Of a DNA stretch of 64,000 nucleotides, positions 1 through 64,000 are shown piece after piece. Numbering within the stretch: the first letter of the stretch is position 1; each line of letters opens with the position of its first letter. A program made the translations under genes and the position numbers. The notes under the pieces were generated by a model that had not been told where the DNA came from, did no database searches, and saw only the letters and a list, made by a program, of their open reading frames with translations. This stretch comes from Neocallimastix lanati (nom. inval.) (lineage: Eukaryota > Neocallimastigomycota > Neocallimastigomycetes > Neocallimastigales > Neocallimastigaceae). The stretch is from positions 127,001 to 191,000 of the forward strand of contig JACVTC010000097.1 of NCBI GenBank assembly GCA_016946835.1. Reading direction: 5' to 3'.

Positions 1-868
1 GTTGAAAGAAGGGTGGTTGAGGTGGAGACTACTAGTCAAATTAGAGTAGTTGAATTTCAAAAAGTTGAAGAATACCTATAATAGCAGATAGTTGAAGGTA
101 AAATAAAGAAGCCGCTGTTGATAACGAATTAAAAAATATCGAAACCTATCTGGATTAGGGCTAGATGAAAGGAAAGTAATTACAACAAGACTTCGAAGAT
201 AAAGGTCAAAAGATTAATAAGATTGAAGAATACTTGCATGCGAATCAAAAAAAAGGAAAAGATGTATCGTAAGGAGCTCGAAGAAAAGATAGAATAGTTA
301 ATGGCTATAAAACTCAACAGCAGAAATCGAGTGCTCAGGAAAGTTAGCTTGGAAAACTCAAACATCTACAAGTAAACCCCTTCCCACTACATATAGATAC
401 AAGAAAAGCTAGATTTATAAAGTATTATCAACCCACCCCACCTATACTTACAAAGAATGCGATGGAAGTTGTGATAATGACGGATGCGTAACCTGCGGAA
501 TATGAAAGAGACCATCCCAATGTTAAATGGTGAAACGGAGGATGTAGAGTCATTTATAGACAGGCTGAAAAGGTACTTCGGTTAACATCAAAAGTACTAC
601 CAGACCAAACCTTCTGCGATGCTGTACTATATTGAAGACCACATACGGGGAACAGATAAAAAGTGGTACCAGATTGATGAGGTATTCAAGAGAAAAGATG
701 ACCCGCAACTACAAAGATTGATGGGACAGGTTACTGCAAAAATTTAAAAGTGAGCGAACTTTAGAAGAGGTTAAAACTACTATGCTTAAACATAGTAATG
801 AATGCAGAAATGCCTATGAATACCCGAGTTCAATCGATTAAGCAGAACACTTCAGCTCAGATAACCTA
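1..868 (+). pseudogene. Decayed retroelement gag-like relic with upstream coiled-coil segment
   Basis: This block is clearly less A+T-rich than its surroundings. Reading it with frame changes gives a Glu/Lys/Gln-rich coiled-coil-like stretch (about 1-330), then from the ATG at 502 a gag-like segment containing the motifs DVESFIDRLKRYFG, MLYYIEDHIRG and, after a frameshift near 720, WDRLLQKFKSERTLEEV. Those motifs resemble retrotransposon gag capsid domains. The readable frames are broken by stops that are nearly all TAA or TAG and mostly sit where glutamine is expected, for example after EEYL, after YLD, after KIE, after RYFG (583-585) and after SID. It ends at an A-run (about 870-890). No protease or polymerase follows. 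It is a relic; the exact family is uncertain. Confidence 0.5.
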
Positions 869-901
869 GAGAAAAAAAAAAAAAAAAAAAAAGAAATTAA
901 A

Positions 902-1925
902 CAATATAAAGAATTTCAAGGAAAATATCACACTATATCTTTAGATTTATCATAGAATGTTCATTCTTTCAAAACTTTAAAGGACTATTTATCTTCAATT
1001 AATGAAGATTTGAAAATGGATATTGAAAAACTATATCCTAAATCTGAAGTATTAAATGATTATGATCATGGAATACATGAAAATTTAGAGAGATTATGTT
1101 TAGAGACAGGTAAAAAGTTTGTTTTTGTTTTTTGTTATTGATGAATGGGACTACATCATCAGCAGTAAAAAGTTTACATATAAAGAACGCAACGATTATC
1201 TATATTTTTTAAAGGATTTAAGAAAAGACCGTTCCTATTTAGCTTTTGTTTATATGACAGGAATAATACCAATTGCGGTAAGTTTTTCGTCTCCAATAAA
1301 TTGTTTTAGGGAATATTGTATGTTAAATGATAAAGAATATTATCAATATTTTGGATTTACAGAACAAGAAGTTCGAGATCTATGTAGTAAAAATAAAAAA
1401 TTAACCTTTGAAGATTTAGAAGATAGATATAATGGATATAAAGATTATAATAATGAAAAAAATTTTTTAATATATGGACCGTTATTCAAGTATTACATTC
1501 GAATAGAATTAAAAATTATTGGAACCGATCAGGACGTTATGATGAAGTGAAAATAATATTTAATTACGATATCGATGATGTAAAAGAAAATATTTTAGAA
1601 TTAATTAATGGTAATGAAATTGAAATAAAATTAGCAAATTATGGAGTAGTTAATATTCAAAATGAATTAGAAAAATAATGAAGAAGAGGATATCCAAGGA
1701 GAATCAGAAAATTATGAATATTTAAAGGAAGAATTATATTCAAAAATGGTTATTTTTGGATATTTAACATACTGTGATAGAAAAATTAGAAAAATATATC
1801 TATTCCAAATAAAGAATTGGAAGAAAAATTTATATATGCTTTAACAAAAAGAAGTGATACTCAAATTTTTTATGATATGATAAAGAATTCCAATGAAATA
1901 TTGTTAAGTGACATTAAATAAAAAT
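902..1925 (+). pseudogene. AAA-ATPase-like / PD-(D/E)XK nuclease-fold protein, broken
   Basis: Frame-shifted remains of the bacterial-type AAA-ATPase-like family (Pfam AAA-ATPase_like plus PDDEXK_9) that is expanded in gut fungi. Visible in order: SFKTLKDYLSSIN (about 966-1005), a Walker-B-like FVIDEWD (about 1127-1150), YMTGIIPIAV (about 1252-1280), and the characteristic EYYQYFGFTEQEV (about 1337-1376) with RYNGYKDYNNEKNF. After a frameshift near 1455 come NYWNRSGRYDEVK and the C-terminal segments YDIDDVKENILELINGNE, ELYSKMVIFGYLTYCD and FYDMIKNSNEILL. The N-terminal P-loop is absent because the relic starts at the A-run that ends the preceding block. At least three frameshifts and several stops show it is dead. 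Family assignment rests on recognised motifs, not on a search. Confidence 0.72.
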
Positions 1926-2751
1926 GTCAAAAGAATATTGTTTAATATTTCTTATTAATGATAGACTTAATTATTATGAAAAGTTTTGATGTACCTTTTG
2001 ACTCAATTGGTATTAGTAGTACTAAAAGATGTTGTATGACATTTTTAAAGATTATATTTTTTATGTTACTACCACCAATAAATTTGGAACTCACAGTAAC
2101 CAAGACCGTCAAACCTGAAAAGTCAATAGTAAGACTAGTCATGAGTGATGGATCTATATTTATATTTCAAAATATGTTTTACACCATCAAAAGGAATCCA
2201 AATTCTTTCGGGAAGTCAAACTCAATAATAATTTCAATCGTTAAAATTTATTATTCATTCATAAAATTTTGATGAAAGGAAATTATTTTGAGTTTATTAT
2301 TCATTTATTTATTTTTTTATTTTTAATATAAGAAAAATTGAAAATCGTGTAATTTACATTTTATATCATTTTCAGTGTTCCATATATATTTTCATTATTT
2401 TATTTTGTGAATATATTTTTTAGTTTAATTTTTTTTTTTTTATAAAAAGATGTCCTGTTAAATAATTTCAAATCATAAATAAAATGCAAATGACATTGGC
2501 GTTATTAAATAAAAAATTATAATAATAATAATAATAAAATAAAAATAATAATCATACATAATCTATTTTAAAATTTACATTTAGTTAGTAATAGATAAGC
2601 AAAAACATATAATATTAATATGGGTGTATTATCATATTAATTTAGTGAGGTTTTTATAAAATTATAAGATTTTAAGGACGAATATCATATTATTATTATT
2701 ATGTAATGATAAAAATTTTAGAGTAACTTATATCATGCATCAATAAATATA
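1926..2751. other. Intergenic, no assignable gene
   Basis: An open frame of 104 codons (1958-2272, plus) and one of 66 codons on the other strand overlap here. Neither has a domain I recognise, and both may be the end of a decayed gene. The rest is A+T-rich spacer with short (TAA)n runs near 2518-2550. Confidence 0.4.
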
Positions 2752-3084
2752 AAAATAAAAATAAAAAATAAAAATAAAAATAAAAATAAAAATAAAAATA
2801 AAAATAAAAATAAAAATAAAAATAAAAATAAAAATAAAAATAAAAATAAAAATAAAAATAAAAATAAAAATAAAAATAAAAATAAAAATAAAAATAAAAA
2901 TAAAAATAAAAATAAAAATAAAAATAAAAATAAAAATAAAAATAAAAATAAAAATAAAAATAAAAATAAAAATAAAAATAAAAATAAAAATAAAAATAAA
3001 AATAAAAATAAAAATAAAAATAAAAATAAAAATAAAAATAAAAATAAAAATAAAAATAAAAATAAAAATAAAAATAAAAAATAA
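2752..3084. repeat. (TAAAAA)n hexanucleotide tract
   Basis: About 330 bp of nearly perfect TAAAAA repeats (some 54 copies), breaking down into irregular A-rich sequence to 3130. On the minus strand it opens a Tyr-Phe alternating reading frame, which is a product of the repeat and not a gene. Confidence 0.95.
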
Positions 3085-3499
3085 AATAATATAAAATAAA
3101 ATAAAAAATAAAAAATAAAAAAATAAAAAAGAATTTGAAAATAAAAATCAATATTTGTTTATAAATAAGTAAATTTGTTTCCTTAATTCATTTACTCATT
3201 AAAAAATATTTTTACAAAAATATTTTTAAACTTTAAAGTTAATTTTAATTCTATATTTAATAAAACTTCAATACTAAATTAATTTTTTCTTTTTTCTTTT
3301 TCTTTTTTTTTTTATTTTATTTTTATTTATTTTTATTTTTTTATTTTTCTTTTTTTTTTTTTTTATTTCTTATTTTTTTATTTTATTTTATATTATTTTA
3401 TTTTTTTGTTTTTTTTTATTTGTTTTTTTTTTATTTTTTTTATTTTTTTTAATTTTTTTTATTTTTTTTATTTTTTTTTATTTTATTATTTTTTTTATT
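3085..3499. other. A-rich then T-rich low-complexity DNA
   Basis: Irregular A-rich sequence to about 3130, then a long T-rich stretch (3285-3495). No coding signal seen. Confidence 0.6.
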
Positions 3500-3739
3500 T
3501 GAATGACTACGATGATAATAATGGGTATTAATTTTTATTAATATCCAATATAATATTTTCTTGAATTAGCACAATCTATAATTAATTTTACCATTTCTAT
3601 ATTATTTCTTATAATTGTACTTAATAATGAATAATTTCCTTTCTTGTTTTCCTTTTAATTTATATCTAATATAATATTTTTTTCATTATATAACTAAAAA
3701 TTAACTTTGCCATTGATATATTTTCAGTACAAGTAATAT
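3500..3739 (-). pseudogene. Decayed ankyrin-type repeats downstream of the ankyrin gene
   Basis: Minus-strand translation just past the stop of the ankyrin gene still reads as the same 39-residue repeat: TENISMAKLIFSY, then after a frameshift NIILDIN, then NNIEMVKLIIDCANSRK, with several stops and shifts. At least two further repeat units once existed, either as the former C-terminal end of the gene or as a separate decayed copy. Confidence 0.75.
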
Positions 3740-4960
3740 TTAACATATACAACATCCTGCACTCTGTTCATCATTAACCAATATAATATTTTTAGAATTA
3801 GCATAATCAGTAATCAATTTTACCATTTCAACATTGTTTTTTCCTTTGGCTATTAATAATGGGTATTCATTATATTTATTTTTTTCATTAATATCCAATA
3901 TAATATTTTTAGAATTAGCATAATCAATAATCAATTTTACCATTTCAATACTGTTTTTTTTTGTGGCTACTAATAATGGATATTCACTATATTTATTTTT
4001 TTCATTAATATTCAATATAATATTTTTTGAATTGGCATAATCAATAATTATTTTTAATATTTCAATATTATCTTTTTTTGTGGCTAGTAATAATGGATAA
4101 TTTTTTTTATCATTTTTTTCATTAATATCCATTACAATATTTTTAGAATTTGCATAATTTATAATTAAGTTAACCATTGCAATATTATTATTATGAATAG
4201 CTTGCAACAATGGATATTCATTACTTAAATTTGATTTATCAATATCTAATTTAATATTTTTTGAATTGGCATAATCTATAAATAAGTTAACCATTTTAGT
4301 ATTATTATTAATAGTGGCCTTTAATAATAAGTAATTATAATCCTTATCTTTTTCATTAATATCAATTACAATATTTTTAGAATTAGCATAATCTAGAATT
4401 GAATTAACCATATTAGTATTATTCTTTAAAGTTGCATTTAATAATGGGTAATTATAATATTTATCTTTTCCATCAATATCTAAAATAATATTTTTTGAAT
4501 TGGCATAATCTATAATCAAGTTAACCAATTTAGTATTATTATTATGAGTAGCTTTTAATAATGGATATTCATCACATAAATTTTTTTCATTAATATCAAT
4601 GACAATATTTTTAGAATTTGCATAATTTATAATTAAGTTAGCCATTTCAATATTATTTTCAATAGTGGCTGTTAAAAATGGATAATTATTAAAATTATTT
4701 TTTGAATTAATATCTAATATAATATCTTTTGAATTGGCATAATCGATAATTAATTTAACTATTTCAGTATTATTCTTAGAGACAGCTACTAAAAGTGGAT
4801 ACTCATTATATTTATCTTTTTCATTAATATCTAATATGATATTTTTTGAATAGGCATAATCTATAATTTCCTTTACCACTTCAATATTATTGTTAAGGAC
4901 AGCTTCTAAAAGTGCTGTGGCCTTATTATTTTCAATACTTTCATATAACTTTCCTTCCAT
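3740..4960 (-). CDS. Ankyrin-repeat protein, about ten 39-residue units, CaaX-like C-terminus
   Basis: A single 406-codon frame starting at an ATG in an A-rich context (start MEGKLYESIEN) and ending in TAA. It consists of about ten 39-residue units, each built like [NDS]EYPLLxATxNNNxEMVxLI followed by IDYANSKNIILDINEKN. These are ankyrin-type helix-turn-helix repeats, with TALLEAVLNNN in the first unit as in canonical ankyrins. Each unit is 117 bp. There is no signal peptide or membrane segment, so it is probably cytosolic and a protein-protein scaffold; partners are unknown. The last residues, SAGCCIC, depart from the repeat and end in C-C-I-C, which fits a CaaX prenylation box. Decayed repeats continue after the stop, so this end may be secondary. 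The unusually even repeat spacing suggests recent internal duplication. Confidence 0.85.
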   Translation of the reverse strand: MEGKLYESIENNKATALLEAVLNNNIEVVKEIIDYAYSKNIILDINEKDKYNEYPLLVAVSKNNTEIVKLIIDYANSKDIILDINSKNNFNNYPFLTATIENNIEMANLIINYANSKNIVIDINEKNLCDEYPLLKATHNNNTKLVNLIIDYANSKNIILDIDGKDKYYNYPLLNATLKNNTNMVNSILDYANSKNIVIDINEKDKDYNYLLLKATINNNTKMVNLFIDYANSKNIKLDIDKSNLSNEYPLLQAIHNNNIAMVNLIINYANSKNIVMDINEKNDKKNYPLLLATKKDNIEILKIIIDYANSKNIILNINEKNKYSEYPLLVATKKNSIEMVKLIIDYANSKNIILDINEKNKYNEYPLLIAKGKNNVEMVKLITDYANSKNIILVNDEQSAGCCIC

Positions 4961-5469
4961 TTTTAAAAAAATTTTTTTTTTTTATTTATCTAATTCTTGG
5001 ATAAATATTTAGTTTTTTATATTTTTTTTTATATATGTATATATATATATTTTTTTTATTTATTTTATTTATTTTTAAAAAACTTTTATACAAGTTTATT
5101 TAATAAAATTTTTATTATAATAATGAATTAATTAATATTTAATTAATATTTAATAAATATTTGTATTACAAGTTGAATATATTCAATTAAAAAATTTATT
5201 AAAATTTTATTATTTCTGCACTGCACTAATTTATATAAACAAACCAATAGTATGGATCATCGTTCCACAATATAAATTAATGAAAATTCTATAATATAAA
5301 TTAAACAATTAACAATTTTGTATAAAAAAAAGTTAATTAATCATATATAAACAATAATCCTTTTTTTTTTTTTTTATTTAATTTAATTTTAAATATAATT
5401 AAAAAATAAATATTCCATTTAAAAAAAAAAAAAAATTTTTTTCTTCTAAATAATTAAATAATTAATTAA

Positions 5470-5504
<35 letters not shown>

Positions 5505-6354
5505 ACAAATAATAAATAAATATATAAACAAATAATAAATAAATATATAAATATATATAAATTAAAATTTGAGTAATTTTTTTAATTAGGTTCGACCAAT
5601 TATGTTATCAGGATCTATATTAATGATATATCAAATCACAAATCACAAGTGTGAGCCAAAAAAAAATAACATTTCGAAAAATTCCATTTCTGAAAATTGC
5701 ATTACACAAATTTTTTTTTAAAAATTAATAAATAAATAAATTAATAGTAGAACAAATAAATAATATATATAATTTAAATAAATAACTAAATAAATAAATA
5801 ATAAATAATTAAAACTATAATAAATAAATAAAATTAATAATAAATATATATATTAATTTATTATTGTTGAATTTAATCATACAAGAATAAAATATTTTAA
5901 AAACACGTTTTAAACTTTTTAAAATTTTTCAAAATATATATATAATTAATAATTATATATAAATAATTATATATATATAAATAATTTAATATATGCATAT
6001 ATACATAAATAATTTAAAATTATATATAGAGGTTATATATAATAATTTAAAATATATATAGATGTTAAATATAATAATTTAAGAAATAATTTTTAAAATT
6101 AAAAAAAAATAATATTTAAATAATAATTAATTGATCATTTTATACCTTTTAAATTCTTGTGCTGTATTTTATAAATTCTTAAACTTTAATAAAATTATTT
6201 TAATATTTGATAAATATAAATAAATATTTTTAAATAAAAAAATATTTATAATTAATCTAATAAAAAAAAAAAAGTTATTTAATATTTTTGAAAAACACAA
6301 TATATAAAAAAAAATAAAATTATTAAATAATGAATAAATCAAAGGAAAAAACTA
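4961..6354. other. A+T desert upstream of the ankyrin gene
   Basis: Homopolymer runs, (AAAT)n near 5460-5540 and TA-rich sequence. The first 100-300 bp presumably hold the promoter of the minus-strand ankyrin gene, but no defined element can be named. Confidence 0.5.
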
Positions 6355-6740
6355 AATGGTACCCTTACCCTATCATTTCGACAACGACGCTCTTGACGGC
6401 GGAAGATTCAACGAAATATTATTCAATCATCAACTCAAAGGATAAAAGAAAGAAACCTAATTTAAATATTAGATGCGATAAGGATAAATTTTAAATTTTT
6501 TTATAAAGCCTAAACTTATTTTCCTTGTATATGATAGCTTTCGTAGCCTTTTAAAGTTTAAAAACATCTCTTTCCCAATAAAAATCTTTAATTTTTATTA
6601 AGCAATCCATCTATTTAGTTACGTAGAGTTCTAGACTTCTTAGCCAACGAATACTGAGACATCGAAGGAATACTATTAATAATTTCTTGAATAATACAAT
6701 TTTAAATTTTCCATTTTTTTAAACAACGCCATTGGACTTT
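6355..6740. other. Less A+T-rich block, unidentified relic
   Basis: From the ATG near 6356 a short plus-strand frame reads MVPLPYHFDNDALDGGRFNE and stops within 30 codons; further scraps follow in other frames to about 6740. Base composition differs from the surrounding desert, so it is probably a transposon or gene relic. No family recognised. Confidence 0.3.
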
Positions 6741-7389
6741 GGTACAAACAACAGAAATAGGAGATATACTAAATTCATGATTTATATCATCCAAACAAAT
6801 ATTGGAATTAACGACTTTTGAAACCATAACTCTAATTAAGTATTTTTATCTTTATAAGAACCTAACAAAGAATAGAAATATTGAACGAATGAAAGATAAA
6901 CATTACTATCAATATTAATAAAATTATTAATTATTATATAGATTATTTATTAATATTCAATATTATTAATATCTAAAAGGTTTTTTTATAATTTAATTAT
7001 TTTGTTTTATTAATTACTATTTATTTATTTATTAATTTATTTATTTATTTATTAATTATTTTATTTATTCATTAATTTATTTTTTTGTCTATTTATTTAT
7101 TTATTAATTTATTTTTTTGTCTATTTATTTATTTATTAATTAATTACTTTATTTATTCATTAATTTATTTATTAATCTATTTTTTGTTAGTTTTTTTTTT
7201 TTTTTTTTTGGTTTATATTTTTGTTAATTTTTTTTTTGTTTATTTATTTTTTTGTTAATTTATATATTTATATATTTATATATTTATTTATTTATCTACG
7301 TATTTATTTATCTACGTATTTATTATTTATTATAATTAATAAATTTATTCTTTTTTTAATTTAGTTAATAATTTATTCATTACGTATTA
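6741..7389. other. A+T desert with (ATTT)n-like runs
   Basis: Mostly TTTA/ATTT repeats and a T-run (7190-7212). Nothing coding seen. Confidence 0.5.
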
Positions 7390-9475
7390 TTGACAAAATT
7401 GATGAATACTTGTTCCAGTGAAACTTGTCCAAAATTATATTGACTAACAAAATTAACCTTAACTAAATGATCATGGTAGCAAAAACATTGGCTATATTTT
7501 CGGTTTTCATCTTTACTTAATATTTTTGGTAACTGACGGAAGATTCTAGTGCATAGACTTCTTCATTTTCCAAACCAAAAATATTATTCTTTCGAACAAT
7601 TTGCTGCTTGAACTCTTCTAGATGATTAGTAAAAATTTCAAGAATATACTGATCATTTGGTTTCATCTTAATACTTTTGGGCGTATCCATACGAACTAAA
7701 CGACTTTTTTATTAAAATGGCAATACGGTCACATAATGCTTCAGCTTCTTCAGTGGAATGTGTTGTTAAAATGCTAGCCGTTTCACGAACATTTTTTAAA
7801 TCTTTAATCAATTTCCAAATGTAACGACGTGTAAATGGATCCATACCAGCACTGGGTTCATCAAGAATAAGATAGGATGGTGATGAACAAATAGAAATAA
7901 TTATAGAAACTTTACGTTTGGTTCCTTCACTAATTTCACTGATTCTTTTTATTAGCATGATTTTCAATACCACAGGCATGAATTAATTCCCTGATGTATT
8001 GAGGAATTTCCTTACGAGGGTATCCTGTAATTTTAAGGTAATATTGGATTGTTTCTTTGACTATTAATAATTTCCAAAGAGAATTATGTTGAGAGTAATA
8101 ACCAAGGGAGAGTTGAGCCGTTCCTGTTTGATTTAAATACTTATCACCATAAATAACTTTACTATGAGTAAGTGGCATTAATCTACTAATCATTGAGATG
8201 GAGGTTGTTTTACCTTCACCATTCAGACCTAAAAGACCAAGACATTCTCTGATATTGACACCAAAAGTAACATCATCCACTACACGATTAATATATTTTT
8301 TATTGTTTGGATTATAGATAATACGATTATCCATTTTTTCAAAAGCTGATTTTTTAATATTTTTATCATATTCATGGCTCATGTCATAATTTTTATGAAT
8401 GGTAATGGATTTTAAATTTTTGACCTCTATATCATCGGTTACATCCAAGTTTTTCATGTTCTTTATATTCTCTTTACTTTTTTTTCATCCTTTTGTTCTC
8501 TTTTTGAAGTTCCTTAACTTTTGCCTTTCTTTGTTTTTCCTCTTTTTTTATTTCATTTCTTTATTTCTTTTACTTTAATAGAAAAATCTCTATTCATTTC
8601 GAATATTTTTAAAGCAATGTTATCAGTACCGTCATTCGCTTTAGAACTACCATTAGAATTTTTATAAAAATTACTATGACATCGAGTATCCTTATGGCTA
8701 GCATCATCATCGTTATAGTTATTATTATCTTTAGCATTATTATCAGTATTGCTATCAGTATGACTATCACTATCTCTATCAATGCCCTGGCAATTGTCTT
8801 TGGTATTACAAAAAACTTTTACTTTCATTACACTCGGCATTACCTTGGTGATTGCAATTCATATTTTGGGAATTAGCAATTGGATGACCGGACTTACCGT
8901 TATTACTTTCCAATTTAACAAAAAGTTCTTCTTACGTTGGTGCTGTTAATGAGAAATTATTGACAGTGTTACTTTTGTCTTTCATAATTTTATTTAAATC
9001 TTGGAAAATACTACTAAACTTATTGGAACACTTTATCAGTAATAAATAGTTAATAATATATTTATTCGGTATATTCTCCAATTCCATTTTTGATGTCATT
9101 GTAGCATTTCCATTTATGGTTGTTATAGATTTTGTTTACGAAGCATTAGAACAATAATGGTTCATTATCGGATCCGATAAATAGACATATTTGAAATCCT
9201 TTACGAAAATATCCAAGGTATAATTCATATGGAAACAATTCTTTAGGAAAAGAGAACTACCTAAGCATGTAATACTACCACCAGAAATAATCATTTTTCT
9301 ATTAGCTAAAAGATCAGCTTCATCCATCCATATAATGGGTTGTGATAAATATAGTGTAATCCTTCTTCTTTTGAATCAATAATTCCCAGATACTTTTACG
9401 GGAATATGGGTTAAGACCTGCCGTAGGTTCATCTAAAAAAAATATATTTTGGTGAACCTAAGTGATACAAAGTTT
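7390..9475 (-). pseudogene. ABC subfamily A (ABCA-type) transporter, broken; NBD1 end, linker and NBD2
   Basis: Minus-strand remains of the cytosolic half of an ABCA-like lipid transporter. From high to low coordinate: the end of nucleotide-binding domain 1, with a damaged signature (GQKRKLC), Walker B as LDEPTAGLNPYSR and an H-loop leading into MDEADLLANRKMIISGG (about 9470-9250); a degenerate Asp/Asn-rich linker with LEELFVKLE (about 8920); then NBD2 with RECLGLLGLNGEGKTT (Walker A, about 8250-8200), a Q-loop LGYYSQHNSLW, signature ISEGTKRKVSI and Walker B YLILDEPSAGMDP (about 7880-7840), and an H-loop LTTHSTEEAEAL. A frameshift separates the two halves of NBD2 near 7940-7980; further stops and shifts occur throughout. 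Both membrane domains are missing. Clearly dead; the domain order fits ABCA proteins. Confidence 0.82.
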
Positions 9476-9825
9476 TCTTTTCTGACCATTTTTTGTGGTA
9501 GTTATTGTTCAAAATGGCATACATAAATAAACCATTAATGAAAAAGTGGCTTATTGTATTAAATAAATATTTAATAAATAATTAAATAATATTTAATAAT
9601 ATTGAATTTTTAAAGATATATTTTAATATTTTTTGTTGAAATAATAAAAAAATAATATTTAATAATATTTATTTTTTGTTTAATAATGATAAAATGATGT
9701 TTAATAATATTTAATTTTAAAGATATATTTTAATATTTTTTGTTGAAATATTAAATAATAATAATAATAATATTATTATTTATTTTTAAAAATATATTTT
9801 GATATTTATATTTAAAGATAGTTTT
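9476..9825. other. A+T-rich spacer
   Basis: Contains a roughly 110-bp imperfect direct repeat of TTTAAAGATATATTTTAATA-type sequence (about 9610 and 9715). No gene seen. Confidence 0.4.
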
Positions 9826-10011
9826 TTAATATTTATTTTTCTCGAATGCACTTTTATAGTAAAAAGTCAAATATTTAATATTTATATTAGGACAAACTTT
9901 TTCTACAGCATTAGATATCCCTATTTCAAAATCACAATGAAAAATATTTTGTGCATTTAAAATATTATAATATTTACTATAATTTTTTTTTTTATTATTT
10001 CTTTTAATCAT
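9826..10011 (-). pseudogene. MULE-like transposase scrap
   Basis: A 61-codon minus-strand frame with FHCDFEIGISNAVEKVCPNI followed by NIKYLTFYYKSAFEK. This resembles the region of MULE-type DDE transposases around the second catalytic Asp (DFE followed by a hydrophobic helix, then the segment usually ending in a W-H pair, here replaced by F-Y). Only this piece of the domain is present, so it is a fragment. Identification is by motif recognition only. Confidence 0.5.
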
Positions 10012-10414
10012 ATTTCATAAGTTGTTTGTTTTTTTATTTTTTAATATAGTAAAAAGAAGTAGTGTAAAAATAATTTAATTTTTTTAATATATAAATTCTT
10101 GTAATGAAAATTTTGATAACTAAAATTGATACTACATAAAATATTCCCCAATTTTCTCTTGAATAATGGAGAAAAAGGAAAAAATCAAAAAAAAAAAAAC
10201 TAATTGAAGAGAAGAAGGAAAAATGTAAAGAAATTATCGATTCCCTCGAAAAGAATGCCAACTATCTTCATATTTAATTAATGAAAATAAAAAGTCAAAA
10301 AGATAGGCTCTGTATAATCCTTTCAGATGATCTTGATTTATTATATATTACAAGGCATTCAAAGATAACCAATTCGGATCGTCAAGAAGTGCTTAAGTAA
10401 ACTTGGAATAAGAT
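10012..10414. other. Spacer with a short coding-like scrap before the LTR of element C
   Basis: A plus-strand frame at about 10327-10395 reads DDLDLLYITRHSKI with one later stop; it may be an exon scrap into which element C inserted. No family recognised. Confidence 0.3.
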
Positions 10415-11119
10415 TGTATAGATTTAATAAAATCTTTAATAATTAATTATATAATAATTAATTAATGTCATAAAATTATATAAATTTATGTTTTACATTA
10501 TTATTATGTAAATAATTTTGGATAATAAATTTAATTTAAATAATTTAGTTAATTTAGTTTAGTTTATCTAATTTAGTTATGTTATTTAACTTAGTTAATT
10601 TAATTTATTTAGTTTAAAATACTTTAAAATTAATTTTGGAATAGTTTTAAATAGTTAAAATTAGTTTAAATAGTTTATAAAAATAGTTATGAATTGTAAA
10701 TATATAAACATTAGTACTAATAATACTTAAATAATAAATAAATAATAAATGAGCTCTTTATTTGAATTTAATTATTATTGTAAATAAGTTGAAAGTTTAT
10801 TGAATTAATTATTGTTTAGTTTGAGTTAATTGTTATTTAATAAAATTATTAATAAATATTTTGTTTATAAATAAATAGTAATATATGTAAATTAGATAGG
10901 AATGATATATTAAAATGTAATTATGAAAAAATATAAATAAATGTAAATACCATTATTTAAATTGATGTACTAGTTATTGACTACTCTATAGTTCATAGCA
11001 TAATAATTTAATAAAGTGTTTATAATAAAAAGATATTTTTTACAAAAGTGAATTTTTTATTTAGTATTTTTTTTTTTATAAATTGTTTTAATCTGTTTTC
11101 CTAAATAAAAAACTTGACA
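10415..11119 (+). repeat. 5' LTR of old Ty3 element C
   Basis: Begins TGTATAGATTTAATAAAATC, matching the TGTAAAGAT...ATCTTTA start of the LTRs of elements A and B, and ends ...CTTGACA. It is followed at once by ATAACTAATACC, which matches the ATAACAACTACC and ATAACAATTACC that follow the LTRs of A and B. Length about 705 bp against 733 and 772. No 3' partner is present in the window. Confidence 0.65.
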
Positions 11120-11784
11120 ATAACTAATACCCATTACGACGAAATAAAAAACACGTTATAATAATTAAAAAAAAAATCCTCCACCGCCATGTTTAGAAAA
11201 AATAATTGAGTTTGTGGATATAACTACCGCCGTGTTTAGGATAGCTACTTTTGATTAAATTAGTACTTGGATTAATTATTTCATTATTTTATTATTTTAT
11301 ATGTAGTTGAATACTTGTTCGACACCTTTTCAAGTGGATAGCGTCTGAACGACTTAACAACATTAAATATAGTAATAATAATAATAAGTAATTAAAAAAA
11401 GATTATCTTTTTTATTAAGTGAATAATTAAATTATACACCTAATAAATCCTAATTAAATTAAGTGCATGTATAAATTATAAGTTAAATACTATAAATTTG
11501 GAATATCCAATAAATTTGAAAAAAAAAATTTACGTTAATTAACTAACAGTTACTTCATATTCAAAATTTCAAATTGGAGGAATTAAACTTAATTTTTCAA
11601 AATCTAAATATTAACGACATTATGGCAAACCATCAAATACAGCAACAACAACAAATACCCCCGCTTAAAATAATTAACGATCCTTCGGGTATTTTCAAGT
11701 AACAAAAAAGAATTTGATGGATTCTTGACAAGAGTTGAACTTGCTATTAATACCCATCCTCAACGATTTATTAATGATACTATG
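11120..11784 (+). pseudogene. Leader and 5' part of gag of Ty3 element C
   Basis: The leader contains the conserved TCGAC...GG-TAG-GC hairpin (11314-11353) and two CYACCGCCRTGTTTAG repeats (about 11181 and 11229). Gag coding can be read from the TTG at 11574, through a first ATG at 11622, and after a one-base shift near 11690 as KKEFDGFLTRVELAINTHPQ, homologous to the B element's KKDFDGFLTRAEIAMEANPQ. It is cut at 11784 by element A and resumes at 18607 after the 5-bp target duplication CTATG. Confidence 0.75.
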
Positions 11785-12517
11785 TGTAAAAATGTTCCTT
11801 ATGGAGCAGATTACAATTACGAAAAAACAAAAAAAACAACAAAAACAACACTATCAATAACAATACTCTAATGAAATTGATTTTTTAAAAAAAATTCTTT
11901 TATTAATCACTTTATTATAAAAATTCTTTTTATTAGTTATTAACTGCAAAATAGTTAATAACAACTACATTTTTTTTAATAGAATAATTTTACATGTATT
12001 TATATTTTTTCTTAATTATATTATAATATACTATTTCTATTTATTTAAACATATATTCAATATAAAATAAACAAAAACTAATCTAAAATTAAATAAAGTT
12101 ATAAAAAACTAAAACTAATTCAATAAGCTTTTTATTCAATTTGTTTTGACTCAAATTGAATAAGTTCTTATTTATTATTTATTTATTATTCTTTTATTAT
12201 TAATACTATTAATTATATATTACTATTTAATTTTTATGATTATTAAACTAAACTAAAATTAAACTAAACTAAAATTATTAAAATATTTTATTACTAAATT
12301 TTAGGTTATTTAAAAATTAATTTCATATTTTTAAATTTATATATTATATGAAATATAAATTTATTATTAATTTTCATAAATCAATTAATTTCATAAATTA
12401 ATATATTTTACATAATTTAATGCATTAGCATTATTTTGTAAACATGAATTACATTAAATAATTTAATGTACAAAATAAATTAATTAATGTACTAAAGATA
12501 TTGATCATATCTTTACA
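11785..12517 (-). repeat. 3' LTR of element A
   Basis: Near-identical to 17869-18601; TGTAAAGATATGATC start and TTTTTACA end in element orientation. Confidence 0.93.
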
Positions 12518-12549
12518 ATCTCGCCCTTTAAGTCGAGCTCCTGCGAGAA
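12518..12549 (-). promoter_or_regulatory. Conserved 3' hairpin / polypurine tract of element A
   Basis: In element orientation TCTCGC AGGAGCTCGACTTAAAGG GCGAGA, directly abutting the 3' LTR. The same sequence abuts the 3' LTR of element B. The purine run AAAGGGCGAGA is the likely plus-strand primer. In A the pol frame terminates inside it (TAA at 12528-12530). Confidence 0.7.
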
Positions 12550-15152
12550 TCATTTCTTGAGGGAAGTTCTATAACAAAGGGTTGATATTTATGTCTTACA
12601 ATGAAATCATTGGCATGATCATCATTCTTAATAGATTCTTGATCCTTTGTTCTTGTTTTATTTTTCTTATTTTTTCTAAAGTATTCCTGAATTAATTGTT
12701 TATCTAAAATTTGATCTTCATCTATCCAAGAGTCTTCATTTGATCCTTTCCAAGAGATAAGAAAACGATTCTTTCCTTTATAAGTTCTCATATTAATTAT
12801 TTTATCTGGAATCATATCGGAATTATTTGTAGTTAAATTTATACTCTTTCGTTTATTAACATTTCTATCTTCAAATTCATTCTCATAATAAGGTTCAAGT
12901 AAAGAAACATGAAAAATTGGATGACAATGCATATTATTAGGTAGTTTAAGTTTGTACGCTAAGGGACTAACTTTTTCAATTATTTCAAAAGGACCTATCA
13001 ATTGATCGGCTAGTTTTCTTTTAACATTCTTAGTAGTAGATCCTTTAAGTAACCAAACATTTTTACCGACTTCGAAATTAGGGGAAGGAAGTCTTTTCAA
13101 ATCGGCGTATTTTTTATAAGTTTTCTTAGCTTCTTCTAAGTTTCTTTTTAAAAATTCAATATTTTTATTAATATCTAATATTCTTTTTTCAGCTCTACTT
13201 GGTCTTTCTGAGGATGGAATCTCAGGACTAAATTTAGGATTAAAACCATAGTTTGCGAGGAATGGTGATTGATTTATAGATTGATGTAAAGTATTATTGT
13301 AAGCGAATTCAGCGAAAGGTAGTAAATCGACCCAATTATTTTGCCTTTCGTTTATGAAACAACGAAGATATTGTTCCAATATTCCGTTCACCCTCTCCGT
13401 TTGACCATCAGTCTCCGGATGGTTGGAGGTGGAAAGAGAATGAGTAATATCAAGAAGTTTACATAAGCGATTCCAAAATTCAGATGTAAATTGCGATCCT
13501 CTATCAGAAATAATAGAATCAGGGAAACCATGTAATTTAAAAATATTCGAGATAAAAGCATCAGCAGCAATTGAAGCAGTAGGAAGACAACGAAAAGGAA
13601 TAAAATGAGCCATTTTAGTCAAACGATCAACAACAACCATAATTGTAGTCATATCTTTAGACTTAGGTAATTCAACGATAAAATCCATAGAAATATCAGA
13701 CCAAGCTCTATTAGGAGTGGACAAGGGTGAAAGAAGTCCATATGGCTTGTGTCTAGGAATTTTTGATTTACAGCAAACTTCACAAGACTTAATAAATTTT
13801 TTAACATCAAGAGAAAAATTAGGCCACCAAAAATTGCGGCTAAGTAATTTTTGAGTCTTAGAAACACCAAAATGACCAGCAGTAGGAGAGTCATGATGGA
13901 GTTCAAGAACTCTCGTTCGAATCGATTTAGGAACATAAATCAGATTATTAAAAAGTAAAAATCCTTCTTTATCAATCATAAATTTATTAATATTTTGAAT
14001 TTTAGGGTTAACAGCATTATTAATAGATAAGGATGATTTAACAGAATTATAGAATTCATCATTCTCAAGAGCATTCAAAATAGAATTAGCAAGGGTATCA
14101 TTATTAATAGTAAAACAGTTAATAACACGACAAGAAGAATTAAATTCAAAATTAAATAAATGATCACTTCTCCTAGATAGTAAATCAGGTTTACCCGATT
14201 TTTTCCCAGATCTATAGACAATATTAAAATCAAAACGAGATAAAAATTCATACCATCTAATTTGACGTTGCGAAAGCATTTCCGGTTTTCTAGGAAATGT
14301 TAAATTTTTATGATCAGTGTAAATAGTAAAGGGATGACGAGCACCCTCTAAAAAGTGACGCCATTGCTCTAAAGCAACTTTAATAGCGAGAAGTTCCTTA
14401 TCATAAATGGGGTAGTTTCTTTGAGACTTAGTCAAACTCGAAGAAATAAAGGCAACTGGATGGAGATTGCCATCAACTTCTTGAGAAAGTACAGCTCCAA
14501 CTGCAAAGTTACTAGCATCAGTTTCAACGATAAACGGTTTATTACTATCAGGATTAATTAAAATTGGAGCAGATGTGAAAAGTTCTTTCAATTTAACAAA
14601 AGCATTCTGTTGCTCAGGTCCCCAAATAAAAGGTACATTTTTACGAGTGAGTTTATGTATTGGTAAAGCTATTTTGGCAAAATCTTTAATGAAAACTCTA
14701 TAATAATTACAAAGTCCAATAAATGACTGAACTTCTTTGACATTAGTAGGTACAGGCCAATCTAAAATAGCTTTAATTTTTTCAGGATCAGGTTTAAGAC
14801 CATCTTTAGATATGATGTAACCCAGGAAGGAGGTTTCCGTTACATTGAATTCACATTTTTCTAGTTTAACATATAAATTATTATCTAAAAGTTTTTTCAA
14901 CACTTTTCTAACATGTTCATGATGTTCTTCTAAGTTATTTGAATAAATAAGAATATCGTCGATATATGAGATAACAAAATCATCTAAGTAGTCACTAAGA
15001 ACATCATTTATAAAATGTTGAAATGTAGCAGGTGCATTCTTTAACCCAAAAGGCATAACAAGATATTCATAATGTCCATAACGAGTTCTAAAAGCAGTCT
15101 TATACTCATCACCTTCTTTTATTCTTACTAAGTTATATGCAGATTTAAGATC
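12528..15152 (-). CDS. Element A pol, C-terminal part: RT, RNase H, integrase, chromodomain
   Basis: Continues in the same frame after the TAA at 15153-15155. First ATG is at 15056. Visible in order: RT with [12 protein letters not shown] and the catalytic SYIDDILIYS; RNase H with VETDASNFAVGAVLSQ, YDKELLAIKVALEQW and IYTDHKNLTF; the integrase zinc finger (HHDSPTAGHF ... CEVCCKSK); the integrase core (SMDFIVELP, SDRGSQF, TDGQTERVN giving D, D, E); a GPY/F-like module (GPFEIIEKVSPLAYKLKLP); and a C-terminal chromodomain (NRFLISWKGSNEDSWIDEDQ). Catalytic residues are intact. It lacks its own start, so it would be made only as part of a readthrough gag-pol; with two stops upstream the copy is probably non-autonomous. 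Confidence 0.93.
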   Translation of the reverse strand, partial: DLKSAYNLVRIKEGDEYKTAFRTRYGHYEYLVMPFGLKNAPATFQHFINDVLSDYLDDFVISYIDDILIYSNNLEEHHEHVRKVLKKLLDNNLYVKLEKCEFNVTETSFLGYIISKDGLKPDPEKIKAILDWPVPTNVKEVQSFIGLCNYYRVFIKDFAKIALPIHKLTRKNVPFIWGPEQQNAFVKLKELFTSAPILINPDSNKPFIVETDASNFAVGAVLSQEVDGNLHPVAFISSSLTKSQRNYPIYDKELLAIKVALEQWRHFLEGARHPFTIYTDHKNLTFPRKPEMLSQRQIRWYEFLSRFDFNIVYRSGKKSGKPDLLSRRSDHLFNFEFNSSCRVINCFTINNDTLANSILNALENDEFYNSVKSSLSINNAVNPKIQNINKFMIDKEGFLLFNNLIYVPKSIRTRVLELHHDSPTAGHFGVSKTQKLLSRNFWWPNFSLDVKKFIKSCEVCCKSKIPRHKPYGLLSPLSTPNRAWSDISMDFIVELPKSKDMTTIMVVVDRLTKMAHFIPFRCLPTASIAADAFISNIFKLHGFPDSIISDRGSQFTSEFWNRLCKLLDITHSLSTSNHPETDGQTERVNGILEQYLRCFINERQNNWVDLLPFAEFAYNNTLHQSINQSPFLANYGFNPKFSPEIPSSERPSRAEKRILDINKNIEFLKRNLEEAKKTYKKYADLKRLPSPNFEVGKNVWLLKGSTTKNVKRKLADQLIGPFEIIEKVSPLAYKLKLPNNMHCHPIFHVSLLEPYYENEFEDRNVNKRKSINLTTNNSDMIPDKIINMRTYKGKNRFLISWKGSNEDSWIDEDQILDKQLIQEYFRKNKKNKTRTKDQESIKNDDHANDFIVRHKYQPFVIELPSRNDSRRSST

Positions 15153-16802
15153 TTACTTAGTAAAATATTTAGCACCTTTAACTCTGTCAATTAATTCACT
15201 TATTAATGGTAAAGGATATGAATTTCTAATAGTCATTTCATTTAATTTTCTGTAATCAATACATAATCTCAAAGTGCCATCTTTCTTTTTAACAAATAAT
15301 ACAGGGGCACCAGCTGGTGATTTGGATTTTCTAATAAATCCTTTTGCTAAGTTTTCTTTAATATACTTTTTCAATTCATCCCTTTCTGCTTCTGTTAAAG
15401 GATAAATAGGACCATAGAATAGAATTGAATTATCCTTTAAATTTATTTCACAATCATATTCTCTATGGGGAGGTAATTTATCACAATTCTTTTCATCAAA
15501 AACTTCAATATAATCGAGATAACAAGGAGGAATAGAAATTTTATTATCACTATCGTTAACAATATTATTATTATCTAAATTCTGAATAATCAGACAGTTA
15601 CACAAATTGTCTAACATACAATTTTGATAAGAAAAAAAATAGTTTGTTGGTTCGGCGACCAATTTACTTTCTTTATTTAAAATTTCATTTTTACATGATT
15701 TAATAAAATTACATGATTTTTTGATTTTATCTATTGTACTAAGTTCTTTAAAATTACAAAAGTTAATTTTTTCTTTACTACAATCATTATCTTTAACACT
15801 AATATTAATACTATCACTATCACTATCACTATCACTATCATTAATGGTTCTAACTTTTCTTCCACGGACGTATTCAGCTTCGCTTTCTGATTCGGAATCC
15901 CAGAGGGGTTTACACTTATATGGAGTACTTTGTTCATAGGAATTTTCTTCTTCAGGTTCGATATCGATCTTACACTTCTTTGAACCTTTCTTGCTTCTAT
16001 TTTTGTTTTTTCTTTTTCTTTTACCATTATTACAGTTCCTAGCGCAATAACCAGAAGGAAAGGATACTTTTCTTGAATCATGATAATTCATTGGACAATG
16101 CTTTTCAATCCAAGGAATACCTAGAATGATATCTACATCAGGAATATAAAGTGCATAGAGTTGAATAACTTCAAAATGGTTCTTGAATCGTAAGATACAC
16201 TTTTCAGTTTGTTCGTAGATGGTAGAGATACCATATCCTAGTCCAGTAACATTGAAAGATCTTTTAACTTCATTCAATTTAATTTTGTTTTTATTAACGA
16301 ACGAAGGATGAATAAAATTCAAATCCGAGCCAGAGTCGATAAGAACCCTAACTGGAACTTCTTCAATATCATTTGTTTTTATATAGAAAGTAATTATATT
16401 GTTCTTTCTTTTATTCATAGCATTTTCTTCATCAGTAATAGCTCTAATTTTTTGAGCATCATCGGATTCCGTTATCATTCTAATTCTTCTTAATTTTGCC
16501 GATGGAAGATTTTCATCAGTTTCTCTAATTTTATTCTTGTGTTTAACTCCAGAAGGTCTTTTTCTGTTAGGACAATTAAATTGTAAGTGTCCTGGTTGTT
16601 TACATAAAAAACAAAGACCTTTTTTCTTTTCTTCAGAAAAGTCTCTTTTATTTTCAACATATAAATTTTGATTATAGTTCTGGTTGTATCTTCTATATCT
16701 ATCATTTTTGATCCTAAATAAATCAACGTCCATAGGATCATCACGACGACTACTATTTCTCTGGTTGTGGTTACTGTTTTGTTGCGAATTTCTAACTCGT
16801 TG
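15153..16802 (-). CDS. Element A middle part: zinc knuckle, protease, acidic linker, RT start
   Basis: Open from the TAG at 16803 to the TAA at 15153, in the same frame as gag and pol. Holds a CCHC knuckle ([14 protein letters not shown]), the aspartic protease ([15 protein letters not shown]), a long Lys/Arg then Ser-Asp-rich linker (DSDSDSDSD near 15830) and the N-terminal RT ([37 protein letters not shown]). The terminating TAA replaces the Leu of YFTKLDLKSAYN seen intact in element B (a single T-to-A change), so it is a nonsense mutation and not a natural end. Confidence 0.9.
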
Positions 16803-17411
16803 CTAATTATAATAGAATTCAACAAGATTAGTTCGCTTTGACAAATTTTCAATTTGAATTACATCAGTATACAACTTGTTAAGGGAATCTGGATTTGGGT
16901 TAACAACGGCTAATTGTTCCCTCATTTTGTAATGTAATCCTTTAAGAAACATATAAATTTTGGCTGATTCGTTGAAGTCCGAATTTTGGCAAGTTGTTTT
17001 GAACTGGTTAATATATTCTAACACTTGCCCATATTTTTTCTGACGAATGGTATCTAATTTACCATTAGCCACAATTGTCTCCACTTCTGGATCCCCATAA
17101 TTAATTTTAAGTTCCCTCTTAAAATTATTTAAATTATCGATCAAGGGATCTTCATTATCCCATAGATTTGAGGCCCAATTTAAAGGATCACCTCTTAAGA
17201 ATGAGGTTATAAATCTAACCTTTGATCTATCGTCTGGAAAGTCATCTGGGGTATCCTCAAAGTTCATATTTACAATTGTGAGGAACCCTTTAAGTTCTTT
17301 TCTTTCACCGTTAAAAATCGGTGGCTTACTGACCTTCCGTTTTTCTTCTCGTCCACGTTCCGCCATATCTTCAATGTGGAGGTTTCTTAGCCTAATATTA
17401 AGTTCTTCCAC
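16803..17411 (-). CDS. Element A gag (capsid region)
   Basis: 202 codons of retrotransposon gag: KPPIFNGERKELKGFL, SKVRFITSFLRGDPLNWASN, IYMFLKGLHYKMREQL. The open frame upstream contains no ATG before a stop at 17457-17459. The frame homologous to the other two elements begins at a GTG (17409-17411, VEELNIRLRNLHIEDM), and the first ATG is 14 codons further in. It ends in TAG at 16803-16805, followed in frame by the zinc-knuckle segment; element B has no stop there. The stop may be a mutation or, less likely, a readthrough site. Confidence 0.88.
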   Translation of the reverse strand: MEELNIRLRNLHIEDMAERGREEKRKVSKPPIFNGERKELKGFLTIVNMNFEDTPDDFPDDRSKVRFITSFLRGDPLNWASNLWDNEDPLIDNLNNFKRELKINYGDPEVETIVANGKLDTIRQKKYGQVLEYINQFKTTCQNSDFNESAKIYMFLKGLHYKMREQLAVVNPNPDSLNKLYTDVIQIENLSKRTNLVEFYYN

Positions 17412-17868
17412 TTTGAAAAAAAAAAAAAAAATAAAATTTTTTTTTTTTTTTTTTAATTAAAAGAATTCTTATATACGATTATTATTTTTATTTAAATTTA
17501 CTATTATAATATTATGTAAAGTCGACTTGGCTCTAACCGCTTGTAATGGTGCCCGTCGAGTAAACAAAATTATTATAATAATAATAAGTTTAAATAAAAA
17601 TAATCTCAAATATTCCAATATAATTAGTAATCACGGCGGCGACTTAATGGGTGCAATTTATAATTAGTACTTCTTCAAATAGTACTTCTTCTATTATTAC
17701 TTCTTGTTTCTTCTCTTAGTAATTCTTCAAGTGGTAGTTTTCTAATAGGTAGTTCTCTAATTGGTAATTCTCCAATTGGTAGTTCTCTAACTGGTAGTTC
17801 TTTAACTGGTAGTTCTCTAATCTCGTGATCGTAACGTGCTCCACTTTTTATAACAAGGTAGTTGTTAT
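17412..17868 (-). promoter_or_regulatory. Element A leader: primer region, 15-bp repeats, conserved hairpin
   Basis: In element orientation, ATAACAACTACC follows the LTR directly (primer-binding region). It is followed by about seven 15-bp units of the type GAACTACCAGTTAGA (about 17697-17820), then the conserved TCGAC ... GGTTAGAGCC ... GTCGAC hairpin (17521-17562), then A/T homopolymers before gag. The 15-bp units also spell repeating Glu-Leu-Pro codons in a 90-codon frame that starts in the LTR (17675-17947); this is probably a side effect. Confidence 0.65.
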
Positions 17869-18601
17869 TGTAAAAATGTTCCTTATGGAGCAGATTACAA
17901 TTACGAAAAAACAAAAAAAACAACAAAAACAACACTATCAATAACAATACTCTAATGAAATTGATTTTTTAAAAAAAATTCTTTTATTAATCACTTTATT
18001 ATAAAAATTCTTTTTATTAGTTATTAACTGCAAAATAGTTAATAACAACTACATTTTTTTTAATAGAATAATTTTACATGTATTTATATTTTTTCTTAAT
18101 TATATTATAATATACTATTTCTATTTATTTAAACATATATTCAATATAAAATAAACAAAAACTAATCTAAAATTAAATAAAGTTATAAAAAACTAAAACT
18201 AATTCAATAAGCTTTTTATTCAATTTGTTTTGACTCAAATTGAATAAGTTCTTATTTATTATTTATTTATTATTCTTTTATTATTAATACTATTAATTAT
18301 ATATTACTATTTAATTTTTATAATTATTAAACTAAACTAAAATTAAACTAAACTAAAATTATTAAAATATTTTATTACTAAATTTTAGGTTATTTAAAAA
18401 TTAATTTCATATTTTAAAATTTATATATTATATGAAATATAAATTTATTATTAATTTTCATAAATCAATTAATTTCATAAATTAATATATTTTACATAAT
18501 TTAATGCATTAGCATTATTTTGTAAACGTGAATTACATTAAATAATTTAATGTACAAAATAAATTAATTAATGTACTAAAGATATTGATCATATCTTTAC
18601 A
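17869..18601 (-). repeat. 5' LTR of element A
   Basis: 733 bp, near-identical to 11785-12517; flanked outside by the target duplication CTATG at 18602-18606. Confidence 0.93.
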
Positions 18602-18655
18602 CTATGAGAGTCAATTTTGTCATTTCATATCTAAATGGTAAGACTTTGAAATAAT
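18602..18655 (+). pseudogene. Rest of the interrupted gag of element C
   Basis: After the duplicated CTATG the frame continues as MRVNFVISYLNGKTLK and stops at 18654. It aligns with KVRFIISYLVGDPL of element B gag, proving that A split this gag. The rest of element C is missing. Confidence 0.8.
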
Positions 18656-18783
18656 TATAATATTAATAAATTTAATAATAAAATTTCAATTTCAATGTAT
18701 GAATTAGTTATAATTTAAATAAATTTATAATTATTATCAATAATTATAAAGACTAAGAAATATAATTATTAATAAATAATTAA
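18656..18783. other. A+T-rich spacer after truncated element C
   Basis: No coding or LTR sequence seen. Confidence 0.4.
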
Positions 18784-18891
18784 TATTTCTTACACAAAAA
18801 GTTTGTAAAAGGAAATCTTGGTGTAGCTGTTAGAGCTATAGCCATGAATCGTACTACTCGAGTTGGATTCACATTTAAACGTACTTTTTAA
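18784..18891 (+). pseudogene. Orphan exon-like fragment
   Basis: A 35-codon frame ending in TAA, with varied amino acids unlike the surrounding desert: KFVKGNLGVAVRAIAMNRTT then RVGFTFKRTF. A CACAAAAAG|T acceptor-like site precedes it at 18801. It looks like the last exon of a gene whose upstream part was lost or displaced by transposons. Alternating polar and hydrophobic residues at the end would fit a beta-strand, but I cannot name the protein. Confidence 0.35.
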
Positions 18892-19638
18892 ATATTTTAT
18901 TTTCATTGTTCTAGTTAATTCTTTCTGTATTTTCTTTAAGAATTTCATAGATATTCTTAATAATCAAATTGAATTTTTTATTTTATTTTATCCTTTCTTC
19001 CATTAGTTTTTAATTTAACCAAGAAAATCAGTTTTAAATGATTTTTCTAAGATTCTAAAATTTTTGAAAATCATGCATACTGTTTTTCTGTAAAAAGTAT
19101 AAATATGAGTAAAAATTTCACAAATGAAATATTTTTTAAATTTCGTGCTTTTATTAATTAAACAGTTAATAATAAGTAATTTGATATACTACAAAATTAA
19201 ATAATTAATTAAATAATTACTTTAATAAATTTAATTTTAATAAATTAATAAAACATATTTTTTAAAAGGCATTTTTAGCTTATTATTAATTTCAAGTGTT
19301 GCCTATTGTTTTACTTATAAGTAGACCACCACTTTACATTTATATATATTTTAAATTTTTAAAAAATGGATAATAATGTTACGATACAAATAATAAATAA
19401 AAAATAAATAAAATTAAATAAACTATTAAGAATAATTAATAAATAAATAAGAATAAAATATTAAAGTATTAAAATATATAATAATGAAATTAAATAATGT
19501 ATAAATAACTAAATTATTTAAAATAATGTATTAATTGTATTTATTTAATATTGTAATAGTAAACAATTAGATATTTTATTATAAATAACAAAAATTATAT
19601 TTATTATTATTTTATATTTTTATTATAAAATTTTTATT
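18892..19638. other. A+T-rich spacer, includes unplaced 5' end of copia LTR
   Basis: No genes seen. The first about 50 bp of the copia 5' LTR cannot be matched to the 3' LTR here, so the 5' boundary of that element is lost or diverged. Confidence 0.4.
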
Positions 19639-19914
19639 ATTTATTTATACATTAAATTAAATGTGTTTTTATTATTTTGTATAATGTAAAATATTATGAA
19701 GCGTATTAATGATGTACATCATATATTTACAATTATAACTAATATAGTTAAATTAAATTTTATTAATGTATATACATTTTTTGAAGGATTATGATAATTA
19801 ATCCTATAATCAATATAATCATAAAAATATAATTATTAAAATAATAATAAAATAATAAAAAATAAATAAAGTGATCACATATTAAAACTAAAATTAAATA
19901 ACATAATATTTAAA
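19639..19914 (+). repeat. 5' LTR of the copia element (5'-truncated)
   Basis: Matches 32131-32402 closely (shared ATTTATTTATACATTAAATT and GATGTACATCATATATTTAC); the first about 47 bp of the 3' LTR have no counterpart. Confidence 0.8.
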
Positions 19915-20064
19915 AGATTAAGAGTCTCAAATTAGCTCCAGCATATAAAAGCAAGTTTATAAATATCAAAAATAAATTACATTCTAATAAAACAAAAAGA
20001 AATTGAAATTTCGAAATCTCAAAATTCAATTTAATTAAATATTAATTTTCAAAATTCTAAAACA

Positions 20065-21114
20065 ATGGAAGATAAAGCATTCAATATTTTAAGCAATAAA
20101 AAACTTACCGTGGAAACCTATCCACTTTGGGCTTCAGATATGGATCTAATATTAACTGCTAATGAATTAGATCAATATATCTACGACGATAATATGATGA
20201 AAATTGCCAACAACGCTGAAAATTTTGAATCCTTAAAGGGTATGAAAATTAGAAGAACTGATACTTACTACCATAAATCAGTCACAACGAAAATGATAGT
20301 TGGTGACAGCAAAGCAAAAAGATATATTAGTATGAATTTAGAAAACGAAATTAAATTAAGTATAGATTTCAAGAATAGTTCCGCATACGACATATGGAAA
20401 TTGTTAAAGAAAACTTTTACCAAAGGTAATGAAGAAATGAAGTTGCAATTAAACGAAAAGCTGGAGAACATGACTTACGATAAATCCACAGACATAGGAA
20501 TTTTTATAGCCAATATGGAAATTATCTTCGACAAATTAAAGAAACTTGGGGAAAATGTGAACGATGAAAGAAAATTCAATTATTTATATAATGCTATCCC
20601 AGTCGATATTGCCCAATTAACAAATTTACTTGGTTTTCAGAATGATTGGAATGGATGTTGTAATATGCTAAAAACATTAATTCCAAGAATAAAATTTTTG
20701 AATACTTTAAAAATCAAACAAGAAAAGGCTAAGGTATTCAATAATGAAGTAAGAACTAATGAAAGTAACAGTAGAAATAAACAAAATAGAAAGCACAGTA
20801 AAAGAAATATCAGATGTCATAATTGTGGCGGATTTGGTCATATATCACGTGAATTTCTCAAAAATGGAAGAATACACAGAGGTGTGGTGTACGATAAATA
20901 CGGTAAGGCACATTATAAAGAAAAAAAGATAAAGCATCAAAAACATGCCGATAATGTAGAAATTAATGACCAAGAAGAAGAATCAGATAGATATATTGAC
21001 ATTTACAGTAATGCATTAAATATGGATTATAATGATGAAAGGGAAGAAGGTCAATCTAACTGTGTTACAACAGAAAACACAGAGAATAAAAACAATATTA
21101 AAAATTTTCATTAA
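20065..21114 (+). CDS. Copia gag with a damaged zinc knuckle
   Basis: 349 codons from ATG: an N-terminal copia gag segment (LTVETYPLWASDMDLILTAN), the UBN2-like capsid core (SAYDIWKLLKKTF, LNEKLENMTYDKS, FNYLYNAIP) and a basic C-terminal part. The single CCHC knuckle reads C251-x2-C254-x4-H259-x4-F264: the last cysteine is phenylalanine (TTT at 20854-20856), and the next residue, usually Pro, is Leu. Zinc binding is probably lost. The frame ends in TAA just after a candidate -1 frameshift heptamer, and pol continues in the -1 frame. Confidence 0.9.
   Translation: MEDKAFNILSNKKLTVETYPLWASDMDLILTANELDQYIYDDNMMKIANNAENFESLKGMKIRRTDTYYHKSVTTKMIVGDSKAKRYISMNLENEIKLSIDFKNSSAYDIWKLLKKTFTKGNEEMKLQLNEKLENMTYDKSTDIGIFIANMEIIFDKLKKLGENVNDERKFNYLYNAIPVDIAQLTNLLGFQNDWNGCCNMLKTLIPRIKFLNTLKIKQEKAKVFNNEVRTNESNSRNKQNRKHSKRNIRCHNCGGFGHISREFLKNGRIHRGVVYDKYGKAHYKEKKIKHQKHADNVEINDQEEESDRYIDIYSNALNMDYNDEREEGQSNCVTTENTENKNNIKNFH
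21102..21108 (+). other. Candidate -1 ribosomal frameshift heptamer A AAT TTT
   Basis: In the gag frame the codons are A|AAT|TTT|CAT|TAA, a canonical X XXY YYZ pattern. Slipping back one base here leads into a frame that stays open from 21108 to the protease active site DSGAS. No obvious downstream pseudoknot can be seen by eye in this A+T-rich stretch. Confidence 0.5.
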
Positions 21115-21403
21115 AGCAAGATACTAGGCAGAGCTTAAGTTATTATACTGCCAAGTATGACAAAAATAATAATAACAAAATTAATAAAACAAACAAAAAT
21201 ACCAACAACATTACCTTATGGACATTGGACTCTGGGGCGTCATATCACATGACCCATGATAAAAATATTTTAATAAATCCACGTGAATTCTGTATCAATA
21301 CACATTTTGCTAATGGAGGAATGGTAAAATCAAAATACATTGGTAATTATGTTGGTTTAATTAATAATCACAAAATTATTTTAAACGATGTCATTTATGT
21401 ACC
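21108..21403 (+). pseudogene. Copia protease, N-terminal part, cut by element B
   Basis: Open in the -1 frame relative to gag: a spacer (YYTAKYDKNNNNKINK), the catalytic LWTLDSGASYHMTHD, FANGGMVKSKYIGNYVGLI and ILNDVIYVP, where element B interrupts at 21404. The Asp-Ser-Gly-Ala active site is intact. No separate start codon is needed; it is the start of pol. Confidence 0.88.
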
Positions 21404-22175
21404 TGTAAAGATATTATTAATATCTTTAAATAATTTTAATTAAATTTAATCATAAATTTAAGTAAAATTAAAATAAATTTATTTGAAATCACGTGTATAA
21501 AATTATTGAAAATATTTTTAACATAATTTCGATTTTTTTCCCAATCATACTAATAAATTAAAAATTTCTCTTGTGAAACTAGTATTTGAAAATCATTTCT
21601 TTTTATGTAATTTAATTTAAATAATAAGAGTTAAGGTTTTTCACAAGATAAATTAACAACATGAAACTATGCAATTAGTCATGTTGAAACTTACGGCATT
21701 TTATGCTAAATTTATATTAAATAATTATGACAACTTTTATATTATTTTTAAATAGAAAATATATAATAAATTTACTAATAATATTTAAATAATAAATAAA
21801 TAATAAATGAACTCAATTAGAATTGATTATATTTATTTTAGTTATTAATTATAATTCTCTTTATTTAGTAATAGTTAATTATTTATTATTAGTTTAGGTT
21901 AGTACTGTTTTAAATAAATAGCTAGATAATATAATTCAATAGGAATTATATATTATAAATGCAATAAGATAAAAATATAAATAGTTATCAAATTTCATGT
22001 ATTTTAATCGATGTAATTGTTATTAACGATTTCTTGTTAATAACACTTTAAAATAAATAAAGATTTTAATATTTAAAAAATTAATAAAACTTGTTCTTTA
22101 AAACTATTATTTTGTGTTTTAGTGTTATTATTGAAGTGTTGATTTATAATCTATTTTTTTTATCAAAACTTTATA
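21404..22175 (+). repeat. 5' LTR of element B
   Basis: 772 bp; identical by eye to 27415-28187 apart from one base in an A/T-run. Starts TGTAAAGATATTATTAATATC-like sequence shared with element A. Confidence 0.95.
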
Positions 22176-22553
22176 ATAACAATTACCTTTTTCTCTCAAT
22201 AAAATACGTTATAAGTCAAGATTATAACACGTGATACGTTAACAGTGGCTTGTGTGTGGCTTGATTCAAAATATTTTTTTACCAGTTTTAGATTATTGCT
22301 ACCAGTTTCAGAATATTGCCACCAGCTCTATAATATTGCTACCGAAATTACAATTACACGTCTTAGAACAAGATTCGAAAAACCATAAACCTTTAATATT
22401 TTAATTTATAACGTTACGTTTACTCGACAGCACCGCTTCAAAGGATAGAGCTAGATCGACTAGATGAAAAAACGTTATAGTTTGAAATATTTATTTGTTT
22501 GATATTTTTGTTAAAGAAATTGCAAAAATTTAAGTCAATTTAAAATAATCAAA
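22176..22553 (+). promoter_or_regulatory. Element B leader: primer region, 20-bp repeats, conserved hairpin
   Basis: ATAACAATTACC follows the LTR. Then come three and a half 20-bp units of the type CTACCAGTTTCAGAATATTG (about 22279-22345), and the conserved TCGAC...GGATAGAGC...TCGAC hairpin (22421-22460). Layout matches the leader of element A. Confidence 0.65.
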
Positions 22554-25500
22554 TTGGAGGGATTTAACAACCTAATAAGAAGATTCGAAGACCTTAACCT
22601 GCAAGAAATGAATCAAGAGAATCATCAAGTTCTGCCCCGTAACAATCAAAAGATTGTTAACGAACCACCGCTATTTTCTGGAATCAAGAAGGACTTTGAT
22701 GGCTTCCTTACAAGAGCTGAAATAGCTATGGAAGCCAATCCACAAGGTTTCAATAACGACCATACAAAGGTCAGATTTATAATTTCTTATCTTGTCGGTG
22801 ATCCCTTGATATGGGCCTCAAACTTGCGAAGAAATAATGATCCCCTGCTCAATGTTTATGAAGATTTTATTCAAGAATTAAGAAATCAATTTGGAGAGCA
22901 GGACATGAGCACAGTTGTCGCAAACGGTAAATTATGCAGCATCCGACAACATAAATTTGGTCATGTTAGTGAGTATATAAATGAATTTAATAAAATCAGC
23001 AGACATTCAGATTTTAACGATTCTGCTAAGATTTATATGTTTGTAAAAGGACTTCACTACAAGATGAGGGAGCACCTTGCAGTGGTAAATCCAAATCCCA
23101 ACAACTTAAGAAGACTTTTCACTGATGTCCTTAGTATCGAAAGCTTAACTAAGAGACATGAAATAAATGAATTTTTCTATCATAATTATTACCATCGTAA
23201 GGAAATAAATAATAATAATCATGCGTCTACTAGTGACCCAATGGAAATAGATTTATACAGAATTAAGAGAGGACAAACGAATACAAGTTACTTCCCTTCT
23301 AACCAGAAATTATATCAAGAAAACTCGAATTCAAGAGATGAAGAAAGAAGGAAAGGATTGTGCTATTATTGTAAAAAACCAGGTCATCGCTATTTTAACT
23401 GTCCAAATAAGAAGAAACCTGCCGGAGTCAAGATTATCAGTAAACAAGAAAACACCGCTACCACACCCTCAAGTAGTTTAAGAAGAATTAGAAGAATCAA
23501 CAGCCAAGAAGATATTGTCAAAGTTAGAAAAATCGTGGAAGAACAAAACTCACTTTTGACAAAGAAAAGTAATATCATTGATTTCTATATTAAAACAAAC
23601 AATACAGAAGAAGTAAAAGCAAGAGTTTTGATTGATTCTGGATCAGATCTTAACTTTATTCACCCAGAATTTGCGAAGGCTTTTGGAATCAAAACCCAAC
23701 AAATTGAAGAACCATTCCGTGTTACTGGTCTTGGTTACGGAATATCAACAGTTAAAAAGGAAATGGAGAAGTGCATTTTACGTTTAAAAAATCACTTAGA
23801 AACCATTCAATTGTATGTACTCAGAATTCCTGATGTTGATATTATTTTAGGTCTACCTTGGATTGAGAAGCATTCGCCTTATAATTACCACGACGCAAAG
23901 AAGATCTCCTTTGGCTCAGGATTTTGCGCTAGACACTGTAATAACGGTAAAAGAAAAAGAAAGAACAAGATCAAGAACAAGAAAAAGAACAAAGGAAAAG
24001 AATCTGCTACCGACTTGGAAGAAAATAAAATTATTGAAGACTCAAGAAAAAGAAAATCTTTCTTTGAATCCGATTCCGAATCTGATTCTGAAGAAGAAAT
24101 TTCTATTCGTGGCCGCCGAACTCGTATTAGAACTTGTACTGAATTTATTAATAGTGATAGCGATAGTGATATTAATGATACTTTTATGTTAGATAATTTT
24201 AGTGATAGCATTAGTGATAGCGATAATTTTAGTGATAGTGATGATATTATTGTTATGAATTGTGATAGTAAAATTAGTAAAAATAGTTTAAAGATCTTAA
24301 AGAAAATTTGTGAATCAAGTAAATGTAAGAAATTAAATGTAATTGAAAAATGTAATAATGAAAATAATAATTTAAATAAAGATGATGAAAAGGTCGAAGT
24401 ACCTGAAATCTATTTGATGTTTAAAGAAGTGTTTAATGAAAATAATTGTAATGTGTTACCTCCGCATCGTAATTATGATTGTGAGATTAAATTAAAAGAT
24501 AATTGTAGTTTATTTTATGGACCGTTGTATCCTTTAACTGAGACGGAGAGAGAAGAATTAAAGAAATATTTAGAAGAAAATTTAAAAAAGGGTTTTATTA
24601 GAAAATCTTCTTCTCCCGCTGGAGCACCTATTTTATTTGTTAGAAAAAAGGATGGTACATATAGATTAGTTATTGATTATAGAAAATTAAATGAAATGAC
24701 CATCCGTAACTCTTACCCTCTTCCTTTAATTAGTGAATTGTTGGATAGAGTTAAAGGTGCTAAATATTTTACTAAGTTAGATTTAAAATCTGCCTATAAC
24801 TTAGTAAGAATTAAAGAAGGTGACGAGTACAAAACTGCCTTTCGCACAAGATATGGGCACTTTGAATATCTCGTTATGCCTTTTGGGCTTAAGAATGCCC
24901 CTGCTACATTCCAACATTTTATAAATGATGTTCTCAGTGATTACTTAGATGATTTTGTAATCTCTTATATTGATGACATTTTAATTTATTCTAATACTTT
25001 AGAAGAACATCATGTACATGTCAAGAAAGTTTTAAGAAAATTGTTAGAGAATCATTTAGTTGTTAAATTAGAAAAGTGTGAATTTGATGTAACTGAAACT
25101 ACTTTTCTTGGTTATGTTTTATCAAGAGATGGAATTAAAATGGATAAAGAAAAAGTTAAAGCAATTTTAGATTGGCCTGTTCCAACAAACGTTAAAGAAA
25201 TTCAATCGTTTATTGGACTTTGTAATTATTACAGAATTTTTATTAAAGACTTTGCGAAAATTGTAAATCCTCTCCACAAATTAACTAGAAAAAATGTTCC
25301 TTTTAATTGGAGTTCTGAACAACAAAAAGCGTTTGATACTTTAAAAGAATTATTTACTACTGCTCCTATTTTGAAACATCCTGATAGCAACAAGCAATTC
25401 ATTGTTGAAACTGATGCTAGTAATTTTGCTGTTGGTGCAATTCTTTCTCAGGAATTTGATGGGCATTTGCATCCAATTGCTTTTATTTCTACTAGCTTAA

Positions 25501-27377
25501 CTAAATCCCAAAGAAATTACCCTATCTATGACAAAGAACTTCTTGCTATTAAAGTTGCATTGGAAGGATGGAGACATTACTTAGAAGGAGCTCGCCATCA
25601 GTTTATTATTTATACTGATCATAAGAATTTAACTTTCCCTCGAAAACCTGAACTTCTTTCCCAACGCCAAATTCGTTGGTATGAATTCTTATCTAGATTT
25701 GATTTTAAACTAATTTACAGAGCTGGTAAAAAGTCAGGTAAACCAGATATTTTATCAAGACGTAGTGATCATTTATTTGCTAGTGTTCGTCCTATTTCAT
25801 GCGTTATTAATTCATGTAGTTTTAAGAATGATTCTTTAATCTCCTCTATTCATGATTCTCTAGCTAATGATGAATTCTATTGCAAAATAACTGAATTTCT
25901 TAAAAATGATAATTCAAAAGATCCCCCTTTTAGTAAAATCGATAAATTTTCTCTTGACAAAAATGGTTATTTACTTTTTGAAAATTTAATTTATGTTCCC
26001 AATAAAATTAGAATAAGAGTTTTAGAACTCCATCATGACTCTATTTCTGCTGGTCATTTTGGAATTAATAAAACTATTGAACTTATTTCTCGTAATTTCT
26101 GGTGGCCTAAATTACAAAAAGATGTTAAAATGTTTATTAAATCTTGTGAAATTTGTTCAAAATCCAAAATCCCAAGACATAAGCCATATGGTTTACTTTC
26201 TCCACTTTATACACCAAATAGAGCCTGGTCTGCTATCTCTATGGATTTTATTGTTGAACTTCCGAAATCCAAAGATATGACCACTATAATGGTTGTTGTG
26301 GATCGCTTAACTAAAATGGCTCATTTTATACCATTTAGATGTCTTCCTACTGCTTCTATTGCTGCTGATTCTTTCATTGCTAATATTTTTAAACTTCATG
26401 GTTTCCCCGATTCTATTATTTCTGATCGTGGTTCTCAATTTACCTCTGATTTTTGGAATCGTCTTTGCTCTCTTTTAAATATTAAGCATTCTTTTTCTAC
26501 TGCTAATCACCCGCAGACTGATGGTCAAACGGAGAGGGTGAACTCGATATTGGAACAATATCTTCGTTGTTTCATTAACGAAAAACAAAATAATTGGTTT
26601 GATTTATTACCTTTTGCAGAATTTTCTTATAACAATACTTTACAACAATCAATAAATCAATCACCATTTTTTGCAAATTATGGATTTAATCCAAAGTTTA
26701 ATCCTGAGATTCCTTCAAACGAGAATCCACATAGAGCTGAAAAAAGAATATTGAATATTAACGAAAACATAAAGTTTTTAAAAGAAAATTTAGAACAAGC
26801 GAAAAAGACTTATAAAAAATATGCAGATTTAAAAAGAATAGATTCTCCTGATTTTAAAGTAGGAAATAAAGTTTATCTTTTAAAGGGTAATACAACAAAG
26901 AAAAATAAAAAATTATCTGATCAACTAATAGGACCCTTTGAAATCATTAGAAAAGTTAGTGATTTAGCGTATGAACTTAAACTTCCTAATAATATGCGCT
27001 GTCACCCTGTATTCCATGTTTCGCTCCTCGAACCTTACCATGAAAATGAATTCCCAAACAGAAGAAATACTCGTAGAAGAAATATTAATCTTACTACGGA
27101 TACAATTAATAGAAGTCCTGAAAGAATAATTAAAATGAAAACTTTTAACAATAAAAATCGTTACTTGATTAAATGGAAAGGATGCGATTCTAATGAAAAT
27201 ACTTGGATCGATGAAGATCAAATTTTTGATAAACAATTAATACAAGAATACTATAGAAAAGAAAAGAAGAATAAATCTTCGAATATTAACAATGAATTTT
27301 GCCAACTACCTGAAGATTCGAACGAGTACTATGTTAGGCATAAATATCAACCTTTTGTGATCGATCTTCCTTCCTAA
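22554..27377 (+). CDS. Element B gag-pol polyprotein with C-terminal chromodomain
   Basis: A single 1607-codon frame. Gag: DFDGFLTRAEIAMEANPQ, IYMFVKGLHYKMREHLAVV. Zinc knuckle C270-x2-C273-x4-H278-x4-C283. Protease active site D361 ([12 protein letters not shown]). A Ser/Asp-rich acidic linker follows (about 500-570). RT has the YIDD pair D807/D808, then RNase H (ETDASNFAVGAILSQ, YTDHKNLTF). Integrase has an HHCC finger from H1160 and catalytic D1231, D1291 and E1327, with the D-35-E spacing of functional enzymes, then GPFEIIRKVSDLAYELKLP and a chromodomain at about 1520-1570 (RYLIKWKGCDSNENTWIDED). It makes the proteins for reverse transcription and integration into chromatin. The coordinates use the TTG that aligns with GTG in A and TTG in C; the first ATG is residue 19 (22608). 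Confidence 0.95.
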   Translation: MEGFNNLIRRFEDLNLQEMNQENHQVLPRNNQKIVNEPPLFSGIKKDFDGFLTRAEIAMEANPQGFNNDHTKVRFIISYLVGDPLIWASNLRRNNDPLLNVYEDFIQELRNQFGEQDMSTVVANGKLCSIRQHKFGHVSEYINEFNKISRHSDFNDSAKIYMFVKGLHYKMREHLAVVNPNPNNLRRLFTDVLSIESLTKRHEINEFFYHNYYHRKEINNNNHASTSDPMEIDLYRIKRGQTNTSYFPSNQKLYQENSNSRDEERRKGLCYYCKKPGHRYFNCPNKKKPAGVKIISKQENTATTPSSSLRRIRRINSQEDIVKVRKIVEEQNSLLTKKSNIIDFYIKTNNTEEVKARVLIDSGSDLNFIHPEFAKAFGIKTQQIEEPFRVTGLGYGISTVKKEMEKCILRLKNHLETIQLYVLRIPDVDIILGLPWIEKHSPYNYHDAKKISFGSGFCARHCNNGKRKRKNKIKNKKKNKGKESATDLEENKIIEDSRKRKSFFESDSESDSEEEISIRGRRTRIRTCTEFINSDSDSDINDTFMLDNFSDSISDSDNFSDSDDIIVMNCDSKISKNSLKILKKICESSKCKKLNVIEKCNNENNNLNKDDEKVEVPEIYLMFKEVFNENNCNVLPPHRNYDCEIKLKDNCSLFYGPLYPLTETEREELKKYLEENLKKGFIRKSSSPAGAPILFVRKKDGTYRLVIDYRKLNEMTIRNSYPLPLISELLDRVKGAKYFTKLDLKSAYNLVRIKEGDEYKTAFRTRYGHFEYLVMPFGLKNAPATFQHFINDVLSDYLDDFVISYIDDILIYSNTLEEHHVHVKKVLRKLLENHLVVKLEKCEFDVTETTFLGYVLSRDGIKMDKEKVKAILDWPVPTNVKEIQSFIGLCNYYRIFIKDFAKIVNPLHKLTRKNVPFNWSSEQQKAFDTLKELFTTAPILKHPDSNKQFIVETDASNFAVGAILSQEFDGHLHPIAFISTSLTKSQRNYPIYDKELLAIKVALEGWRHYLEGARHQFIIYTDHKNLTFPRKPELLSQRQIRWYEFLSRFDFKLIYRAGKKSGKPDILSRRSDHLFASVRPISCVINSCSFKNDSLISSIHDSLANDEFYCKITEFLKNDNSKDPPFSKIDKFSLDKNGYLLFENLIYVPNKIRIRVLELHHDSISAGHFGINKTIELISRNFWWPKLQKDVKMFIKSCEICSKSKIPRHKPYGLLSPLYTPNRAWSAISMDFIVELPKSKDMTTIMVVVDRLTKMAHFIPFRCLPTASIAADSFIANIFKLHGFPDSIISDRGSQFTSDFWNRLCSLLNIKHSFSTANHPQTDGQTERVNSILEQYLRCFINEKQNNWFDLLPFAEFSYNNTLQQSINQSPFFANYGFNPKFNPEIPSNENPHRAEKRILNINENIKFLKENLEQAKKTYKKYADLKRIDSPDFKVGNKVYLLKGNTTKKNKKLSDQLIGPFEIIRKVSDLAYELKLPNNMRCHPVFHVSLLEPYHENEFPNRRNTRRRNINLTTDTINRSPERIIKMKTFNNKNRYLIKWKGCDSNENTWIDEDQIFDKQLIQEYYRKEKKNKSSNINNEFCQLPEDSNEYYVRHKYQPFVIDLPS

Positions 27378-27382
27378 AGTTA

Positions 27383-27414
27383 ATCTCGCAGGAGCTCGAC
27401 TTAAAGGGCGAGAT
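27383..27414 (+). promoter_or_regulatory. Conserved 3' hairpin / polypurine tract of element B
   Basis: ATCTCGC ... GCGAGAT stem with loop AGGAGCTCGACTTAAAGG, ending one base before the 3' LTR. Nearly identical in element A. Confidence 0.7.
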
Positions 27415-28187
27415 TGTAAAGATATTATTAATATCTTTAAATAATTTTAATTAAATTTAATCATAAATTTAAGTAAAATTAAAATAAATTTATTTGAAAT
27501 CACGTGTATAAAATTATTGAAAATATTTTTAACATAATTTCGATTTTTTTCCCAATCATACTAATAAATTAAAAATTTCTCTTGTGAAACTAGTATTTGA
27601 AAATCATTTCTTTTTATGTAATTTAATTTAAATAATAAGAGTTAAGGTTTTTCACAAGATAAATTAACAACATGAAACTATGCAATTAGTCATGTTGAAA
27701 CTTACGGCATTTTATGCTAAATTTATATTAAATAATTATGACAACTTTTATATTATTTTTAAATAGAAAATATATAATAAATTTACTAATAATATTTAAA
27801 TAATAAATAAATAATAAATGAACTCAATTAGAATTGATTATATTTATTTTAGTTATTAATTATAATTCTCTTTATTTAGTAATAGTTAATTATTTATTAT
27901 TAGTTTAGGTTAGTACTGTTTTAAATAAATAGCTAGATAATATAATTCAATAGGAATTATATATTATAAATGCAATAAGATAAAAATATAAATAGTTATC
28001 AAATTTCATGTATTTTAATCGATGTAATTGTTATTAACGATTTCTTGTTAATAACACTTTAAAATAAATAAAGATTTTAATATTTTAAAAAATTAATAAA
28101 ACTTGTTCTTTAAAACTATTATTTTGTGTTTTAGTGTTATTATTGAAGTGTTGATTTATAATCTATTTTTTTTATCAAAACTTTATA
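27415..28187 (+). repeat. 3' LTR of element B
   Basis: 773 bp; followed by the target duplication GTACC. Confidence 0.95.
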
Positions 28188-28604
28188 GTACCATTATTTA
28201 AAAGAAGTCTAATTTCCATAGATCATTTAAGCAAGGATAATTATAAAACTGTATTTTGTAAAAATAAGTACAACGATAAAAACTGTGCTATTTTATATAA
28301 CAATAATGGCAAAAGAATCTATACATCTTTATCAAATAAATCTAAGGTTTACAAAATACTAACAAGCAAAAATAATATAAGTAATAACTCTAATAATGTT
28401 GTATGTTATAGTCTACAAGATGCCTTAAGCGATTCTGATATGAATCTCTGGCATAGAAGAATGGGTCATTTTAATATTGACTCTATCAAAGATAATCTAA
28501 ATAAAATAAATATAAAGCGTAAGTGTAAAATTTGTTCTTGTTCGAAGTTAAAGAATCACCCTTACAAACCATCTACTAATCATATGACAAAACCATTCAT
28601 TTGA
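28188..28604 (+). pseudogene. Copia protease end and GAG-pre-integrase zinc finger
   Basis: Resumes the frame broken by element B: VPLFKRSLISIDHLSKDNYK (C-terminal protease), then DMNLWHRRMGHFNIDSIKDN and CKICSCSKLKNHPYKP, the H-H-C-C zinc finger typical of copia GAG-pre-integrase domains. A stop/frameshift at about 28602 separates it from the integrase core. Confidence 0.85.
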
Positions 28605-29440
28605 ACTTATTCACATGGATTTAGTATTTGTTCCCGATTATTCTATTTACGGGAATAAGTATTTTTTATCTATTCTTGATGATTATTCAAGGTACAGTTG
28701 GGTCCTTTTTATAAAAAGAAAAAGTGAAACATTCAAAACTTTTATTATATGGTATAAATAATCAAATTAAGAACTTATTTGATAATTGTAATATTAAATA
28801 CATTAAAACTGATAATGGTACTAAATTTTTCAATAGCAATTTCAACGAGTTTTATGAAAGAACAGGCATAATACATAAACATACTATTCCCCATAATCTA
28901 CAACAAAATGGAAGAGTGGAAAGACTTCATGGAACATTAATATCTAATGGTGACGCTATGTTAAACGATGCAAAGTTAAATCATAAATTTTGGGAAGATG
29001 CTGTAGCCACAGCAAATTATATACATAAAAGGTTACCCCATAAAGGTAATAATAACAAAATACTATATGAAATTCTGTACAATGATAAAGTTGATTATAA
29101 TAAATTCAGAATTTTCGGGTGCCGTGTATATTTTTTTGTTCCAAAACAATTTAGGAAGAAGTTCAGCAATACAACTCTTCCAGGTATTTTCCTTGGATAT
29201 GATGAAATAAATCATACCGCTTATAAAATATATGATATTAAAAATAACAAAATAGTTTTAGCTCGCACTGTAGAATTTCTCGAAGATGAACCCGCAAATA
29301 TATGTGCCCCTCTAACATCACCAGACAGTATTAATTTTACTAATTATTATGAAAATGAAGAAATAGATCATATTAACAGTGATGACAATGGAAGTAATAC
29401 AAATGATAATAATAGTGAATATAATGAAATTTATAATATA

Positions 29441-29479
<39 letters not shown>

Positions 29480-29962
29480 GATACGGAAATAAATAACCTA
29501 ATCAATAATCATAATTATGATCCTAATAATATGCACCATACAAATAATAATAATTTTATTAATATGAATCATAATAATATAATTTTACAAAATCAAAATA
29601 AAACTATTGGACCCACTCAATATATGGACAATTTAGAAAATAATAATAATAATAATTTTTCAATTTCCAATTCTAACAACCAATTAAATAATTTATATTA
29701 TAATTCTAATGAAGAATCATTAAATTTAAATAATAATAATAAAATTAATTTAAATAATTTAAATCCGAAAAACATTAATTCTATTTATTTCCAAGAAGAA
29801 AATAATAAAGATCTTTGTAATGGAAATAAAGAAAAATTTAATGTTGATAATTTAATTGATACTAATAATAATTATAATAATGATCCGAATAATTTAAATT
29901 TAATTAAAGACAATAATTTCAATTTAAATTTTTATATAAATCAAATAAAAATAAAGAAATAA
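28602..29962 (+). pseudogene. Copia integrase core and Asn-rich spacer
   Basis: After the shift: FELIHMDLVFVPDY (first catalytic Asp), LDDYSRYSWVLF, a second shift near 28740-28770, then IKYIKTDNGTKFFN (second Asp), IPHNLQQNGRVERLHGTL (Glu) and RIFGCRVYFFVPKQ. From about 29370 the sequence is extremely Asn-rich, including a run of 13 Asn from an AAT microsatellite (29443-29480). A frameshift near 29930 joins it to the next segment. Confidence 0.85.
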
Positions 29963-31047
29963 ATTTAAATGATTTAAATAAACAAACTAATGCTAATGAG
30001 TATAATTCCAATGTGAATTATCATATACAGAGTGTAAAATTTAGCAATAATTACAATAAAGAATTCAACCAAAACAATTCAGGTGGTAATGTAAACAATG
30101 AAAATAAACAAACAAATAAACACCAAGATAGAAGTAAAAAATCAATTATCAATAATGATAATGATAATAAACAATTAACTCTTAAGAAAAATAAAAATAA
30201 AAATAAATTAATTTCTAATAGAATGAGTAATGCTAAGAGTAAAGAGGAAACTATTCAATTTCTTTTAAATAAGTCGAAAGAATATAGTGAAAAATTTAAT
30301 CAATTAAATAATGAAAATAATAAGAATGCTGATAAACGAAACAATAATGATAAAAATAAACAAAGTACCAAACAATCTAATAATAGTGGTAATATATATA
30401 TAAGAAAAAACAATAATAAACGTAGAAAACGCTATAAGAATGAATATATGATTAAAAATCATCCAACAAAGAAAGTGAAATCGTTCAATATTAAAGATAT
30501 TTTAGATACAACTGCACTTCTAGCAATAGACGACAAAAAGTTTATTGAACCACGTAATTATAAAGAAATATTTTTAATGAATGATAAAGACATGTGGTTA
30601 AAAGCAATGGATGAAGAGTTGAATAATATGAAGAGAATGAAGGTATTTACAATTATTAATAAAGTTCCAAAAGACGCAAATATCATTTCTACAAGATGGG
30701 TTCTCAAATACAAAAGAAACTCAGAAGGTAAAATAGTTAATTATAAAGCAAGATTGGTAGCTAAGGCTTACAGCCAGATATATGGTGTTGACTATAAAAA
30801 CACTTTTCCACCTACCCTCAAACAAGATATACTTAAAATTATAATTGCCATTGCAGTCCAAAGAAAGTTCCATATACATCAAATGGATATTAAGGCTGCC
30901 TACTTGAATGCCAAATTGAATGAAGATATTTATATGTTGCTACCAGAAGGTATGAAACAAAAGGGATATTGTAAATTAAATAAAGCTTTATATGGGTTAA
31001 AACAGTCTGAAAGAATGTGGAACGAAACTTTAATAAGGTTTTGTTAA
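29963..31047 (+). pseudogene. Copia Asn/Lys-rich spacer and RT N-terminal part
   Basis: A long Asn/Lys-rich, probably disordered spacer, then RT: MWLKAMDEELNNMKRMKVF, RWVLKYKRNSEGKIVNYKAR, VDYKNTFPPTLKQDILKIII, IHQMDIKAAYLNAKLNEDIY and KLNKALYGLKQSERMW. The frame is lost by a one-base insertion in a T-run at about 31040. Confidence 0.87.
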
Positions 31048-32077
31048 AATAAAATTTAAAAGATTTTTAAGTGACCCATGCGTCTATGTTAAAAAAGATA
31101 ATAATAACGAAATTGTATGTTTACTAGCAGTCTACGTGGATGATATAATTGTTACAGGAACGGATGATGAAATAATTAAAACAAAGTCTTTAATTAATGA
31201 AAATTTCGAAGCTACAGATGTGGGTGAAGTAGATTTTATTATTGGTATAAAATTTGTAAAATGTAAAGATGGTTATATAATCCATCAAAGGAAATATTTA
31301 GATGAAATTTTAAATAAATTTGACATAAATAAATATAATCCTACATCAAAAACTATACCAACTGAATCTAATGAATTAAGAAGCAGAAAATTCAACGTAA
31401 CTAAATATAAACAGGCTATTGGATCTGTATTATATTTAGTCATTAGCACAAGACCAGACATACTATTTTCCGTCAGTAAAGCTTCCAGAAGATCAGATAA
31501 TCCTACATATGAAGATTGGTATAATGTGTTAAAAATATTCAAATATTTAAAGGGTAATCCCAATTATGGTATAAAATTCACATTTACTAATAATTTAAAT
31601 TTCAATGTTTACGTAGATACTGATTTAGGTGGCGATAAAGAAACGAGAAGGTCAACGACTGGATTCATAATGTTGATGAACTCTGCACCCACCAGTTGGT
31701 ATTCTAAACTCCAACATTGTGTTTCAGTTTCTACTGCTGAAAGTGAGTATTACGGAATTCATGAGTGTGCAAGACACTGTCTCTGGTACAGTAATGTATT
31801 TAAAGAACTAGGACTTAAACAAGACACCATTACAATAAACACTGATAATAAAGCTGCGATTTACAACTGTGAAAATGAAACTATTAATCCAAAATCCAAA
31901 CACATTGACCTACGATATCATAGTATAAGAGAACTAATTAAGAAAAACTATATCAATTTAAAATATATAAAATCTGAAAATAATTTATCAGATGGTTTCA
32001 CCAAATATTTAAATTCCACCTTAATGACCAGATTTAGAAATAATATTCTCTATAATCTAAACGATTTTAAACTTTAG
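31041..32077 (+). pseudogene. Copia RT catalytic part and RNase H
   Basis: FLSDPCVYVKK, then the catalytic VYVDDIIVTG (about 31133-31160), VDFIIGIKFVKCKDGYIIHQ, then copia RNase H: NVYVDTDLGGDKETRRSTTG, SVSTAESEYYGIHECARHCL, INTDNKAAIYNCENETINPK, KHIDLRYHSIREL and NNLSDGFTK. Ends TAG at 32075-32077 before the purine-rich AGGGGGAA and the 3' LTR. Catalytic residues are intact although the reading frame upstream is broken. Confidence 0.9.
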
Positions 32078-32083
32078 GGGGAA

Positions 32084-32402
32084 TGTTAAAAATAAAGTTT
32101 AATACTTTAATTAAGTCTCATATAATTAAGATTTATTTATACATTAAATTAAATGTGTTTTTATTATTTTGTATAATGTAGAATATTATGAGGCGTATTA
32201 ATGATGTACATCATATATTTACAATTATAACTAATATAGTTAAATTTTATTAATGTATATACATTTTATGAAGGATTATGATAATTAATCCTATAATCAA
32301 TATAATCATAAAAATATAATTATTAAAATAATAATAAAATAATAAAAAATAAATAAAGAGATCACATATTAAAACTAAAATTAAATAACATAATATTTAA
32401 AA
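32084..32402 (+). repeat. 3' LTR of the copia element
   Basis: Starts TGTTAAAAATAAAG just after the polypurine tract; its last about 270 bp match 19639-19914. The 3' end is set by loss of match at 32403; no target duplication could be confirmed. Confidence 0.8.
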
Positions 32403-32549
32403 AGTATAGTTGTATAGTTGAATTTTATTATATTTTTATGTATTTATAAATTTTTTTTTTTTTTTAAGTTGTTCATTAGTTAAATTTGAATATATTAGAA
32501 ATTAATTACTGAATGTAAAATTTTTTTTTTTTTTAACAATAATTTTAAT
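32403..32549. other. A+T-rich spacer
   Basis: T-runs only. Confidence 0.4.
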
Positions 32550-33840
32550 TTAATAACAATAATAAATTTTTTTTTTTGTTAATAACAATAATATTTTTCT
32601 CCGATATTTATAATTTTTCAATACCCAAAATATTTTTAATTTATTGTTTAAATTTTTAATGTCAGAAATATTATTGTAAATTTTATTCTTTTTCAATTTT
32701 TGCTTTTTATTATTGTTATTTTCAAAATTATTTTTACTGTTAATTTTAATAATTTCATTATCTTTAATAGAATTATAATCAATAATAATTTTGTTGTATT
32801 TCAATCTATTAGTATTATTATTTTTATTAGCCATATTATTCTCATTAATCTTATTGTGATTTTTATTCAGATCCATCTTAGTATTTATGCTTTCTATTTT
32901 AATCTCCTGTACCTAGTCAATATTATTATTAATATTAGATTTATTAATAACAGTCTTAATGTTATCAATACTATTTTTATTTAGAATTTCTTCCTTAACT
33001 TTATTGTTTTTATTAATTTTATTCTTAATATTTTTAATTTCATTGTTAAATTTTTCGTCTCTATTAATTTTATTGTTATTTTTAATATTACTATATTCAT
33101 TATTAATTTTATTATCTTGATTAATTCCGATATTATTGTTCTGATTATTTTTAGGATTATTATAGTTATTATCATTAAAATTATTATTGAAATTATTATT
33201 GAAATTTTTATTAAAATCCGAATTATTAAAATTAAAATTATAAAAATTTCGATTATTAAAATTTTGATTATAAAAATTTTGGTTAATAAAATTTTGATTG
33301 TTAAAATTTTGATTGTTAAAATTTTGATAATAAAAATTTTGATTATAAAAATTTTGATTATTAAAGTTTTGATTATAAAAATTTTGATTGTTAAAATTTT
33401 GATAATAAAAATTTTGATTATAAAAATTTTGATTATTAAAGTTTTGATTATAAAAATTTTGATTGTTAAAATTTTGAGTGTTACAACCTTGATCCTTAAA
33501 GTTATGTTTATTAAAATTTTGAAAAAAATTCTTGACTTTCCTCTGGAATGAATGATAGAATTATGTTACATATATCTGATAAAGATATATCTTGTAGCTC
33601 AGATTCATAAAGTTTAATTAACATTTCTACTGAATCTTCATCCTCAAAACCTTTAATTTCGATTATTTCTTTATAATTAATTTGAGAATATTAAGAATTT
33701 CCTTTGCTTCAAAATATTGTTTATGGGGGTAAATTTCCGCTATAATATTCTTTAAATACTTTTTAAAGATTTCTTCTTTATTATTATAATTATTGGTTGG
33801 TTATAGGGTGTTATCCTCCCTGAATTATTATTCATTTTAT
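32550..33840 (-). pseudogene. Asn/Gln/Phe-repeat protein, decayed
   Basis: On the minus strand, from an ATG near 33835, frame-shifted pieces read EEIFKKYLKNIIAEIYPHKQ, then EIKGFEDEDSVEMLIKLYES and LSDICNIILSFIPEESQEFF, a small helical domain. After a shift near 33525 a long frame follows with NQNFYNQNFNNQNF repeats (about 33480-33240), then Asn/Lys-rich sequence to the stop at 32550, broken by at least one TAG near 32910. The low-complexity part is prion-like in composition. I do not recognise the helical domain; a retroelement gag or an RNA-binding factor are possible. Confidence 0.5.
33240..33480. repeat. 15-bp minisatellite with 75-bp higher-order unit
   Basis: Units such as GATTGTTAAAATTTT, GATAATAAAAATTTT and GATTATTAAAGTTTT. 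A block of five units (75 bp) recurs in the same order. Minus strand encodes the NQNFY/NQNFN pentapeptides. Confidence 0.85.
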
Positions 33841-34054
33841 ATAACTATTAATTAAAATATAAAAAATAACAATTATTAATTTATAAAATAACTGTCATTA
33901 TTAGAGTTAAAAAAATAAAATAATTATTAAAATTAATTAATTTAACTAAAAAAAATTTTTTTTTTTTTTTTTAATTTTTGTAAAATAATTTGATTAATAA
34001 TATTATTTTATTATTTTTTTTTTTTTTTTTTTTTATAATAATTGTAAAATAATT
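33841..34054. other. A+T-rich spacer
   Basis: A- and T-runs; nothing else seen. Confidence 0.4.
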
Positions 34055-34140
34055 ATAACTTCTTCCCCTCCAAAGAGAACCGATATCTCCACCATTTGAT
34101 AAAGTACGCCTTGGTTCATTCTCTTACTGGGAGAAGTTAT
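34055..34140. other. 86-bp compound hairpin, possible structured RNA or foldback MITE
   Basis: Outer arms ATAACTTCTTCCC and GGGAGAAGTTAT pair with one bulge; inner arms AGAGAACC (34074-34081) and GGTTCATTCTCT (34113-34124) also pair with a two-base bulge. The apical loop is GC-richer than the surrounding desert. Transcription direction is unknown. Confidence 0.5.
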
Positions 34141-34980
34141 ATATATAATTTATTTATGAAATTTATTTATATAATATTATTTATTTATTTATTAAATATT
34201 TATTTATTTATTTTATAATTTAAATTTATTTAATTAACTACTAATTTTTATAAATTCATATTAAATATTACTAAACTAATTTTATTAATAAAATATATTT
34301 ATTTTGCCAATTTTTATTATTATAATTTTAACTTATTTGAATTGCATGAATGGCAATGTGCAAAACTGTAAAATTACAAAGAATAAATATAAAGAAAAAG
34401 GTATTCTTTATATAAATTATTTACATAACATAAAATTTATGATATAAATTTTATTTTACATTGATTTTATGTATTTAATAGAATTTATAATGTTACATAA
34501 ATTTATCTTATATCACGTTATTTCTGGATCATTTTATAAATCATATGATAATTAATCAAGCGATTAATTGATTTATTTTTATGTAATTATTAATAAAATA
34601 ATTTATTAATAATTAAGGTTTTTATTTTCATTTCATATCAAATAGTTAATATTTATTTTTGTTAAAGGAACATCAAATTTTAATTATTAGAATATATTAT
34701 TTTTTTTATATAATCAATTCTGTACCAATAATATTAAAACGTCATGATTCCAACAAAAAAATTAAAAAATGAAAAATTTGACATAATATGTTTCTCAATT
34801 AAAAATGGATGTGACAATATTATTAAATATTTATAAATATTTATAAAATGGTGTAATATTAAAGAAGTAGATTATTATTATTTCATAAACAGTAAATTTA
34901 TTTCGCCATGACTTTCTTTTATTTATAAATTTTTTCCAAGTATAAAAATGATGGAGTAATTAAACTTAGTTTTTTGAATT
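34141..34980. other. A+T desert
   Basis: No coding signal seen. Confidence 0.4.
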
Positions 34981-35265
34981 TTGAAATTTTTAAATAAATA
35001 TTTAAAAATTGATTTAATTGTTTTTATTTTTATTAGTGTTATTTTTTTATTTTTTTTTATTATTTTAATTTATGTATTATGTAATATATATTTTATAAAA
35101 AATACCGGTGAACTCTATTTTTATGTAAAATATTCTTATAAATTAAATAATAAATTCTTAATAAACTATAGTAATTTTTTTTTATTACTTGTGATTACCC
35201 TCTTTGGGGGAATAGTGATGTATTCACAAAATAGCTTTATTGAGTATTCAGCAATGGCACTCTGA
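34981..35265 (+). pseudogene. Two-helix membrane fragment
   Basis: A 95-codon frame from a TTG with no ATG start. Two strongly hydrophobic segments: IVFIFISVIFLFFFIILIYV and FFLLLVITLFGGIVMYSQNS, separated by a polar loop. The second resembles the SPIFLLLILFG-type TM2 of the class C GPCR-like receptors that are expanded in gut fungi, but the match is weak. No neighbouring exon is evident, so it is probably a fragment. Confidence 0.3.
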
Positions 35266-36299
35266 CATGCATATCATTGCTGATAATTTTCAAGTTCGCT
35301 TTTTCTCGTAGTACTTCTCAAGTTCCTAACTTCCCTTTTGAAGTGAGGTCATTATAATCTAACCCATTGTAATAGATACTAACCCTTAAATGTCAGAAAG
35401 AGTGTAATTTGTGGGAATTAAATACATATAATTCTCTCGTAAATATTTTAAATAACAGTACTTGCACAACTTTCTCAGACCCACAGTTAGGACAGTATCT
35501 TATCTATATTACTTTGGATATTTAGAATAATATTATATATATAAGGGGAAATACTTACATGTAACCCTAACCACTATATTCCATAAAAACTCTTGTAAGG
35601 AAAACCTGGAAAATGGTTATAGTGCAGTGTAGTAGATACAAGATAAAATGATGGTTATTGAATGATAACCTCATGGTTATGTAATGTATCTTAGAATAGT
35701 TCCCAATTGATTAATTATATAAAATCATTGTTTAATTTTGTATAATAATTGTAAATTTATTTTATTATGTTTATTATTAATTTCTTTATCAGGTTAAATT
35801 AATTTTTATTTAGATTATTTAGATATTTTTATAGTTAGTAGATTAGTAAGTTTATATTAAATATGTATCCATTCATAAAAATTATTGACATGTATAAATA
35901 ATTCATGTAATTGAATCTGTAACTCACTAGTGTTAATATTAACATAAAATGTATTAAAAATATTTTATTATTAAAAAGATTAATTATATAAATAAACAAA
36001 ATATATATACTCAATTTAAGCCAAGCCTACTATTATCAAATAGAATTTAATAGCGCTGTATTCTTTAATTGTAGTGTTAATTATTTAAGAATAATAAATT
36101 TTTCATAGTACCGCTGGAATAGAGAGGTGTTAAATTATCTTAGCCTCTATTTATTGTTTGTTATTTTAGTTTATAGAAAGCTTACCTCTTACATGCGGGA
36201 TCGAATCAGGATCTTCAAAATACTCAAAAAAATTGTCATTTAAGGAATAAAAGCAAATCTACAACAATCAATAACTCTCATCTCCATTATAGATTCAAA
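35266..36299. other. Non-coding block with short inverted repeats
   Basis: 35270-35700 is less A+T-rich than its surroundings, with no long frame. It has three GGTTAT motifs with an ATAACC partner (35653-35670) enclosed by AGATACA/TGTATCT arms (35634-35640, 35685-35691). 35700-36230 is ordinary A+T-rich spacer. Confidence 0.35.
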
Positions 36300-36610
36300 A
36301 ACTTCAAGACCAAGAATCTCCGATCAATCAAATAACAATCTTCCTATTTACTAATTCTCTTTTAAATTCTCCAATAAAACTAAAGCCAAAATCCGACTTG
36401 ACTCCGGCTCTCAACTAAATCTAATCGATACCTACTTTGTTAAAGAAAATAATATTCCCCTCTCTACTAAAACTAACTTCCCTAAAGTCTCAGGAATAGG
36501 AGGCAATCAACCAATTCTTGGAGAAACTTTCCCCATCTCAATTAAATATAGAAAACATAACCTAATAAATTCATTATTTCTACCTAAAACAGAATATTTT
36601 TGTATTATAA
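36300..36610 (+). pseudogene. Ty3 aspartic protease fragment
   Basis: A plus-strand frame reads KAKIRLDSGSQLNLIDTYFV, FPKVSGIGGNQPILGETFPI and NSLFLPKTEYF. The DSGS active site is followed by the fold of a Ty3 protease. No gag or RT is attached. It resembles the protease of element D (SGFKLNLINVDYC ... FDIGGSQ). Confidence 0.65.
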
Positions 36611-36682
36611 TATAGATAGAAATGGAGATATATTTTTTCAAAATCCCTGGAGTAATCTTCATATTCCTCTGATAAAATGGAA

Positions 36683-37634
36683 TTATTGTATAATTTTACC
36701 AAGTATAACGTAGCTGAATCTTTTACGGTAGATTGTTAAAATCCATGTTTTTTTAATTTCAATATTAATATTTCTGATAAATTTGGTAGAATTAGATTTT
36801 CCAATATATTTTTTAATCAATCCCTGTTTTAAAGGATCTTTATGTTTAGTAGTACTAGCTGTCAAATCTGTAGTAGAAGTAGAATTTTCAGAATAACCAT
36901 TAATAACAGGAGAACTAACTGAATGTAATCAATATGTCAATTAAAACAGATTATAACAATAAAAAACACTACACAATTTAAACAACAAAAAATAAGTAAA
37001 TTCTTTTAATAAATTTTTTTATTAATTATAAATTTCTTTTATGTTATTAACTGTAAAATAGTTAATAACTAATAAATCGATTTAATTGAGAAAAATTACA
37101 TGTATTTATATTTTTTCTTATTACATTAGATATGATATTATTTAATAATATATATAAAGCTATTTATTTATATACAAAAGATTTTTAATAATTTTATTAT
37201 TTATTAATTTACTAAAACTAAAATTAATTTATTAAACTATTTATTTTATTTATTATTTTAATACTTATAATAATTTTAATTATATATTTAATATTGAAAA
37301 ACTATTTTTATTAACTATTTAAGATTATTCCTAAATTAATATTTAACTATTTAAAATAAACTAGGCTAACTAAAATAATTAAAAAAATATTTTCAATTTA
37401 AAAAAAATAAATTTTACTTCAATAAATTTTATATTAAAAAAAATTTCATATACATTAAATAAATTGTACGAAAAACTAAACTATTTAATGTATTAAAGAT
37501 TTATTAAATCTTTACAATGAACTACTAGATACATCATCTTCACCATTCAAAATTTGTTGTAAATGATTAGGTGATAATCTTAAGATGTTCGGATCTTGAT
37601 ATTCTTTATTGTTATTATCTTGAATATTAGCCAT
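36683..37634 (-). pseudogene. Unidentified gene split by a solo LTR
   Basis: The minus-strand ATG at 37634 opens MANIQDNNNKEYQDPNILRL ... LNGEDDVSSS, running straight into the LTR at 37516. On the other side of the LTR (from 36923) the same frame continues as VSSPVINGYSENSTSTTDLT and KHKDPLKQGLIKKYIGKSNS, ending at 36683. Joining across the short repeat (TTCA) restores one frame of roughly 115 codons. The protein is Asn/Ser-rich then basic. I do not recognise it; an N-terminal retroelement gag is one possibility. Confidence 0.55.
36924..37516 (-). repeat. Solo LTR of a Ty3 A/B/C-like family
   Basis: 593 bp, TGTAAAGATTTAATAAATC start on the minus strand and ...GATTACA end. It shares TTATTAACTGTAAAATAGTT and ACATGTATTTATATTTTTTC with the LTR of element A. 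Flanks are CTGAA and ATGAA, a 5-bp target duplication with one change. No internal region: it formed by LTR-LTR recombination. Confidence 0.75.
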
Positions 37635-38299
37635 AATAAGATTTATTAATAATACTTAGTTTTATTATATAAATTATTAAAAGAAATAATATATATTTTA
37701 TAATTAAATTTATACTCATATTTAATAATTTATTATACTATAAATGGATGAATCAACAATTATCTGATTAGCTAATGAATATTAAAGATATTATTGAAGT
37801 ATTGACGAGTTATTGTTTAATTTATCTGATTGGTTAAATATCATATGATAAACTTTATAATATGATATTCTTTATGTTGTAGCTGGTTTAATAGGTGTAT
37901 TTAAGTTATTAATAATTTTTATTAATATTTTATTATTTTATAATTACAATATTATTTCTACCAAAGGAAAACAAAATCAAGGAAAATTAATAATACTAAT
38001 TATATTGTTAAAGAATTAACAATATATAATTATTACAAATAAATATTATAAGAATATAATAATATATATTTTAATATGAATAATATATGCTTTTATATTA
38101 ATTATATCATTTATTTAACGAAAATAATATAAAAGGATATATTCTCCTGAAATAAAAATTAATCTTTATTGCGCATTATTTATTTTAATAAGTACGTGCA
38201 CTTGAACAATTATTCAACACGTAAAGGTTAAAGTATTTATATTTGTAAAATTTTATTTTTTTTTACTTTTATTATTTTACATAGGGTTAGATTATTATT
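37635..38299. other. A+T-rich spacer
   Basis: Contains the inverted repeat TGTTAAAGAATTAACA (38006-38021). No gene seen. Confidence 0.4.
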
Positions 38300-39065
38300 A
38301 ATAAAATGGCTGGTTGGAAAAATTATTATAAAAGAAAATATTGTAGATATTATAGGAAAAATATGGAAATATATATGGGAAATGAAGTTATGGGCAAATG
38401 AAAGTGCTAAACAACAAGCAGATCAATCTACGTTTGTTATTAACGTACCCACAGAAATAATTTATTTCTCTTTAAAGGATTCTATAACTACTTCGATTGC
38501 TTTATCAGCTGAAGTTACAGATAAAATTGAATCAAACAATGCTATATCCTTTTTTTTAAGGTCTTTGCTCTTCATGGAATCCCAGAAGTACTCGTGATAG
38601 ACGACATTCCACAGTTCTGTTCAGATAAAACCAAGTCTTTTCTCTATTATACGGAGTATATGTTTACCAGTACCTATCACCCTGAATCCAATGAGGAAGT
38701 CGAAAATAGAAACAAAGAGATAGGTAAATATTTAAGATTACTATGTAATAACAACCAAGGAATATGGGATGATATGTTACCAAGTGCACTTTGGGCTTTA
38801 CGTACTTGTAAAAATGAAACCTAACCCTATTCCTAAAGTTTTCCAACTTCGAATTGCTTTATGGTAGGACTTACAACCATCCGAGCTAATGGTCAACTTA
38901 GATAAGAAAGATGACTACGAAAGTGATGACGAATTCCTCATTAGACGATTTACAAAACATTATAAATGGTGTCAAAGAATATCGAAAGAGCGAATAGACT
39001 TTGGGAAGACTGCTGTAAACAAATAAAGAGACTTAGGGTAAACTATAATATTATTATTTCAATTC
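38300..39065 (+). pseudogene. Detached Ty3 integrase fragment
   Basis: Frame-shifted plus-strand pieces: a first part (about 38380-38580) with ADQSTFVINVPTEIIYF, then ALHGIPEVLVIDDIPQF (second catalytic Asp region), YMFTSTYHPESNEEVENRNK (catalytic Glu region) and GIWDDMLPSALWALRTCKNE. It continues after a stop at 38822 as a decayed integrase C-terminus to about 39030. It is followed by a purine-rich TTTGGAGGTAC and a possible LTR. No RT is attached. Confidence 0.75.
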
Positions 39066-39127
39066 AGTTATAATTTCAACATAAAGAGTTTTTTGATATT
39101 AAGACTGCTTTTGAAATTTGGAGGTAC

Positions 39128-39285
39128 TGTAACGAATTGTTTTGGTTCAGGGAAAAACATTAATAACTCTGAATAAAACACCTTAATTATACACTAATTA
39201 ATTATTTATTTTATTTACTTATTTATTTTTATTTATTTATTTATTATTTCTTTTATTTATTTATTTAACTATTATTATTTATTAC

Positions 39286-39342
<57 letters not shown>

Positions 39343-40020
39343 TTAAATTAATATTATTATTTTTATGCTATTTATTTAAACTAATTTTATTTATTTTTTG
39401 TTATTGATATCTGATATTATTGTTCACATTATTTCTATTTGTACTTTTATTTTCAAAGTAAATTGTAAAAAGCCATCTAAACAATTAGAAAAACATAGAA
39501 AGATTTTAAAATAATTATATAGAAATATAACTAATAATATGATATATAATTCTAATAAATACATATTTTTATTAATATAAATTAAATATATTTATTAGGT
39601 ACGCTCAAGTACACAAGTCGTAATAGACGAGTGACTTGACAGATAAGCGCATACTATTTCTTCACCTTTTGAATTAAACCTGAAAAATTTCAGGAAATGT
39701 TTTTATTTCTGACTTAATTTTTGAACGCTTACATTTTCTTAAAATTAAATTTATTCTTATTAGATTTTTTATTTTTTCTTTCCTTATTTCCCTTCTGGAA
39801 CGAATTCTAATAAAACAATTTTTACTTTCAATTTTTATTATTTTTTTTTTCATTCCAGTAACCCAAATAACCTAAATTAATTCTGTTATTAAACAATACT
39901 AATTAAATACTTTTTAAAAAATAACAACTTTTTCAATCAAATTTTTTTTTACTACTTTTCATTACATTTATTTTATTTCTATATATATTTTCTTTACAAT
40001 TTACAAATAATTATTGAGGA
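39128..40020 (+). repeat. Probable LTR region between two Ty3 pieces
   Basis: Starts TGTAACGAATTG directly after the polypurine-like TTTGGAGGTAC that follows the integrase fragment, and precedes the gag of element D. Its 3' end is not certain (possibly near 39855, CATTCCAGTAACCC). It contains an (ATT)n microsatellite (about 39282-39345) and a GC-richer hairpin-like stretch (39601-39650). A single shared LTR between a pol end and a gag start suggests a tandem arrangement. Confidence 0.4.
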
Positions 40021-40039
40021 ACACAATATATTCGAAAAT

Positions 40040-40546
40040 GACACCTTAAAAAATGGCTTTGCCGGTGACAGAAGATTTTTTAAAGGCTTCCTAGTGAAAA
40101 TTGATCTTATATTTGCTCTTTATCCAGACCAATACCTCAAAGACGAAAAGAAAGTAGTTTATATAATCTCCCTTTTGTATGGAAACGCAATGAATTGGGC
40201 AGCTATCTTGATCGAGAATAATGACCCATGTTTATATAACTACAAAGCCTTTGTAGGAAGATTAAAGTCCTTTTATGGGAGTAATGACAAATCCTATGTA
40301 GTCAACCAAATACTAAGAAGAATTAAACAAAAAATCATAGGAGAAGTCAGTAGATACATATTAGAATTTAACAAGTATGCCGATGTATCCACATGGAACG
40401 AAGAAGCAAAAATGGACACTTTTATGGCAAGTTTAAATGATAATGTTGCCTCTCGTATTCTCGAAATGTTTCCTGGCCCAAGAAATTTATTCGCCATGCA
40501 AATATTTGCTTCCAGAATTGATTCTCGTCTATATGTTTACAGATAA
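40040..40546 (+). pseudogene. Element D gag
   Basis: From upstream of the first ATG: NGFAGDRRFFKGFLVKIDLI, YIISLLYGNAMNWAAILIEN, FYGSNDKSYVVNQILRRIKQ and DTFMASLNDNVASRI, a Ty3 gag capsid. The coding similarity begins before the ATG at 40094, so the true start is upstream or non-AUG. Confidence 0.8.
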
Positions 40547-41080
40547 TTTTCAAACCAAAGACGTTTCAATTACGAGAATCAAAGATCTAATAAAGCTCAT
40601 TCTCAAAAAAGAAATAAGTCAAAATTCAGCTTTCATAAGTATCTTTCCAAAAAAGAAAAGGAAAGAAGAAAAAGGGAAAATCTTTGTGTTTATTGTGGCT
40701 CTCCAGACCACAGTTTAAAAGATTGTACAAAGAAGAATAAAAATAAAGAAAATATTTCTATGGTATCTATTTCTTCCAAGGCATCAAGTTCAAACAGTTC
40801 CTCTCAAGAACAGTTTACTACAGAATTTAAATTATCTTTCGAACTATCACCAAAAATTCTTATGGATTCCGGTTTTAAACTCAATCTCATTAATGTCGAC
40901 TACTGCAATGACTATAATTTACCTTATCATGACGATGGTCAATTACCAAAAATCTTTGATATTGGTGGTAGTCAATCTATCTTTCGTATAACTCCACCTC
41001 TTAATCTTCGTTATAAGGATCATCTTTGTAGAACCCAATTTTATGTTACAGATTTACCTGCCTATATCCTTGTATTTTAG
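40547..41080 (+). pseudogene. Element D zinc knuckle and protease
   Basis: After a frameshift: CVYCGSPDHSLKDC (CCHC), a Ser-rich linker, and the protease ILMDSGFKLNLINVDYC with FDIGGSQSIFRI. The active site reads DSGF where DS/TGS/A is usual, a further sign of decay. Confidence 0.78.
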
Positions 41081-41329
41081 GTCTCAATTGGTTAAGAGAA
41101 CACAACCCTCATATTGATTTTGCCACGAATACTCTATCTTTTTGTTTCTAATTACTGTCTTAATTCTTGTGTCTCTTTACCCAATAATATTCCAGAATTC
41201 CCAGAAGAACCTTCAGCTTTTCCAGTTATCGAAAATAATTTTCGCCGTAATTACTACTAACAATAAAAGTCACTTAGTGAATCTTCTGCCAATGAACTCC
41301 CCCCTCACCGTCAATATGACTGTAAAATA

Positions 41330-42246
41330 AATATAATTGCTAACGGAAAGCTTCATTACAGACCTATCTACCTTTTAACAGATAAGGAAATAAAAGCTTT
41401 AGAAAAATATATCAAGGAAAACCTAAAGAAAGGATTTATTCGTAAATCCAAATCCCCTAACGATGCTTCAATATTCTTTATCCTTAAAAAGAATAGTGAA
41501 CTCATATTAATAGTTGACTACTTCCCACTCAATGAAATCACCATTCGAGATTCCTACCCTCTTCCATTAATTTAAGATATGCTTGAGCATTTGGGTAAAG
41601 CAAAAATTTTTTCTAAATTAGATCTTCCCTCGGCATATAATCTCATCCGAATTATGGAAGGTGACGAATATAAAACCGCTTTTACTTGTATTTTTGGACA
41701 CTTTGAATACACCGTAATACCATTTGGGCTAAAGAACGCTCCTGTTGTTTTCCATCATTTCATAATGATGATCTTGAAGATGTTATTGGAGAATTTGCAT
41801 ATGCCTACATATACGACAATATTATCTTCTCTAAAGATTACAATTCTCATGTTAAGCATGTCAAGGAAATTTTAACTTGCCTCAGGAAAGCCAAACTATA
41901 CGCTAAACTCGAAAAATGTGAATTTTTTGTTCCTTATATTGATTTCCTTGGGCACCGTATCTCCTCTGAAGGTATTTATATGGACCCCAAAAAGGTCGAT
42001 TCTATTATAAACTGGCCCGTTCCCACTTGCGTTAAAGACATTCAATCTTTTCTCGGTCTAGCAAATTTTTACAGACGTTTTATTCCAGGTTTTGCTAATC
42101 TCGTTTATCCTCTCCATCTTCTTTTAAGAAAGAATGTTAAATTTTCATGGTCTCCTGATGCCCAAGCTTCTTTTGACTCTCTTAAATTAAAATTTACCTC
42201 ATTACCATATCTTATTTACCAACAGAGAACTTCCTTCCATAGTTGA
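41330..42246 (+). pseudogene. Element D reverse transcriptase, catalytic Asp lost
   Basis: Frame pieces: [28 protein letters not shown] (TAA follows), [33 protein letters not shown], then after a frameshift near 41763 [20 protein letters not shown], aligning with SYIDDILIYS of elements A and B. The first catalytic Asp is Tyr (TAC at 41812). Then VPYIDFLGHRISSEGIYMDP and VPTCVKDIQSFLGLANFYRR. Confidence 0.85.
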
Positions 42247-43413
42247 AACGGATTCTAGTAACTTTGCTGTTGGTGCTATCCTATCACAGAAATCACCTAA
42301 CAACAATCATTTACATGCAGTAGCTTTCTTTTCTAGATTACTTACAGGTGCTGAACGTAACTACCCAATTTACGACAAAGAACATTTGGCTATTGTCTTT
42401 GCTCTGAAAAATTGGTGTCACCTTCTTAAAGGTTCTGATGTTCCTTTCATTACTTTCTCTGATCATCGTAATCTTTTATTTCAAAAGAAACCAGAAAAAA
42501 TGACTCAAAGACTTGTTCGTTGGTCATTATTTCTTTCAGAATTCAGTTTTAAAATCCTGTATAGTTCCGGTTCTTCTAATGGTAAACCTGATGCTCTTTC
42601 CCGCCGTCCTGACTATGTTAACTCTGCTAACGATTCCGATGTTCCCTTTACCGTTTTTCGTCCTGAAAATTTTTGTGCTCTTGTTCATTCAATCTCTTAC
42701 CTTAACAATGAAATTCTTTCTGGTTATAAATCTGACTCCTTTTATTATGATGTATGTACTTATCTTGATAATAAAAAACGTCCTATCCCTCATAGCCAAA
42801 TTAATAAATTTTCCCTTAACAATGGCTTTCTCCTTTTCAATAGCAGTATGTATGTTCCACCAAACTGCCATGCACAAATTATGAAAATATGCCATGACTC
42901 TCCTACTGCAGGTCATTATGACATTAGTAAAACTATTTCTCTTACTTTTCGTGATTTTTGGTGGCCTTCTTTATCCTCTTATATTAAGAAGTATATTCGA
43001 TCCTGCGATATCTGTTGTCGCTCTAAAACTTCACTTCATAAACCTTATGGTTATCTCAACCCTCTTGAACTTAGTGAACGTCCTTGGTCTTCTATTTCAA
43101 TGGACTTTATTACCGATTTACCAGACTCTGATGGCTTTACATGCATTCTCGTTATTGTAGATAGACTAACTAAATGATCCATTTTATCCCTTTCCATGGT
43201 CTCTCTTACGCTATTGACGCTGCTTCTGCCTTCATTGACCATATATTTAGACTTCATGGCCTTCCCGAAGAAATTATTTCCGATAGAGATTCCCAGTTCA
43301 CTTCAAAATTTTGGAAAGCTGTTTGTCAATCTCTTAACATCGACCCTTTCTTTAATAATTTTAAGATATATTTTAAAATGGCTTCTGTACACTTTTGGCA
43401 AACATCAAGATGA
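42247..43413 (+). pseudogene. Element D RNase H and integrase, truncated
   Basis: VETDSSNFAVGAILSQ and YDKEHLAIVFALKNW (RNase H), FSDHRNLLFQKKPEKM, then integrase HDSPTAGHYDISKTI ... CDICCRSK (HHCC), SMDFITDLPDSDGF (first Asp), a one-base loss near 43176, IHFIPFHGLSYAIDAASAF and EEIISDRDSQFTSKFW (second Asp). Similarity stops at about 43360 before the catalytic Glu. Confidence 0.85.
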
Positions 43414-43439
43414 ATTGAGAATATTATTGAAATTTTACT

Positions 43440-44400
43440 ATTAAAATTTGTATGAACTTTTGAAGTATGGTAAAGATTCGATAAAATTGAAGACTTTTAC
43501 ATTGAGTACAAATTTTATTATATTTTATAAGAATATTGAAAATTAGAACTGAATTATAAGAATTTATAGGGTCAAGAAAGGCCAAGATAAGTAAATTTGT
43601 CTAAATACTTTCTTCTCTTACATATTTCTTTAAGGTAATAAATAAATTTATATATACCTTTTTATTTGTAAATCCAAAATGACTGGTTTGATCACTCTAT
43701 GAGACAAAACATAATTTGAAATTCTTCTGGTGACATTATTTTAAAGGATTTTCAAGAATGAAATATTACGATTATAATTATAATCTGAAAAGTTGCATTT
43801 CATAAAAATGGAAATATAGATGCTGAATTCCATTAACTTAAGAAATTATGATCAAAAATTTTGAAAAAAAGATCTAAAAGACATTTTAGACTATCAGAAT
43901 TGGTAACATCTTTCCAATAATTATCATTGACCTGCTTGCATTAAGAAACTTTTACAGGAGAAATATTTATTTTATGTTAAAATTATGGAATTTAATATAG
44001 ATAAAAATGTCCCTAATATTCAAGTTTTCTGTGAACTTTTTAAATAATACCATATTCCCACATATTATATTAAAAATATTATAATAAGCATTAATACTAT
44101 TAAGTTTAAAAATTCGAGTTAATTAGTGAATGTTTCTTAAATAATGATAACTCAACGAGGATGATCTATATTTTTATTAAAAATAAAGAAGATTTCCAAA
44201 CCCATTTCTTATTAGTCTTCTGTTTATATCAAAGATAAAGTAATTTTCACGTATTTCAAGAAGATCAACTCAATCGGATTGTTGAACACTATAAAAATTT
44301 GCTTCTGATGCCTATTGGAGTTCTTCATTACGTCAAGTAAATTGGTAACCTTCCATATCCATAACAAACCATTATAGAGAAATTTTAACTCAAAATCTAA
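43440..44400. other. Relic of an unidentified dispersed element, left of the palindrome
   Basis: 43500-43960 matches 56120-56760 in the same orientation (for example AATATTGAAAATTAGAACTG and CTCTATGAGACAAAACAT against CTCTGTGAGATAAAACAT). 44160-44340 matches the 56.7-56.8 kb stretch in the opposite orientation. Scraps of coding (EDQLNRIVEHYKNLLLM on plus) are visible. No family recognised. Confidence 0.45.
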
Positions 44401-44589
44401 GTTGCTGTTTGATCTTATTAATTTATTAATTTATTAATTATCATATATTTCTTTTATTAGAAATATTTTCGGGAGGTGTGCATTTGCGAAATGATAAACA
44501 TTCAATTTTTTTTTTTTTTTTTTTTGTTTAATTTATTTTTATATTTTCGTTATTTTTTTATATTTTTATATTTATTTATTTTTGTATTT
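44401..44589. other. Low-complexity A+T DNA
   Basis: T-run at 44502-44524 and TTTTATTT-type sequence. Confidence 0.4.
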
Positions 44590-44752
44590 TATTTTATTTT
44601 ATTTTACTTTCATTAATAATTTACTCCTTTATCCTACTTTACTATATAATATATTTATATTTTTTATTCTTCATATTATTCTTCATATTATTTTAATTTT
44701 AATCTCGTTTTATTTTCAAATATTTAAATAATACACAAAAAAATGAAAATAT

Positions 44753-44785
<33 letters not shown>

Positions 44786-45012
44786 AGTTAAAATAAAAAT
44801 AAAAATATTTGATAAATGTTTATTATTTATTTTTAATGATCATTATTTATTATAAATAAAGAAATATAAAATAAAATTATTAAATATTGATAAATTATAA
44901 TTAAATATCGATTTTTATATTAATCTATTAGTAATCATAGATTTCTATTTTTAGTTATATATATATATATATATATACACACATTTTTATTTATTTATTT
45001 TATTTTTTATTT

Positions 45013-45046
<34 letters not shown>

Positions 45047-47498
45047 TTAATAATTAAGATATACACATATAAAAGTATATATATATATATATAAAGTAAT
45101 AAATAAAATTAAAAAATAATTTTATATTTTCTAAATTACTATAAAAAATTAATTAACATTTTCTTTAAAGATCTTTTCAATTTCTTCATAATCATCGGTT
45201 GGAATACGAATAATTTCTTTACCAAAGTATTTTTCAATTACTTTCATATCATTATAACTCTTTTTATCATGAACAAAGTTAATTGCTACTCCTACTCTAC
45301 CAAATCTACCTGTACGACCAATACGATGAAGATAAGTTTCTGGATCTGGTCTACCTTCACCATCTAAAGGAATATCATAGTTAATAACTAAGTTAACTTG
45401 TAAAACATCAATACCACGAGCAAGAACGTTAGTAGTAATAAGAACCTTGGCTTTACCAGATCTAAAATCATCCATAACTTGATCACGTTCGTCACCCTCA
45501 AATTTTCCATGAAGAACAATTACCTTGTGACCTTCATTTGTCATTTTTCTTCCAAGTCTATCGGCAACATCACGTCTTGCAACAAAAATCATACTTTGAC
45601 TCACTGATAATAAACCATAGATAACACTAAGAATTTCTTCCTTTTGCTTTTCATCTTTACAGTCCATGTAGAATTGTTTAATACCCTCAACAGACAATTC
45701 CTCAGTCTTTAATGAGATTTTATTAGCATTTGGTGCAAAACGATTAGCGAATTTCCATAAATTGGGTGAGAAAGTAGCCGAGAAAAGAGCAATTTGACAA
45801 GATGCTGGAACCATCCTATATAATGTTATTTAATTAATTATACCAGATAGAGATATTTAATTAATTATATCAAAAAATTAATTTCAATTATCACTTAATT
45901 ATAAAACAACTGAAGAAATTAAAATATAAAATATATATATATATTTATAATTCACTTTAATCTTTGTTGTACATCTCCATAATCATATAAAAAAATTATT
46001 TTAAAATTTACTTTAATTATTATATTTAGTATTACTTTTTACTTTCACATTTTAATTAAAAAAATATTACATTTCACTTTCACTTTCACATTATAATTAA
46101 ATATTTATTCTAAGTTTCTATTTTAAAAATTTTAATTCGTTTTTATTGATTTTCAATCTGTTGAAAAATTTGTCAAAACTTTTAATATAAATAAATAATT
46201 ATTCCTTATTTATTTTATTAACTTTCTTATATCAATTGTTTCTTTTTAAAATTTTATTTTGTCTCATTTCTCAATGTATTATTATTATCAATAAAAAAAT
46301 AAAAAAAAAAAAAAACCCTTTCATTGGATTCAATATTTCATTAATTTTCTATATACCTCATGTATAAAGAAGTATGAAATAATTAATTCTATAAATAAAA
46401 ACATATAATGTAAAACTTACTTTCTAATACGAATACTTTGATCTCCTAAACCTTGTAAATCTAACATATTATCGGCTTCATCTAAAACAAAGAATCTGAT
46501 ATTGTTGGTTAAAAGTCTACGTTTTCTGATTAAATCTATAACAGTACCTGGTGTACCAATAATAATATTTGATTCTATTTTTCCACCTTTTGGTAAAGAA
46601 TCTTTAACAGCTAACTGAATACTCACTGGATAATCTTTTCCAAGCGATTGAACAACAAATAAAATTTGACGAACTAATTCACGACTTGGGGCTAAAACAA
46701 TAGCTTGTGGTGCTTTTAAGTCAATATTTATTCTACTAAGCATAGCAAGAGTGAATGCTGCCGTTTTACCTGTACCAGATTGTGATTGACCAATAAGATT
46801 AGTTGGTGGGTCGTGTAATAATAAAGGAATAGCTTTTTCTTGAATTTTGGATGGCTTGATGAAACCTACTCTATAAATATTTTCCAATAACTTTTCATGT
46901 AATTTCATATCTTCGAAAGTTGACGCACCTACATACAATTTATCAGTCAAATCTTTAACATTACTTGCTGCTAATTTAACTTCAACAACTGCTTCAGCAG
47001 AATCAGTTGGTGCTTTCTTATCTTTAGATTCATCTTTGACTTGTTCAGGTTTATCATTAACTTGTTCAGTTGAAAGGTTTTTTATTCCTTCTTCAATTTT
47101 ATTAATACCTATTTTTATAACAATTTTATTGATTATATATTATTAGATGAATAAATTAAATAAATAAACAAATAATTTAAAATTATATTATATATTTTAA
47201 TATTTTATTAAGGGTGTATATATTTAATTTTTTTCAATCAATTATATTCTGTTTTTTTTTTTTTTTTAAAAAAAAAATATTATTTCAAAAAATAATTATT
47301 TTTTATTTGTATATAATTTTTCTTTCGATATAATTTAAAAAAAATAAAAAGTATATATATAAATAAACATATAGAAATTTTATTTTTTATAATATCCAAA
47401 AATAAAATCATTCTTTTTTTTTACGTTTTCTTTTTTAACAACCTTCTTTATCACTCATTTTACTTTATAATAATTAAAATTACTTATTGAAAAAGCAA
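44590..47498. repeat. Left arm of the DBP5 inverted repeat
   Basis: About 2.9 kb, an inverted copy of 52936-55830. Within the gene the arms look identical, including both introns (605 and 334 bp in each). Differences seen are in microsatellites (an A/T-run of 31 against 30, TA-run length) and toward the outer edge, where a short extra repeat is present on the left. The inner edge falls 40 bp upstream of both start codons. Confidence 0.93.
45149..47458 (-). CDS. DBP5: DEAD-box mRNA-export helicase Dbp5 (DDX19 type), left copy
   Basis: Three exons on the minus strand: 47443-47458, 46421-47108 and 45149-45815, with GT-AG introns of 334 and 605 bp, giving 456 residues. The protein is identical to the right copy. 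Motifs: Q motif GFIKPSKIQ (about 87-95), motif I GQSQSGTGKT (112-121), Ia APSREL (145-150), GTPGT (190-194), DEAD (215-218), SAT (247-249), ARGID (367-371) and HRIGRTGR (398-405). The segments IPLLLHDPP, DNMLDLQGLGDQ and the acidic C-terminus PTDDYEEIEKIFKENVN mark it as Dbp5/DDX19 among DEAD-box proteins. Known role: an RNA-dependent ATPase at the cytoplasmic face of the nuclear pore that strips export factors from mRNA, activated by Gle1 with inositol hexakisphosphate. It lies head-to-head with GLE1, about 1.0 kb apart. Confidence 0.95.
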
Positions 47499-48503
47499 GT
47501 AAAAAATATAGATAAATAAAAAGTTGTTATTATAATAGTATTAATTACGTTAAAAAGTTTTTTTTATTGGTTACTTTTTACTATCAAATATAATACAATG
47601 TATTAAGTATAATAAAATATAAAAAAAATAAAATATAAGTAGATAAATATGTAATATAAATATATATAAAATATTAAAATTAATAAATTAACATAATAAA
47701 ATATATTAATAGTGTATATATAAATATAAAATAAAATATATTGTAAAAAATTATATATGGTTAAAACATATGTGAAAAATGAGTTAAACATTTTGAATTG
47801 TAATGTAGTAAATATTGTAAACAAGCCACAAGATAATAATATTATTATATATATATAATAATCTAATGAAGTATTTAAAATAACTCTATATTGAAATCTA
47901 CATTGAAAGGGTTATTTTAAATTATTAAGAAATATATTGCTAAATATAAATAATTTTTTATGTTATATAATTAATGGTACTTTCAATAATGTTAATATAT
48001 AATATAAATAAATTTCTTCTATTTGGGAATATATAGAAAGAATTAGAAATTTTATATAAATTGAATAATATTACATAATATATGACAATTTTAACACAAT
48101 CTTTTTATTGGATCGTACCAATAGCATATTTCTTTTAATCAATAATATTTTTATATATTTATAATGTAATGTGGCGTAAATTCATTATTATGAATATTAT
48201 TAATATAAAAAAAAATATCAAAAAATAAATAAATAAAATAATAAAAAATTAAAAAATTATAAATTACAAATCACTTATTTTTTTAGAATTTTTTTGAATT
48301 TTTATTATTATTTTTTTTTTTTGTAATATTAAATAATATTTTAATTCAAAATTGTAAAATTATTCTATTTTAAATATTTAAAAAAAAATAATCTTTTTTT
48401 TCATTAAAATAATTTATAATAATATATTTATATATAAAGTTTATTTATTTATTTATTTTTTTTTTATTTGAATTTTAGTAAAAGATTAAAATATAAAATA
48501 AAA
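47459..48503. other. Divergent intergenic region between left DBP5 and GLE1
   Basis: Only the first 40 bp beside DBP5 belong to the repeat; the rest is unique A+T-rich DNA. It must contain the GLE1 promoter and whatever part of the left DBP5 promoter lies beyond 40 bp. No named element seen. Confidence 0.45.
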
Positions 48504-49138
48504 ATGGGAACGGTTGGTTTATTTAATGATGACACTTCAAAAGATGAATATAAAATTCAAACCAATGTAAATGAGAAGTATATAAATAATTTAAAAGTTA
48601 TAAAAAAATTAAAGCATAAACCAATTATGCGTAAACCAGTTTACAAGAATCATATAAATATTTTATCAAGAAACAATAAAAATGAAAGAAATAAAAGAAT
48701 TTTAAAGTGTTCTTTAACATTTCCTATTAATCCAATAATAAAAGAAATTCGTAAAACTCAATATTCAAATTGCTGGAGAAAATTATTTGATAATATTGAA
48801 AAAGAATCTTGGGTATAATATAATTTATAAGTATTTTAAACATAAATTGAAATAACATAAATGTATAAATATTAATAAAATAAGTATATAATATAATATT
48901 TCATATTCTTTTGAAAATTTAATTTTATTTATAAATATATAATTAATTAGTTAGAAGCAAATTTAAAAATAAAAGAACTTGAGAATCAGGACATAAATAA
49001 AGGAATATCAATAAATAAAACTTTTAAAGAAGAAATTGAGCAAACTCAAAAAGAAATGAATAAATTATCTTTATGGAGGTTAATATTATAATATTTTTTA
49101 TGAGTAATATATATTTAATAATAATAAAATAAAATAAA

Positions 49139-49175
<37 letters not shown>

Positions 49176-51865
49176 TTGAATTATATTAAGAAATTTTAAA
49201 TACAAATAAATAATATTTATAATTCTTTAAATCTTTGTATATATTTAGTAAAGTAATAACAGAAACGGAAACTTCAAAAATGAATAAAAATAATGAAATA
49301 ATGAAAAAGGTAACTATATTTAATAAATTAATATGTATAAAAAATAACTGTTATTAAAATTTTAATAAATTAAATTATTTAAAATTTTAATGAATAAATA
49401 ATAAAAATAGAGATAATGAAAGTATTTTTTTTTTAATTAATTAAAATAATTTGTTTAATAATAAAAAAGATAGAAGTAAAAGTATAAGCAATAAAATAAA
49501 ATTTTATTAAATTAATTAAGAATGATTAATATAATGAATGGATTATGATAATAATAAAAAAATTTAAAATATTAAGATTAAAAGTTTTTTTCAATTAACT
49601 CTATACAAAATACTAATATATCTGATATATTATATATAATATTATTAAATGGAATAAATTTATAAAAATGAATATTTATAGGAAATTGACGAGTGTATAA
49701 AATTTAAGAAACAACAAGTGGAAATAATAGAAAAAAAGAAAAAGGAAGAACAAGAGCAAAAGAAAAAGGAAGAACAAGAAAAAAAATTAAAATATGAGAA
49801 AGCTAAAAATGAACAAGAAAAATTAGAAAAAGAAAAAGCTCTTAAATTGAAGCAAGAAAATGAAATAAAAATCAAAGAACAGGAAGAAAAAATAAAAAAG
49901 GAAGCACAAAAAAATAAAGCCCCAGTAAATGATGTAAATAATTATATATTTAATATGTTATAAAAATTCAATTTATCAATATTTATTCATTTTAAATGTA
50001 TATATATAAATTTTAAAGTCATTAACATCAATTAAAAGTTCTTCAGCGGTTGAAGAAGCTCAATTATACTTAAATGAAATCAAGGTAATGGATAAAATAA
50101 ATGTATAAATAATAAATCATTGATTTATTATAGTTTTCAATCTTACTAACTTAAGTTTATAATAAATTTAATAAAACTATTAAGAAAATTAAAAATGAAA
50201 TTAGACCTGCTGTCAAAGAAAATAAAGAATGGAAAAATCAAACATTAAAATTAAAACTTAGAATTAATACTAGAGTAATTCAAATTTCTAGCACTAAAGA
50301 ATCTGTTAATGAAATTGTAAATTTTTAATTTAATGATAACATAATACTATTAATAAAATATATATAGTATTTTCTAAATAAATTCTAATTATTTTTTTTT
50401 TTTTTTATAATTTAATTTATTTTATTTTTTATATTTTATAAATCTATATATATTAAATATCAATGAATTATCGTAATGATAATTAAAATAAATATAAAAA
50501 TAACAAAAATAAATATTAATTATATGAATAATTCGATAAATAGTCTACTGATTTGAATAATATTTTAAATCAAGGAAAGCAAATATCGACTGAAGTATAT
50601 TATTGGTTAATGGATTTCCTTGCTAAAGCAATAATGGTAAATATTTATATTTATAATAAATTATAAAAAAAATTTTATATTCTTATCTATTGCAAATATG
50701 TTATTATTAATTACTTTAGAAACAAGCTGAAAATGAAATTGGTATTAATAAGGTAATGGCATTCCCAGTGGCACATGTCATTAATAATATTGTTAATAAT
50801 CATGAACCATTCTTTAAAATATTTATTGGAAGATTATATAAGAAATGCATTTATCTTGTACCTAGATATATAAATAAAACTAAGGTATTTTTTTTTTCAA
50901 ATAATTATAATTATTATTATTTATTGAATATCTTTTAAGTATTTATAATAGCAAAATCAATATAGAAATAATAACAACAATATAAAATAATGTTGAATAA
51001 TAATAATTTAAAATAAATAATTAAAAATAATAATATATAATAATATAATAATAATATATAATAATAATAATAATAATAAAACAATAATAGGATAAAACTG
51101 ATATAGAATACTTGAAAGAAATTGGTTACAAAAAATCGGGTAAAGGAATGGAAAATGAAAGTAGATATTATAACAGAATAGAAGGAATGGTATCATTATT
51201 TTCAGGTAAAAATAGTAATTTATTTATAAAAGAATAAAAATTTATATTATAAATATTAAAATTTATTATTTTTTAAAAAATTTTCTTTCAATAAAAATTT
51301 GTTATTTATTATTTTGAACCAATATTTTATTTTGTATAATTATAGCAATAATTCAAACGCCGAGTACAAGTAAATTGATATATTCTATAAATAATATTTA
51401 TATATATATTTAATTCATTATTAATAAATAAAACATATGAATCTATTATTTTTAATGTATAAGATGAAAATTCAAAATTAAATATGGCATCTGGCTGGAC
51501 ATGGTTAGCACGACTATTAAATATGCCACCAAGAAAAATAACATTATTTGTGTTAATTACATTTTTAGAAGTAAATATATTTGTAATTAAAATAAAAATA
51601 ATAAAAAAATAAAATTAAAATTAAAATAAAATAATATTTACTTATATATACCTTTAATAAAAATAAAAATTAGATTGCTGGTTATGAAATGCTTAACGTA
51701 TATGGAAAACAAATGAATAAAATATTAAATTTCATATTAAATACTTATATTCCAATGGCACCAAAAGAAAGTGTTTCATTTGTTACGAGGCTAAAATTAT
51801 TTATTGAAAAATATAAAAATGATGGTAATCGCCTAAATATACCCGAAGGAAAAAATTTTACATAA
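48504..51865 (+). CDS. GLE1: Nuclear-pore mRNA-export factor Gle1, 12 exons
   Basis: Exons read as 48504-48812, 48951-49078, 49249-49309, 49682-49933, 50019-50084, 50185-50316, 50544-50636, 50720-50884, 51091-51205, 51346-51369 (24 bp), 51464-51570 and 51674-51865, with GT-AG introns and consistent phases, for 547 residues (yeast Gle1 is of similar size). Exon 4 is a long charged coiled coil (residues about 167-250). The C-terminal Gle1 domain starts at about 317: YYWLMDFLAKAIM, VMAFPVAHVINNI, GRLYKKCIYLVPRY, GMVSLFSAIIQ, SGWTWLARLLNMPP, LITFLEIAGYEML and FVTRLKLFIEKYKNDG. These match the Gle1 fold block by block. Gle1 binds Dbp5 at the pore and, with inositol hexakisphosphate, stimulates its ATPase. 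The exon 6 acceptor (50184) is the least certain junction. Confidence 0.9.
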
Positions 51866-52610
51866 TATTTTTAATTAAAGTGGTTATAAAAATGTATATA
51901 CAAATATATACGTTTATTACTTATAAAATAATCATAATAGAATTTATTTTTTTTTATAAAGTAATCATAATATAATTAATTATTATTTTTTTTTTTTTTT
52001 AAAATTTATAATTATTAAACCATTAACTTTAATTGAATCTATAGTACTATATTTTAATATAATCTCTAGTACTTTTATCTTCCTAATAGTTAAATATATA
52101 ATTTTAAAACTTATACATTTGAATTATTTATTTTAAAAAAAATATTTATATTAAAAATTTTTTTTTTTATTTTTTTTTTATAATTTATTTATTTATTTAT
52201 TTTCATTTAAGTTCTATTTTGCTTATGAATAAATATTGTTGGGTTTTATATATATTTATACTATAAATTGTGATGTATTACATGTAAAATAATGATTATT
52301 CGTATTAGTCGTGTTATAAAATACTCTATAAAAAATTAAATCTTTATCAAAATATATAACTTTTATTTGCTATTATTTAAATATTTCATTAATTTATTTT
52401 AATAAAATAAATACTATATATCTCTTTTTAATTTACAAAATTATTTGTTTTTATTTGAACATTTAATTCAATTTTTTTTATATAATATACTAAATACTGT
52501 ATCACTTTTTCGTAGTTCTAAAATTATAAAAGCATGAAGTATATTCTAAACTATTAATTAATTATTTTGTTTATTTATTTATTTTTATGTTCTTTCTTGG
52601 TGGAATTTTA
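51866..52610. other. A+T-rich spacer downstream of GLE1
   Basis: T-runs and short A+T-rich sequence. Should include the GLE1 polyadenylation region; nothing specific seen. Confidence 0.4.
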
Positions 52611-52730
52611 ACCTTCATGGAATATTATATTAATGACTAAATTAGCATGCAAAATATTAATACCACGAATAATAAGAACCCTGACCTTAGTATTTCTAAA
52701 GTCATCCATGCCATCTTCTTCAATTTCAAA
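52611..52730 (-). pseudogene. Decayed third DBP5 fragment
   Basis: A minus-strand frame reads GMDDFRNTKVRVLI, then RGINILHANLVIN. It aligns with VMDDFRSGKAKVLI(TTNVLA)RGIDVLQVNLVIN of Dbp5 (the motif V region), missing six residues. It lies in the spacer, opposite in orientation to the neighbouring right copy and the same as the left copy. It is too diverged to come from the current arms. Confidence 0.75.
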
Positions 52731-52935
52731 ATTTATATGGGACGATTTTCTTCATCCTAATGATTAATATTTAAAACAATTTATATATTTCAAATTATTT
52801 AATTAATTTATTAATAAACGTATTAAAAAATTATGGCTTTAAATTAAAATTTAAAAACGCCACATTATAAAACGCAATTTCATAAATATATATATATCTT
52901 TTCTTTTTTTTTTTTTTTTTTTTTTTAATTTTTAT

Positions 52936-55387
52936 TTGCTTTTTCAATAAGTAATTTTAATTATTATAAAGTAAAATGAGTGATAAAGAAGGTTGTTAAA
53001 AAAGAAAACGTAAAAAAAAAGAATGATTTTATTTTTGGATATTATAAAAAATAAAATTTCTATATGTTTATTTATATATATACTTTTTATTTTTTTTAAA
53101 TTATATCGAAAGAAAAATTATATACAAATAAAAAATAATTATTTTTTGAAATAATATTTTTTTTTTAAAAAAAAAAAAAAAACAGAATATAATTGATTGA
53201 AAAAAATTAAATATATACACCCTTAATAAAATATTAAAATATATAATATAATTTTAAATTATTTGTTTATTTATTTAATTTATTCATCTAATAATATATA
53301 ATCAATAAAATTGTTATAAAAATAGGTATTAATAAAATTGAAGAAGGAATAAAAAACCTTTCAACTGAACAAGTTAATGATAAACCTGAACAAGTCAAAG
53401 ATGAATCTAAAGATAAGAAAGCACCAACTGATTCTGCTGAAGCAGTTGTTGAAGTTAAATTAGCAGCAAGTAATGTTAAAGATTTGACTGATAAATTGTA
53501 TGTAGGTGCGTCAACTTTCGAAGATATGAAATTACATGAAAAGTTATTGGAAAATATTTATAGAGTAGGTTTCATCAAGCCATCCAAAATTCAAGAAAAA
53601 GCTATTCCTTTATTATTACACGACCCACCAACTAATCTTATTGGTCAATCACAATCTGGTACAGGTAAAACGGCAGCATTCACTCTTGCTATGCTTAGTA
53701 GAATAAATATTGACTTAAAAGCACCACAAGCTATTGTTTTAGCCCCAAGTCGTGAATTAGTTCGTCAAATTTTATTTGTTGTTCAATCGCTTGGAAAAGA
53801 TTATCCAGTGAGTATTCAGTTAGCTGTTAAAGATTCTTTACCAAAAGGTGGAAAAATAGAATCAAATATTATTATTGGTACACCAGGTACTGTTATAGAT
53901 TTAATCAGAAAACGTAGACTTTTAACCAACAATATCAGATTCTTTGTTTTAGATGAAGCCGATAATATGTTAGATTTACAAGGTTTAGGAGATCAAAGTA
54001 TTCGTATTAGAAAGTAAGTTTTACATTATATGTTTTTATTTATAGAATTAATTATTTCATACTTCTTTATACATGAGGTATATAGAAAATTAATGAAATA
54101 TTGAATCCAATGAAAGGGTTTTTTTTTTTTTTTATTTTTTTATTGATAATAATAATACATTGAGAAATGAGACAAAATAAAATTTTAAAAAGAAACAATT
54201 GATATAAGAAAGTTAATAAAATAAATAAGGAATAATTATTTATTTATATTAAAAGTTTTGACAAATTTTTCAACAGATTGAAAATCAATAAAAACGAATT
54301 AAAATTTTTAAAATAGAAACTTAGAATAAATATTTAATTATAATGTGAAAGTGAAAGTGAAATGTAATATTTTTTTAATTAAAATGTGAAAGTAAAAAGT
54401 AATACTAAATATAATAATTAAAGTAAATTTTAAAATAATTTTTTTATATGATTATGGAGATGTACAACAAAGATTAAAGTGAATTATAAATATATATATA
54501 TATTTTATATTTTAATTTCTTCAGTTGTTTTATAATTAAGTGATAATTGAAATTAATTTTTTGATATAATTAATTAAATATCTCTATCTGGTATAATTAA
54601 TTAAATAACATTATATAGGATGGTTCCAGCATCTTGTCAAATTGCTCTTTTCTCGGCTACTTTCTCACCCAATTTATGGAAATTCGCTAATCGTTTTGCA
54701 CCAAATGCTAATAAAATCTCATTAAAGACTGAGGAATTGTCTGTTGAGGGTATTAAACAATTCTACATGGACTGTAAAGATGAAAAGCAAAAGGAAGAAA
54801 TTCTTAGTGTTATCTATGGTTTATTATCAGTGAGTCAAAGTATGATTTTTGTTGCAAGACGTGATGTTGCCGATAGACTTGGAAGAAAAATGACAAATGA
54901 AGGTCACAAGGTAATTGTTCTTCATGGAAAATTTGAGGGTGACGAACGTGATCAAGTTATGGATGATTTTAGATCTGGTAAAGCCAAGGTTCTTATTACT
55001 ACTAACGTTCTTGCTCGTGGTATTGATGTTTTACAAGTTAACTTAGTTATTAACTATGATATTCCTTTAGATGGTGAAGGTAGACCAGATCCAGAAACTT
55101 ATCTTCATCGTATTGGTCGTACAGGTAGATTTGGTAGAGTAGGAGTAGCAATTAACTTTGTTCATGATAAAAAGAGTTATAATGATATGAAAGTAATTGA
55201 AAAATACTTTGGTAAAGAAATTATTCGTATTCCAACCGATGATTATGAAGAAATTGAAAAGATCTTTAAAGAAAATGTTAATTAATTTTTTATAGTAATT
55301 TAGAAAATATAAAATTATTTTTTAATTTTATTTATTACTTTATATATATATATATATACTTTTATATGTGTATATCTTAATTATTAA

Positions 55388-55421
<34 letters not shown>

Positions 55422-55449
55422 AAATAAAAAATAAAATAAATAAATAAAA

Positions 55450-55481
<32 letters not shown>

Positions 55482-55650
55482 CTAAAAATAGAAATCTATG
55501 ATTACTAATAGATTAATATAAAAATCGATATTTAATTATAATTTATCAATATTTAATAATTTTATTTTATATTTCTTTATTTATAATAAATAATGATCAT
55601 TAAAAATAAATAATAAACATTTATCAAATATTTTTATTTTTATTTTAACT

Positions 55651-55683
<33 letters not shown>

Positions 55684-55830
55684 ATATTTTCATTTTTTTG
55701 TGTATTATTTAAATATTTGAAAATAAAACGAGATTAAAATTAAAATAATATGAAGAATAAAATATATATATATATTATATAGTAAAGTAGGATAAAGGAG
55801 TAAATTATTAATAAAAGTAAAATAAAATAA
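52936..55830. repeat. Right arm of the DBP5 inverted repeat
   Basis: Inverted copy of 44590-47498. The outer match fades at about 55750-55830, after the shared GTAAAGTAGGATAAAGGAGT segment. Confidence 0.93.
52976..55285 (+). CDS. DBP5: DEAD-box mRNA-export helicase Dbp5 (DDX19 type), right copy
   Basis: Exons 52976-52991 (16 bp, MSDKE plus one base), 53326-54013 and 54619-55285; introns of 334 and 605 bp with GT...AG ends (the second starts GTAAGT). Protein of 456 residues identical to the left copy. The N-terminal 60 residues are Lys/Glu-rich and hydrophilic, as in other Dbp5 proteins where this part is regulatory. All helicase motifs are present (GTGKT, DEAD, SAT, ARGID, HRIGRTGR), so both copies look active. 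It lies in tandem downstream of GLE1, 1.1 kb away. The two copies share only 40 bp of upstream sequence, so their promoters differ. Confidence 0.95.
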
Positions 55831-56079
55831 AGGGTAGAATATATATATAATTAAAGTACAACTAGGATTAAATAAAATGAATTGTGAAGTTGTATAAAAG
55901 AGTAAATTATTAATAAAAATAAAAAAAAAAAAAATAAATACTAGAATATGAATATATAGTACAGATTGAATAAAAATAAAATAAAATGAAATGAAATAAA
56001 ATAAAAATAAAGCATGCTAAGTATTAATAGATATCTATGGTTTTCCATAGATTAAAAATATATATAACTTCTAATTTTG
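55831..56079. other. Spacer with a partial repeat of the arm edge
   Basis: GAGTAAATTATTAATAAAA recurs here after the arm ends (about 55898), showing a local duplication. No gene. Confidence 0.4.
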
Positions 56080-57230
56080 CACAAGTTTTTGAAGTGAGAT
56101 AAAGTATTTATTTACTACAAATATAATTTTTATTAATATTGATAAGAATTATTGAAAATTGGAACTAAATAGTAATCCTTTTTTTGAATTTTGAATTTTG
56201 AATTTTGAATTTTGAATTTTCTTCTTTGTTAAATTCCCCTAATTGAAACAACTGAACTAATACATTCCTCTTTATTCCAAAATCCAAATTGTTCCGACCT
56301 GATTACTCTGTGAGATAAAACATTGATTCGAAATTCTTTTGATGATAATTATTTGATTGGTAACAATTTTTTAAAAAGAATTTGAATCCTTCATTAATGA
56401 ATGAGACATCATAATAATTAATAGGTCTTAATTCTTTGAAATGGAAAAATAAACGTCGAGTTTTATTCATTCAGGAAATCACCATCCCAAGTTTTGTTAA
56501 AATGAACAGAAAAGACATTTCGCACAATCGCTAATAAGTTTGATTCTGCCTATTCAGATGAAGTAGTATTCTATATATTCCGTCAGGACCATGGACTTTA
56601 TTATTTTTATTAGAATAAACAGTTGAATTAATTTTAATAATCGATATTAATTGATTAATACCCCCAAGTTTTATATAAAGGAAAAAGAATTGCCTAATAT
56701 GTCTTTCCAATAATTCTCATCAAGATGGTGACCTGTGACATCAAAAGCAAGTTCTTCATAATTTTCAACAAACCGGTTGAGTTGACCTTTTTGAGATACG
56801 TGTTACCTTTTTTATCTTTAATATAAAGGATTGAGAAGGTGAGTAAAAAGGTGAAGATTTAATGATTTTCTTAAGTCCAGACCAACCACGTTGTGTGTCA
56901 TTTTTTTTAAGAAATATTTACCAATCTGAATTTTAAATCTAATCATCCTAATATTTTTCTTAATGTTTATGTTTTAATATGGGAAAATTCTGTATTTTTT
57001 GTAGATTTCAAAAAAATGCTTGAAGATTATTCTTAATTCAAAAAAAAAATTATTTTAATCCTTTTATTAAATAAATGCTTTTCATAAGTTAGTTTCTTAA
57101 TGTAAGTAGAACAATGAAATCCCGAACCTTGTAAATTCTTAAGATTTCTTGTTTGAAATTCAATAGCTCTATTGAGGAATTTATTTACCAAAGCGTTATA
57201 GATTATCATTATGTTCAAATTCATTTAATA
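56080..57230 (-). pseudogene. Relic of an unidentified dispersed element, right of the palindrome
   Basis: Minus-strand scraps: FHFKELRPINYYDVSFINEG, YHQKNFESMFYLTE, GPDGIYRILLHLNRQN, QLNRFVENYEELAFDVTGHH and DENYWKDILGNSF, and a 63-codon frame at 57033-57224 (RAIEFQTRNLKNLQGSGFHC). Several pieces match 43.5-44.4 kb on the other side of the palindrome. It was once protein-coding and is now full of stops. A transposase is plausible but not shown. Confidence 0.45.
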
Positions 57231-57589
57231 AATAGGAGAATTTATTATGAGAAAAGATTTTTTTTTTTTCATTGACATTGCTCTATGTATGAATCGTTGT
57301 AGTAATCTTCCAATTTATTCTTTTGATAGGTAAATATTTTGTAATAGTTAAAAAATAACTTTCATATAATTATTGTAGTTAACTCATAGGATAAAGTAAT
57401 TTTCCAAATTAATACAGTGTTTTTTCTTTTTTTTTTTTTCTCATGCTATTCCATGAACGATAAAATGCAAAAAAAAAAAAAAAAAAAAGAAAATTACATG
57501 AAGATAAAAGATATTATATCTTAAGAATTTAAATTTAATTAATAATTTTGCCTAATGTGATTAGTAATTTTTTACATTATGATAATTTT

Positions 57590-57730
57590 GTATACCATTA
57601 GACCTACTGTTGTTAAGAGCACTGACATCAAAATGATAAAGCAAAAAAGAAAGTCTGATACAGATTAAAATGACAATTTTTATCCACATGGATTTATCAT
57701 CGATGAATGGAAAGAGTTAGAGGTCATTTC
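57590..57730 (+). pseudogene. Short coding-like scrap
   Basis: A plus-strand frame reads IRPTVVKSTDIKMIKQKRKS, then after one stop NDNFYPHGFIIDEWKELEVI. No family recognised. Confidence 0.3.
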
Positions 57731-58495
57731 ATCCTCGAAACTCATGACATAGTTTTGTAAAAATTTCATGTAATTTTTTAATAAATTATATTAAATAAAG
57801 TTTGTTTATTCCTAAATATTACCCATTACTCAGTAGTTATATCAATCATTGAACAATATTTGGTTTTATTATTAATAATTAATAATTACATTTAATAATA
57901 ATAATAATAATAATAAAAATAAATAAAATAAAAATAAATAAATAAAAATAAAAATAAAAACATTAAATACTGGAATTATTTTATAAAACCATTCAATTTT
58001 AAAGTTACAAATAAAGATATTTATAAGCTCAAAATATAAATATAAACATATAGACATATTAATTTTTTTTCCTTCCATTTTATCTTGTTTTACATTGAAA
58101 ATGCTATTTATTAATAATATTTGTAATACTATTAAAAATCTATTAATATTAAATTAATTAATAATATCAATAATATTTATTTAAAAAAAAAATAATATAA
58201 ATAATAATATATATTTTTTTATAATATTTTCATAATTATATATTATAAAATTATAAATTATAAATTTATAATTTTATTATATAATTATTTACTATGTTCA
58301 TGTATTTTTTTTTTTTTTTTTTTTAACTGTTATAAATACAAAATAAATAAATAAATAATTATATAAATTCATATTATTTTTTTATTTATTATAATTAATT
58401 ATGATCCTTAATATATATTTTTTAATAGTTCATATCAGTTTTAATATATATTTATTGTTTTAATTTTGCATTCTCCAAATAAGAATTATCACTTT
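57731..58495. other. A+T desert
   Basis: AAT/AAAT runs at 57895-57965 and T-runs. Nothing coding. Confidence 0.4.
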
Positions 58496-58890
58496 TACCA
58501 GAATATCCATATATGTTACATTTGATAAAGAACTTTTTTTCTTTTGATCCCTCCTTTAATTTACTTAATTTTTCTATTTTTATTAAGCTTTAAATGATAA
58601 TTATACATGAAAATAGAACTTACAGTACTGTAAGTTTAGATAAAGAACCTATTTCTCTTGTTTTTTTTTTTTTTTTTTTTTTTTTTTCAATAATATTTCT
58701 TTTACTATATCAAAATAATTAAATATTTTATTGTTATATATATTATTTATTATTTTAAAATTAACAAATGTTAATTATTTTTCTTTTTATTAATTTTTTA
58801 TGTTATGACTATTTATATTATATATATAGAAATACAACTAACAGTTCTTTTAAGGTTAAATAAAGAACCTAATTCTTTCAGTATTTCTTT
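58496..58890. repeat. Three degenerate copies of a GATAAAGAACCT motif unit
   Basis: Copies at about 58518, 58639 and 58858 (TTGATAAAGAACTTT, TTAGATAAAGAACCTAT, TTAAATAAAGAACCTAA), each followed by T/C-rich sequence. The middle one is preceded by the perfect palindrome ACTTACAGTACTGTAAGT (58619-58636); the third has a decayed version. Confidence 0.45.
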
Positions 58891-59191
58891 AAGATTATTT
58901 TCATTATATAATTATTTATTAAAATCTTTTTATATATTTTATATTTATTACTAATATTATAAAAAGTAATATATAAATTTATATATAAAATTAATATATA
59001 CAGTTGATAAATCATTAGTTATAATTTAACTAATAATAATAAATTCTAATTACCAATATAATAATATAATATAAATAAATAATACAGATAAGAATTTATA
59101 AATATTAATATTTTAAATAAATATATAATAATTATTAAAAGTATTTCTTCATAAAAATAAAATTCTTTTAAATTCAACTTTAATTATTACG
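58891..59191. other. A+T-rich spacer
   Basis: Nothing seen. Confidence 0.4.
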
Positions 59192-59374
59192 ATGAAATTC
59201 ACTCAACCAATAAAAAAAGAAAGAAGGAAAAAAAGCATAAATATATTATATGCTATTATTCATATATTTTATTTCATTATTACCTTTCTATTATCTTATA
59301 CTTTACTATATATTCTATTTTTATTAATACTTCACAATTATGAAATATTTTTGTATTTTTTCTTTATATTATAA
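59192..59374 (+). CDS. Possible small membrane protein
   Basis: 60 codons from ATG to TAA: a basic N-terminus (MKFTQPIKKERRKKS) followed by one long or two short hydrophobic helices (IIHIFYFIITFLLSYTLLYI and LFLLILHNYEIFLYFFFIL). The basic-then-hydrophobic order suggests a membrane anchor with the N-terminus in the cytosol. It could be a first exon or chance in A+T-rich DNA. No family recognised. Confidence 0.25.
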   Translation: MKFTQPIKKERRKKSINILYAIIHIFYFIITFLLSYTLLYILFLLILHNYEIFLYFFFIL

Positions 59375-59656
59375 TCGTATTTAAAAAAAAAAATTGTTAT
59401 ATTAATTTCCATTTAAATCATTAAAATAAAAATAAATATAAAAATAACTATAAAAGATTTTTTTAAATTGTAAAAAATCCATTTTTTATAATATGATTAA
59501 TATAGATTTATGTATATTATAAATATATTAATTTTATAAATGTATAAATTAATATATCAGTAACTTTATTCAATAAATATAAAAATATTATATTTCTTTT
59601 TATTTTATTGGTTGACCGAATTTTCATTGGGACATTAAATCTATTATTAATTTTTC
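59375..59656. other. A+T-rich spacer
   Basis: No gene seen. Confidence 0.4.
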
Positions 59657-59669
59657 TTGAGATTATCAT

Positions 59670-60076
59670 ATACCTGTAACGTTTTTTCCACTGGTTTTTC
59701 GTTATTAGGTGGATAGGGTTTCAGGTAAGTATTATACCCATTTGATATTCCTATATCTCTAATTCAACTTTCATCGATTTACACTTCTTGTAGGCCTGAG
59801 AGGGTTGAGTGTGTATGGCAAGTTTCTTAAGAGAGGTATATTATGGAGCGGTTGTCACGTGTTCACAGAAATTGTGGCTGCAAGATCCAATTGTAAGATT
59901 ATCGTATAATGACAAGCAGTAATAATACTTGGGTAAGGAGCGCCAATGCAAAGAAACTGTAAGACAGTACCACCTACTAAGTAGGAAGTTAGATAAGGGC
60001 TCTAGTAATAAACCATTGTGTGTCTACGGATGTGCAGCTTGGGAGAAATCCTGCTACGGTCGTTAAAAAAAAAAAA
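59670..60076 (+). mobile_element. Poly(A)-tailed retroposon (5'-truncated LINE or SINE) with 13-bp target duplication
   Basis: A 407-bp block of much higher G+C than its flanks, ending in 12 A (60065-60076) and flanked by TTGAGATTATCAT at 59657-59669 and 60077-60089. That is the signature of target-primed reverse transcription. The last about 45 codons are open and end in a TAA whose final As run into the tail: ERQCKETVRQYHLLSRKLDK then SNKPLCVYGCAAWEKSCYGR. This suggests the 3' end of a LINE ORF without a 3' UTR, although a SINE cannot be excluded. No box A/B pair is obvious. Confidence 0.75.
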
Positions 60077-60089
60077 TTGAGATTATCAT

Positions 60090-60640
60090 TTGAGAATTAT
60101 ACTATATATTATTACATTATATTATATTTTACTTAAAGTAATTATTCAATTATTATATTTTACTTAAAGTAATTATTCAATTAAATATAAAGATTTATAT
60201 TTTATATTTTTATATATTTTTGAATATATATTATGTTTTTTTTCTTTTGTTCATTATTATTATTATTATTGTTAGAATATATGAAATGTATAAAAAATAA
60301 GCTTCAAACGTATTGAAACATATGGTAATATAATTATAGTGTAAGCCACAATATATTAATATAAAAGTTACTTTTATCATTCTTCTTATTAATATATAAT
60401 AATTATAAGTAAATAAATAAATATGATTCATTCTAATATATTATAATACCTTCTCACCTTTTTTTTTTTTTTTTTTTTTTTTTTTCAATATTTTATAAGT
60501 TTATTTATATATTATTTTTTATATATAAATTTGTATTTTTCGTATTTGAGTTATTAATAAAATTTTATTTATCTATTTATTATTATTATTATATTTATAT
60601 TTATATATATTTTCTTATTTTATAGTAATAAACATTCTTG
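60090..60640. other. A+T-rich spacer
   Basis: Includes a direct repeat of TATTTTACTTAAAGTAATTA (about 60123 and 60154). No gene seen. Confidence 0.4.
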
Positions 60641-60793
60641 TTGCAGTAACTATACCCCATGCTAGACGTATTACACATCATAAAATAGATATTTGTTTAC
60701 TTGAATTTAAGAAAGTATTTATTGCTGATAATATAACTATTGAAAGAAGACAGTAACTTAAAATATTACCAGTATTTGATGGTTCTAATTAAA
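60641..60793 (+). pseudogene. Coding-like fragment, plus strand
   Basis: NILVAVTIPHARRITHHKID, ICLLEFKKVFIADNITIERR, one TAA, then LKILPVFDGSN. Varied composition suggests real former coding. The stop falls where Gln would fit. It overlaps the opposing 60766-60921 frame. Not identified. Confidence 0.3.
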
Positions 60794-60921
60794 TTAAATA
60801 TTAAATGTAGACCTATGCTTCCCAATGAAGCTACGCCATAATAGTCTGTGGTACCCGCACCACAGACTTGCTGATTATTATATGCATTAGAAGAATAAAA
60901 TTGACTTGTATTGTTTTGCAT
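60766..60921 (-). CDS. Possible short gene or first exon, minus strand
   Basis: 51 residues from an ATG in an A-rich context: MQNNTSQFYSSNAYNNQQVC and GAGTTDYYGVASLGSIG. An ATAG|GTCTAC donor-like site follows the second segment, so the true product may be spliced. Composition is varied and unlike the desert around it. No family recognised. Confidence 0.3.
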   Translation of the reverse strand: MQNNTSQFYSSNAYNNQQVCGAGTTDYYGVASLGSIGLHLIFNLIRTIKYW

Positions 60922-61310
60922 TTTATTTGTTATTTAATTTTATATTTATTTATTTATTTATTTATTTTATCAATTTACAATTTTAATTATAAAAATGTAA
61001 TTAATTAGTCCTTCTTTTCCTTTTCCTTTTCTTTTTACTTTTCTCTTTTTTTTTTTTTTTTTTTTTTAATTTGGTAAATAAAACAAAATAAATAATAATA
61101 GATAAATAAATATATAATTTGTACTTTTCTATTAGTCATTATTTTTTAATTTTGATAAATATGAACTTTTAAGATGTTTGATACACATATTCAAGTACTA
61201 GCTAATGTTTTATATTCTGACTTTATTATTTGTTATAGTATATTAACGAACTTTGTTATAGAGTTGTTGAGACTCTTAATCTGATAACACACTTAAATTT
61301 TTGATTAATA
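60922..61310. other. A+T-rich spacer
   Basis: T/C-rich run at 61013-61066; nothing coding. Confidence 0.4.
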
Positions 61311-61314
61311 ATTT

Positions 61315-62010
61315 TTGATGTTGTTTATTTATTTTCGTTTTTTAGGAATTAAACATTCTTTTTATGTAAATATTGCAGTGAATATTTTATGTTTATTGAA
61401 ATCATATATAACATCAACTTCTGATTCAGATTCAACTTCAGAAGTTGAAAAAGTCCAAAAAGCAAAGAAAAGTACATTTGTTAAAAAATTATATATATCA
61501 TGATCTTTTGATTCAGATTCAACTTAAGAAGATGAAAATGTCAAAAAAGCAAAGAAAAATACATTTGTTGATGAATCATATATATCATGATCTTTTGATT
61601 CAGATTCAACTTCTGAATTTGAAAATATCAAAAAAACAAAAAAAAGTACATTTGTTAAAGAATTATATATATCATGATCTTTTGATTCAGATTCAACTTC
61701 TGAATTTGAAAATTTCAAAAAAATAAAGAAAAATATATCTGTTAATGAATAATATATATCATTTTTTTTTTTTTATTTAGATTCAACTTCAGAAGTTGAA
61801 AATGTCCAAAAACCAAAGAAAAGTACATTTTCTAATGAATCAAATAAATACATCTTCTGATACAGATTCAACTTCAGAAGATGAAAAACTTGAAAAACCA
61901 AAGGAAAGTACATTTTCTAATGAATCATATATAACATTATCTTCTGATTCGGATTCAAAACTTAAGAAGATGAAAAATTCGAAAAACCAAAGAAAAGGAA
62001 AAGTATAATT
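61315..62010 (+). pseudogene. Ser/Asp-rich repeat protein remnant on an 87-bp minisatellite
   Basis: Seven units of 87 bp (29 codons) begin at about 61423, 61510, 61597, 61684, 61771, 61858 and 61945. Each encodes a form of SSDSDSTSEDEKVEKPKKST followed by FVNESYIT. The 62-codon frame from 61315 covers the hydrophobic N-terminus (RFLGIKHSFYVNIAVNILCL) and the first unit, then stops at TGA (61501). Later units carry stops and shifts. It is the decayed tail of an acidic, phosphorylation-site-like repeat protein. Confidence 0.6.
61423..62010. repeat. 87-bp tandem repeat, seven copies
   Basis: Period measured from GATTCAGATTCAAC at 61423, 61510, 61597 and 61684 (exactly 87 each); later copies vary by a base or so. 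Confidence 0.88.
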
Positions 62011-62104
62011 GTTATTTTAATGTAACCAAAATAATAATAAGATAAAGTATAACAAAAAAAATTGAAAGAACTAATTATTAAAATTATATCATTAATTTAG
62101 AATA

Positions 62105-62108
<4 letters not shown>
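62011..62108. other. A+T-rich spacer
   Basis: Nothing seen. Confidence 0.4.
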
Positions 62109-63291
<1,183 letters not shown>

Positions 63292-63435
63292 CTCTCATTG
63301 GATTCTTTACCATACTGTTTAGACGTCGACGTTGATCTCTTTTTAAGTAATGTTAATATGAAAGACATTCCCTATACTTTATACGACGAGCTTCTTTTCA
63401 GTGAATCTCTTGAACCATCATCAAGGGAGGAATGA
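63292..63435 (+). pseudogene. Coding-like fragment
   Basis: A 47-codon frame: LSLDSLPYCLDVDVDLFLSN, then MKDIPYTLYDELLFSESLEP and SSREE, ended by TGA. Less A+T-rich than its surroundings; the block of higher complexity continues non-coding to about 63600. No family recognised. Confidence 0.3.
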
Positions 63436-64000
63436 CCACACTAATCCTCTCGCAAATTCAGGTTTTATCTACACTAGCAATTATATAATCTAGCAACAAA
63501 AATACCTACCATGGTAAGCGAATAGTAAACTTCATTTATAGGGAAAAAACACCCTGGGGGATAAAAAATTGACCCATATTAATACAGGAAGTAGTCAATC
63601 TTGAAACCTTAATTTTTTTTTTTTTTTTTTTTTTTTTTACTATAAAAATTCATTATAAGAACCAATTTCAATTAAATAATAGGAAGATTTCTTTATTAAT
63701 TTCATTTAAATTTACTTTTAAATATGCATCTTCTTTATTTTTATTTTTATTTTTTGTCTTTTTTATTTTATTTTATTTTATTTTATTTAAATTTGTGTTT
63801 TTTATTTTTATTTTTATTTTATTTTATTTTATTTTATTTAAATTTGTGTCTTTTATTTTTACTTTTATTTTATAAATATTGACTCCTTAATAATGGAGTA
63901 ATATTATTTTCATAGTACAAGTTTTCATTAATAAGTTTTATCTTTTTTCAGTTTCTATTCTACTGTAAATTAAAAAAAAAATAAAATAAATGTTATTAAA
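63436..64000. other. Higher-complexity tail then A+T desert
   Basis: 63436-63600 is less A+T-rich without a frame; after a T-run (63612-63638) it is TTTTATTT-type repeats with an imperfect 70-bp direct repeat (about 63750 and 63815). Confidence 0.4.

What the first reader, a model, noticed from the sequence alone, without database searches (positions are those of the whole stretch)
44590..55830. Palindromic export module: two DBP5 copies flanking their activator GLE1
Seen: two identical 456-residue Dbp5 helicases in inverted 2.9-kb arms, with a single 12-exon GLE1 in the 5.4-kb spacer. Known: Gle1 is the nuclear-pore activator of Dbp5. Inference: linkage and duplication of the enzyme around its activator may matter for dosage or co-expression in mRNA export. 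I know of no described DBP5-GLE1-DBP5 palindrome in fungi, but cannot search.
Basis: partly seen in the sequence, partly recalled or inferred. Interest (0 to 1): 0.88.

Follow-up and report, generated by a model that had tools for sequence, protein, structure and literature searches.

The report
Relocated, mirror-doubled DBP5 around GLE1
In a rumen fungus the gene for an mRNA-export enzyme appears to have left its old neighbourhood, settled beside the gene for its own activator, and then been copied as a mirror image on the other side; the move is well supported, a benefit from it is not shown.

Summary
Two 456-aa DBP5 genes lie in inverted ~2.9-kb arms (44593-47498, 52936-55831) around a 12-exon GLE1 with one place in the genome. 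The arms are identical over 2823 bp except one TA unit; 1452 of those bp are non-coding.

The "module" reading is partly supported. The linkage is lineage-specific: in Piromyces finnis DBP5 and GLE1 are on different scaffolds, and DBP5 shares a 1,961,624-bp scaffold with RIB1 (GTP cyclohydrolase II). In the window's own genome (inferred Neocallimastix lanati) two collinear duplicated segments, C132 and C96, each keep a decayed DBP5 beside RIB1. Simplest history: DBP5 lay near RIB1; a copy beside GLE1 became the live one; both old copies died; the new one was doubled recently. An older DBP5 relic (52629-52739, minus) lies in the spacer, so DBP5 sequence was at GLE1 before the present arms.

Only ~40 bp upstream of each DBP5 start is shared, so the copies have different upstream DNA. 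Dosage, co-expression, gene conversion between arms and flipping of the GLE1 spacer are untested. Long reads were not available. By-product: signs of a large-scale genome duplication.

The parts
44593..47498 (-). left arm of the inverted repeat
   Evidence: alignment of both arms
52936..55831 (+). right arm of the inverted repeat
   Evidence: alignment of both arms
44676..47498 (-). substitution-free core of the left arm, 2823 bp (its partner differs by one TA unit)
45149..47458 (-). DBP5, left copy; exons 47458-47443, 47108-46421, 45815-45149 (stop included)
   Evidence: translation identical to the right copy, 456 aa
52976..55285 (+). DBP5, right copy; exons 52976-52991, 53326-54013, 54619-55285 (stop included)
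   Evidence: gene model, equal to public protein P0009; Pfam and PDB matches
48504..51865 (+). GLE1, 12 exons, 547 aa
   Evidence: model; PF07817; PDB GLE1 chains; spliced public protein P0001
47459..48503 (.). 1045-bp interval between the start codons of left DBP5 and GLE1 (head to head)
   Evidence: coordinates; a shared promoter is inference
52629..52739 (-). decayed DBP5 fragment (residues about 337-380), tail to tail with GLE1
   Evidence: shuffle control
44590..44716 (.). outer end of the left arm, lying in an A/T-rich repeat found in many contigs
   Evidence: (output of 28 was cut)
55720..56011 (.). outer end of the right arm and flank, with similarity to the same A/T-rich repeat
   Evidence: output cut

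Best explanation
A relocated essential gene, later doubled in mirror image. Ancestrally DBP5 lay on the same stretch as RIB1 (GTP cyclohydrolase II). In the Neocallimastix lineage a DBP5 copy with introns came to lie beside GLE1, the gene of its activator, and became the live one; the RIB1-linked copies, present in two homeologous segments, decayed. At GLE1 an earlier DBP5 copy also decayed (spacer relic), and the live gene was recently duplicated as an inverted ~2.9-kb segment on the other side of GLE1. Shown: anatomy, relics, lack of an intact copy at the old sites, the P. finnis linkage pattern. Inferred: direction and order of events. Not shown: any advantage. The simplest mechanism for the arms is a recent inverted segmental duplication with its outer end in a genome-wide A/T repeat, possibly kept identical by gene conversion.
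For: Two intact DBP5 places, next-best matches being other helicases at 41-43% or relics; GLE1 in one place. C132 and C96 are collinear: unnamed gene, DBP5 relic, RIB1, in one order and orientation, 69-79% nucleotide identity; RIB1 has just these two places. P. finnis DBP5 and RIB1 both on a 1,961,624-bp contig, GLE1 on a 235,110-bp one, each with one contig. The C132 relic has the other genera's residue at 6 of 8 columns where this DBP5 and its nearest relative share a derived residue, the derived one at 0 of 8: an old copy. The C610 relic shares 5 of 9 private residues: a young copy. The arm core is identical including 1452 non-coding bp: recency or conversion, not protein constraint.
Against: The distance between DBP5 and RIB1 in P. 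finnis is unknown; two genes share a scaffold of 1.96 of 56.46 Mb (size) by chance about 3-4% of the time. One outgroup genome only. The relics could be dead duplicates of a gene that always lived elsewhere. The age class of the spacer relic is undecided (1 derived, 1 ancestral, 2 other of 4 columns). Where DBP5 lies in other Neocallimastix genomes is not known here. Assembly was not checked with reads.
Confidence: 0.72

Rival explanations
1. A selected co-expression or dosage module: linkage of DBP5 to GLE1 (head to head, 1045 bp between starts) and its doubling are adaptive for mRNA export.
For: The partners are physically linked in known complexes (PDB entries 3rrm, 3rrn hold both Dbp5 and Gle1); DBP5 sequence occurred at GLE1 more than once (relic plus two copies); all DBP5 copies at the old site are dead; DBP5 evolved faster in this lineage, GLE1 did not.
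Against: No expression data; linkage absent in P. finnis; the copies share only ~40 bp upstream, so one of them lacks the original promoter; local duplication needs no selection; the case was picked as striking from a large scan.
Confidence: 0.15
2. Assembly artefact: there is one DBP5 locus and a false inverted copy.
For: The published N. lanati assembly is from noisy single-molecule reads (average 7,821 bp, MECAT, passages), and the arms are almost identical.
Against: Each arm has its own sequence on both sides and the arms differ at five places; a 2.9-kb arm is shorter than the average read; a fold-back artefact would mirror the outer flanks, which differ.
Confidence: 0.06
3. Two ancient DBP5 genes, one by RIB1 and one by GLE1, existed before the genera split and were lost in opposite ways.
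For: The C132 relic branches off before the split of P0009 and P0010; P. finnis kept the RIB1-linked gene.
Against: On the tree P0009+P0010 nest among the other anaerobic fungi with support 87/83 rather than outside them, though that fork is drawn open; needs extra losses.
Confidence: 0.15
4. The arms are terminal inverted repeats of a mobile element that carries GLE1.
For: Inverted arms; retrotransposon-like ORFs about 1.2 kb outside the left arm.
Against: In the arms only DBP5 was found; no further full-length copy of arm or spacer in the genome; the spacer is a host gene with one place.
Confidence: 0.02

Closest known systems
Human FLNA-EMD interval between near-identical inverted repeats (recalled, not read)
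   Same: host genes without a second copy lie between near-identical inverted arms that could recombine and flip the spacer
   Different: there the arms are not described as carrying the enzyme of which the spacer gene is the activator; flipping is not tested here
Flip/flop mating-type loci of methylotrophic yeasts with inverted repeats (recalled, not read)
   Same: inverted repeats flanking a segment whose inversion would change promoter neighbourhood
   Different: no regulated switching is known or tested here; the arms hold full genes
Dbp5-Gle1-InsP6 complex (PDB 3rrm, 3rrn listed)
   Same: both proteins are clear orthologues of the complex members
   Different: that is a protein complex; gene linkage is no part of it
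Gene relocation by duplication and loss of the old copy (general kind)
   Same: relics at the old site, live copy elsewhere
   Different: the new place is beside the physical partner, and the live copy is itself doubled in mirror image

Membership tests
Dbp5/DDX19 DEAD-box helicase | best sequence relatives are Dbp5/DDX19, not other DEAD proteins | tested here: met
   the nine best PDB sequences are Dbp5 or DDX19B, the tenth is eIF4A
Dbp5/DDX19 DEAD-box helicase | helicase motifs kept (motif names recalled) | tested here: met
   GTGKT, DEAD, SAT, ARGID and HRIGRTGR are invariant in 9 aligned proteins
Dbp5/DDX19 DEAD-box helicase | ATPase activity stimulated by Gle1 with InsP6 | not testable with these tools
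   needs purified proteins
GLE1 | C-terminal GLE1 domain PF07817 | tested here: met
   241.7 bits, positions 2-249 of 250
GLE1 | basic residues of the InsP6 pocket (roles recalled) | tested here: inconclusive
   AKA..KQAE, RLYKKC and GYKK align with yeast AKA..RQAE, RLVKKC and GWKR; their roles come from memory
Conserved DBP5-GLE1 gene linkage | the genes are adjacent in other anaerobic fungi | tested here: not met
   P. finnis only: contigs of 1,961,624 and 235,110 bp; other genera not testable
Gene-conversion-maintained palindrome | arms more alike than their age predicts | tested here: inconclusive
   all 3 substitutions in the outer 83 bp (2.3e-5 if uniform), but those bases lie in a repeat that may mutate faster
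Mobile element with terminal inverted repeats | more than one genomic copy | tested here: not met
   no further full-length copy of arm or spacer (lists cut, best matches shown first)

The most novel reading that the evidence does not exclude
Selection favoured the gene of an mRNA-export ATPase beside the gene of its nuclear-pore activator, and inverted duplication then made a flippable cassette in which GLE1 can share its upstream interval with either DBP5 copy, tuning their ratio.
Probability: 0.12. Interest if true: 0.8.

Novelty: new variant of a known kind. Interest (0 to 1): 0.52.

Why it matters
For an essential export gene both the old and the new address can be read here: relics in both halves of a duplicated segment, and a live, doubled copy beside its physical partner. 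That makes it testable whether linkage of interacting proteins was selected or accidental. It also points to a large-scale duplication that may help explain why Neocallimastix genomes are near 200 Mb and that of Piromyces finnis 56 Mb (sizes).

Tried and rejected
Conserved linkage: rejected for P. finnis. Mobile element: no further copies. Uncollapsed haplotypes: the paralogue pairs compared are 65-82% identical and the spacer has no second copy. Viral-contig scans with GLE1 and DBP5: no relatives. Polarity of the arms from the outer repeat (output of 28 cut, head and tail read): both flanks go on in similar A/T repeat, undecided. Homeologue of the C760 region through a nucleotide-sugar transporter: 7 strong places in several contigs, uninformative. 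Introns of the relics: too decayed to judge. Base rate: six contiguous 10-kb pieces of C112 held 0 inverted repeats of 200 bp or more within a piece and 0 self-matches of 300 bp or more across the 60 kb; in 104 kb of C760 the DBP5 pair was the only inverted pair of at least 300 bp and 95% identity, others being 77-91%. Among the listed matches for DEAD (39), Pkinase (151 found, list cut) and Ras (101) I saw by eye no second near-identical inverted pair within 20 kb. Papers: searches were seen as listings; PMC12341934 and PMC8561657 as passages; search 77 for the human comparison gave nothing useful.

Full report
Where it is. The window is C760:127001-191000 of a 199,045,447-bp, 762-contig assembly. 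Contig C96 of that assembly is 272,841 bp, and the RIB1 protein read from it is identical to a public protein whose longest contig is also 272,841 bp and whose named source is Neocallimastix lanati (P0129). The published version has 200.97 Mb and 970 contigs (PMC8561657, passages seen), so the release differs.

Observation. The arms are 44593-47498 and 52936-55831. They differ by three substitutions and a 12-bp indel in the outermost 83 bp and by one TA unit further in. The remaining 2823 bp hold no substitution, and 1452 of them are non-coding, so protein constraint is not the cause of the identity. Each arm holds a complete three-exon DBP5 of 456 aa whose start codon lies only 40 bp from the inner edge. 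The copies therefore have different upstream DNA: the left one faces GLE1 across 1045 bp, the right one lies downstream of GLE1.

Identities. DBP5: the nine best PDB sequences are Dbp5 or DDX19B and the tenth is eIF4A; an identical 456-aa protein is public, named from Neocallimastix sp. 'constans' (P0009). GLE1: PF07817 at 241.7 bits; all 7 PDB sequences matched are GLE1. The 12-exon model agrees exactly over residues 139-547 with a public protein from contigs of at most 1562 bp (P0001); that stretch spans about 2.8 kb here, so the public contig must be spliced RNA, which also shows transcription of GLE1 in some sample. GLE1 matches at one place in the genome. DBP5 has two intact places; the next matches are other helicases at 41-43% or decayed fragments.

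A relic inside the spacer. At 52629-52739, minus strand, lies a decayed DBP5 fragment. Against the DBP5 exons the spacer scores 50.9 bits; 200 dinucleotide shuffles reach at most 39.2. Its best match among the helicase loci in hand is DBP5. It is tail to tail with GLE1, so DBP5 sequence was at this locus before the present arms. Three more relics lie elsewhere: C610:168622-168991 at 83%, C132:103822-104202 with stops, and C96:177048-178059 in pieces.

The old home. Next to the C132 relic is a GTP cyclohydrolase II gene, RIB1 (PF00925, scanned as the C96 protein), whose one other place in the genome is on C96, and C96 has a DBP5 relic too. The two segments are collinear: an unnamed gene, the DBP5 relic and RIB1 in the same order and orientation, at 69-79% nucleotide identity. 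In Piromyces finnis the intact DBP5 (P0014) and RIB1 (P0136) are each on one contig of 1,961,624 bp, while GLE1 (P0005) is on one of 235,110 bp. I conclude that DBP5 was ancestrally on the same stretch as RIB1, that both duplicated copies there died in this fungus, and that the live gene sits in a derived place beside GLE1. The gap between DBP5 and RIB1 in P. finnis is not known to me, and two genes would share a scaffold of that size by chance in 3-4% of cases (1.96 of 56.46 Mb, size); the two relics beside RIB1 are the stronger evidence.

Timing. At eight columns where P0009 (this gene) and P0010 (its nearest public relative, 92%) share a residue against the other genera, the C132 relic has the other genera's residue at 6, a third residue at 2 and the derived one at none; at three columns private to P0009 it is ancestral at 2 and other at 1. 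It therefore seems to have split off before P0009 and P0010 did. The C610 relic shares 5 of 9 private residues (1 ancestral, 3 other) and is young. The spacer relic is undecided (1, 1 and 2 of 4). On the DBP5 tree the P0009+P0010 stem is 0.109 and the tips are 0.082 and 0.019. Of seven relative-rate comparisons of P0009, five have p below 0.05 (0.0004 to 0.024) and two do not (0.07, 0.18); none is corrected for multiple testing. GLE1 shows no p below 0.05 in 8 comparisons. So DBP5 seems to have sped up in the lineage that moved it, GLE1 not.

How the arms arose and what they do. Most likely this is a recent inverted segmental duplication whose outer end lies in a genome-wide A/T repeat. The clustering of all three substitutions in the outer 83 bp (2.3e-5 if uniform) would fit the edge of a gene-conversion tract, but these bases lie in that repeat, so I leave it open. 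Identical inverted arms should allow the GLE1 spacer to flip; this is a prediction. A benefit through dosage or co-expression is possible and untested. With 27,677 predicted genes (PMC8561657) a random landing beside one named partner is rare, but the case was picked as striking from a large scan, so I do not count that as evidence of selection.

Artefact check. Each arm has its own sequence on both sides, and the arms differ at five places; a fold-back or duplicated contig end would not give this. Reads were not available.

Novelty. Searches (7 papers, listing; 0 papers; 2 papers, listing) showed no title or abstract start on DBP5-GLE1 gene linkage; the library holds open-licence papers only. 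Inverted gene duplications, and genes between inverted arms, are known kinds (comparisons recalled). Relocation beside the partner, with traceable relics, is the new turn.

By-product. Of 49 paralogue pairs that I picked by eye from tables, 7 contig pairs recur, with 9 recurrences beyond the first; 5000 shuffles gave a mean of 0.31 and a maximum of 4. C46 and C334 share four pairs in one inverted order. With C132/C96 this suggests a large-scale or whole-genome duplication. The N. cameroonii var. constans paper reports 'no evidence of specific polyploidy' (PMC12341934, passage seen); that concerns another strain and may mean present ploidy, but it speaks against my reading. Searches were seen as listings and showed no title on a Neocallimastix genome duplication.

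Noticed in passing
whole assembly, e.g. C46/C334, C44/C665, C588/C224, C68/C741, C201/C66, C290/C334, C19/C368: Paralogue pairs recur between the same contigs (7 contig pairs among 49 pairs picked by eye; 9 extra against a shuffled mean of 0.31), at 65-82% identity where compared: signs of a large-scale or whole-genome duplication.
   Followed up: partly
C132:100491-105195 (L034, L061) and C96:176189-182017 (L060): Collinear homeologous segments with RIB1 kept on both and DBP5 decayed on both.
   Followed up: yes
DBP5 residues about 23-37: This DBP5 has about 7 residues more in its N-terminal extension than P0010-P0013; the young C610 relic has them, the C96 relic seems not to.
   Followed up: partly
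window 11781-18601 and 21404-28196: Two retrotransposon-like elements in opposite orientation, each with end repeats about 99.5% alike and long open frames: recent insertions.
   Followed up: no
window 3740-4981, minus: 413-aa open frame made of 39-residue repeats (117-nt array), looking like ankyrin repeats; not scanned against a library.
   Followed up: no
C760:64999, 194010, 211335: Three nucleotide-sugar-transporter-like genes (name by eye) on the same contig, with further relatives on C26, C3, C532 and C13.
   Followed up: no
C166:66749, 71783, 76485: Three protein-kinase genes in direct tandem with almost equal scores.
   Followed up: no
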